Of a DNA stretch of 45,731 bases, positions 1 through 45,731 are shown piece after piece; positions within the stretch are counted from its first letter, which is position 1, and each line of letters starts with the position of its first letter. The stretch comes from Rhodothermales bacterium (lineage in GTDB: Bacteria > Bacteroidota > Rhodothermia > Rhodothermales > UBA10348), in NCBI GenBank assembly GCA_017859335.1, contig JAFMNH010000006.1, forward strand, positions 1 through 45,731, in the 5' to 3' direction. A program made the translations under genes and the position numbers. The notes beneath the pieces were generated by a model that saw nothing but the letters and a program-made list of their open reading frames with translations, had not been told where the DNA came from and did not search any database.

Positions 1-916
1 CGCGTCCGCCATGGTCGCGAATGGCTCTACAGCCCTTCAGGCCATCCATGGCGCATCCTGACAGGATGATGCCAACGGCTCCTTCCTGGAACGTCTCGGC
101 CACGCTCCGGAAAAGCGCATCAATGGAAGGGCGGCATCCGGATTCACGTCGGCCCCGATGTACATGCAGGTGGTGATGATAACCGGCCACCCGTATGCCC
201 ATGTGATGGCCACCCGGTGCGAGCCAGATTGTATCGGAATCGAGAAGGTCGTTGTTCGAGGCTTCGACCACGGGGCGTGCCGAGACCAAGGATAACCGCC
301 TGGCCAGCGCAGTGGTGAAAAACCGGGGCATATGCTGGGCTACAAGTACACAGGCCGGCGAAGGAGCGAGCCCTGCGAGGAGATCATTCAGTATGGGGAC
401 GGCGCCGCTGCAGCCACCGATGGCAATGGCCGTCGCCGCATCGCTCCGTTGACTGGTGTCCGCATGCAGCCCGTCACGACCTCGTGCCGGATGTGAGCGG
501 ACGTGATGGTGCCCTGCGGCCATACGCAGGATCGGTGGCAGGCGCTTTTGTAGATGGCCATCAGCAAAGAGGACATTCGAACCGTTTTCGGGCTTGGTCA
601 CAAATTCAGACAGGCCCTCCAGCAGCAAGTCGATGGTCAACTCGGCTCCCCCTTTGCTGCGCGATACCAAGGCGACCACAGGCAGCCCCGGTCGCAGCTC
701 GTGGATGCGCGAGAGCAAGTACGGATCGTTCTTTGATGTCTCCTCCATATCCAGCAGCAGTACATCCGGAGGGTCTTCGGCAATGTTTGCCAGCAGGTCT
801 ACACCCTCTGGTGACACAGCCTCACACACCATGTCTCCGGCTGCCTCAAGCACCGAAATGATTTTGTGACGGGCCAGTACATCTGCGTCGGATACAAGGA
901 CACGGATCGGTTTCAT
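1..916 (-). CDS. CheB-like protein-glutamate methylesterase with N-terminal receiver domain (3' end truncated by window edge)
   Basis: Manual translation from ATG at 916 (minus) stays open to the window edge: MKPIRVLVSDADVLARHKIISVLEAAGDMVCEAVSPEGVDLL...DVLLLDMEETSKND...FVTKPENGSN...AIAIGGCSGAVPILNDLLAGLAPSPACVLVAQHMPRFFTTALARRLS...IWLAPGGHHM...RPSIDALFRSVAETFQEGAVGIILSGCAMDGLKGCRAIRDHGG. Matches CheB landmarks (QHMP, APG.HM, RPSID.LF.SVA, ILxGxxxDG). Absent from the ORF track because it has no stop inside the window. Confidence 0.88.
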   Translation of the reverse strand, partial: MKPIRVLVSDADVLARHKIISVLEAAGDMVCEAVSPEGVDLLANIAEDPPDVLLLDMEETSKNDPYLLSRIHELRPGLPVVALVSRSKGGAELTIDLLLEGLSEFVTKPENGSNVLFADGHLQKRLPPILRMAAGHHHVRSHPARGRDGLHADTSQRSDAATAIAIGGCSGAVPILNDLLAGLAPSPACVLVAQHMPRFFTTALARRLSLVSARPVVEASNNDLLDSDTIWLAPGGHHMGIRVAGYHHHLHVHRGRRESGCRPSIDALFRSVAETFQEGAVGIILSGCAMDGLKGCRAIRDHGGR

Positions 917-1198
917 ACCTACACTTTTTTCACGTTGCAATCGAGCATCATGGTACCCAAGCCTCTGCCACGGGGAAAGCCGGATTCCATCCCTGTTCGG
1001 TGTAGGTAAATCACGCAGTAGGTCGTCAGGGCCCTGCTCCTGTGCGGCATCCAGGGCCCCACTGGGCGTCGGGACCCTCCCTACAGAGCACCTTCCATGC
1101 CGCGCCCAGATGTCTTTAAGGAATGCCCTGTCGCCGTCCCAGTGCTGGGTTGGCTACGATGGAAGGGACACCCTGTCATTCACATGAAGGAAGAGACC

Positions 1199-1411
1199 AT
1201 GCACTCCGATACACATTTCGACAATCCCGACATCCGGGACGATCCGATGGAGTACCTTGGCGAAGGCGCCGATCCTGAGCAAAAAGAGGCCGCAGAGCAC
1301 TACGAACTGGAGGTCACGGACGAAAATGAGCCCATCAGCGAGGCGGACAGGCAAGTCGATGAGTGCTACTACGGCGATGAGTCGAATGACGTGGAGGAGC
1401 CGTCACACTGA
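1199..1411 (+). CDS. small highly acidic hypothetical protein (70 aa)
   Basis: ATG at 1199 preceded by AAGGAAGAG; protein MHSDTHFDNPDIRDDPMEYLGEGADPEQKEAAEHYELEVTDENEPISEADRQVDECYYGDESNDVEEPSH. It is the 3' part of track ORF 1097..1411. Convergent overlap with the next gene. Confidence 0.5.
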   Translation: MHSDTHFDNPDIRDDPMEYLGEGADPEQKEAAEHYELEVTDENEPISEADRQVDECYYGDESNDVEEPSH

Positions 1412-4400
1412 TCCGGCTGCGCTCCCATAACGATCTCGACACGCATCGTGGTCATTGTGCCGTCGCCACCCCCAGAAGGGAGGGGAAGGATGACCCGGTC
1501 TTTCTCGGTCGGCACCTGCTGGTCATTGACCGTGCACGATCGTATCCCCGTCTCTACCCCGTCCGGATTCCGTACGCTGATCTCTGCCGTGAGAGCGGTT
1601 TCAGGTACATGCCAAGTGATCGTATATCCCTCCCAGGTCTTGGATAGGCAGGGGCGGATGACCAGGCGCCCGCCCTCCTCCACGGAGAGGCCGAGAATGG
1701 ACTCCAGTACCAACCGATACATCCATCCCGCTGAGCCGGTATACCATGTCCAGCCGCCGCGACCACCATGCGGGGGTACGGCGTAGACATCTGCGGCCAG
1801 GGCGTAGGGCTCGACCTGATACCTGTTCTGTCCACCCGGCGTCTTGAGGTGATTGGAGGGAAGGAGCATGTCGATGAGTTCCCATGCCCGGGTTCCCCGC
1901 CCCAGGTGTGCAAAGGCCTGGATCACCCACATTGCAGCGTGGGTGTACTGCCCCCCGTTTTCCCGTACACCGGGCACATACCCTTTGATGTACCCGGGAT
2001 CGTGTTCCGTGCGGTCGAACGGGGGTGTCAGCAACCGGATCAGGCCGTTCTCCGGATCCACCAGGTGCTCCTCAACAGCATCGAGGGCCGTTTCCGCGCG
2101 GCTCCTCGGGGCAGCCTGTGTCAATATGGCCCATGCCTGGGACATGGCGTCAATTCGACACTCCATGGATTCTGCGGAGCCCAAGGGCGTCCCGTCATCA
2201 TAGAAAGCCCGCCTGTACCACCCGCCGTCCCATCCAGCTGTATTGACGGCCTGTTTCAATTCCCGGGCGGCATGTCGATAGGTTGCTGCCCGCTGCTCCT
2301 GACCGGCTGCATCGCATATCGGAATGAATCGATTCAGGATATCGTAGAGGAACAGTCCGAGCCATACACTCTCACCCCGCCCTGCATCTCCAACCCGGTC
2401 CATGCCGTCATTCCAGTCTCCCGTACCGATGAGCGGCAGGGCATGGACGCCGACGGGAAGGGAACGATCGATTGCGCGAAAACAGTGCTCCCGGACCGAT
2501 GCCTGTTCGTGGGACGGGGTGGGGGTGAAGTAGCGTTCGTGTTCCTGATCGGTAAGCGGTAACCCCTCGAGGAAGGGCACCACTTCCTCGAGAAGATCAT
2601 CGTCTCCCGTCCAGCGCAGGTATTCGGAAGTAATCCAGGGTAGCCACAGCAGGTCATCCGAGATCCGGGTTCGAACCCCTCGCCCGGAGGGAGGATGCCA
2701 CCAATGCTGCACATCGCCCTCGACAAATTGCCGCGCTGCGTGGATAAGGATCTGCCGTCGCGTCCATTCCGGGCCGAGGGCCAACAGGGCTGCCGCGTCC
2801 TGGAGCTGATCCCTGAAACCGATGGCGCCGCCCGACTGGTAGAAAGCGGTCCGCCCGAGGAGACGGCAGGCTACGGTCTGGTAGATCAGCCATCCATTCA
2901 CGACCGCATTGAGGGCCTCTGAGGGTGTCCGGATGACCAAACGGGAACAGAGTGAGGCCCATCTGTCCTTTGCCGCTTCAAGCGTGGCTTCCAGGGCGCC
3001 TTCGTTGGACAGTTCCTGGATCAATGTCACGAATTCTTGCTCAGAATCCGTTTGCCCCATGATCATGCTGCAGGTGGTTGATGCATGGGCTGGCAGGGTC
3101 AGTTCCACCATGAACGCCGCACAGGGCTCTCTACCGGCCCCGGTCCAACCATCCAGGCGGTGTGTGGAGGTGATGGCTGCAGGCGCTGAGAGATGGCCGT
3201 TACGTCCCAGGAATGCGCCCCGGTCCGCCGTCAAGCTCGGAGTGTGAGCCAGGGATCCGGGCAGCAGGGCAGCGCCTGCCGTCAGCTGGGCGAACTCATT
3301 GTTGTATGCGTTCCTTGCTACAATGGCATCCGGTTCTTCCAGGCGCCGGGTCACGACGAAGGGAGCGCTTCGTTGCGCCGTCACACCAAGTACCAGTCGG
3401 TTGTAGAAGACGACATGCAGATGGCGTGGGGCGTCTGACGTGTTGATCAGGCGCAGGCGGGTGATCTTGATCGGTTTTTCGGGGGCAACAAACCGGGTCG
3501 TTTCCTCCCGCATGCCGGCTGCCTCATGCAGGTACGTCGTGTAGCCGAAGCCGTGTCGCACTTCATACGATCCCCCGTCCGGTGCGGGGCCCGGCATGGG
3601 CGACCAGAAATCCTTCCTCCGGGCATCACGCAGATAGATGGCTTCCTCAACCGGGTCGGATGTGGCATCGTTGGACCACGGTGTCAGTCTGTTTTCGCGA
3701 CTGTTCCGACTCCAGGTAACACCACCGCCCCGCTCAGTGGCAACGAACCCGAGCGTATCGTTGGCAATGACGTTGACCCACGGCATGGGCGGCAGTTGGG
3801 GGCCCTGTGGGCCGCTCGGCAGGTTGATGACGAACTCCTGGTCGGCTGTGTTGAATTCGCCCAGGACATCCTGGGAGCCGTTGGGTTTTGTCGGCCTGTC
3901 TTCCTGCTCTCCGGGCGTACGCCTGTCCCCTGTGCGGGGTTGAAACACGATGGTATTCGTCGCGGCGCCCAGGTCATCTTTCCATTCGATGTCTCCCCTG
4001 ATGACGACGGCTGCTACGGTGTGTAGCAGGGTCAGATGGGTTTCGGGAATGTCGTCAAGGCGCCTGAGGGACACGGTTCCCTTGGTCGCTTCCACGATCC
4101 GACCCGGGACTTCGACGGCGTGTTGGACCAGATCTCCCAGATCATCGAGATAGGATGCCTCGGATTCGTACACGAACAGGATGTCCGTGTTCAGACCCCT
4201 GTACTGCCAAAAGGCATGTGCGCGTGCAAGCAGCCTGACCGTATCCAGGTGGGTATCGTCGGGAATATGCGCAACGACGAGGGGTCGATCCCCTGAAATA
4301 CCATAGGCCCACAGCGCAGGCTGTTGGGCGCGGTTGCGTTCCAGCACTGAGGCCGGAGCTCGAAGTCCGGGATGCCCGAAAAGCAGCGCGCCGCCTATCC

Positions 4401-7400
4401 GTTGGGCAGTCAATGCCTGCTCAGGACGGAGATCAAAATTATTCAGCTGGATGATTCCGTAGGCCTCGGCCAGATGGAAGGCACGTTCGACAGCCTGCGG
4501 GTTGTCATACTGGTCGGCCAGGTATTCGGCCTTGCTTCGCGAGCGTGCCGCACCGGTCGTGAACGTAACCTTGGTGCGTTCCCCTGGTCCTATCACGACC
4601 GTGCATGACAGACTCAAGCAGGGATCCAGGACACTGCCCAGTGCTCCATGTATCCCGTTTGCCCCAGAGGCCTGTTGATGGGCTGGCGGGCAGTCCGGAC
4701 ACAGCCGGATGGGGTGTGCCGGGGTACGCCCCCTGCCCAGAAAGGCTTTCCGATCCGTCTCATAGCGCACAGGGTCCGCGGTGTCAGTCTGATCATGGTC
4801 TATGAGGCCGTGAATCATCCAGAGTTCGTCCTCTTCGCTTCGACGCGGTCGGCGATGCGCCAGCAGCGTCTGGTGTTCATCCAGATATTCCGTTTGAACG
4901 AAGAGATTGTGGAAGGCAGGATGGTCTTCATAGGAGCGTCTCTCCAGCATGGACACGCCGGTGAAACTCGTTATCTCAAGACGCCGCTCCTCCTTGGAAT
5001 AGTTGGTAAGCGTGACCGTGCGCAACTCCATGTCATCCAGAGGAGAGATGCATACCTCCGTAAACGTTTCTATCCAGTTGTCCACACGGGCCGATTCGAA
5101 TTTGTTGATGTGCAACCAGGCATCATAACGGTCCGCCTCCTGCTGCACGGGCTGATGTCCTGTTGACCAGAGGGCGTTGCTACAGGTGTCGCGAATGTAG
5201 ATGAAGAGGCCATCGCCGTCGGCAATCCTGTCTGGTGTGAAACGGGTCAGCTGAACGTCCCCAAGCGCTGTATATCCTGTTCCGGCTGCCGTAATACACG
5301 TGTGCAGTCGGCCATTGGTCAGGAAAAGGGCGTGGGGCGTGTCTGCATCGACGCCCGCACGCGGAATATGGGTGACGGCTGTCTCGACGTGGGAAGTATC
5401 CCTCGGCTCCCGCTGCGCAGAGACAGCATGCACGGTTGTCAATTCGATGACATCAGGCAGTTTTTCCTGTAGAAGCAGCTCGACCGAACGCACGAGGGGG
5501 CTGGCATGGAAACGGCGTTGCATCCCATTACCGAAAAGAAGATTGCAGATGGCCAGCAAACCCATCCCCTGATGGTGCGTCATGTAGGAATAGACGATAG
5601 CCGGGATACCGCCAGCACCTGTCCGTTCGCGGGTGTAATCCACGGCCTCATAGTAACCCATCGAGCCAAGCAGCCCCGCCTTGCTAAGTACCCTCATGTT
5701 CTCGAGGGCGCTTTCTGGATCCACAGCCAGCGAAAGCAACGTTGCATACGGCGCAACGACATAGTCCTGGGCAAGCCCTCGCTTCAACCCGAGTTCGGGT
5801 ACGCCGAAGGCGCGGTACTGATAGTCCATGTCCAGATTCAGCATGCCGTATCCGCTTTCCGACACACCCCAAGGCAGTTGATGCTCACGTCCCCGATGAA
5901 TCTGGGCCTTGACGGCATGGGTATAGGTCTCATCGAGCAGGGAATGTTCATACCGCTTCATGAACAACAGGGGCATCAGGTACTCGAACATGGTGCCTCC
6001 CCAGGACACCAGAGCACGGCCACTGCCAACCTCAGTCAAGCGACGGCTCAGATGGAACCAGTGTCGGGCGGGCAGGTCTCCTCGGGCAATGGCCAGAAAC
6101 GAGGCCACGCGGGCCTCGCTGGCAAAGAGGTCATAGGTTGCATGATCGCGTGCCATGCGGTCCTCATTGAAGCCGATGGTCAGCAGGGAGCGGTCGGCAT
6201 CAAAGAGAAAGCCGAACTCCATCGGTCGGATAAGGTCATCACACAGCCCGATCAGCACCTGCGTCGACTCGGTCAACCCGTCCATGATGCCTTTCGGGGC
6301 GTCCCCGAAGGCGCGCAGGTGGCGCGCCGGCTGCCGGCTCCAGTAGGCCAGGTCTCCGGACACATCGTCCTCTTGCAGTGGCATCAGGGCGCTTTCAAGC
6401 TGATCGGCCCGCACCAGCCATTGCTCACGCTCAAGACCCCTGGCCTCCCCGGAAATCGTACGCATGAGTTCATCGATCTGGGTTGTGATTTCCTCCAGAA
6501 GTGGCGTTCCCAAGCGGTCTGCACGTGTTTCTACCTCCTCCTTGAGCACCTCCAGTATGTCTGTAAGGCCCTCCTCGGGGTGCGAGATGGGTCCGGGTGG
6601 TCCGCCGGCTATGCTCATCTCAATCAGACCCTGCCGGAGCACGATCAGTGAGGCCAGCAGATTTCCTGAGTCCACGGTCGAAACATAGCGGGGACGCAGG
6701 ACGGATGCGTTCCTCGTGTCGTACCAGTTATAGAAATGGCCCCTGTAGCGATCGAGTCGTTGCATGGATTCGAGCATATGGCCAAGCATGGACACGGCAC
6801 GCTGGTGCGTCAGGTATCCGAAATCAACGGCCGACAGCACGGCCAACAAGGCCAGTCCCATGTTGGTCGGCGACGTTCTGTGTGCGATGCCCCTCGACGG
6901 CTTGACCTGCAGATTGTCCGGTGGTAGCCAGGGTTCAGGGGGTCCGATGGTACGATCGAAGTAGGCCCATGTCCGGCATGCCGTCATTCTCAGTAATCGG
7001 AGATCGGCTTCGGGCAAGACGGTTGTCCGTGTGCGATGTGGCCGACCCAGAGCCCAGGTCAGGACGGGAGCAGCCAGCCAGGCCATCATGAAGGGGAGGG
7101 TCACGATCGGCATCCCCCAGCCGGTCATCAGGGAGGTGGCGCCCCATATCAAGGGTAGAGCCGTATTGGGCCACATACGGCCAAGTTCAACCGGAATCCC
7201 CGATGGGAGCCCGATCTCAGCCTCCCAAGCCGTTTTCCACTCCAGCCGCCGCTTGCGTGAAACAAGACTCCTCCAGAGGGTCCGCAGGATGGCGTCGAGG
7301 GCCACACGAGCCATATCCGGTAAAACAGCCGCCGTGAGGGCCGCGCGAGCCAGATTCATGCGCGTCTCCAGGCCGAAGGATGACAGCTTCCGCCTGCCCG

Positions 7401-9999
7401 GTCCGCGCGTCGGTCGGGTCAGCAGGACAGTGGTGGTTCCCAGAAGCACCGGCAGGGCTAGTAACGCCATACCCAGAAGTGTCCAGTAAAGGGCCAGGCC
7501 CGGCAAAGCAACCCAACCAAAGAGCAGAAAGATGAGCATGGCCGGGGCGGAGAGGGATCTTCGCAGGTTATCCAGCATCTTCCAACGCCCCATGGCCGGA
7601 ACCCGAAGATCAGATCGTCCCCGTATCCAGGGAAGCAGCTGCCAGTCCCCCCGAATCCATCGATGCAGCCTGCTTACATAGGCAGCGTAGGTTGATGGAT
7701 AGCTGTCAAAGAGTTCCACATCGGTCACGAGCGCTGTCCTCAGAAACGAGCCTTCGAGCAGATCGTGGGACAACACCGCATTTTCGGGGAATGCCCGGTC
7801 GAGCAGATCCCGGAAGACCTCTGCGTGGTAGAGTCCTTTACCGGTGTAAATACCCTCTCCGAACAGATCCTGATAGACGTCGGAAACAGCTGTCGTATAG
7901 GGATCAAGACCGACATGACCCGAAAAGAGCCGCGCAAACATCGTTTTTCCGGCTTCTTCCGGGACAATGGAGATACGTGGCTGCAACACAGCATGACCGC
8001 GGTGGATGGCACGTTTCCCTGTGCGTTTGTCCGTACCAACCACCGGAATGTTGAACGGGTGGGCAGCTGTTCGTGCCAGATCCCGGGCCGCCCCGCTCGG
8101 CAGGCGCGTGTCTGCATCGAGGGTAATGACATACGGAATGGGGCCTGAGCGGACAAAGGCCTCAAATCCCCCTTCGATCAGGGTAAAGGACGAGGGCGCC
8201 CCTGGATCTGCCAGCAGCCGGTTGAACTCTTCCAGTTTACCCCGCTTTCGCTCCCACTCCATGAATACACCCTCCGATGCATTCCATTGCCGGGCGCGGT
8301 GAAGCAGGAAAAACATGTTTCCATGCCCATCGTCATACCGCTTGTTGACGTCCCGTACGGCCGTCACGGCAGCCTCGAGGATCTCCGCATCACCCGGCAT
8401 ATCGGAGGCAGGGGCATCCGGTAAACCGGTCAACAAGGCAAAGCGAACGTTGGGGTCAGCGTTTGCCACAGCCCTGATCTCCAACTGTTCGACTTGCTGC
8501 CGGGCATGCTCTGCGGAGGCAAGGAGTGTGGGAACGACCACCATGGTACGATGATCATCCGGAATACCCTCCGCAAATGCCATACGAGGCAGGCTTCGTG
8601 GTGGAAGCACCAAGGAAAGGATCCAGTTCACGAGTGCTGTGGTCAGATCCCAAGCCGGTAGAGCGGCCACCATGGCCGCCGCGGCGACAAGCCAGGGCCA
8701 TGGCGTCGTGGTCAGCACCATCCACATGGGCAGGGCGAGCACGGAGAGAAAGATCAACAGGCCCATACTGAAGTAGACGGGAGCGGGGTGCCGCTCAGTC
8801 CATCGCCGGGCGCGAACGCCAAGCGGGGGGCTATATCCGATGAGGTCTTCAAGGCGCTGTCGACAGGGCTCGAAAAGAGTCCACCCCACGTGTTGGTCCT
8901 TGGGCACGTGCGTGCAGCTAGCACCATTCTCGGCCAGTTGCAACAGTTGGCGTGCTACATCGAATTCGGATACATCGGAGTATTCGGCAAGATGCTCCAC
9001 CTGTGAGCGGTACCGATCTCTTGTTCTCGAATCCATGTGTGGGTACACCCCTGACGGGTCGAGGCGAAGTGTTCGCTCCACCACCGAGAGGTCTTCCACG
9101 AAATGCGTCCAATCCGTCTCTGATGTCGAGCGCAGTGACGTGATGGCATTGGCAATACTGACCTGCCGTTCGGATTCCTCTTTCGTGTAGGCTTCCAGCA
9201 CCTGCTCGGCTGATGTATGGCGCTCGGTGAACGCCTCATTGAACCACTCTCGCTCCTTTTGTGACAATCCCCGTGCCGTATCCAGGGATCGGGAAACCTG
9301 CGCAAGGAATAAGTCCACCTCGAAGAGCGGATGCTTGGTTATGGCTTCCAGGCCACGTCCGAAAGACGATCCATCCGTCGGGACGGGCGATTGGTCTGCC
9401 TCTTTTTCTTCCTCCACTATGCGCCTCGTCACCTGCTCGACCGCATCCCGGATCTCATGCGATGTCAGGATTTCCCGCGAGAGACCCTCGAGGCGTTCGA
9501 TCATGACGATCCGGATCATGATGGGAATGGCCCAAAGTTCGCACAGGGCCAGGAAGTCCACGTCCTGATAGGCGTTGACAAAGCTGCCGAGCACGGCCTC
9601 GTCAATGACATTGTCTGTACTATCTGCCAGATCCGAGACGATCTGGAACACGCGGGGAAAGCCGCTCAGGGGTCCTGAACTCAGCTTGGGAAGTTTTCGA
9701 TAGAAACCCTTGGTAAGGTGCTCCCGGATGCGCAGGAACTGCTCGCGGATGATGTAATGATTATCCAGGATCCAGTCTGCTGCAGGGAGCATGGTCTCTC
9801 CACTGCGCGCTGCTCCAAGCAATACATCATACACCCGGTCCAGGTCATCGCGTGATGCATCCAGGTGGTCTGTGAGTGGCTTCGATGGGTGGAAGGCAAG
9901 TGCCCCTGGTGTGACGTGTGCCTCGGCCAGCAGCCTGGCGTGTGAGGCCCGCTGCTCAGCGGTGAGTGGTCTGGATTCATGGCGTCTCATGGCTCTCAT
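1369..9999 (-). CDS. ndvB: Cyclic beta-1,2-glucan synthase-like protein (NdvB/ChvB type: GT84 + glycoamylase-like + GH94 domains), 2876 aa
   Basis: Single very long ORF with GT motif VITLDADTRLP, RLHRWIRGDWQLLPW, membrane segments, GH94 motifs GGAIGFRDQLQDAAALL, GTGDWNDGMDRVG and PGVRENGGQYTHAAMW. AGGAGGTGA lies just upstream of the start. Confidence 0.93.
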   Translation of the reverse strand: MRAMRRHESRPLTAEQRASHARLLAEAHVTPGALAFHPSKPLTDHLDASRDDLDRVYDVLLGAARSGETMLPAADWILDNHYIIREQFLRIREHLTKGFYRKLPKLSSGPLSGFPRVFQIVSDLADSTDNVIDEAVLGSFVNAYQDVDFLALCELWAIPIMIRIVMIERLEGLSREILTSHEIRDAVEQVTRRIVEEEKEADQSPVPTDGSSFGRGLEAITKHPLFEVDLFLAQVSRSLDTARGLSQKEREWFNEAFTERHTSAEQVLEAYTKEESERQVSIANAITSLRSTSETDWTHFVEDLSVVERTLRLDPSGVYPHMDSRTRDRYRSQVEHLAEYSDVSEFDVARQLLQLAENGASCTHVPKDQHVGWTLFEPCRQRLEDLIGYSPPLGVRARRWTERHPAPVYFSMGLLIFLSVLALPMWMVLTTTPWPWLVAAAAMVAALPAWDLTTALVNWILSLVLPPRSLPRMAFAEGIPDDHRTMVVVPTLLASAEHARQQVEQLEIRAVANADPNVRFALLTGLPDAPASDMPGDAEILEAAVTAVRDVNKRYDDGHGNMFFLLHRARQWNASEGVFMEWERKRGKLEEFNRLLADPGAPSSFTLIEGGFEAFVRSGPIPYVITLDADTRLPSGAARDLARTAAHPFNIPVVGTDKRTGKRAIHRGHAVLQPRISIVPEEAGKTMFARLFSGHVGLDPYTTAVSDVYQDLFGEGIYTGKGLYHAEVFRDLLDRAFPENAVLSHDLLEGSFLRTALVTDVELFDSYPSTYAAYVSRLHRWIRGDWQLLPWIRGRSDLRVPAMGRWKMLDNLRRSLSAPAMLIFLLFGWVALPGLALYWTLLGMALLALPVLLGTTTVLLTRPTRGPGRRKLSSFGLETRMNLARAALTAAVLPDMARVALDAILRTLWRSLVSRKRRLEWKTAWEAEIGLPSGIPVELGRMWPNTALPLIWGATSLMTGWGMPIVTLPFMMAWLAAPVLTWALGRPHRTRTTVLPEADLRLLRMTACRTWAYFDRTIGPPEPWLPPDNLQVKPSRGIAHRTSPTNMGLALLAVLSAVDFGYLTHQRAVSMLGHMLESMQRLDRYRGHFYNWYDTRNASVLRPRYVSTVDSGNLLASLIVLRQGLIEMSIAGGPPGPISHPEEGLTDILEVLKEEVETRADRLGTPLLEEITTQIDELMRTISGEARGLEREQWLVRADQLESALMPLQEDDVSGDLAYWSRQPARHLRAFGDAPKGIMDGLTESTQVLIGLCDDLIRPMEFGFLFDADRSLLTIGFNEDRMARDHATYDLFASEARVASFLAIARGDLPARHWFHLSRRLTEVGSGRALVSWGGTMFEYLMPLLFMKRYEHSLLDETYTHAVKAQIHRGREHQLPWGVSESGYGMLNLDMDYQYRAFGVPELGLKRGLAQDYVVAPYATLLSLAVDPESALENMRVLSKAGLLGSMGYYEAVDYTRERTGAGGIPAIVYSYMTHHQGMGLLAICNLLFGNGMQRRFHASPLVRSVELLLQEKLPDVIELTTVHAVSAQREPRDTSHVETAVTHIPRAGVDADTPHALFLTNGRLHTCITAAGTGYTALGDVQLTRFTPDRIADGDGLFIYIRDTCSNALWSTGHQPVQQEADRYDAWLHINKFESARVDNWIETFTEVCISPLDDMELRTVTLTNYSKEERRLEITSFTGVSMLERRSYEDHPAFHNLFVQTEYLDEHQTLLAHRRPRRSEEDELWMIHGLIDHDQTDTADPVRYETDRKAFLGRGRTPAHPIRLCPDCPPAHQQASGANGIHGALGSVLDPCLSLSCTVVIGPGERTKVTFTTGAARSRSKAEYLADQYDNPQAVERAFHLAEAYGIIQLNNFDLRPEQALTAQRIGGALLFGHPGLRAPASVLERNRAQQPALWAYGISGDRPLVVAHIPDDTHLDTVRLLARAHAFWQYRGLNTDILFVYESEASYLDDLGDLVQHAVEVPGRIVEATKGTVSLRRLDDIPETHLTLLHTVAAVVIRGDIEWKDDLGAATNTIVFQPRTGDRRTPGEQEDRPTKPNGSQDVLGEFNTADQEFVINLPSGPQGPQLPPMPWVNVIANDTLGFVATERGGGVTWSRNSRENRLTPWSNDATSDPVEEAIYLRDARRKDFWSPMPGPAPDGGSYEVRHGFGYTTYLHEAAGMREETTRFVAPEKPIKITRLRLINTSDAPRHLHVVFYNRLVLGVTAQRSAPFVVTRRLEEPDAIVARNAYNNEFAQLTAGAALLPGSLAHTPSLTADRGAFLGRNGHLSAPAAITSTHRLDGWTGAGREPCAAFMVELTLPAHASTTCSMIMGQTDSEQEFVTLIQELSNEGALEATLEAAKDRWASLCSRLVIRTPSEALNAVVNGWLIYQTVACRLLGRTAFYQSGGAIGFRDQLQDAAALLALGPEWTRRQILIHAARQFVEGDVQHWWHPPSGRGVRTRISDDLLWLPWITSEYLRWTGDDDLLEEVVPFLEGLPLTDQEHERYFTPTPSHEQASVREHCFRAIDRSLPVGVHALPLIGTGDWNDGMDRVGDAGRGESVWLGLFLYDILNRFIPICDAAGQEQRAATYRHAARELKQAVNTAGWDGGWYRRAFYDDGTPLGSAESMECRIDAMSQAWAILTQAAPRSRAETALDAVEEHLVDPENGLIRLLTPPFDRTEHDPGYIKGYVPGVRENGGQYTHAAMWVIQAFAHLGRGTRAWELIDMLLPSNHLKTPGGQNRYQVEPYALAADVYAVPPHGGRGGWTWYTGSAGWMYRLVLESILGLSVEEGGRLVIRPCLSKTWEGYTITWHVPETALTAEISVRNPDGVETGIRSCTVNDQQVPTEKDRVILPLPSGGGDGTMTTMRVEIVMGAQPDQCDGSSTSFDSSP

Positions 10000-10104
10000 T
10001 CACCTCCTCGCTCCTTGGCTTGCCGATGTACGCTCCCCTGATGGCATGCGCTTCCGGCCCACCACCGGATCGTGGATTCCCCTCAAGATGGAACTGCATA
10101 ACCA

Positions 10105-10758
10105 TCAGGGCCGCTGCTCCACCCAAAGCGTGGCTCGTTGCAGTAAGGCTGTGGACGTCTCGAGCGAGAGCTTCTGCTTGATACGTCCTCGATGCGATTC
10201 CACGGTTTTCGGACTGATGAGCAATGCGTCGGCAATGTCCTGGATGGACATCCCCTCGCCGATCAATTCGAAGACTTCCAATTCCCGGTCACTGAGCTGG
10301 TCGATCTCGGATGATGCCTGGTCGGGACGACCTTTCTTCATCTTTTGGAACTGGCTCAGAATCCGTGTACTCATCTGATCACTGAGGTAAAACCCTCCTC
10401 GCAGAACACGGCGTACCGCCTCGACGATCGTGCGGTCGACCTCGGACTTCATTACATATCCGCGTGCTCCCGCATGAATGGCCCGTTCGCTGTAAATGGT
10501 CTCATCGTGTGTCGAGACAACCAGCGTAAGCAGGTCCGGCATTTCGGCAAGCAGGTTCTTGATGAGTACGATGCCGTTCATGCCACCAAGTGAGATATCC
10601 ACAATCATCAGGTCAGGACGATCCCTTCGGGCAATATCCATGGCTTCCAGAGCGGAGCCTGCTTCGCAGCAGACACTCAAGTCTGGTTCTGATTCGATGA
10701 GAAGCCGATACCCCATGCGCATGACAGGGTGATCATCCACGATCATGATGCGTTTCAT
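10105..10758 (-). CDS. NarL/FixJ-family response regulator (REC + LuxR-type HTH)
   Basis: MKRIMIVDDHPVMRMGYRLLIESEPDLSVCCEAGSALEAM...DLMIVDISLGGMNG; C-terminal LSDRELEVFELIGEGMSIQDIADALLISPKTVESHRGRIKQKL. Confidence 0.95.
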   Translation of the reverse strand: MKRIMIVDDHPVMRMGYRLLIESEPDLSVCCEAGSALEAMDIARRDRPDLMIVDISLGGMNGIVLIKNLLAEMPDLLTLVVSTHDETIYSERAIHAGARGYVMKSEVDRTIVEAVRRVLRGGFYLSDQMSTRILSQFQKMKKGRPDQASSEIDQLSDRELEVFELIGEGMSIQDIADALLISPKTVESHRGRIKQKLSLETSTALLQRATLWVEQRP

Positions 10759-10762
10759 TGTG

Positions 10763-12100
10763 TCACCTGTTCAGTGGTAAACGGCATACGACGGAGGTAC
10801 CACCCTCCATCACCGGGTTGATGGACAGAGAGGCATGAATGAGGCCAGCCCTGTATTTCATGATCTGAATTCCCATTCCGGTGCCGGAAAAGGCTGCATC
10901 CGGCAGACCGTCTCCAAAGTCCCTGACCCGCAGGGTGAGCGTATCATCTGCGAGATTCAAGGTTACCTCCAAGCGCTCCGTGCCTGAATGCTTCATGGCG
11001 TTCATGACAGCCTCGTGGGCAATCCGGTACAGCTCTGAGGCAATGGAGGGCTCCAGGGGAGGCAGTTCATGTGGGCAATCGAGGTAGCACTCGATAGTGG
11101 CCATCCTTCCTACGTGGTGCATCAGGTCGCGCAGGGCCTCTTCCACCCCCCAGGCCTCCAGATTGACAGGGCTCAGTCCCTGGGCCAGTGCGCGTGCCCG
11201 TTCCGCCCCGGAGCGCGCCTGATCCACCATGTATTCGATCGTGCCAGCAGGAATCCGGTAATCAGGGTCCGCGCTCCGTTGCTTCAACAATCCCCGGCCC
11301 ATGAGAGCAAGACCGCTGAACATGGAAGCCAGGTGGTCGTGGATATCCTGCCCTATGTGCTGACGCTCTTCTTCGCTGATGCGAAGCACATCCTGCTCAA
11401 GATTCCTGCGCCGGCTGATATTGTGCACCACGATGATCCATGACCCTTCCGGTCCCCACCTGACACGGCGTACCGTGATCTCGGCCGGGAAAGTGCTACC
11501 GTCCGCGTGGTGACATGCCATCTCACAGGAGAGAGGTCCGGACTGCTCGTCGACCGTTTCCAACGCGCTCATGTCGCAGGAATGATCGGGGTCGGAATTG
11601 GAGAGGAGTCCTTTTATGAGGACCCCCGTAATTGCCTTTGAAGGACGTCCAAACATGATGCCTGCATTCGAATTGGCAGCCCTGATCAGACCGTTTTCTG
11701 CCACCAGGAGGACGCCGTCGGGAATACACTCAAGAATGAGTCGGGCCTGGTCGAAAAACCGCGTAGACTGATCTATTGGGTGCACATAGTGCACAAGCTC
11801 CTGGGCGCGTATGAGGACGGACTCCTCGTCCGTGTTCTGTATCGGTAACACGCGGATCTCGAATGGATCTCCGTTACTCTTGATGAGACATGACTCCAGT
11901 TCGAGGCTCTGTGTGATATGGGCAGACTTCCCGTTTCCTTGCAGGTGTGACCCGGATGGGCCATGACTGATATGGCCGTCATGGTCCTTTTTGTGGATAT
12001 TCCGGTCATGGGTGTCAACCGACTCATTCTGAGGCCTGTGCTGACTCTTGAAGAACAAGGTGAAAGGCATCTTGACTACACAATTGATAAAAAAAATCAA
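10763..12100 (-). CDS. PAS-domain sensor histidine kinase (HisKA_3/NarX-like), start codon uncertain
   Basis: PAS region (IPDGVLLVAENGLIRAANSNAGIMFGR), H-box EEERQHIGQDIHDHLASMFSGLALM, ATPase core RIAHEAVMNAMKHSGTERLEV...VRDFGDGLPDAAFSGTGMGIQIMKYRAGLI. Immediately upstream of the response regulator. Confidence 0.9.
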   Translation of the reverse strand: MIFFINCVVKMPFTLFFKSQHRPQNESVDTHDRNIHKKDHDGHISHGPSGSHLQGNGKSAHITQSLELESCLIKSNGDPFEIRVLPIQNTDEESVLIRAQELVHYVHPIDQSTRFFDQARLILECIPDGVLLVAENGLIRAANSNAGIMFGRPSKAITGVLIKGLLSNSDPDHSCDMSALETVDEQSGPLSCEMACHHADGSTFPAEITVRRVRWGPEGSWIIVVHNISRRRNLEQDVLRISEEERQHIGQDIHDHLASMFSGLALMGRGLLKQRSADPDYRIPAGTIEYMVDQARSGAERARALAQGLSPVNLEAWGVEEALRDLMHHVGRMATIECYLDCPHELPPLEPSIASELYRIAHEAVMNAMKHSGTERLEVTLNLADDTLTLRVRDFGDGLPDAAFSGTGMGIQIMKYRAGLIHASLSINPVMEGGTSVVCRLPLNR

Positions 12101-12334
12101 CGAGGGGCCTTATTCGCTACCGAAAGATCCATGTCCTTCGGCGGAAAGGACAGGAGGGTCACCCCTATTATCGTGTCAGAGAAACCCGCATACGGAAAAT
12201 GCATCATTGCCAGGCGGATCAGCGGGGTGATTACCCCCCACTCGATCAGATTTTGACGTACAGCGCTGATGCATGTGGAGTAGGACCTTGGCTCGGTTCA
12301 CCAACCATGAATAATGCCTTCAGGAGGTACCGAT

Positions 12335-12784
12335 ATGCCTGATATGTCACACCTACGCCCCTTGCTGCCGGTCCGCAGCGGTCTGAGCAGGGAGATCGAT
12401 CGTCTTTTCGGCGATTTCTTCCCTTCGTTTGCTGAGCGCGAAACCGAGGAGGCACCCGCCTTGTGGTCACCGCGCCTGGATATGTCCGAGAAAGACAAGG
12501 AATTCCTGATTACGTTGGATCTGCCAGGTATTCCGAAAGAGGACGTGGCCGTTCACGTGGAGGATCATCAGCTGACCATAAGCGGAGAAAGGAAGCAGGA
12601 GTCCCATGAGGAGACGGAGAACTACTTGCGTATGGAACGGTCCTATGGCCGCTTTTTTCGCAGTATTCCGATGCCCAAAAATTCCGTTACCGACAAGGTG
12701 AAAGCGGAATTCAAGAATGGAGAGATGCGGATTCACATCCCAAAGGAAAAAGAAACAAAACCACGCAAGATCTCCATCGATTAG
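12335..12784 (+). CDS. Hsp20/alpha-crystallin family small heat shock protein
   Basis: ATG at 12335 preceded by AGGAGG (12322-12327), a better start than the track's 12314. Protein contains WSPRLDMSEKDKEFLITLDLPGIPKEDVAVHVEDHQLTISGERKQE...ERSYGRFFRSIPMPKNSVTDKVKAEFKNGEMRIHIPK. Confidence 0.95.
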   Translation: MPDMSHLRPLLPVRSGLSREIDRLFGDFFPSFAERETEEAPALWSPRLDMSEKDKEFLITLDLPGIPKEDVAVHVEDHQLTISGERKQESHEETENYLRMERSYGRFFRSIPMPKNSVTDKVKAEFKNGEMRIHIPKEKETKPRKISID

Positions 12785-12810
12785 GGAGAAGGAGGATCGA
12801 GGGAAAGTGA

Positions 12811-12846
12811 AGAGGGGCGGGCCGGTATCTACCGGCCCGCCCCTCT
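12811..12846 (+). terminator. Perfect 16-bp-stem hairpin with 4-nt loop between convergent hsp20 and the baeRF-like gene
   Basis: AGAGGGGCGGGCCGGT-ATCT-ACCGGCCCGCCCCTCT followed by TTCC; lies between the 3' ends of convergent genes (12784 and 12879). Confidence 0.85.
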
Positions 12847-12878
12847 TTCCATCGAATGTGGCTGTCGGGAAAGGATTT

Positions 12879-14069
12879 TCAGTACCGAAAGAGGGCCGTG
12901 GCAGGTACATGGCCGGGAAGCACCTCATCTCCGACAATGTAGACATCGCCACCATTGTCCAGCGTTCGAGCCAGGATACGATCCAGCAGCTGCGTCTCAT
13001 CTGCGCTCTGGATGGGAGTCAGGCTTTTCTGTCCATCAGAGTCGGGACGCCCCGTAATGTCATCTTCGGATCGGACGAAGAGTGTCTTTATCCTGCGTTC
13101 CTCTGCAGCGTCCGCCATTCGTTTCAATACCGTCGAAACCCGGTTTGAGGCATGTCCCCTCACGATACTCAGCTCCTCGAGGGCCCGCCTCTTCGAGCGT
13201 TCCTGATACGCAGACAAGAGGGGCCAGACCTGATCGTGCAGATCCGAGAGGGACAGATCCCTTGGATTACGCATTAGCGCTTCCTCCAAAAGGAAAGGAT
13301 ACTGATTCACCTCCCGATACTGCCCGACGAGGGTAGGTGGTCCAACCAGGACAAGGGGCGCCTGCGAGGATCCGATGCTATGCCGGACCCCGTTTTCAAG
13401 CTGTCTCAGGTATTCCATGGTGCGCATTTTGGTCAGCGCGCGATCAGCGGCCTCACCGTGCCCATGAAAGACGACAGAGCCCCCGTTGCTGAAAGGAGTT
13501 TTTGGCGTACCCGTGTGTATTTGCAGGTAGGGCTGTTGGACGTCGTACCGCGTTACGTCGGTCAGACTGGTTGGTGTGTTTGCCAGGTCCCGTACCATCA
13601 TCTGGTAGCGCGAGCCCTCAAAGAGGCGCGTGCTGTTGCTACTGAGTGTCAGGACAAAAAAGTGGCCGTTGGTATCCATGACACGGATGAGTGGAGCGAC
13701 ATGGAATGTGTCCCCCACACTGAGGAATTCCGCTACAGTGATGGGCAATCGGTACCAATAGGTTTCCCCAGGAGCCATGAACACAGCGAGTGTCTCTGCC
13801 TGATGGCGCCAGAATTCGGCGCTGTTTCCCAACAACCACTGCGCCTCTGACAGGACGTCACCGGTTGCAACCTCCGGTGCCACGGCAGCCAGCTCCTCGG
13901 CAGCCGTGGCCAAGAGATTCCTGAAACGAAGGCGATCGTGTCGCTCTTCCTGGCGCACACGGTGGGTAGGCATGAAAATTGAAACACATGGGCCGCTTCG
14001 TGTGCGGCACAGCATGGAGATATCAGCGGGAGAGATGAGATCCATCTCGGAGTCGAGCAGATTTTCCAT
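12879..14069 (-). CDS. baeRF-like (bacterial archaeo-eukaryotic release factor fold) protein
   Basis: N-terminal PCVSIFMPTHRVRQEERHDRLRFRNLLATAAEEL and C-terminal ADAAEERRIKTLFVRSEDDITG...DRILARTLDNGGDVYIVGDEVLPGHVPATALFRY, characteristic of baeRF-type proteins. Family subtype not assignable by eye. Confidence 0.65.
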   Translation of the reverse strand: MENLLDSEMDLISPADISMLCRTRSGPCVSIFMPTHRVRQEERHDRLRFRNLLATAAEELAAVAPEVATGDVLSEAQWLLGNSAEFWRHQAETLAVFMAPGETYWYRLPITVAEFLSVGDTFHVAPLIRVMDTNGHFFVLTLSSNSTRLFEGSRYQMMVRDLANTPTSLTDVTRYDVQQPYLQIHTGTPKTPFSNGGSVVFHGHGEAADRALTKMRTMEYLRQLENGVRHSIGSSQAPLVLVGPPTLVGQYREVNQYPFLLEEALMRNPRDLSLSDLHDQVWPLLSAYQERSKRRALEELSIVRGHASNRVSTVLKRMADAAEERRIKTLFVRSEDDITGRPDSDGQKSLTPIQSADETQLLDRILARTLDNGGDVYIVGDEVLPGHVPATALFRY

Positions 14070-14157
14070 TGTATTGAACGTCTGTTTTGGAGCCGATACT
14101 TGCGCAGGTGGGCGTCAGAATCCGTTTCACCACGCAACGGAGCGCGGGAGACAGTTG

Positions 14158-14184
14158 GTGGGCGGCGCCTCTGGCGCCGCCCAC
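14158..14184 (-). terminator. Hairpin just 3' of the cohesin-like gene (minus-strand transcript)
   Basis: GTGGGCGGCGCC-TCT-GGCGCCGCCCAC perfect 12-bp stem, 20 nt past the stop of the 14205 gene; no clear U-tract. Confidence 0.55.
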
Positions 14185-14204
14185 CCGCTGATCACACCAT
14201 CTCC

Positions 14205-17200
14205 CTATTTCAGGTACGTCAGGGTTTTGGTCAGGCTCTGCGTATCCGTCATCAGTCGATAGACGTAGGTGCCACTGGGCAGGTCCTCGGCATGGAAGGT
14301 TACCGTGTGTCGGCCGGCTGCCTGCATGCCATCGACAAGCACGGCAACCTCCGCGCCAACCATGTCAAAGACGGTAAGCCGGACGTAGCTGCTCTCGGGC
14401 AGATCGAATCCGATGGTAGTCTCCGGATTGAACGGGTTCGGGTAGTTCTGGCCGAGTGACACATACATGGGAAGCTCGGATGCCTCTCCCACTCCCGTCA
14501 GGGCTCCCCGGATCATGCTGCTCGTCGTAATCTGCGACATGATCTGCTCCTGACCGTCCGAGACCATGACCCGAAAGTAGACCGTTGTGGCTTCATTCAG
14601 GTCAACTCCCATATTGGTCAGTGCAGCTGCCAGGTCGCCTTGGCGGTAGCGGAACATCGTTTGCTGTCCCAGATCCTCTTCGTACACCATGTTCTGTGCT
14701 TCAAACATCACAGACGTCGAAATCTGCAGGGTGTAGCCAAGCTCATCCCCGTCAATATCCGTGGCATCTGGCCACTGGATCTCGAGCTCGAGATCCGGAT
14801 CCCCGACGAGCGTGATTTGCTCTCCATCGGCAGGAGATACCAGCCAATCACTGTCGGGGAAGTAGGGCGGATCATTGACGGCTGCAACCTCTACAGCAAC
14901 CTCTGCCGATGCCGTCCACACACCGTCCGTGACGGTGTAGGAGAAGGTGTCCGTACCGAAGAAGTTCGGCGCAGGCGTGTAGGTCAGCGCGCCGTCTACC
15001 AGGAGTGCCACCTGTCCATTGGAGGGCTGTGTGAAGGCATGGACGGAGAGGGCGTCACCGTCCGAGTCCGTGTCGTTCGACAATACGTCAATCCGAAGGG
15101 GTACATCCTCGTCGGTTGCCGCCGCATCGGCCATCGCCGCAGGCGATACGCCTACAGGAAGGACTGTGACGGTTACAGTCGCCTCATCCATGGATGTGCC
15201 ATCTCCGATAGTGTAGGAGAAGAGATCTTCGCCCATGAATCGGGCCTCTGGGACGTAGCGGACCATACCGTCTCCGAGGAACGTTGCCCTTCCCGATGAC
15301 GGTTGCACCAGTTGTACGAGATGAAACGCCCCATCCGGGTCGTAATCATTGGCAAAAATGTCGATGTCAATGGCATCGCCAGCCAGCGTTTCGACCGTGT
15401 CGTCCCGGGCCTGCGGTGGATCATCGGTTGGCTGGACCGTCAGGGAAACGTCTGCAGGAGAGGACACCGCCTGCCCGTCGGTCACGCTGTAGGAGAAGAG
15501 ATCCGATCCATTGTAATCGGTATCCGGGGTGTACCGCAGCGTCCCGTCTCCGAGGTCCTCGACGGTGCCGTGGGTGGCTTCAGACACACTGGCCAGCATC
15601 AGGGGGTCCCCATCCACGTCGTAATCATTGTCCAGAACCCGGATGATCACGGGGGTATCTTCATCCGTCGTGACGGCGTCGCTCAGGGCCACAGGCGTCT
15701 GGTTGCTGCGCAGGATGGGTGCACCGTCATCGACCAGGATGCCGTTGGCCTGCAGATCATCATCGCCTCGTGCACCGTCGACATAGATCAGTCGGATCAT
15801 GCCCGGTTCGATGATGGCCCCTGTCAGGCCATCGTACCAGAAGTCGTACCAGTGGGGGGCGGTAGCATCTTCGGTCGGACCGTAGCGCATGAACCCTGTC
15901 ACATCCACCCCCTCGGGAACGATCAGGGTGGTCTCGAACAGGCCGCCCGGCTCGAGGCCTTCTACCGTGAAGGAGAAGAATCCAAGTGGGAACGACCCTT
16001 CAGGGGCCGTGGATGGGCTCGGGTTGTCCGTGGATTGAACCCTGGTGAGTGTCAGGTTGTCTGGAACCTCCAATGTCAGGTAGGCACCAGCATTGGGGCC
16101 ATAAGCGATGGGGAAGGAAGCAACTGTTGTCTGCTCAGCATCCGGAATGCCATCGTTGTTGCCATCGCCGCCGTTGGGCGCGCCCGCCTCGATGTCATCA
16201 TCCACACCATCGCCATCAGGTCCCAGCCCAAGGACCGTTACCGTTATGTTTCCCATATCCGTAGCTCCGAAAGCATCGGCTACGGTGTACTCGAAGACAT
16301 CCTCGCCCTCGAACGATGCGTAGGACGTGTAGGAGACAGCTCCATCAGCTGTGATGGAAACGGTGCCGCCTGTTGGATCGGTCAGGGAAACGAGACGGAG
16401 ATCATCGTCGTTGGCGTCGCTGTCGTTGGCCAAGACATCGATCACGATCGCGTCGCCGGCAAAGAGCCGAGCCGTGTCATCGGTCGCAACCGGGGCTGCA
16501 TTCTGTACAAGAACGCTGACCTGCCCCTCTGCGACATCCAGGCCATCGGAAATTCGATACGTGAACGTATCCGTACCGATGTAAGCTGTCTGCGGCGTGT
16601 ACAGAACGCGTCCATCTGGTGTGATCTGGGTCGAGCCGTGCTCGGCGGTCGACACATGCTGCAGTGTCAGGACGTCACCGTCCGGGTCACTGTCATTGGC
16701 CAGGACGTCGATTTCCACGGCAACGCCCCGAGGCGTCTGCACGTTATCCGGTACAGCGATAGGCACTCCGTTCGGCTTGACCGAAATGGAGAAGGTCTGC
16801 AGTCCGGAGACACCGAAGATGTCGGTTGCACTCAGCTTCACATCGTGAACCCCAACGGATCCTTCGCCCGGCAGCCCGTAGAGCAGTCCGGTGCCGTCCC
16901 CATTGTCCTGGAAGGAAGCCCACACGGGTAGTGTCGGCGCGCTGAGCGTCAGTTGGTCCCCGTCACTGTCTACGGCCACAACAGGATATTCATAGCGGAT
17001 GCCTGCCCTTGCGACGGTAACAGGGCTGCTGGTGAATTGGGGCGCGGCATTGACGACCACCGCCGCGCCATCGGTGACCGTGGCGTCAACGCCTAGTCGG
17101 TCGAAGGCAAACGAGGTCACGTCGAGCGCCGACGTGCCGGCCTCGGCAAGGGTGCCTTTGAGGTAAAGAAGGGTTCCGTCTCCCTCCAGATAGGCGTCTT

Positions 17201-17912
17201 CCGCATCCTGAACAAAAATGGACTGCGCCGTGGGATAGGAAACCTGCGGCGACCGACCAGCGGACAGCGTGCCAGCTGTTGAAATTCCGGAGACGGAGAT
17301 GACGGAGCTGTCCCAGGAGAGACCGAAGGTATATCCCGCTACTTCGAGTCCCGAAAGATCATCTACCCTGACAGGAATCAGCACGAATGCGCCTGGGCGA
17401 TCGCTTACATCGCCAACCGTAACACCGATCTCAGCAATCTGATCGGTGGCCGAGGCGGACCCGGCTCCCAACGTTGCTGATACCTCTGGGTTGTCAAAGG
17501 CGAACTCGTTCCAGGCAAGCTCTGTTGTTCCGGCGTCCCCGAACATGCCATTCAATCGAAGCAGCGTCCCCGACCCGGACAGAGGCGATGCGCCAGCGCC
17601 AACGACACGGAATACGCCTCGAGAAGGGCTGTTGGACATCGTGGTCAGATCGTCAGAGAGCGTCCCCGACGTGGCAATGCCCGTGAATTCGATCACATCG
17701 GGATCGTAGCTGATTTCGAGCTGGTAGCCCGAGACGTTACGGCCCGTCATATCCCCGACAACGATATCGAGTGTGACGGGAGAACCCACCAGACCGTCTA
17801 TATCCGGCAGGGAAACAGTGATTTGTGCAGAAACCGATCCTGCCGTCCCCAGGGCGAACATCAAGGCGATGCAGGCAAGTCCGGGCAGGTTGAAAAAGCG
17901 ATTGGCAAACAT
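14205..17912 (-). CDS. Secreted multidomain protein: two cohesin-like domains, tandem Ig/cadherin-like (VCBS/Big) repeats, choice-of-anchor-U-like region, C-terminal T9SS-type sorting domain
   Basis: Start moved to ATG 17912 (MFANRFFNLPGLACIALMFALGTAGSVSA signal peptide, upstream AAAGAGG). The track N-terminus to 18026 runs through an intergenic hairpin. Repeats such as AVTTDEDTPVIIRVLDNDYDVDGDPLMLASVSEATHGTVEDLGDGTLRYTPDTDYNGSDLFSYSVTDG; end LGQNYPNPFNPETTIGFDLPES...LPSGTYVYRLMTDTQSLTKTLTYLK. Confidence 0.88.
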   Translation of the reverse strand: MFANRFFNLPGLACIALMFALGTAGSVSAQITVSLPDIDGLVGSPVTLDIVVGDMTGRNVSGYQLEISYDPDVIEFTGIATSGTLSDDLTTMSNSPSRGVFRVVGAGASPLSGSGTLLRLNGMFGDAGTTELAWNEFAFDNPEVSATLGAGSASATDQIAEIGVTVGDVSDRPGAFVLIPVRVDDLSGLEVAGYTFGLSWDSSVISVSGISTAGTLSAGRSPQVSYPTAQSIFVQDAEDAYLEGDGTLLYLKGTLAEAGTSALDVTSFAFDRLGVDATVTDGAAVVVNAAPQFTSSPVTVARAGIRYEYPVVAVDSDGDQLTLSAPTLPVWASFQDNGDGTGLLYGLPGEGSVGVHDVKLSATDIFGVSGLQTFSISVKPNGVPIAVPDNVQTPRGVAVEIDVLANDSDPDGDVLTLQHVSTAEHGSTQITPDGRVLYTPQTAYIGTDTFTYRISDGLDVAEGQVSVLVQNAAPVATDDTARLFAGDAIVIDVLANDSDANDDDLRLVSLTDPTGGTVSITADGAVSYTSYASFEGEDVFEYTVADAFGATDMGNITVTVLGLGPDGDGVDDDIEAGAPNGGDGNNDGIPDAEQTTVASFPIAYGPNAGAYLTLEVPDNLTLTRVQSTDNPSPSTAPEGSFPLGFFSFTVEGLEPGGLFETTLIVPEGVDVTGFMRYGPTEDATAPHWYDFWYDGLTGAIIEPGMIRLIYVDGARGDDDLQANGILVDDGAPILRSNQTPVALSDAVTTDEDTPVIIRVLDNDYDVDGDPLMLASVSEATHGTVEDLGDGTLRYTPDTDYNGSDLFSYSVTDGQAVSSPADVSLTVQPTDDPPQARDDTVETLAGDAIDIDIFANDYDPDGAFHLVQLVQPSSGRATFLGDGMVRYVPEARFMGEDLFSYTIGDGTSMDEATVTVTVLPVGVSPAAMADAAATDEDVPLRIDVLSNDTDSDGDALSVHAFTQPSNGQVALLVDGALTYTPAPNFFGTDTFSYTVTDGVWTASAEVAVEVAAVNDPPYFPDSDWLVSPADGEQITLVGDPDLELEIQWPDATDIDGDELGYTLQISTSVMFEAQNMVYEEDLGQQTMFRYRQGDLAAALTNMGVDLNEATTVYFRVMVSDGQEQIMSQITTSSMIRGALTGVGEASELPMYVSLGQNYPNPFNPETTIGFDLPESSYVRLTVFDMVGAEVAVLVDGMQAAGRHTVTFHAEDLPSGTYVYRLMTDTQSLTKTLTYLK
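17050..17825 (-). other. Two tandem cohesin-like domains within the 14205..17912 CDS (approximate limits)
   Basis: ITVSLPDIDGLVGSPVTLDIVVGDMTGRNVSGYQLEISYDPDVIEFTGIATSGTLSDD... and IGVTVGDVSDRPGAFVLIPVRVDDLSGLEVAGYTFGLSWDSSVISVSGISTAGTLSAG..., both with the cohesin pattern (G..V.IPV.V.D..G..V.GY...L.YD..VI...G....GTLS). Confidence 0.7.
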
Positions 17913-17956
17913 GGTAATACCTCTTTTGGGGATTTTGTCATCTGAGCTTCGTCGAA

Positions 17957-18007
17957 GTGTGCCATCCCGGAGGCGCTCCACCGGAGCGGATCTCCGGGAT
18001 GGCACAC
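17957..18007 (-). terminator. Long nested hairpin between the dockerin-bearing and cohesin-bearing genes
   Basis: GTGTGCCATCCCGGAG (17957-17972) pairs perfectly with CTCCGGGATGGCACAC (17992-18007); inner CGCTCC-ACC-GGAGCG stem (17974-17988). Just downstream of the 18034 stop on the minus strand. Confidence 0.75.
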
Positions 18008-18033
18008 GTGTGTCGACGTTGGGCACCGAAGCC

Positions 18034-21000
18034 CTACTTGACCAGCATCATGGTGCCGGTCATGACCTTGTCTTCCGTTACGACCTGGTAGATGTAGACG
18101 CCGGTTGGCCAGTCTCCTGCCGCCACGGTGACGTCGTGGACGCCTGCTGTCTGTCTGCCCGAGAAAAGGGTTGTGACTTTCTGGCCGAGCACGTTGTAGA
18201 CGTCAATCCGAACATCCACGGTCGCAGGCAATGCGTAGCGTATCGTGGTTGAGGGATTGAAGGGGTTGGGATAATTACCTTCCAGCCGGTAGGAGGTTGG
18301 AAGCGGATCATCCGATACCGCTTCGATGGGGCGCATGGCGCCCTCTGCCGTCTGCAGGGTACCCTTGATCGAGTGGATACCTTCTCCGGTGACTTTCAGG
18401 ATCAGGCGCCCGAATTCTCCCGATTCCACCGGTTCAAGACCGACGGCTGCCATCATCACCCGGCCGTCCTGGTCGTTGCGCATGACCATCCATTGTTCCG
18501 GCAGGTCCAGGTCCATGGATGCCACCGCTACGTGCGATGCATCAAAGGTCAGGTCCAGCTCGAACCCGGTGGTGGATCCGGCCACGAGAGGAATGATGAC
18601 TTCGTGCGCCTCGGCGTCATCCAGGATGGGGCTGCGACTTTCGCTGCTGTTCTTGGCAGCCACGGCCGGCTGCTCGGCAACGCACGCCTCGTCTACAGGG
18701 AAGCATTCGATGGATCGAACGATGTAGCGCAAGAGGGTGACGACGTCCGAAACGTTGACGCTGCCTTCTCCGGTTACATCGGCTGCCACCGAGATCTCCG
18801 CATCGATCTGCACGATGTAGCGCAGCATGGTGACGGCGTCAGCCACATTGACCGATTCGTCCGCATTGGCGTCTCCTGTCCGTCGGCCGGTCGTCACGCG
18901 CAGCCGGAAGGTTGTCTGCGCAGTTTCCGAGCCGTCCGTGACGATCAGTGTCACGTCGGAGAATCCGTGTCTGTTGGGCTCAGGATTCAGTGTGACGCTT
19001 CGATTACGCCCCATCGTTCCCTCGAGAAGGATACCAGAGACGGGGAGCAGGTTCTCGTTCGAAGAGGTGGCCGAGACCGATACCTTCCCGGGAGTAACCG
19101 TGAACGCAATGGGTCCGACGGGTACGCCGACGCCTGTTTCCTGGTCAGCGATGGCACTGATGCCCAACTCATCCGTGTGCGGCGCGGAGAGCAGGACCGT
19201 GGCAACATCGGATTGAAGTACACCATCACTGGCCACATACGTGAAGAGCAACTCTTCTACATGCTCTACCGAAGGCGTATACCGGAACGAGCCGTCCGCC
19301 TCAAGCACGAGTTCGCCAGCGGCGGGTGGTGCAACGAGCTCTGCCGTAAGCGGGTCGCCATCCGGATCCCAGTCATTTGCGAGCACGCCATTCTCAGCGT
19401 TGATCACGAGGACCTCGAGATCGACCAGCTCATAGACGTCGTCCACGGCAACCGGTGTGCCGGCTGCGACCACGGTAACCCGGAATGTCGTAGCACTACT
19501 TTCCAGGCCATCTGATACCGTGATCGTAACGTTCGCTGAGCCGGTTTCCCCGCTGACGGTGTAGAGTGTAGCGGTACGGCTTGCATCGCTTCCTTCGATC
19601 ACGATCCCGACCGGGGGAAGCAAGGTTGGGTTGTCTGACTCGGCCTGGATGTGCAGGGCGTTCAGGTCGGTATCCGCATCGGCCACTGTGAAGGGCACCA
19701 CGTACGGTCCGGAGCCGGCGTGCACCGTGCGATCCGCAACGGACGTGATGTCAGGCGCGTTCATACTCTGAACCTCCAGGTCAAACTGCATCTGATCGCC
19801 ACCGGAGGCGGTAGCAATCGTGATCGTTGCGAGACCCATTTCCCCAGCTGTTGTCTGCAGCGTTACGGTCCGCTGACGGCCCTTACCACCCAGTGTGATG
19901 GATGTATTGGGTACGAGCGCCTGGTTGCTTGAATTGGCAATCAAACTGGCATGACCCGGGCGGACGGTAAAGGAAAGGGGACCTACCGTTTCGCCGGATT
20001 TGGCCATCTGGTCGGGAATTTGACTGATGGCTGCGGCGTGTTCCAGTGCCAGGGTTACCGTGGCTGTTTCGGAAGTCAGAGACCCGTCAAAAGCCTGATA
20101 GGTAAATGTCAGCGGTTCCTCTTCTTCTCCGCCCTCGGGAGGAGAAGACGACAGTACACCAAGGTCGGCCTGCGGCAACACATCGGTCTCCGAGGGGAGG
20201 GCATCGTGGGAGTGCTCATCAACCGGCACGTAGGTGAACGAGCCGTCTGGATTCAACGTCAGGGTGCCCGTGGCCGGTGGGTCGACCAGGATAGCCGTCA
20301 ACGCGTCACCATTCGGATCGGAGTCGTTGGCAAGTACGCCACTGGCGGCGTCGACGACCAACGTCTCTCCCTCGGCAGCCGTGTAGATATCATCTACGGC
20401 TACAGGGGGCTGGTTGGCCGCACCTACCGTCAGATTGAAGGTCTCGCTGGCTGTATGACCATCCTCATCCTCGACGGTAATGGTAACCTGAGCAGAGCCG
20501 AAGGCATCAGCGGCCGGAGTCAGCGTGATGGTTCTGTCCGTCCCCGAGCCCCCCAGGTCAATGTTCGCATCCGGTAGCAGCGTCTGATTCGACGAAACAG
20601 CGGTTACGGCCAGATTCTCCGCAGCTGTTACAGCATCCGACACCGTAAATGAGACAGGACCAACTGGCGTGTTTTCCAGTGTTTCCTGATCAGATATCGT
20701 GCTGATCGTCGGTGCATCGACGGCAGTTACCGTCACCATGAAGGTCTCGCTCGCCGAGAGTTCGCCATCAGATACCGTGACCGTTACAAGGGCCGTACCT
20801 GCAGCATTCGGGGCGGGTGTCAAGGTAATGGTTCGCTCGGCCGTCGATCCACCCAGCGTTATTGCGGCATCAGGAATGACACCCTGATTGTCAGAGACCG
20901 CCGTGACGATCAGATCCGCCGAGGCCGTCTCCACGTCGGCCACGAGGAAGGTGATCGGACCCACAGCCACATCCTCCGCTGTCGTCACATCTGCAATCTC

Positions 21001-24000
21001 CGAGATGGTCGGTGCGTCGTTGACGGCACGAACCGTTATCGTGAAGGAGGTGCTTGCAGACAGACCGTCCTCATCCCGAACCGTTACCGTTACGCCCACT
21101 GTTCCGGAGGCGTATTTCACCAGTGTCATCTTCATGACACGCATGTCACCGCCACCGTGGAAGGCTATGTTTTCGTCCGGCAGCAGGGCCTGGTTGTCGC
21201 TCACGGCCGTAACCGTCAGTCCCTCTCCGTGGGACATGTCATCCTTGACCTGGATACCGGTAATTTCCACCACATCGCCCTCGTCGGCCGCCTGATCATC
21301 GATCGCAGAGATCGTCGGCGGCATATTCTCACCGATCAGGATGCTGACCGTGGTGATAGCGGAGGTAAAGGTGCCGTCAAACGCCTGGTAGGTGAAGACG
21401 ATGGTGGACTCGCCGACATTGGGATCCTGCACGTAGCTGAAGGATCCATCCGGATTGAATGACAGGGCGCCGTGCTCAGGCGGTGCAACGAGCTGTGCGG
21501 TCAGCGCATCGCCATCTACATCCGTGTCATTGGCCAAGACGCCTTCTTCCGCTGACACGATGAGCACAACGTCGTCCGCAACGCGATAGCTGTCTTCGGT
21601 AGCCGATGGCGGCGTGTTTTCAGCGCTTACTGTGAGGACGAAGGCAACGCTGTTGACGTTTCCATCGCCGTCCTCTACGGTCAGGGTAACCGTCGACTGC
21701 CCCCAGACACCCGGCGCAGGTGTCATCGTGATGGAGCGATCCTCGGCAGCGCCAGCGAGTTCAATACCCCCATCCGGCAGAACCGTCTGATTCGATGAGG
21801 AAGCCGACACCATCAATTCAGATGCCGGCGTCACGGTATCAGTAATGGTGAAGGCAACAGGTCCGAGCGGCGTATCCTGGGCCGTCACCTGGTCGGCAAT
21901 GGCGCTGATGACCGGCGCATCCACCGCGCTAACGGTCAGGAGGAAGCTGGTGGATGTGGTCAGCTCGCCATCGGAAACGTAGAGCGTGACCGTCGCCAGT
22001 CCTGCCTGGTTTGCAGCCGGCGTCAGAAGAACCGTCCGATCCGAGCCGGAGCCACCCAGCAGGATGTTGCCGTCGGGGAGCAGTCGCTGGTTGTCCGATG
22101 TTGCTGACGTTGTAAGCAGATCCACATCGGTATCCATGTCGGAGACCGTGAAAGCAAGCGGTCCGACAGGTGTATCTTCTGCCGTCTCCACGTTGTCCAC
22201 GCCACTGATGCCGGGAGCATCATTTACTGGCGTCACAGTCAGGACGAAGGAGGTAGAGGTTGAAAGGCTACCATCCGAGACCGTCACGGAGATGGTTGCC
22301 TGACCGGTTTGATCAGGTGCCGGCATGATGGCCAGCCCGCGATTGGCTGATCCTCCTTCGACTGCAATATTTGCATCCGGAATAAGGCTCTGATTATCCG
22401 AGCTGGCCGTGACGATCAGTGTGTTGGCCGGCGATTCGGCATCTCCGATGGTGAAGTGGATCTCTTCAGGAGGCGTGTCCTCCGCCGTTGTCTGATCGGC
22501 GATTGAGGAGATCGAGGGGGGTGAGTTGAAGGCGAGGACGGTGACGAGGACCTGTGCAAACACCTGCTCGCCATCGGCATCTTCGATGGTGTAGACGAAT
22601 GAGTCCGTTCCGGAGAAGCCTGCATCCGGCGTATACACGATATCTTGCGCCTGACCCATTCCGATGGAAGCCGTGCCATGCGCAGGATCGGCTACCTCGA
22701 TGATGTCAAGAGAGGCCCCGCTGTCGTTGGCCAGGACGTCAATACGCACCGCCGTCTCATACTGCGTCGATGCCACGTCCGCTCGGGCCACGGGGGTATC
22801 CGGAGGTGTTTCGGGGTCATATACCCAGAGTTCGCGGCCGTTGACCTGGTCGCTTGCCGAGAAGAACAGGGTTCCTCCCCCGTCGGTCAGCGAAAGCGGG
22901 GCCGAACTGGCTGCACCGGAGCTGATGTCCATTACCATGAAGGTGCCTCCGGGGGTGCCATCGCTTTGCCACAGCTCCACGCCAGCCGTACCGTCATTCG
23001 CCGTGAAGAGGAGTTTGTCGGATCCAGTGAGCCCGGTGAAATACATGAAGGCCGGTTCGCCATCGGCACGGACATCCTTCACCTTGACGGTGCCTTCTTC
23101 GGTGCCGTCACTTTTCCACAGCGCCGTGCCTTCTTGGGTGCCATCATTGGCAGAAAAGAACAGGCGACTGCCTGCCGCTACCAGGTTGGTTGGTAGGGAC
23201 GGTGCGTCACCTACCCAGATATCCTTGACCAGTCGCGTTCCGGCCATGGTGCCATCACTGGCCCAGAGCTCCGCCCCCTGCAGGCCGTTCTCAGCCGCAA
23301 AAAAGAGTTGGTCGCCAACGACAGTCACATGCTTGGGTGCGCCGTCACCGGCCGTGTTGATGTCCTTGACCATGAACGTACCCGCTTCCGTGCCATCCGA
23401 CGTCCATAGCTCTGCGCCGAACGCGGCTGTATTGGCCGGGAAGTAGATTCGATCGCCCATCACCACAAACCGTTCGGGCGAAGATCCTTCGATGCCCGGA
23501 TTGATGTCCTTGACCAGTTCGGTGGTGGTACCGTCCGTGCGCCAGAGTTCGTCGCCATGTTGACCGTCATCGGCCCGGAAGTACACCCATGCGCCAAGGA
23601 CGGTGTGCCAATGGGGAGAGGATGATCCGGCGCCGGGATTGATATCCATTACCATGAACGTTCCCTCCGGGGTGCCGTCGCTTCTCCACAGTTCAGACCC
23701 ATTCGTGCCGTCATCCGCCATGAAATAGGCTATTCCGTCCATGACGCCGATATGTTCGGGATGGGAGCCATCGGCGCCCGGATGGATGTCACGGGTCAAC
23801 CGGGTCCCGGCAGCCGTGCCGTCCGTGACCCATACCTCGTCCCCACTCGTGCCGTCATTGGCTCGAAAGAAGAGAAGGCCGTTTCCTGCGGCGAGCCAGC
23901 TCGGATCGGAGTCCTCCAATGGATTGATATCCGCAACGAGGACAGTTCCCATCGCTGTCCCGTCCGTTTTCCAGAGCTCGATGCCCATTCCTTCGTTGTC

Positions 24001-24156
24001 GCCGGCGAAATACATCTGCCCGTCCATCCAGGCGAATTCTTTCGGTGCCGAACTTTCTCCGCCGACCCATATGTCCTTGACCAGGGTCTGGGCAAATGTG
24101 GTCGGGGTGGTTAGCGCTGCTATGGCAAGCAGTAGAATCGTAACACGCGTTTTCAT
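18034..24156 (-). CDS. Giant secreted protein: ELWxxDGT repeats, tandem Ig/cadherin-like repeats, dockerin type-I-like domain, short cohesin-like segment, T9SS-type C-terminal sorting domain
   Basis: Start moved to ATG 24156 (MKTRVTILLLAIAALTTPTTFAQ signal peptide, upstream GGAGG) instead of 24603. Nine or so GxELWxxDGTxxGT repeats, then about 90-aa repeats (ISxIADQTTAEDTPVGPIxFTVxDxxT...SSNQxLLPDxxIxLGGSGxDRTITLTPA...VTVTVSDG), dockerin GDANADESVNVADAVTMLRYIV...ADVTGEGSVNVSDVVTLLRYIV, end LEGNYPNPFNPSTTIRYALPA...GVYIYQVVTEDKVMTGTMMLVK. Confidence 0.88.
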   Translation of the reverse strand: MKTRVTILLLAIAALTTPTTFAQTLVKDIWVGGESSAPKEFAWMDGQMYFAGDNEGMGIELWKTDGTAMGTVLVADINPLEDSDPSWLAAGNGLLFFRANDGTSGDEVWVTDGTAAGTRLTRDIHPGADGSHPEHIGVMDGIAYFMADDGTNGSELWRSDGTPEGTFMVMDINPGAGSSSPHWHTVLGAWVYFRADDGQHGDELWRTDGTTTELVKDINPGIEGSSPERFVVMGDRIYFPANTAAFGAELWTSDGTEAGTFMVKDINTAGDGAPKHVTVVGDQLFFAAENGLQGAELWASDGTMAGTRLVKDIWVGDAPSLPTNLVAAGSRLFFSANDGTQEGTALWKSDGTEEGTVKVKDVRADGEPAFMYFTGLTGSDKLLFTANDGTAGVELWQSDGTPGGTFMVMDISSGAASSAPLSLTDGGGTLFFSASDQVNGRELWVYDPETPPDTPVARADVASTQYETAVRIDVLANDSGASLDIIEVADPAHGTASIGMGQAQDIVYTPDAGFSGTDSFVYTIEDADGEQVFAQVLVTVLAFNSPPSISSIADQTTAEDTPPEEIHFTIGDAESPANTLIVTASSDNQSLIPDANIAVEGGSANRGLAIMPAPDQTGQATISVTVSDGSLSTSTSFVLTVTPVNDAPGISGVDNVETAEDTPVGPLAFTVSDMDTDVDLLTTSATSDNQRLLPDGNILLGGSGSDRTVLLTPAANQAGLATVTLYVSDGELTTSTSFLLTVSAVDAPVISAIADQVTAQDTPLGPVAFTITDTVTPASELMVSASSSNQTVLPDGGIELAGAAEDRSITMTPAPGVWGQSTVTLTVEDGDGNVNSVAFVLTVSAENTPPSATEDSYRVADDVVLIVSAEEGVLANDTDVDGDALTAQLVAPPEHGALSFNPDGSFSYVQDPNVGESTIVFTYQAFDGTFTSAITTVSILIGENMPPTISAIDDQAADEGDVVEITGIQVKDDMSHGEGLTVTAVSDNQALLPDENIAFHGGGDMRVMKMTLVKYASGTVGVTVTVRDEDGLSASTSFTITVRAVNDAPTISEIADVTTAEDVAVGPITFLVADVETASADLIVTAVSDNQGVIPDAAITLGGSTAERTITLTPAPNAAGTALVTVTVSDGELSASETFMVTVTAVDAPTISTISDQETLENTPVGPVSFTVSDAVTAAENLAVTAVSSNQTLLPDANIDLGGSGTDRTITLTPAADAFGSAQVTITVEDEDGHTASETFNLTVGAANQPPVAVDDIYTAAEGETLVVDAASGVLANDSDPNGDALTAILVDPPATGTLTLNPDGSFTYVPVDEHSHDALPSETDVLPQADLGVLSSSPPEGGEEEEPLTFTYQAFDGSLTSETATVTLALEHAAAISQIPDQMAKSGETVGPLSFTVRPGHASLIANSSNQALVPNTSITLGGKGRQRTVTLQTTAGEMGLATITIATASGGDQMQFDLEVQSMNAPDITSVADRTVHAGSGPYVVPFTVADADTDLNALHIQAESDNPTLLPPVGIVIEGSDASRTATLYTVSGETGSANVTITVSDGLESSATTFRVTVVAAGTPVAVDDVYELVDLEVLVINAENGVLANDWDPDGDPLTAELVAPPAAGELVLEADGSFRYTPSVEHVEELLFTYVASDGVLQSDVATVLLSAPHTDELGISAIADQETGVGVPVGPIAFTVTPGKVSVSATSSNENLLPVSGILLEGTMGRNRSVTLNPEPNRHGFSDVTLIVTDGSETAQTTFRLRVTTGRRTGDANADESVNVADAVTMLRYIVQIDAEISVAADVTGEGSVNVSDVVTLLRYIVRSIECFPVDEACVAEQPAVAAKNSSESRSPILDDAEAHEVIIPLVAGSTTGFELDLTFDASHVAVASMDLDLPEQWMVMRNDQDGRVMMAAVGLEPVESGEFGRLILKVTGEGIHSIKGTLQTAEGAMRPIEAVSDDPLPTSYRLEGNYPNPFNPSTTIRYALPATVDVRIDVYNVLGQKVTTLFSGRQTAGVHDVTVAAGDWPTGVYIYQVVTEDKVMTGTMMLVK
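18700..18880 (-). other. Dockerin type-I-like domain (two Ca-binding loops) within the 18034..24156 CDS
   Basis: Loop 1 DANADESVNVAD and loop 2 DVTGEGSVNVSD, each followed by a (V/T)xLLRYIV-like helix; D1-x-N/T3-x-D/E5-...-N9-x-x-D12 spacing conserved. Confidence 0.85.
18950..22550 (-). repeat. Tandem Ig/cadherin-like protein-repeat stalk (approximate limits)
   Basis: Recurrent roughly 85-95 aa units beginning ISxIxDQxTAEDTPVGPxxFTVxD and ending VTVTVSDGxxSxSxxFxxTVTAV, interspersed with VLANDxDxDGDxLTAxLVxPPxxGxLxxNPDGSFxYxP units. Confidence 0.85.
22830..24090 (-). repeat. ELWxxDGT repeat region (approximate limits)
   Basis: IELWKTDGTAMGT, DEVWVTDGTAAGT, SELWRSDGTPEGT, DELWRTDGTTTEL, AELWTSDGTEAGT, AELWASDGTMAGT, TALWKSDGTEEGT, VELWQSDGTPGGT. 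Confidence 0.92.
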
Positions 24157-24593
24157 GGCCGGTGCCTCCATTGCACTGTCATTGAATCTTCCTCCAGGTG
24201 TAGTAGACCTGACAGCTCGGTCAGCAGCAGGTCCACGTGCATTTGAGGAGCATTCTATCAGCCAGATGGGCCGCGCTTCGACAGGGAAAGTGGATTCTTC
24301 GATCGGAGAAATGCCGTAACACGGTCCCCTTACAATGCTCAGGCAGATATCGGTGGATGCCCTGATCGGGCTGAGCAAAAGGTGCATTTCCGGGCGCTTT
24401 GGAGGGCTATCCAGGATGGGTGACCGAGCCGTTCGTGGTTGCTTTGCCCAGGGTCTCTTCAGCATGCCCCTCATCCGGGCAAACAGGCTTCCCCGGCATC
24501 GTCGCAGCCGTCGCCTGCGTTGATTGCTCCAGCAACAGACCCTGTTCACCCGTGGGGCACATCGCTCGTGTGTCCGATTGCCGGAGCGGCACC

Positions 24594-26111
24594 ATGAAAA
24601 CACGTTGTACCAATCTTGTCTCGGCAGGCCTTCTGGTCTTTCTGGTGGCCATGCCGAATACCGCCCTTGCGCAGCAGGGCGCCATGCTTCACACCTGGCC
24701 CGACTCCTTGATCCTGCAGACCTATACGGGGACCATCATCATGGACGACTCGGGAACCCGGTCGGTGTATTTCCTGGATACGGACGGCGACGAAGCAGCC
24801 GATTATCATCTTTCATTCGGCCCGTGGTGGTATGTGCCCGACAGTGGGGCCGAGCGGCCTTCGGATGGCGATATGGTGACGGTTGTCGCTGCCGAGTGGG
24901 ATAGCCAGATCCCGAATACGCTCATGGTGTTCGAACTGGATGGTCTCGTATGGAGGGATCCGGTCGAGTATGGACGCTTCGGATGGAACAGCCTTCCCGT
25001 CTGGGAGCCGAGCGTACCGCTCATCACGGTTACGGGCATTGTCCACGTGGATACCACCTATTTCTATCACCACTGGTATCTGGATACGGACGATGATGAC
25101 GTCGTCGATTACCGGCTTGGGTTCGGTCCGCCGTGGTTCGAGCCGGAATCCGGTGCCGTCCGACCGGAGGAAGGGCAGGAGGTCACCGTTACCGGGCGGG
25201 TGCACTATACAAGTGGAATTGACATCCTGGCCGTTTTCGAGCTGGACGGTCTCCTGTGGCGGGAAGCCCGGAAGCCCTCTCCGTGGGCAGGGACCTGGAT
25301 GCGCAAGGACATGATACAGCATGCCTATTCGCATGCGCGCAACGACAGTGCCAGCTGGATCCAGTTCCCTCCCGGAGCCATGACACGTGGCAGCGGGCAG
25401 CATGGCGGCGGCATGGGTTCCTATGCGTGGCCTGATTCGGCTTACGTCGAGTTCTGGCGCATTCACCCCGACAGCCTTCCTGGTGCCCAGTATCAGGAGC
25501 AGAACCGATACCGGTTCACGGCGCACTACCTGAACATGCACGATCCCCAGGGAAACGGAATGATGAATGGCCGCTACGGTGGTCGGGACGGTCGGATCCA
25601 GTTTGCCCAGAGGGCACGGTTGCGGCTGCATTACGACGATCAAGAGCGCGAGCGCCTGTATCTACATCGAAGCACGATCCGCGTCGAGGCATGGAATCGG
25701 GAGACCCACCAGTGGGACATTGTGGAAGGTGTCACCGTGGAAACAGACGAGAACAGTGTCAGCTTCGAGCCGGAATCAGTGTACATGTATTACGCTGTAT
25801 CCGCCTCCAGTGCTGCTACCGATGTTGAGCCCGGAGACGCCCTACCTTCCTCCTTCATGCTGGGGCAGAACTATCCAAACCCGTTCAATCCCATCACGAA
25901 TATTCCGTTCACGCTGGAGCGATCACAGCCGATCACGCTGCAGGTGTTTGATGCGCTTGGTCGATGGGTGGAGACGGTGGTCGAGGGGCATATGCCTGCG
26001 GGGTCGTACACCATTCGATTCGATGCCCGGGACCTTCCGAGCGGCGTCTACATGTACCAGATCCGGGGCGGAACCTGGGTGATGACACGCCCCATGACCC
26101 TTCTCAGATAA
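24594..26111 (+). CDS. Secreted hypothetical protein with duplicated N-terminal domain and T9SS-type C-terminal sorting domain
   Basis: Start ATG 24594 (MKTRCTNLVSAGLLVFLVAMPNTALAQQG signal peptide; the track's 24399 start lies upstream of it). C-terminus LGQNYPNPFNPITNIPFTLERSQPITLQVFDALGRWVETVVEGHMPAGSYTIRFDARDLPSGVYMYQIRGGTWVMTRPMTLLR. Confidence 0.85.
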   Translation: MKTRCTNLVSAGLLVFLVAMPNTALAQQGAMLHTWPDSLILQTYTGTIIMDDSGTRSVYFLDTDGDEAADYHLSFGPWWYVPDSGAERPSDGDMVTVVAAEWDSQIPNTLMVFELDGLVWRDPVEYGRFGWNSLPVWEPSVPLITVTGIVHVDTTYFYHHWYLDTDDDDVVDYRLGFGPPWFEPESGAVRPEEGQEVTVTGRVHYTSGIDILAVFELDGLLWREARKPSPWAGTWMRKDMIQHAYSHARNDSASWIQFPPGAMTRGSGQHGGGMGSYAWPDSAYVEFWRIHPDSLPGAQYQEQNRYRFTAHYLNMHDPQGNGMMNGRYGGRDGRIQFAQRARLRLHYDDQERERLYLHRSTIRVEAWNRETHQWDIVEGVTVETDENSVSFEPESVYMYYAVSASSAATDVEPGDALPSSFMLGQNYPNPFNPITNIPFTLERSQPITLQVFDALGRWVETVVEGHMPAGSYTIRFDARDLPSGVYMYQIRGGTWVMTRPMTLLR

Positions 26112-26188
26112 CGCCCTCACGGGGCGCCCTGAGTCAGCTCCCATTCCGGTACGGCGAGAGGGGGGACACTGCGTCAGTACCGGACACC

Positions 26189-26229
26189 GGCCGGGTGCGG
26201 CACGACTTCTGTCGATGCCGCACCCGGCC
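26189..26229 (+). terminator. Intrinsic-terminator-like hairpin after the 24594 gene
   Basis: GGCCGGGTGCGGCA (26189-26202) pairs with TGCCGCACCCGGCC (26216-26229), inner CGAC-TTCT-GTCG; followed shortly by a T-rich stretch (CGTTTTTG). Confidence 0.75.
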
Positions 26230-26259
26230 CTTCCATTAGGCGTTTTTGTAGTCAATTAA

Positions 26260-26282
26260 AATGTAACTTTAAAAGTTACATT
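26260..26282. promoter_or_regulatory. AT-rich perfect inverted repeat AATGTAACTT-TAA-AAGTTACATT, possible operator overlapping a promoter
   Basis: Exact 10-bp dyad with 3-bp spacer in an AT-rich island of an otherwise GC-rich intergenic region; TTG (26246-26248) and TAACTTTA (26264-26271) resemble a Bacteroidota-type TTG/TAnnTTTG promoter. Confidence 0.45.
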
Positions 26283-26628
26283 AACACTGCCCTCAGGCGC
26301 GTGAACAAACCTTCAGCTCGGGAATCAGCGGGGAGGAACGCCTGACCAATTGCGCGGATGCGGGTTTTTTTACGTTCTTGAGGGCGTTACCCTTCTCCGC
26401 GGTCGTCGTTTGTTTCGGGAGCAGGTGTTGGTAGCGTCCGCTCCCCGGAGCTGCTCGCACGTTCACGGCCCTCCTCCCTGCTCCGGGACATGTGCCCACA
26501 GCCGTTTCGCCTTCCATTCCGCCTCCCATGAATCGCTTCAAAACCGGCGTTTACGTGTATGCATCGCCTGGCGGTGCCTGCGCCTTGTCACAAGCTGAGA
26601 TCTGCAGGATGCAGCAGGAGGTAGGCGC

Positions 26629-27993
26629 ATGAGCGGCCCGGTACCTGCCCGTCGGCTGGCATCGCTGGACGCCTTACGCGGTCTGACCATTGCAGCCATG
26701 CTACTGGTCAACAACCCAGGTTCGTGGTCCCACATCTATTGGCCGCTCGAACACGCGGCCTGGAACGGCTGGACGTTCACGGATCTGGTATTTCCATTCT
26801 TCCTGTTCATGGTCGGCGTGTCCATGATGTTCTCCTTTCCCAAGCGCCTGGCCCGGGGGGATTCGCGCCGTACCCTCGTGGTGCATGTCCTGCAGCGCTC
26901 TGCCGCGCTCATGCTGCTGGGGTGGTGGGGCTCGTCGTGGTCGCGGGTGCTCTGGACGGGGCAGGACAATGACGCCTGGTCCATCGTGCTTCGCCTCGGC
27001 TTCGTGGCGGGTGCCGCGGGGGCTGTCGTGTTGTTGGCCGGGACTGATCGCAAGCGGGAATGGATGGGCGTCGTTGGCGCCGGACTCGTGTTGTTCCTGG
27101 TCGGGGCCCTCGGTAGCGGCTGGGACGATTCATTGCTCTCCCGCTTGGCGGGATTGCGCGTTCCGGGCGTCTTGGTGCGTATTGCTTGGTGCTACCTCCT
27201 GGCCTCGGCGCTCTGGTTCTGGATGCCCACCTGGCAGGCGATGGTGGGGTGGACCGCCGGTCTGCTGGGAGTCTACTTCGCCTTCATGATGTTCGTCCCG
27301 ATTCCGGGATTCGGGATGCCGGACCTGTCCCGCGGATTCCCGACAGCGGAGACGCCAATGGACGACCTGTTCTCTAATTGGGCGTTCTACATTGACTACC
27401 ACGTCTTCGGCGAGCACACCTGGTCGTTCCGTCAGCTGCGAAATGCGGGCGGCCAACTGATCTGGTCGTTCGATCCCGAAGGATTGATCTCCACCATCCC
27501 AGCCACGGCCTCCGTACTGCTGGGTATCCTGACCGGGAAGTGGCTGACCCGCGATGACACGGACGATGCCCACAAATTGAATGGCCTCTTCGTGGCGGCC
27601 GGATGGCTCATGCTGCTGGGACTGGTTGTGAGCATCTGGATGCCCATCAACAAGCGCATCTGGACCAGCTCGTACACCATCTTCACGGCCGGGATGGCCT
27701 TGGCCACGCTCGGCATCCTGTACCACGCCATCGACATGAAGGGTTGGGCGAAAGGAACAGGCTGGATGGTGGCCTATGGCAAGAATGCCATCTTTGCGTT
27801 CGTGGCCTCCGGCATGATGGCCACATCGCTCGCGCTCATCGACATCGGAGATGGATCCCTGAAAGGCTGGCTGTACGGCGTCATGCCCGGCTCTCCCAAG
27901 ATGGCCTCCTTCCTGTTCGGCATGTCATTCGTAGCGGTCTGGGCGCTCATTGCCCTGGCGCTGGACCGACGCAAGCTGTACTTCAAGGTCTGA
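26629..27993 (+). CDS. Heparan-alpha-glucosaminide N-acetyltransferase-like (DUF5009/NagX family) membrane protein
   Basis: SLDALRGLTIAAMLLVNNPGSWSHIYWPLEHAAWNGWTFTDLVFPFFLFMVGVSM...; RBS AGGAGG upstream; C-terminal WMVAYGKNAIFAFVASGM. Confidence 0.9.
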   Translation: MSGPVPARRLASLDALRGLTIAAMLLVNNPGSWSHIYWPLEHAAWNGWTFTDLVFPFFLFMVGVSMMFSFPKRLARGDSRRTLVVHVLQRSAALMLLGWWGSSWSRVLWTGQDNDAWSIVLRLGFVAGAAGAVVLLAGTDRKREWMGVVGAGLVLFLVGALGSGWDDSLLSRLAGLRVPGVLVRIAWCYLLASALWFWMPTWQAMVGWTAGLLGVYFAFMMFVPIPGFGMPDLSRGFPTAETPMDDLFSNWAFYIDYHVFGEHTWSFRQLRNAGGQLIWSFDPEGLISTIPATASVLLGILTGKWLTRDDTDDAHKLNGLFVAAGWLMLLGLVVSIWMPINKRIWTSSYTIFTAGMALATLGILYHAIDMKGWAKGTGWMVAYGKNAIFAFVASGMMATSLALIDIGDGSLKGWLYGVMPGSPKMASFLFGMSFVAVWALIALALDRRKLYFKV

Positions 27994-28082
27994 CGACCGT
28001 TCTGCAACGGCGCGGCGCCCGGCAGCACGCTCTCCAAACGTTGCCCTATCATGAAGCCCGATCCGCAACCGAACCCGACCTC

Positions 28083-28265
28083 ATGACAACACCAGAGAAC
28101 ACCTCACCTGACAACAAGGCCCTCGGTGTCGGTATTGCCATCGGCATGGGCGTCGGCAGCGCTATGGGCGTAGCCATGGACAACATCGCCCTTGGCACGT
28201 CCCTCGGACTGGCCCTCGGCATTGCGCTTGCTGTCCGCTTGCAGAAGCGTTCCGAGGATCAGTAG
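28083..28265 (+). CDS. Small glycine-zipper-like hydrophobic protein (60 aa)
   Basis: MTTPENTSPDNKALGVGIAIGMGVGSAMGVAMDNIALGTSLGLALGIALAVRLQKRSEDQ, the 3' part of track ORF 27603..28265. Confidence 0.6.
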   Translation: MTTPENTSPDNKALGVGIAIGMGVGSAMGVAMDNIALGTSLGLALGIALAVRLQKRSEDQ

Positions 28266-28287
28266 GTCACGAGACTACTTTTTCGAC

Positions 28288-29586
28288 CTATTCAGTCGCC
28301 TCGATGACGGCCGGCACTTCCCATACGAAGCGGCCATCCTGCTTGTAGACGGCACCCCGCTTCATGACGAAGCTCACGTCGAGCAGGGCATCAGGGTTTT
28401 CCAGTGGATTGCTCGATACCGCAATCAGATCGGCGTGCTTGCCCACTTCGACCGTACCCTTGTCGTTCTCCCAGTCCATGAGCTCGGCGCCGTTGATGGT
28501 CATGATGCGGAGCAGGTCCTCAGGCGTAATGCCCGCATCGGCGAAGGATGAAATGAAAGAGATGGTAAGCGAACCCCGGGTGTAGCCGTCTTTCTGATCC
28601 GTTACGTCGGCGCCGAAGGCAATCTTGACGCCTGCTTCGTACGCGCGGCGAAGCCGCGCGATGCGTTTGTCGTAGAGCTGCTGGGCCAGCGTGTCGTCAT
28701 AGCCGGCAAAGTACCCGGCGTAGTAGGATGGGAAGTCGGTGCCGACCAGGAACGTGCCCTTTTCGACCATCATCTGAAGCGTTTCATCGTCGAGCTCCCA
28801 TGCATGCTCGAGGGAGGCGGCGCCGGCCCGAACGGCATGCTTCGCCCCTTCGTACGTGGTCACATGGGTAGCCAGTTTGGTACCTGCCCGCGTGATCTCA
28901 TCTACGGCCCAAGCCAGGTCCTCTTCGGTGTATTGATAGGCGAAATCGTCCACTACGATCTTGATCAGGTCGGCTCCGTAATGCAGGTTCTGGTGGATGG
29001 CCTTGCGCATCTCATCCCGCGTATCGGCCACCAGATACTCCGGCGCCACCAGCTCCGGATGCTCCGGTTGCAGCTGGAATTGCCCCCCGAAAGGGGCAAT
29101 AATCCGGCCCACCGTCTGCATGTCCGGACCGGGGATCCACCCGTGTTCGATGGCGTGCTTCAAATCCAGATCGCCATAATTACCGCTGTTTCCCAGGTCG
29201 CGGATACTGGTAAAGCCGTGCTCAAGGAGGGAGCGGGCATTGGTTACGCCCTGGATGGCACGGTACCCCGTGGTTTCGATGACGTTGGTGATGAAGAACC
29301 GCCCGAAATCCCGCCGCTCCTGTGTGGAGAGTGCCAGGTGGGTATGGGCCTCAATAAGACCGGGCAGGATGATGGCATCGGAAAGGTCAATGACGTCCGC
29401 ACCGGCTGGAATGCGAAGGTCTGCCCCCATGGCGGCAATGCGCTCTCCCTCGATGCGGATGACCTGGTTCTCCAGCAATGACCCCGCTTCGACGTCGACC
29501 ACGCCTCCGGCGCGTATCCAGGTTGTTTGGGCGAACAGAGGCTGGCCGACAACGGAAATGAGGAGAGCAAGCAGGAGGCGTTTCAT
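28288..29586 (-). CDS. Secreted amidohydrolase family protein (imidazolonepropionase/prolidase-like)
   Basis: Start refined to 29586 (MKRLLLALLISVVGQPLFAQ signal peptide); IILPGLIEAHTHLALS metal motif, KLATHVTTYEGAKHAVRAGAASLEHAWEL, IAFGADVTD, ADLIAVSSNPLENPDAL. Confidence 0.9.
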   Translation of the reverse strand: MKRLLLALLISVVGQPLFAQTTWIRAGGVVDVEAGSLLENQVIRIEGERIAAMGADLRIPAGADVIDLSDAIILPGLIEAHTHLALSTQERRDFGRFFITNVIETTGYRAIQGVTNARSLLEHGFTSIRDLGNSGNYGDLDLKHAIEHGWIPGPDMQTVGRIIAPFGGQFQLQPEHPELVAPEYLVADTRDEMRKAIHQNLHYGADLIKIVVDDFAYQYTEEDLAWAVDEITRAGTKLATHVTTYEGAKHAVRAGAASLEHAWELDDETLQMMVEKGTFLVGTDFPSYYAGYFAGYDDTLAQQLYDKRIARLRRAYEAGVKIAFGADVTDQKDGYTRGSLTISFISSFADAGITPEDLLRIMTINGAELMDWENDKGTVEVGKHADLIAVSSNPLENPDALLDVSFVMKRGAVYKQDGRFVWEVPAVIEATE

Positions 29587-29711
29587 GGCATTCGGTATGG
29601 GATTGGAGGGCGCGTAAACATATTGGCTGCGCTCCGGACGAACAACCGTTTGGTCATTGCCCACTCTGCGCGCTAGCTTCGCTTACCGTCACTTCGTATG
29701 CCCGATGCGCC

Positions 29712-30494
29712 ATGATTCGCCTTTTCATCCTCTCTCTCGCAACTGTTTTCGTCACGCTGTCCTCGGTAGCGCAGGAGCGCCCCAAGCCAGAGGAGACCGA
29801 AGTGTGGGAGCCCGTCCCTCCCGTGGTTACGCCTGGAGACTACGCCGGACCTCAGTCTCCTCCTTCCGATGCCATCATTCTCTTTGATGGGACCAACCTT
29901 GATGAATGGGTCAGCACGCGCACCGGCAAAGAGGCTGGATGGGCGGTCGGGAACGGGGTGGTTTCCGTCGTGCAGGCGGCCGGGGGTATCCATACCCGGC
30001 GCATGTTCAAGGATTATCAATTGCACCTGGAGTGGCGCGTACCGGAGGGTGTCGAGGGTTCGGGTCAGAGCCGGGGCAACAGTGGTCTTTTCATGGCGTG
30101 GGACCTCGAGCGGGGTCAGGGCTATGAACTGCAGATCCTGGACTCCTACCAGAACGACACCTACGTCAACGGCATGGCTGGCGCCACCTACAAGCAGTCC
30201 ATTCCGCTGGTCAACCCGATGCGGCCACCAGGGCAGTGGCAGGTCTACGATGTCATCTGGCGGGCGCCCCGTTTCGATGAGGCAGGCAATCTGACCACGC
30301 CGGCTCGGGTCACGGCGTTCATGAACGGCATCCTGATACAGGACAACGTGGAAATGGAGGGGGAGACCTACTACATCGGTCAGCCCGAATATCACCCCTT
30401 TGACGAGGCACCCATTCACCTGCAGGCCCATGGAGACCCCGGCCCCACCCTTTCCTTTCGCAACATCTGGATCCGTCCTCTCGCACAGGACTGA
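29712..30494 (+). CDS. Secreted DUF1080 family (3-keto-disaccharide hydrolase-like) protein
   Basis: Signal peptide MIRLFILSLATVFVTLSSVAQ; ILFDGTNLDEW, YQLHLEWRVPEG, NSGLFM, YELQILDSYQN, GPTLSFRNIWIRPL. Confidence 0.92.
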   Translation: MIRLFILSLATVFVTLSSVAQERPKPEETEVWEPVPPVVTPGDYAGPQSPPSDAIILFDGTNLDEWVSTRTGKEAGWAVGNGVVSVVQAAGGIHTRRMFKDYQLHLEWRVPEGVEGSGQSRGNSGLFMAWDLERGQGYELQILDSYQNDTYVNGMAGATYKQSIPLVNPMRPPGQWQVYDVIWRAPRFDEAGNLTTPARVTAFMNGILIQDNVEMEGETYYIGQPEYHPFDEAPIHLQAHGDPGPTLSFRNIWIRPLAQD

Positions 30495-30502
30495 CAGGCG
30501 CC

Positions 30503-31108
30503 ATGTGGGATGATCGCTACGGTGAAGAGGGGTACGCCTACGGGAAGGGTCCGAATGATTTCATTCGCGATCAGGCCCACGCGTTCACGCCCGGCGCCAG
30601 GATCCTGTGTCTGGCCTCTGGCGAAGGGCGCAATGCGGTATACCTGGCCACAAGAGGCTATCGGGTAACAGCTGTCGACCTGTCGGTTGTGGGGCTGGAG
30701 AAAACACGTCTTCTGGCGAGTGAGAACGGGGTGGAGGTTCATACGATACATGCCGACCTGGCCTCCTTCGATCTGGGAGAAGCGATCTGGGACGGGGTCA
30801 CTTCGGTGTTTGCCCATGTCCCTCCTGCCGTGCGCAGTGCGCTGCACGCACGTGTCGTCAGAGGGCTGAAGCCCGGAGGGATCCTCTTGCTCGAGGCATA
30901 TACGCCCGCCCATCTGGACTTACCGGGACGAGGGGGTCCGCCACCGCACGCTACGCAGGTGTTCATGACGGCCGAGGGGCTTGAGCAGGAACTGGCAGGT
31001 CTATCCTTTGACTTGATTCGCGAGACGCAGCGCACCCTGCGAGAGGGGCGTTACCATGAAGGACTGAGCGGTGTGGTTCAGGTCGTGGCGCGCAAGCCCA
31101 TGCAATGA
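30503..31108 (+). CDS. Class I SAM-dependent methyltransferase (TehB-like)
   Basis: MWDDRYGEEGYAYGKGPNDFI...ARILCLASGEGRNAVYLATRGYRVTAVDLSVVGLEKTRLLA; starts 8 nt after the previous stop. Confidence 0.92.
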   Translation: MWDDRYGEEGYAYGKGPNDFIRDQAHAFTPGARILCLASGEGRNAVYLATRGYRVTAVDLSVVGLEKTRLLASENGVEVHTIHADLASFDLGEAIWDGVTSVFAHVPPAVRSALHARVVRGLKPGGILLLEAYTPAHLDLPGRGGPPPHATQVFMTAEGLEQELAGLSFDLIRETQRTLREGRYHEGLSGVVQVVARKPMQ

Positions 31109-31323
31109 TTGAATAGCGGGTGAACAGCGTAACAGCGGGCATCCGACTGATTCAAACATGCGTACAGGAAAGAGGCGTATGAACGCTGTTTCATGGGCGG
31201 GATACCCGGGTGAGGCGATTCGTCCGATGGTCCCGGTAGCAGGGTCCGTAGCGGCCAGCGCACCATTCTCTCATGTAGCGCCTGATTTATTGGGCAGCGG
31301 TAGGTCAACGGAAGGAAAACCAC

Positions 31324-31947
31324 ATGGCACGAACACATCGGGAAGGCGCTGAGTACGCCTTGGCGGTCTCTCAGGCCACCCAGCAACTGCAATCCCTGGA
31401 AGAGGCCGGTGACTGGCCGCTTTCCGAGCGACTCAAGGCTTTCTTTTTCATGCTCCTTGACGCTGTGGAGGCACAAGCCCTTGTTGCGGAGCCAAGTTCG
31501 CCGGCGGTTGCGTTCCGCCGGGACGCGTCGGGGTGGTTTTCACCCTTTCAGGAGGCCCTGCGTGCTGCGCTGCCGGAAGTAGGGTCGGGTCCATCGGTGC
31601 ACGGTGTGAACCGATGGCTGGCATCATTGGCCCCAAACCGTGCAGCCGTGGCCGAAGTCATGGTGCAGCTCATTCAGGCCTCGCTGACGGACACATCAGA
31701 TGAGCGTCAGCGCAGCGCTGCCTTGGCTGACCGTGTACTGACGGTACTGGCAAGCGCCTGGTCCACCCCACTCCCGGCACAGCTCCTGGACGTACTCCGC
31801 TACAGTGTAGAGGCCGGGTATGTACCAGTCGATCGGTGGCCTCTTTTCCGCCAGTTCTTCGACAGTACCCCTGTCAGCGGGAAGGAGAGCGGGAAGGAGA
31901 GCGGGAGACCGTCGTCTGAAAGACCGGGTACAACGGATGCAGGATAA
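31324..31947 (+). CDS. Hypothetical helical protein, candidate TetR C-terminal-domain-like without HTH; coupled to the downstream ABC1 kinase
   Basis: MARTHREGAEYALAVSQATQQLQSLEEAGDWPLSERLKAFFFMLLDAVEAQ...; no recognisable N-terminal HTH; 3' end overlaps the next ORF start by 11 nt. Confidence 0.65.
   Translation: MARTHREGAEYALAVSQATQQLQSLEEAGDWPLSERLKAFFFMLLDAVEAQALVAEPSSPAVAFRRDASGWFSPFQEALRAALPEVGSGPSVHGVNRWLASLAPNRAAVAEVMVQLIQASLTDTSDERQRSAALADRVLTVLASAWSTPLPAQLLDVLRYSVEAGYVPVDRWPLFRQFFDSTPVSGKESGKESGRPSSERPGTTDAG
31876..31907 (+). repeat. 12-bp tandem repeat (AGCGGGAAGGAG x2 plus partial third copy)
   Basis: agcgggaaggag agcgggaaggag agcgggag encodes SGKESGKESGR near the C-terminus of the 31324 protein. 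Confidence 0.8.
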
Positions 31948-33286
31948 GGTAGACCGGCCCGGGCAGGAGGCCCCTCCGGGAAGCGCTCGCGAGCGCGGGC
32001 TTTCAGCGGCCAAGGCGGGTGTCAAGTTCGGAAAGAATTACGCGCGTTACCTGAGCCGGCGTGCTGCAGGCACCGATCGGACCGTTGCGCGCCAGGAAAT
32101 GCACAGCCGCAATGCAGAGGATCTGTTCTCGGAGCTGTCCAGGTTGCGCGGCACGGCCCTGAAAATGGCGCAAGGCCTCAGCATGGAACCCGGTTTCCTG
32201 CCCGAACAGTTTTCTGACGTCCTGGCCCGTGCCCAATACGATGTACCCGCCATGGGTCCGGCACTCGTCCATCGATTGGTCACCCAAGCCCTGGGTGCAC
32301 CGCCTGAGGAAATTTTTGCGGAGTTCTCAGGACATGCCATGGCGGCCGCCTCGCTGGGCCAGGTCCATCCTGCACGGCTCAAGGATGGCACCCGGGTGGT
32401 GGTCAAGGTGCAGTATCCCAATGTGCGCGAAAGCGTTGATTCGGATCTTCGCCTCGTGCGGGGTATTGCCGGCAGGTTCGTCGACAAGGAGGCGGTGGAT
32501 CCGTACCTGGAGGAGGTACGCGACCTCATGATGGAGGAGACCGATTATCGCATCGAGGGAGCCAACATAGAGGAATTTGCGCACCTCTTCGAAGGAACGC
32601 AGGTCGTCACGCCCCGGTGGATTGAGGCGTTGACGACCGAGCGGGTCCTCACGATGACACACATGGAGGGGCAGCATTTGAAAGAGTGGCTTGCCGGTAA
32701 TCCCTCGCAAGCCGAGCGTGACCATTTCGGCCAGCTCCTCTGGGATGTGATTCATGAGCAGGTGGTTGGGGACTCCCTGCGGGTGCACGCAGATGCCCAC
32801 CCGGGGAATTTTCTATTTCGCGAGGATGGGCGCCTCGGCCTCCTGGATTTTGGCTGCATCAAGACCTTCCCTGTGGGTTTTCGCGACGGACTGGTTGGTT
32901 TGTACCATGCACGCATGGCTGGCAACGTCGAGGCGCTCCAGGCCTCATACACCGATCTGGAAATGCTGCCGGCCGACATGGACGAGGAAGGCCGGATGTA
33001 TCTGTTGGACATCCTGGATACATTGGGCGGTATCATCGAGTCGCTTTATCGGCCTGATACGTACGATTTCGGGCAGGGCAGACTGTTGGAGCAGTTTCAG
33101 GCCGTTATCCCACAGATTACCGGACGGGAGGCCTTCAAACATCGCCGGCCGGTAGGGTCCCGTCATTTCGTGTTTGTGAATCGCCTCTTGGCAGGTATGC
33201 TCAGTATCTTGTCGCAGCTCGGAGCGCGCATTGACACGCGCCGAGCAAAGGCGCTGTTGCAAGGGGTGGGTTCGGCTGCGGGCTGA
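31937..33286 (+). CDS. AarF/ABC1/UbiB atypical kinase family protein
   Basis: Start refined to ATG 31937. KxGQ-like segment LRGTALKMAQGLSMEPGFLPEQF, A-rich loop MAAASLGQVHPARLKDGTRVVVKVQYP, HADAHPGNFLFREDGRLGLLDFGCIK. Confidence 0.93.
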   Translation: MQDKVDRPGQEAPPGSARERGLSAAKAGVKFGKNYARYLSRRAAGTDRTVARQEMHSRNAEDLFSELSRLRGTALKMAQGLSMEPGFLPEQFSDVLARAQYDVPAMGPALVHRLVTQALGAPPEEIFAEFSGHAMAAASLGQVHPARLKDGTRVVVKVQYPNVRESVDSDLRLVRGIAGRFVDKEAVDPYLEEVRDLMMEETDYRIEGANIEEFAHLFEGTQVVTPRWIEALTTERVLTMTHMEGQHLKEWLAGNPSQAERDHFGQLLWDVIHEQVVGDSLRVHADAHPGNFLFREDGRLGLLDFGCIKTFPVGFRDGLVGLYHARMAGNVEALQASYTDLEMLPADMDEEGRMYLLDILDTLGGIIESLYRPDTYDFGQGRLLEQFQAVIPQITGREAFKHRRPVGSRHFVFVNRLLAGMLSILSQLGARIDTRRAKALLQGVGSAAG

Positions 33287-33346
33287 GTCCGGACCGTTGG
33301 CGAGGGTGGGTCATCCTCCGAGGCACTCGCACATCAGGCACAGGAC

Positions 33347-34534
33347 ATGAGTGAGCATACCTCCGTTGCTGCATCCGGTCGGGCCACGTCGCTGGCCGAG
33401 CTGATGGGTCTTTTCTCCAAGTTGGGTCTGATTGCTTTTGGAGGCCCGGCAGCCCACATCGCCATGCTCGAGGAGGAGGTCGTCGTGCGCCGCAAATGGC
33501 TGACCCATCAACACTTCCTCGATCTGGTCGGAGCCACCAATCTGATTCCCGGGCCCAACTCGACCGAGATGATGATGCATATTGGCTACGAGCGGGCTGG
33601 TTGGAGGGGCCTCGTGGCGGCGGGGGGTGCATTCATACTGCCGGCGGCCGCATGCACAGGACTGGCCGCTTGGTTTTACGTCCGGTATGGCGACCTTCCA
33701 GCCGTCGAGCCTTATCTGGCGGGCATCCGGCCCGCCGTCCTCATCATCATTCTTTCCGCGCTCTGGCGGCTGGGTCGCAAGGCCATCTCGGGATGGGCCC
33801 TTGGTCTGCTGGCCATCCTGGTTGCCACAGCGGTACTGTCCGGGCTGGGGGAGATCCTGTGCCTCCTTGGAGGCGGCGTAGTCGGTATGGTCTGGCTGCG
33901 CTCCCGGGGGCACTCCTCCGGGAGCGCAGAGCGATGGCTTCCCCTCCTTTTTCTTGGAAGCCCAGCCGCGGCCTCCGCCTCGACCGTGGGTATGTCAGGT
34001 GCAGCGTCGGTTTCACTGTGGAAGTTGGGGTGGTTCTTTTTCAAGGTTGGCGGCACGCTCTACGGCAGTGGCTACGTTCTCATCGCCTTTCTCGAAGGTG
34101 GGCTGGTACAGGATTTAGGTTGGATTTCCCGGGAGCAGCTGCTGGATGCCGTAGCGGTGGGGCAGTTCACCCCCGGGCCGGTGCTTTCGACAGCCACCTT
34201 CGTTGGATATCTCGTGGACGGCTTGCCAGGCGCCCTGGCGGCCACAGCAGGCATATTCCTGCCAGCCTTCCTCCTGGTGGGCTTCGTGAACCCCTACATT
34301 GCCAGACTGCGCAGCAGCACCTGGCTTGCCAGCTTCCTGGATGCCGTCAACGCCTCGGCTGTAGCCCTTATGGCTGCCGTAACGCTGGATCTGGGAAGTC
34401 AGGTTCTTGTCTCCATGGACGCCATCCTCATCGCCCTGCTCGCATCGCTCGCCGTCCTGCGGTTCAAGGTGGGTCCGGTTTGGGTCGTGCTCGGCGGAGC
34501 TCTGATCGGGGCGCTCTTGGCGTGGCTCCTGTAG
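33347..34534 (+). CDS. chrA: Chromate transporter (CHR family)
   Basis: FSKLGLIAFGGPAAHIAMLEEEVVVRRKWL...GATNLIPGPNSTEMMMHIGYERAGWRGL; second half FFKVGGTLYGSGYVLIAFLEGGLV...AVGQFTPGPVLSTATFVGYL. Confidence 0.95.
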   Translation: MSEHTSVAASGRATSLAELMGLFSKLGLIAFGGPAAHIAMLEEEVVVRRKWLTHQHFLDLVGATNLIPGPNSTEMMMHIGYERAGWRGLVAAGGAFILPAAACTGLAAWFYVRYGDLPAVEPYLAGIRPAVLIIILSALWRLGRKAISGWALGLLAILVATAVLSGLGEILCLLGGGVVGMVWLRSRGHSSGSAERWLPLLFLGSPAAASASTVGMSGAASVSLWKLGWFFFKVGGTLYGSGYVLIAFLEGGLVQDLGWISREQLLDAVAVGQFTPGPVLSTATFVGYLVDGLPGALAATAGIFLPAFLLVGFVNPYIARLRSSTWLASFLDAVNASAVALMAAVTLDLGSQVLVSMDAILIALLASLAVLRFKVGPVWVVLGGALIGALLAWLL

Positions 34535-34738
34535 GCGAAAGCCACACGCGCCTGAACGATGGCCTGGACACGCGCCCTCACAACCGTCTGAACAAACAAC
34601 ATGCCCCTGCCCAGATGGCAGGCCGGATGACGAGTCCTCCCTGGATGGGTGGTATATTGCGCCGCCGGCGCCCGAATGAAGCGCATTGCATATGATGTGC
34701 GTTTCCGGGCAGTTCTCTACACCCGATACCCTTTCACG

Positions 34739-35704
34739 ATGGACAACCTGGAGGTTCTGGCGGCCAATCTGCTGTCCCCTGTCATACTGGCTTTTGTCCT
34801 TGGTGTCGTGGCCTCCCTCGTGCGCAGCGACTTGAAGCTGCCCGCGGCGCTCTATAACGGACTCTCCATTTATCTGCTGCTGGCCATCGGCCTCAAAGGT
34901 GGCGTGGAGTTGAGCAGGACACCGCTCTCTGTTTTTGCCGGGCCAGCCATGTTGACCCTTCTTCTGGGCCTGCTGACCCCGGTTTTCGCCTATAACATCC
35001 TCCGCAGGCTCGGCCGAATGGATCGGGTCAATTCGGCTGCCATCGCCGCTCACTACGGCTCTGTATCGGCCGTAACCTTCATTGTGGCCATTACGTTCGG
35101 AACCATGACCGGCAGGGAGCCCGAGGGCTTCATGCCAGCGCTCGTGGCCATACTTGAGGTACCTGCTATTGTGGTGGCCCTTATGATTGCCTTCATGCGG
35201 GATCGGCGGGCTGGCTCCTGGCAGGATGCGCTCCACGAAGTGCTCTCCGGACGCAGCGTGGTCTTGCTCGTTGGTGGATTGCTCATCGGAACGCTCGTGG
35301 GTCCGAAGGGCTTTGAACCGGTGGCGCCCTTCTTCAAGAGTGGATTCCAGGGCGCCCTGATGCTTTTCCTTCTGGAAATGGGTATCGTTGCCGCCTCTCG
35401 CCTGAGGGACCTGAGGGAAGTGGGCTTCTTCCTGATAGCTTTCGGTATTCTCGTGCCCATACTGCATGGCACTCTGACCATCTGGTTAGCCCAATTCACC
35501 GGACTGACGGTTGCCGGAGCGGCCGTGCTCGCAGCCATGGTTTCCAGCGCATCCTACATTGCAGCCCCGGCGGCCGTTCGCATTGCGCTCCCGGAAGCCA
35601 ACCCGACATTTTATCTCACGGGGGCCCTCGGAATCACGTTTCCCTTCAACGTAACACTCGGCATTCCGCTGTATTATTTCCTGGCCGAGTGGATACTCGG
35701 GTGA
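34739..35704 (+). CDS. sbtA: SbtA-family sodium-dependent bicarbonate transporter
   Basis: Start refined to 34739; MDNLEVLAANLLSPVILAFVLGVVASLVRSDLKLPAALYNGLSIYLLLAIGLKGGVEL...AAIAAHYGSVSAVTFIVAITF. Confidence 0.92.
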   Translation: MDNLEVLAANLLSPVILAFVLGVVASLVRSDLKLPAALYNGLSIYLLLAIGLKGGVELSRTPLSVFAGPAMLTLLLGLLTPVFAYNILRRLGRMDRVNSAAIAAHYGSVSAVTFIVAITFGTMTGREPEGFMPALVAILEVPAIVVALMIAFMRDRRAGSWQDALHEVLSGRSVVLLVGGLLIGTLVGPKGFEPVAPFFKSGFQGALMLFLLEMGIVAASRLRDLREVGFFLIAFGILVPILHGTLTIWLAQFTGLTVAGAAVLAAMVSSASYIAAPAAVRIALPEANPTFYLTGALGITFPFNVTLGIPLYYFLAEWILG

Positions 35705-35746
35705 AAAGACGGCTCCAGGCTGCTCACTCTTTGAATCTGAAAACGC

Positions 35747-36058
35747 ATGTCAAGGCACTCTGTCGTACCGCTGAAGCTCGTCACGATCGTGACGGAGCGC
35801 ATTCTGGAAGACCGGTTGTTGCGCACCCTGCTGGACCTGGGTGCCAAGGGGTACACGCTGACTCAGGCGACGGGCAAAGGTTCTCGTGGTGTCCGGGCCT
35901 CGGAATGGGAGGGCCCCGATACGAAGATCGAGGCACTCGTCAGCCATGACGTAGCGGAAAAGATCGTAGATCATGTCGCAGATGCTTTTTTCGAGCATTA
36001 TGCCGTCATCGTTTACGTTCAGGATGCGGCGGTCGTGCGCGGCGAAAAGTATATCTGA
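35747..36058 (+). CDS. sbtB: SbtB-like PII-superfamily protein
   Basis: KLVTIVTERILEDRLLRTLLDLGAKGYTLTQATGKGSRGVRASEWEGPDTKIEALVSHDVAEKIVDHVADAFFEHYAVIVYVQDAAVVRGEKYI; directly after sbtA. Confidence 0.88.
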   Translation: MSRHSVVPLKLVTIVTERILEDRLLRTLLDLGAKGYTLTQATGKGSRGVRASEWEGPDTKIEALVSHDVAEKIVDHVADAFFEHYAVIVYVQDAAVVRGEKYI

Positions 36059-37499
36059 GACGTCGTTGCTGACGCTCTTCATTCTCGCCTACCTCCTGCT
36101 TACCCTGACCATCGGGTTCTGGGCGGGACGGTTCATCCATTCCTCTGCGGATTTCACCCTGGCGGGCCGGCAGCTGCCTGCCTTTGTGGTCGGTGTAACC
36201 CTGTTTGCCACCTGGTTCGGTCCGGAATTGATCATGGGTGTTCCGGCCGAATTCGTGCAGTACGGGGTGAAAAGCCTGATCATTGACTTGGGGGGCAACT
36301 CCATCAGTCTGCTGATTGTGGGTTTCTTCTTTGCCAGACGTATGTATCGTTTGCGCATCGTGACCACGAACGACTTCTTTCGACTCCGATTTGGAGCCCG
36401 GCTGGAAAGCGTCACGGCCCTCCTCAATGTCCTGGGATACTTTCCGTGGATCGCCGCCCAGTTCCTGGCGTTGGGCATCCTGTTTGAAACGTTGCTCGGA
36501 ATCCCGTTGGTCTGGGGAATTCCACTCGGTGCGCTGGTCGTTGTTATATACACGTATGCAGGCGGCATGTGGGCCGTCTCCATCACGGATCTTCTGCAGT
36601 CCGTGATGATCGTTGCCGGTCTTCTGTACCTGCTCTTTACGTTGCTCGGCATTGAACCGGGATCTGTAGCAGACCTATGGCCTGAGCAGGATGGGTTTTG
36701 GCAGATCCGACCCGAGACCGGATGGGCCAACTGGATGAACCACCTGTCGCTGTGGATGGTATTCGGCGTCGGGTCTGTCCCGGTCCAGGAGGTATATCAG
36801 CGCGTTCTTGCAGCGCGTGATGAACGGGCGGCAGCCGCCGGAGCACATATCGGGGCGCTGTTGTTGCTCGTTATCGGTGCGCTTCCAATGGTTACCGCCC
36901 TGGTCATTGTCGCTCTTCATCCAGAGCTCCTCTCTGGCGGAGACGGGCAGCGCCTGATCCCGGAGATGGTACGCCGGTACATGGGCACGCCCGCTCAGGT
37001 CCTGTTTTTCGGGGCCCTGATATCGGCTATCCTCAGCACGTCCAGTGGCGCGATGCTTGCACCAGCCACGGTCATCGGGGAAAACTTGATCAAACCCCAT
37101 TTCCCCAGGCTCTCCGACGCCCAACTTCTTCGTGTCACGCGGCTGGGGGTCGTTGCCGTGGCCATCGTGGCGGTCATCATGGCCTGGATGAACGAATCCA
37201 TTCATGGCCTGGTTGTCGATTCGGCCACCCTCACCCTCGTCTGTGTGGTCAGCCCGTTTGTCCTCGGAACGTTCTGGTCTCGTGCTTCAAGGCGTGGAGC
37301 GTGGGCATCCATCCTTGTCGGCCTGCTTACCTGGTTGGTCTGCAGGGCAGCCCAGACAACGATCGAACCATGGCTGATCGGAATGCTGGCTGGTTGGTTG
37401 GGCATGGTCGTAGGCAGCTTCGCATGGCCGGACAACAGTGGGCGTATGTTTGCGTTGGAGCAGCAGGCGCGCAGCCAGCCGACGGGTCTGGCATCTTGA
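36024..37499 (+). CDS. Sodium:solute symporter (SSS) family transporter
   Basis: FWAGRFIHSSADFTLAGRQLPAFVVGVTLFATWFGPELIMGVPAEFV...; ATG 36024 is a plausible start, overlapping sbtB by 35 nt (track start 35973). Confidence 0.92.
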   Translation: MRRSCAAKSISETSLLTLFILAYLLLTLTIGFWAGRFIHSSADFTLAGRQLPAFVVGVTLFATWFGPELIMGVPAEFVQYGVKSLIIDLGGNSISLLIVGFFFARRMYRLRIVTTNDFFRLRFGARLESVTALLNVLGYFPWIAAQFLALGILFETLLGIPLVWGIPLGALVVVIYTYAGGMWAVSITDLLQSVMIVAGLLYLLFTLLGIEPGSVADLWPEQDGFWQIRPETGWANWMNHLSLWMVFGVGSVPVQEVYQRVLAARDERAAAAGAHIGALLLLVIGALPMVTALVIVALHPELLSGGDGQRLIPEMVRRYMGTPAQVLFFGALISAILSTSSGAMLAPATVIGENLIKPHFPRLSDAQLLRVTRLGVVAVAIVAVIMAWMNESIHGLVVDSATLTLVCVVSPFVLGTFWSRASRRGAWASILVGLLTWLVCRAAQTTIEPWLIGMLAGWLGMVVGSFAWPDNSGRMFALEQQARSQPTGLAS

Positions 37500-37780
37500 C
37501 GTATCCGGGGCATTCACTCAAGGACCACACGGCCATCCTCTATCCTGACCGCGGCAGCTTGGCCGATGCACTGCGCCGGGTGGTTGATGCCGGCATCCGG
37601 CTTGATGGCGCCGCTGATCACGGTGTCAGCGAAGCGCTGTATCTCAGGGATCCTGACGGGAATGGTGTTGAACTGTATCGGGACCGTCCTGAAAGCGAGT
37701 GGCCTCGCGACGCGCAGGGAGAGCTGCGCATGTACACGCGTGCCCTGGACCTGGAGGCACTCCTGAAAGAAGTATTCTGA
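37496..37780 (+). pseudogene. C-terminal fragment of a VOC-family (CatE/catechol-2,3-dioxygenase-like) protein, 5'-truncated
   Basis: Conserved tail HTAILYPDRGSLADALRRVVDAGIRLDGAADHGVSEALYLRDPDGNGVELYRDRPESEWPRDAQGELRMYTRALDLEALLKEVF with no N-terminal half; only a TTG at 37496 overlapping the SSS stop could initiate it. Confidence 0.7.
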
Positions 37781-37852
37781 GGGCCTTGGATCCGTATCGT
37801 TTCCGGCTGTCGTGCAACGCATATTCATCCGTTTCACTCCGCGGAGGATGCC

Positions 37853-38812
37853 ATGCAACCGATACAGGGACTGCACCACATTACTGCCATCGCCTCTGAT
37901 GCCCAGGCCAACATCGACTTTTATGTTCGGGTGCTCGGTCAGCGTCTGATCAAGACGACAGTCAATTTTGACGATCCGGGTACCTATCACGTGTATTACG
38001 GGGATCGAAGGGGGACACCCGGCACGATAATGACGTTTTTCCCCTGGCCCGCGATGCATCGGGGACGACGAGGAGCGGGAGAGACGTCCGCCATGGCCTA
38101 CGCGCTGCCCCAAGGCTCTCTGGGCTGGTGGATGGACCGGCTCACGGCCCAGGGTGTCGCATGGGATGGACCCGAAAAGCGGTACGGGGAATCGGTCATA
38201 CGGTTTGAAGATCCTGACGGATTGGTCATCGAACTCGTTGCCACAGACAGTCCATCGACCATAGAGCCGTGGGAGGACGGGCCCATTCCGTCGATGCATG
38301 CGCTACGGGGATTCCACAGCGTAACGTTGTTGTTGCGGGATGTGGAGCCAACGGCACAGGTATTGACACATCATATGGGATACACCTTGGTTGCCCGGGA
38401 GGGCGCTCGGTATCGATATCGGGGAGCGTCCAACGACCGTGGGCTCTACGTGGATCTCCTGCATGCGCCCGATGCGGGGAGAGGCGCCTTTGGGGCAGGC
38501 TCCATCCACCATATTGCCTTCCGGACGGTCGATGATGAGGAGCAGTCGAGCTATCTGTCGGCCTTGCGGTCGGCAGGCCTTCAGGTCACACCGGTGCAGG
38601 ACCGACAGTATTTTCGCTCGATATATTTCCGGGAGCCGGGTGGCGTCCTGTTTGAAGTGGCGACCGATGAGCCGGGATTCACCTCGGACGAATCGGTCGA
38701 AGCCCTTGGTTCGTCATTGAAGCTGCCGGCCCGGTATGAAGCGCAGCGATCGCAGATTGAGGCCCGTCTGCCCCCCATCGAAAGGCAGGTGTTCACCACA
38801 GAAGAAGAATGA
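37853..38812 (+). CDS. mhqO: Two-domain VOC ring-cleaving dioxygenase (MhqO-like)
   Basis: MQPIQGLHHITAIASDAQANIDFYVRVLGQRLIKTTVNFDDPGTYHVYYGDRRGTPGTIMTFFPWP...SIHHIAFRTVDDEEQSSYLSALRSAGLQVTPVQDRQYFRSIYFREPGGVLFEVATDEPGF. Confidence 0.92.
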   Translation: MQPIQGLHHITAIASDAQANIDFYVRVLGQRLIKTTVNFDDPGTYHVYYGDRRGTPGTIMTFFPWPAMHRGRRGAGETSAMAYALPQGSLGWWMDRLTAQGVAWDGPEKRYGESVIRFEDPDGLVIELVATDSPSTIEPWEDGPIPSMHALRGFHSVTLLLRDVEPTAQVLTHHMGYTLVAREGARYRYRGASNDRGLYVDLLHAPDAGRGAFGAGSIHHIAFRTVDDEEQSSYLSALRSAGLQVTPVQDRQYFRSIYFREPGGVLFEVATDEPGFTSDESVEALGSSLKLPARYEAQRSQIEARLPPIERQVFTTEEE

Positions 38813-39465
38813 GCATCATGCATCACGAACCGGACCCTCATCAAGGTCAAAACGTGGTCCGTTACGGGCCCACGTTGCAGGAAGCCACCTCGGCCATGAT
38901 CCTCCTTCATGGTCGGGGTGCAACGGCCTCCAGCATACTGGATCTCGGCAGGGCCTTGCCTCGTGAGGGGATGGTCTATCTGGCTCCTCAAGCCCTGGGC
39001 AACACCTGGTACCCGCACTCCTTCCTTGCGCCGCGCCCTCAGAATGAACCCGGTATTTCGTCGGGGCTCAAGGCCATTGCGGCATTGGTCGAGCGCCTTC
39101 ATGATGCGAATATCCCATCAGAGCGGATCGTGCTTGGCGGCTTTTCCCAGGGAGCATGTCTGGTCTCTGACTTCGTGGCCCGGCATCCTGCGCGGTACGG
39201 AGCGGCGCTCATCTTCAGTGGCGGACTCATTGGTCCTCTTGATACGCCTCTGGCCTATGCCGGAGATCTGCGGAAGACACCCATCTTCCTGGGCTGCTCA
39301 GATACGGACTTCCATATTCCGCTCCGGCGTGTCCGGGAAACAGCCGCCATTTTTGAGGGGATGGGTGCAGATGTGCTGACAACGATATATCCCGGCATGG
39401 GACACACGATCGTTCAAGAGGAGATGGATACGGCCAAGGAACTCCTTGATGATCATTTAATGTGA
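38809..39465 (+). CDS. mhqD: Alpha/beta hydrolase, carboxylesterase (MhqD-like)
   Basis: ILLHGRGATASSIL, IVLGGFSQGACLVSDFVARHPARYGAALIFSGG, MGHTIVQEE; starts 4 nt inside the end of mhqO. Confidence 0.9.
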   Translation: MSIMHHEPDPHQGQNVVRYGPTLQEATSAMILLHGRGATASSILDLGRALPREGMVYLAPQALGNTWYPHSFLAPRPQNEPGISSGLKAIAALVERLHDANIPSERIVLGGFSQGACLVSDFVARHPARYGAALIFSGGLIGPLDTPLAYAGDLRKTPIFLGCSDTDFHIPLRRVRETAAIFEGMGADVLTTIYPGMGHTIVQEEMDTAKELLDDHLM

Positions 39466-39530
39466 ACACACGGTTGATCTTGCCTGTGCCGATCCCTAGT
39501 TACTGGGGATCCAGCACCCCATTTACCGCC

Positions 39531-40484
39531 ATGCGCATCATCTTACTGACCCTTTTGCTGCTGACCGGATGCCGGTCGGATACCCCATTGCAATTCGCTT
39601 TGATTGGCGATGGACCCTACAGCCCCATCGGGGAGGAAGTGGCAGCCCGCATGATTGAGGACATCAACGCCCGGGATCATATGGCCTGGGTCATCCACCT
39701 CGGTGATACCAAGGGAGGCAGCCAGTCCTGTTCGGACGCCCTGCTTCAGAGCCGCTTCGACCTGTTCCAGCAGTTTTCCATTCCGTTCCTGCTGACCCCC
39801 GGCGATAATGACTGGTTTGACTGTGTGCGTGAGGCTGCGGGCTCGTATGATGATTATGAGCGCCTGGCCTTCACCCGGAAGCTGTTCTACCCGGATCCTG
39901 CCGTGAGCACGGGTGGCCAAGCCATGCCGGTACGTTCCCAGGCGCTCGAGTCCACCTACACCGAGTTTGTCGAAAACCGGATGTGGGAGCAGGGAGGCGC
40001 CGTTTTTGCGACTGTTCACCTGGTGGCCATTACGCGTGCGCCAACCGATTCCACCGTCGCGCAGCGTCGACTCGATGCAGCCAGTGACTGGGTACGGACT
40101 GCCTTCAAGACGGCGCGCGAGTCCGGTGCGGCAGGCGTCTTCCTTGCAACACAGGTCGATCTCTGGCCTGTTTCGTCGCCGCAGGAATTCTACGGAGAGG
40201 CATGTCGCCTGTGTGGTCAGCCTGCTCCGGGACTGGCTCCGTTCTATGACGTCCTGGCCGAAGAGTCAGCCGCATTCGAGGGGCAGGTGGTCATAGCCGT
40301 TGGGGATACCCATGTATTCAGGGTCGATAAACCGCTGCGGGGCACCAACGGGGCCGTACTGCAGAACGTGACCCGTGTAGAGGGCTTCGGAGAACCCAAC
40401 CTGCATTGGGTCCGGGTGGAAGTGGATCCGGCCGAGCGCCAGGTCTTCACCTTCTACCAGGAGTTCGTACCCGCCGGCTCGTGA
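39531..40484 (+). CDS. Lipoprotein calcineurin-like metallophosphoesterase
   Basis: Start refined to ATG 39531; lipobox LLLLTGC; FALIGDGPYS, VIHLGDTKGG, LLTPGDNDWFDC. Confidence 0.8.
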   Translation: MRIILLTLLLLTGCRSDTPLQFALIGDGPYSPIGEEVAARMIEDINARDHMAWVIHLGDTKGGSQSCSDALLQSRFDLFQQFSIPFLLTPGDNDWFDCVREAAGSYDDYERLAFTRKLFYPDPAVSTGGQAMPVRSQALESTYTEFVENRMWEQGGAVFATVHLVAITRAPTDSTVAQRRLDAASDWVRTAFKTARESGAAGVFLATQVDLWPVSSPQEFYGEACRLCGQPAPGLAPFYDVLAEESAAFEGQVVIAVGDTHVFRVDKPLRGTNGAVLQNVTRVEGFGEPNLHWVRVEVDPAERQVFTFYQEFVPAGS

Positions 40485-40602
40485 GCCGATTCATGGTTCT
40501 TTTTTGCCCCGATCCGTACCTGCTTTCCCCGAGGGTGGAATGATGCGGCTGGGCACAGCGTCCAATCAAGGCTGCAATCTGGTAATTACCCCCATTCCCC
40601 TT

Positions 40603-41307
40603 ATGCGTTTTGAGTCCTTGGGTATCTGCGCCGCGTGCGCGGCATTCCTTGTTTTGAGTGCCGGCTGTGCCTCCTCAATTGAATCGATGGAAGAAGAGGG
40701 GCGAACGGTTGCGGTCACCGATATGTCCGCTGCGGAAGCGCTCTACTGGCAGCGACAAGAAGCAGCACGCAGCAGGTATACCCAGGCTGAAGTGGACTTC
40801 ATGACCGGCATGATCGGACATCATGCGCAAGCGCTCATCATGTCGGGCATGGCACCCGAAAACGCAGGTTCCAACGCCATCCAGATTCTGGCTGCTCGTA
40901 TCATCAATGCCCAGAATGATGAGATTGCCACGATGCAGCGCTGGTTGCGTACCCGCGGTGAGCCGGTGCCCGAGGTTCATATCGACGGCCTCAACTTGAT
41001 GGTTCACATCCCCGGCCAGGACCATGATATGGCGGGTGGGCATGATCATGCCATGATGCCCGGAATGCTTACGCGAGCGCAGCTCGAGGAACTGGCCGCC
41101 GCCCGCGGCGCCGCGTTTGATCGCCTGTTCCTTACCTATATGATCCAGCACCACGAGGGCGCTACCTCCATGGTCGACGATATGTTTGCCACCGATGGCG
41201 CAGGCAACGACGAAGACGCTTTCCGTCTGGCCACGGACATCAATGTGGATCAGGAAACGGAAATTGCGCGCATGCGGCGTATGCTTGAAGCGATGACTGA
41301 AAAGTGA
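40603..41307 (+). CDS. DUF305 family exported lipoprotein (CopM-like)
   Basis: Start refined to 40603 (lipobox LSAGC); FMTGMIGHHAQALIMSGMA, TMQRWL, AAARGAAFDRLFLTYMIQHHEGATSMV; His/Met-rich GQDHDMAGGHDHAMMPGM. Confidence 0.92.
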   Translation: MRFESLGICAACAAFLVLSAGCASSIESMEEEGRTVAVTDMSAAEALYWQRQEAARSRYTQAEVDFMTGMIGHHAQALIMSGMAPENAGSNAIQILAARIINAQNDEIATMQRWLRTRGEPVPEVHIDGLNLMVHIPGQDHDMAGGHDHAMMPGMLTRAQLEELAAARGAAFDRLFLTYMIQHHEGATSMVDDMFATDGAGNDEDAFRLATDINVDQETEIARMRRMLEAMTEK

Positions 41308-41374
41308 TGCCTGCCGTAACCCCGCCAATGGCACGCGGCATGAGCACCCATCTCTCACCCAAACCGAGAACCCC

Positions 41375-43372
41375 ATGAACCCTTCTACCTGTACCACCCC
41401 CGGATCCTGCCTGGTCGGGAACGCCCTCTGGGGTGTGTTTTTTGCGGCAGTCCTGTTGGCCGGTTGCTCCTCCGGCTCCATGATGGATGCTGGCGAAGCG
41501 ACGGCTTCCAGCATGCCCATGCTGTCCACAGAGGCGCCATCGCCTGATCCCCGGGTCGGTCTCGGAGCGGGTCTCTTCGATGCGGAGGAGGCCCTTTGGA
41601 ACCTCAACAAGCTTTCCACGACCCCGCCGACCGAGGACTTCATTGGTGTCACCAACTCGGATCTGGCCTTCAAGGACAATTACGTCTTTCAGGGTAATTA
41701 CAATGGGGTCATGATCTGGGATGTCGCCAATCCAAGCGCTCCCGAATTGGTCGTGGATTACCTCTGCCCAGCGTCGCAGAGCGACGTATCCGTCTACGGC
41801 AATCTGATGTTTGTTTCGGGCGAAGGCACCAGTGGTCGTCTGGATTGTGGTACGGAGGGTGTGGATGAGCGCGTGAGCGAGGATCGCCTGCGCGGTATCC
41901 GCATTTTTGACATTTCTGATGTGCGCAATCCCGAGTACATCCACAACGTGCAGACCTGCCGAGGATCGCACACCCACTCCGTCCTGAAGGATCCTGACGT
42001 GGACGACAAGGTTTGGATTTACGTATCCGGTTCTGCAGGCGTACGCCCGGAAGAAGAGCTTCCTGGCTGCTCCGCGGCCACACCGGATGAAGACCCCAAC
42101 TCGGCCCTCTTCCGCATTGAAGTGATCGAGGTACCCCTCGACGCTCCGGAAAAAGCCGCCATCGTCAGTTCGCCCCGCATTTTCGAAGACCTGGTTGCCC
42201 CGCCGCAGCATGGCATGTCTCCCGCCGATCTGCGCATCATTGCCGAGGCCAAGGCCAATGGAGCGTTTACAGCCGATATTTTTGGTCAGGAGCGCATTCT
42301 TTCGGGACGCATGCTGGACATGTTTGCAACGCCGTTCATGGAAGCCCGGGGTGGAGGAGACATGACGGCAGCCGATAGTGCGGCCTTCCGCGAGGCACTA
42401 CCCGGGATCATCGAGGCCCGTTTCGGCAACATGAATCGCAACCGCAGCGACGGACCGGCGCCGGGTCCCACCCAGTGCCATGACATCACCCTGTATCCGG
42501 AAGTCGGTTTGGCTGGTGGTGCGTGCGGTGGCTATGGCCTGCTTCTGGATATTTCGGACCCGGCCAATCCGTGGCGAATGGATGCAGCTGCCGACTCCAA
42601 CTTCTCCTATTGGCACTCGGCCACGTTCAGTAACGACGGATCGAAAGTGCTCTTCACGGACGAATGGGGTGGCGGCGGCCAGCCCAAATGCCGTGAGGAC
42701 GACCCCTACGAATGGGGTGCGAATGCGCACTTCACGATTGAGGACGGCAAGCTCGTATTCCACAGCTACTACAAGCTTCCGGCCCCACAGACCAATGTGG
42801 AAAACTGTGTAGCGCACAACGGCTCCATGATCCCGATCCCCGGACGCGAAGTCTTTGTTCAGGCGTGGTACCAGGGTGGTATTTCCGTCTATGACTGGAC
42901 GGACATCAACAATCCGACGGAGATTGCTTTCCATGATCGCGGACCGGTCGATGCCGAGACGCAGGGCAATGGCGGCAGCTGGTCGGTCTACTGGTACAAC
43001 GGCCTCATCGTGAGCTCGGAGATCTCCCGTGGACTGGACATTTTCGAGCTGACCCCGAGCGGATTCGTGAGTGAAAACGAGATTGCAGCGGCCAATACGG
43101 TTCAGCTCGACTACCTCAATGCGCAGGGTCAGCCGATGTACCACTGGCCAATGACCTTCGTGCTCGCCCGTGCTTATGTAGACCAGCTTGAGCGCGCGCA
43201 GGGGCTTTCCATGCCCCGGATCAATGCGGTCCGTGCGGCGCTTTCCAAGGCGGAAGGACAGTCCGGCTCGGCACGTCGGGCAACACTGACCAACTTGGCA
43301 GCCGATCTGGATGGCTCAGCGGATCACAAGGTGGCCATGCTGGTCGATACGATCCGCGGCTTGGCCTCCTGA
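41375..43372 (+). CDS. LVIVD repeat-containing lipoprotein
   Basis: Lipobox VLLAGCSSG; beta-propeller-like repeats NGVMIWDVANPSAPELV, RGIRIFDISDVRNPEYI, GLLLDISDPANPWRM, GISVYDWTDINNPTEI. Confidence 0.88.
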   Translation: MNPSTCTTPGSCLVGNALWGVFFAAVLLAGCSSGSMMDAGEATASSMPMLSTEAPSPDPRVGLGAGLFDAEEALWNLNKLSTTPPTEDFIGVTNSDLAFKDNYVFQGNYNGVMIWDVANPSAPELVVDYLCPASQSDVSVYGNLMFVSGEGTSGRLDCGTEGVDERVSEDRLRGIRIFDISDVRNPEYIHNVQTCRGSHTHSVLKDPDVDDKVWIYVSGSAGVRPEEELPGCSAATPDEDPNSALFRIEVIEVPLDAPEKAAIVSSPRIFEDLVAPPQHGMSPADLRIIAEAKANGAFTADIFGQERILSGRMLDMFATPFMEARGGGDMTAADSAAFREALPGIIEARFGNMNRNRSDGPAPGPTQCHDITLYPEVGLAGGACGGYGLLLDISDPANPWRMDAAADSNFSYWHSATFSNDGSKVLFTDEWGGGGQPKCREDDPYEWGANAHFTIEDGKLVFHSYYKLPAPQTNVENCVAHNGSMIPIPGREVFVQAWYQGGISVYDWTDINNPTEIAFHDRGPVDAETQGNGGSWSVYWYNGLIVSSEISRGLDIFELTPSGFVSENEIAAANTVQLDYLNAQGQPMYHWPMTFVLARAYVDQLERAQGLSMPRINAVRAALSKAEGQSGSARRATLTNLAADLDGSADHKVAMLVDTIRGLAS

Positions 43373-43431
43373 TGCTCCTTGGCTGATGCGTTTGGCACCC
43401 AGCCTCGCAGGGAGATGCCTTGGTAGGACGA

Positions 43432-43462
43432 CCGCCCGGTATGACGCTGTCATACCGGGCGG
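43432..43462 (+). terminator. Intrinsic-terminator-like hairpin after the LVIVD gene
   Basis: CCGCCCGGTATGA-CGCTG-TCATACCGGGCGG followed by ATTGTTTATG. Confidence 0.8.
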
Positions 43463-43509
43463 ATTGTTTATGCTCTCTTGCTGATCCGCTTCACTGGTAG
43501 GTGTTCTCC

Positions 43510-44379
43510 ATGCAATCGTGTGCCTTTCTGACCTTGGCCGATCCGACCGGGTATCACATCGATGATCATCTGGCCGCCGATGCCCTGCGGGCGGTGGGCT
43601 ATGCAGTGGAAACCATTCCATGGGACGCTCCCGGCCAGGCGTGGGATCGCTTCGATGCCGTTGTGGTCCGCTCCACGTGGGATTACCACAAGCAGGTGGA
43701 TGCCTTCTTCGATGTACTCGACCATATCGCCTCATCTGGTCCTCGGCTTTTCAATCCGCTGGGCGTAATGCGATGGAACGCCGACAAGCGGTACCTGGCC
43801 GACCTGGCTGAAAAGGGCGTGGCTGTCGTGCCAACCCTGTTCGGTCGGGCTTTCGAACGCGGCGATGCCGCGCACTTTGCTGATATCATGGAGACCCGGG
43901 ATCTCGTCATCAAGCCCATTCGGGGGGCGAATGCCGAGGGCGCTTTTCGGCTGGGTCCCGATGACGTGCCTGAGGCGGCAGTAGCACGTTTTGCATCGGA
44001 CGATTTCATGGTTCAGCCGTTCGTCCCTACCGTCACCTCACAGGGCGAGGTGTCCCTGTTTTATTTCGGGGGCCGCTATAGCCATGCCATCCAGAAGATC
44101 CCGTCGAAAGGGGATTTCAGGGTGCAGGAAGAGCACGGTGGTACCATTCGTTCCTGGACCCCAGGGGAGTCTGCACACGAGGCGGGCACGCGGGTCATGC
44201 AAGGACTTGCCGAGCGCTGGCCGGACGCACCCACGCTGTATGCCCGTGTGGATCTGGTATGGGGCGACGATGCCTGGTGGCTCATGGAGCTTGAGGTCAT
44301 CGAACCCTCCCTGTATTTCCGCATGGATACGCATGCTGCACACCGCTTTGCAGAGGCCCTGCACAGCGCCATCCGTTGA
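43510..44379 (+). CDS. ATP-grasp domain protein (RimK/glutathione-synthetase-like fold)
   Basis: MQSCAFLTLADPTGYHIDDHLAADALRAVGYAVETIPWD...DAVVVRSTWDYH...RDLVIKPIRGANAEGAFRL...LYARVDLVWGDDAWWLMELEVIEPSLYFRMD. Confidence 0.85.
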   Translation: MQSCAFLTLADPTGYHIDDHLAADALRAVGYAVETIPWDAPGQAWDRFDAVVVRSTWDYHKQVDAFFDVLDHIASSGPRLFNPLGVMRWNADKRYLADLAEKGVAVVPTLFGRAFERGDAAHFADIMETRDLVIKPIRGANAEGAFRLGPDDVPEAAVARFASDDFMVQPFVPTVTSQGEVSLFYFGGRYSHAIQKIPSKGDFRVQEEHGGTIRSWTPGESAHEAGTRVMQGLAERWPDAPTLYARVDLVWGDDAWWLMELEVIEPSLYFRMDTHAAHRFAEALHSAIR

Positions 44380-44435
44380 CTCGGGGCGGAAGGACATCTA
44401 GCTTCAACCCCCCTTCGTATCAGCCCTCTACCATC

Positions 44436-44816
44436 ATGCAGACCCTTTTTGTCGAAGATGCTCCCGAAGCCATTGGACCGTATTGTCACGCCGTGCGGTC
44501 CGGCCCTTTCTACTTCTTGTCCGGCCAGACACCCCTTGATGCCGACACGATGACCATTGTAGGGGATACCATTGAAGAGCAGACCGGAAGGGTCCTCTTC
44601 AATATTTCCACGGTCCTCAATGGACTCGGACTCGGGCTCGTGGATGTTGTCAAGACGACGGTCTACCTCAAAAGCATGGACGACTTTGCAGGCATGAATG
44701 AGGTCTACGGCAAGATCTTCGAAGGTCATCGTCCGGCTAGAACCACCATCGCTGTTCGGCAAAATCCCCTCGATGCGCTGGTTGAAATTGAGTGCATTGC
44801 CGAGGCGCCGGACTGA
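44436..44816 (+). CDS. RidA family protein (reactive intermediate/imine deaminase-like)
   Basis: Start refined to 44436; AIGPYCHAVRSGPFYFLSGQTPLD...VYLKSMDDFAGMNEVYGKIFEGHRPARTTIAVRQNPLDALVEIECIA. Confidence 0.93.
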   Translation: MQTLFVEDAPEAIGPYCHAVRSGPFYFLSGQTPLDADTMTIVGDTIEEQTGRVLFNISTVLNGLGLGLVDVVKTTVYLKSMDDFAGMNEVYGKIFEGHRPARTTIAVRQNPLDALVEIECIAEAPD

Positions 44817-44826
44817 TCCTGCCGTC

Positions 44827-45731
44827 CTAGAGATACCCCGCGGCCACGCGTTCGGCCAGATCGGCCACAGCAGGACCATTTCGATTGGTCAGGATGACCA
44901 CGGTCAGCTCTGCGTCCGGATACCGGTGGATGACCGTGCGGAACCCTCGCGTGCTGCCTGTATGGCCGTAGCGCAGATGCCCCTGGTGGGTGTCGATACG
45001 CCACCCGAAGCCGTAGTCTGACAGCCCCGGTGTGAACACGAGCGTCATCAGGGAGTCGCTGACCAGTCCGTCGCCGTAGAGCGCCTGATCCCAGCGGTAG
45101 AGGTCATTGAGCGACGAGTAGATCCCACCATCGCCCAGCACAGCGCTGGTCTGGCTCTGGTCGCTGAAACCCACCTCGTCCCCTTCGACGGAATATCCGA
45201 AAGCACGGTTGGCCACCTCGTTCACGCCATCGATGAAGGCTACGCTCCCGTCCATTCCCAGCGGTTCGAAGATGCGGGTCCGCAGGAAGTCGGGAAACGA
45301 ATGTCCCGATTTCGCCTCGATGATCAGCGCTAAAAGGGCATAGCCGGTGTTGGAGTATCGATAGTCCGTACCCGGGGGGAAATACAGGCTGTCCGTGCCT
45401 GTAATGAAGGTCAGGACGTCGGCATCGCGTACCTGTCCTTCGAATCCGTCGGGAATCAGGGATTCATAGTCCAACAAGCCGGATTGATGCTGGATGAGAT
45501 GGCGGACGGAAACGCCAGAGGCCACATCAGGCATGCCGGCAAGAATATCCCGGACCTTCTCGTCCAGTCCCACTGCCCCCTCGTCCACGAGCATGGCCAC
45601 GGCCATGGCAGTAAACTGCTTGGTTACGGATGCCAGTCGGAAGTTGGTGGCCACAGAGACCGGTATCCCCGCTTCCAGGTTTGCCATGCCATACGCGTCG
45701 GCGCGCTCGATTTCGCCCTTGCGGATGACCA
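44827..45731 (-). CDS. Class C beta-lactamase-like serine hydrolase (5' end truncated by window edge)
   Basis: LASVTKQFTAMAVAMLVDEG (SxxK), YRYSNTGYALLALIIE (YxN), LRYGHTGSTRGFRT; the frame stays open upstream of the track ATG (VIRKGEIERADAYGMANLEAG) to the edge. Confidence 0.9.
   Translation of the reverse strand, partial: VIRKGEIERADAYGMANLEAGIPVSVATNFRLASVTKQFTAMAVAMLVDEGAVGLDEKVRDILAGMPDVASGVSVRHLIQHQSGLLDYESLIPDGFEGQVRDADVLTFITGTDSLYFPPGTDYRYSNTGYALLALIIEAKSGHSFPDFLRTRIFEPLGMDGSVAFIDGVNEVANRAFGYSVEGDEVGFSDQSQTSAVLGDGGIYSSLNDLYRWDQALYGDGLVSDSLMTLVFTPGLSDYGFGWRIDTHQGHLRYGHTGSTRGFRTVIHRYPDAELTVVILTNRNGPAVADLAERVAAGYL

Follow-up and report, generated by a model that had tools for sequence, protein, structure and literature searches.

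CheB is textbook chemotaxis machinery, a protein-glutamate methylesterase/deamidase. A CheB-like gene with a cysteine where the catalytic serine belongs, lying at the edge of a Rhodothermales contig next to stress-type genes, raises the question of what this protein does there and whether it still serves chemotaxis at all. We addressed it using the whole 45,731-nucleotide stretch of DNA (the window), the rest of the assembly and related genomes.

The truncated gene and its missing end

Translation of positions 1–916 of the window on the minus strand gave 305 amino acids containing SDAD, LLLDMEE, VTKPE, IGGCSGA, QHMP and GCAMDG. Since the window is an entire contig (C107), the frame runs off its end. 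A family search of the assembly found the missing C-terminus on contig C116, where it lies at the contig's end. The ends of C107 and C116 overlap exactly by 15 bases, a stretch that occurs once in each contig, and join in frame into a 357-residue product with a normal CheB C-terminus. The AnmK gene of C116 is 60–65% identical to AnmK of genus relatives, so this contig fits the query organism. An earlier note on this DNA had described an edge-truncated CheB-like frame starting at 916 and suggested retrieving flanking sequence; translation, Pfam and alignment to 1A2O confirmed the former, and the latter yielded the complete protein, here called Cys-CheB. The genes discussed below are:

2–916, minus strand: Cys-CheB (receiver and CheB methylesterase domain), residues 1–305 of 357, cut by the contig end
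C116 (locus L003), minus strand, from the high-coordinate end down to base 11300: remainder of Cys-CheB
1369–9999, minus strand: NdvB (glucan synthase), conserved upstream partner of Cys-CheB
10105–10758, minus strand: LuxR/NarL-type response regulator, upstream of NdvB
10763–12100, minus strand: PAS-HisKA_3 histidine kinase, same strand as NdvB

Domains, active site and receiver

Pfam identified a receiver (Response_reg, PF00072, 2e-8) followed by a CheB methylesterase domain (CheB_methylest, PF01339, 1.3e-36), the latter scoring 126.4 bits against the curated 24-bit threshold for this domain superfamily. A phmmer comparison with 1A2O placed Cys169 opposite the enteric Ser164, QHMP opposite the enteric QHMP (His190) and CAMDG opposite MGNDG (Asp286). 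The Ser-His-Asp triad that defines the PF01339 superfamily thus reads Cys-His-Asp; counting the query, 25 of the 30 clade sequences have this Cys. The relevant positions, assigned by alignment and for the triad also by phmmer, are:

410–412, minus strand: TGC codon of Cys169, nucleophile position (enteric Ser164)
332–334, minus strand: His195, triad (enteric His190)
44–46, minus strand: Asp291, triad (enteric Asp286), with Cys288 nearby where the canonical Met sits
887–889, minus strand: Asp10, sole residue left of the receiver acidic pair; the canonical Asp11 is Ala in the query
749–751, minus strand: Asp56, phospho-acceptor position, kept in the query and lost in 21 of 29 clade members
593–595, minus strand: receiver Lys108 (CheB Lys109)
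527–568, minus strand: clade-specific motif FADGHLQKRLPPIL in helix 5/linker, with H121 and R125 in 29 of 29 relatives and K124 in 28

These assignments bear out the earlier reading of the letters, which had put Cys at the aligned nucleophile in IGGCSGA, retained the triad His and Asp in QHMP and GCAMDG, and noted a receiver with its phospho-acceptor D and its K in which the usual DD pair had become SDAD.

Two NCBIfam models for CheB, NF001965 (cut-off 293 bits) and NF009206 (342 bits), were used to compare the family with a canonical protein. Three full-length clade members scored 229–263 and 178–209 bits, below both cut-offs, while a canonical control (L077) reached 406 and 333 bits and passed the first only; the query gave 177 and 135 bits, but its sequence is truncated. 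The AlphaFold model of a Balneolaceae clade member (mean pLDDT 86.9) had 6ymz, 1a2o, 1chd and 3sft as its top Foldseek matches, and its predicted fold is that of full-length CheB (TM 0.80 to 6ymz and 0.81 to 1a2o).

The cysteine is conserved in a distinct clade

The closest relatives identified are 28–40% identical to the query and belong to a different family within its class; some of them have identical counterparts in named Balneolaceae records (Aliifodinibius, Fodinibius, Rhodohalobacter and MAGs). A GTDB scan covered two peptide patterns and the best 80 loci, so further Cys lineages may exist elsewhere. A Cys-CheB orthologue was not found in the query's own genus or family. We aligned 121 distinct homologues and built a maximum-likelihood tree from a set including 29 Balneolaceae clade proteins and 48 canonical CheBs. 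The query and the 29 relatives formed one clade with 100/100 support, which persisted (SH-aLRT 99) with three active-site stretches masked. Apart from the query, the clade is drawn from a single family, and the query's exact place in it is uncertain owing to its long end branch.

In the 29 relatives the nucleophile column holds Cys 24 times, Ser four times and Gly once, whereas canonical CheBs from many phyla carry Ser; this applies to all 48 used for the tree and to the remaining canonical proteins in the alignment. The triad His is present in every row, and the triad Asp in every row where that end is present. The cysteine is thus not peculiar to this assembly. The other outcome that the earlier note had named as fatal to its reading, the following Ser as the true nucleophile, was rejected as well: the Ser170 column is S, T, M, L or I within the clade. 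The Ser members are nested twice, L059 and L035 beside the Cys-bearing L079, and L044 and L062 beside the Gly-bearing L048. The column requires four changes on the tree, which is simply explained if Cys arose from Ser once, Ser came back twice and Gly appeared once.

The surroundings of the triad have changed too. All clade members have a different residue (G, C, N, H or Y) at the enteric Met283 position, which is 288 here, with Cys288 in only 5 of 29 relatives, and the Thr165 position is S, M, L or I in many members; such pocket changes could mean altered specificity or lost activity. In the receiver, most members no longer have Asp11 (three carry Glu, L048 still has Asp), and the phospho-acceptor is kept in 8 of 29 relatives. 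Newly conserved residues include, besides the three of the helix 5/linker motif, H253, R254 and R257 in the catalytic domain.

Two proteins stand apart. The protein of G114 (L048/L229) combines Gly at the nucleophile with PHLP in place of QHMP, still has NdvB adjacent, and is likely a natural pseudoenzyme judging by these substitutions. Genome G303 encodes a second, divergent Cys-bearing CheB paralogue (L072) in addition to its NdvB-linked copy. A search for relatives in viral contigs confirmed none, and PADLOC matched no defence-system family.

Coupling to a glucan synthase

In nearly all Balneolaceae loci with visible flanks, the Cys-CheB gene lies downstream of NdvB and co-directional with it; the exceptions are G454, with genes in between, and G323, with NdvB about 12 kb away. 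Most of these loci continue 23–181 bases after Cys-CheB with a P-type cation ATPase or tandem UspA genes on the same strand. Across 92 Balneolaceae genomes, Cys-CheB occurred in 29 of 32 with NdvB (28 at E ≤ 1e-34, plus G454) and in none of 60 without it (Fisher p about 7e-21, a value that ignores relatedness). Three NdvB-positive genomes lack it: contig ends interrupt G436 and G458, and G365 appears to be a true exception.

The picture is looser around the query, and two observations there count against our preferred explanation given below: the gap between Cys-CheB and NdvB is about 450 bases, so the two genes need not be co-transcribed, and in the query's order NdvB-like genes occur in 19 of 114 genomes while Cys-CheB occurs in the query only. 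Other CheB matches in this order with readable motifs carry Ser. Within the query's family (27 genomes), the query alone has Cys-CheB, NdvB and PEP synthase, so the cluster was either transferred in or retained here alone. In the NdvB tree, the query's synthase branched between two groups, that of its order and that of Balneolaceae, with a support of only 80. A search of NdvB for a Cys-CheB-specific insertion that might mark a target site found no segment separating CheB-associated from CheB-free synthases, and a literature search found no paper linking CheB with cyclic glucan. The coupling between the genes indicates that they share a pathway but does not identify NdvB as the substrate.

Several further features of these loci were recorded. 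A small DUF5335 gene directly precedes NdvB in Balneolaceae loci L154, L155, L158–L161, L164, L165, L169, L227 and L229. In L226 (G450) NdvB is apparently split into frames of 863 and 2068 amino acids, through a frameshift or a real split. In the window, a bacterial archaeo-eukaryotic release-factor-like protein (baeRF family 7; 12879–14069, minus strand) adjoins the two-component genes. Two adjacent giant secreted repeat proteins of 1273 and 2189 amino acids (14205–24603, minus strand) carry Big_9/cadherin repeats and Por secretion tails. Cohesin domains occur in one of them and a Dockerin domain in the other, so the two might form a cohesin-dockerin pair that does not belong to a cellulosome.

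Chemotaxis partners

The earlier remark that no other chemotaxis gene was in view extends to the genome: searches of the query assembly (96.6% complete) found no CheR (PF01739), MCPsignal (PF00015) or second CheB. Both CheR and MCP were likewise missing from three Balneolaceae genomes that carry Cys-CheB (G134, G425 and G114). The general substrate of the family therefore has to be something other than an MCP methyl ester made by CheR, and Cys-CheB is not a chemotaxis gene. Several Balneolaceae genomes encode a second CheB match of more canonical range besides the clade member.

Proposed function and alternative explanations

From these data we infer, with about even confidence, that a CheB-type hydrolase has been repurposed and now depends on Cys; it may be a deamidase and would regulate an envelope or stress function encoded alongside it, possibly that of the glucan synthase. 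Ser164 would have changed to Cys once, in the ancestor of a non-chemotactic CheB-derived family, giving a Cys-His-Asp triad. In a cytosolic partner, a glutaminyl amide or similar acyl group would be attacked by the Cys thiolate and the acid released, so that the protein would act as a deamidase or hydrolase rather than as an eraser of CheR methyl marks. Through this reaction it would control how active an envelope or stress protein encoded with it is, the glucan synthase being the simplest candidate. The receiver may have largely lost phospho-control in the clade and, together with the conserved linker motif, probably forms a docking module. The parts of this scheme differ in strength: Cys169 is probably the nucleophile, deamidase-like chemistry is possible and somewhat short of an even bet, and NdvB as the target is a tentative suggestion. 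Enteric CheB binds the receptor pentapeptide at the receiver/linker junction (PMC8609364), which makes a changed docking partner in the clade plausible.

Four other explanations were considered. The TGC codon is one base from a Ser codon and the gene spans a contig break, both of which would suit a sequencing or assembly error, but the same Cys in 24 relatives, from isolates as well as MAGs, refutes it and leaves its chance negligible. An ordinary chemotaxis CheB with an incidental active-site substitution would account for the CheB domain order and fold over the whole length; the missing MCP, CheR and other CheB in the query genome, the second, more canonical-range CheB in several Balneolaceae genomes, and the full-length clade scores of 229–263 bits against a cut-off of 293 (control 406) make it very improbable.

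A stronger alternative is that the CheB domain has lost catalysis and the protein instead binds or scaffolds the glucan synthase or some other product of the cluster, making contact through its receiver and linker. It would agree with the degenerate phospho-site in most members, the universal replacement at Met283, the one member with Gly at the nucleophile, and the newly conserved H121, K124, R125, H253, R254 and R257. However, the nucleophile column is Cys or Ser only in 29 of 30 clade proteins, and His and Asp are kept; as neutral decay would be expected to strike these as well, we consider a pseudoenzyme unlikely. Cys169 might instead, or in addition, be an oxidation-sensitive switch that links the glucan/PEP synthase cluster to oxidative or hypoxic stress. 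The stress-type neighbours (UspA, P-type ATPase, PEP synthase) and the query's Cys288 close to the triad would fit, but four clade members carry Ser and are incapable of such switching, and few relatives share Cys288; we regard this as improbable. Of the three options that the earlier note had left side by side (Cys-dependent, inactive or repurposed), the Cys-dependent and repurposed ones gain from the clade-wide Cys with only Ser or Gly as alternates, the intact His and Asp, and the setting outside chemotaxis, while the inactive one is not favoured, as the clade retains the partner residues of the triad throughout.

Under the Cys-dependent hydrolase reading, a conserved Cys swap, a giant neighbour that makes sugar rings and possibly no receptors together point to a repurposed enzyme with altered chemistry. 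Cys-CheB would then be a candidate for post-translational control of cyclic beta-1,2-glucan synthases; how these enzymes are regulated is, to our knowledge, poorly understood. It would also caution against reading chemotaxis into every gene annotated "CheB".

Comparison with known systems

A triad survey found the N-delta histidine configuration in only three serine enzymes, CheB among them, and states that the N-epsilon rule applies to serine triads but not to cysteine ones (PMC9825947), which makes a Cys swap in CheB chemically interesting. The passage from Ser to Cys and back in such an exception enzyme is a natural experiment on the triad-geometry rule. We found no paper on a Cys mutant of CheB in the open-access literature.

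With CheB itself (PF00072 + PF01339; 1A2O, 6YMZ), the clade shares the receiver-linker-CheB order, a predicted fold at TM of about 0.8, and the triad His and Asp. It differs in the Cys for Ser164, the lost Met283 position, a mostly broken acidic pair, a mostly lost phospho-Asp and a linker motif of its own, as well as in sub-cut-off NCBIfam scores, its NdvB clusters and hosts that may lack CheR and MCP. Canonical CheBs of Balneolaceae (e.g., L053) come from the same organism family and have the same domain order, but carry STGG and TGMGxDG motifs and branch separately in the tree. CheD-type and other Cys-His glutamine deamidases perform Cys-based amide hydrolysis and would resemble Cys-CheB in this respect if its proposed activity is right; their fold is unrelated, and the likeness is one of analogy only.
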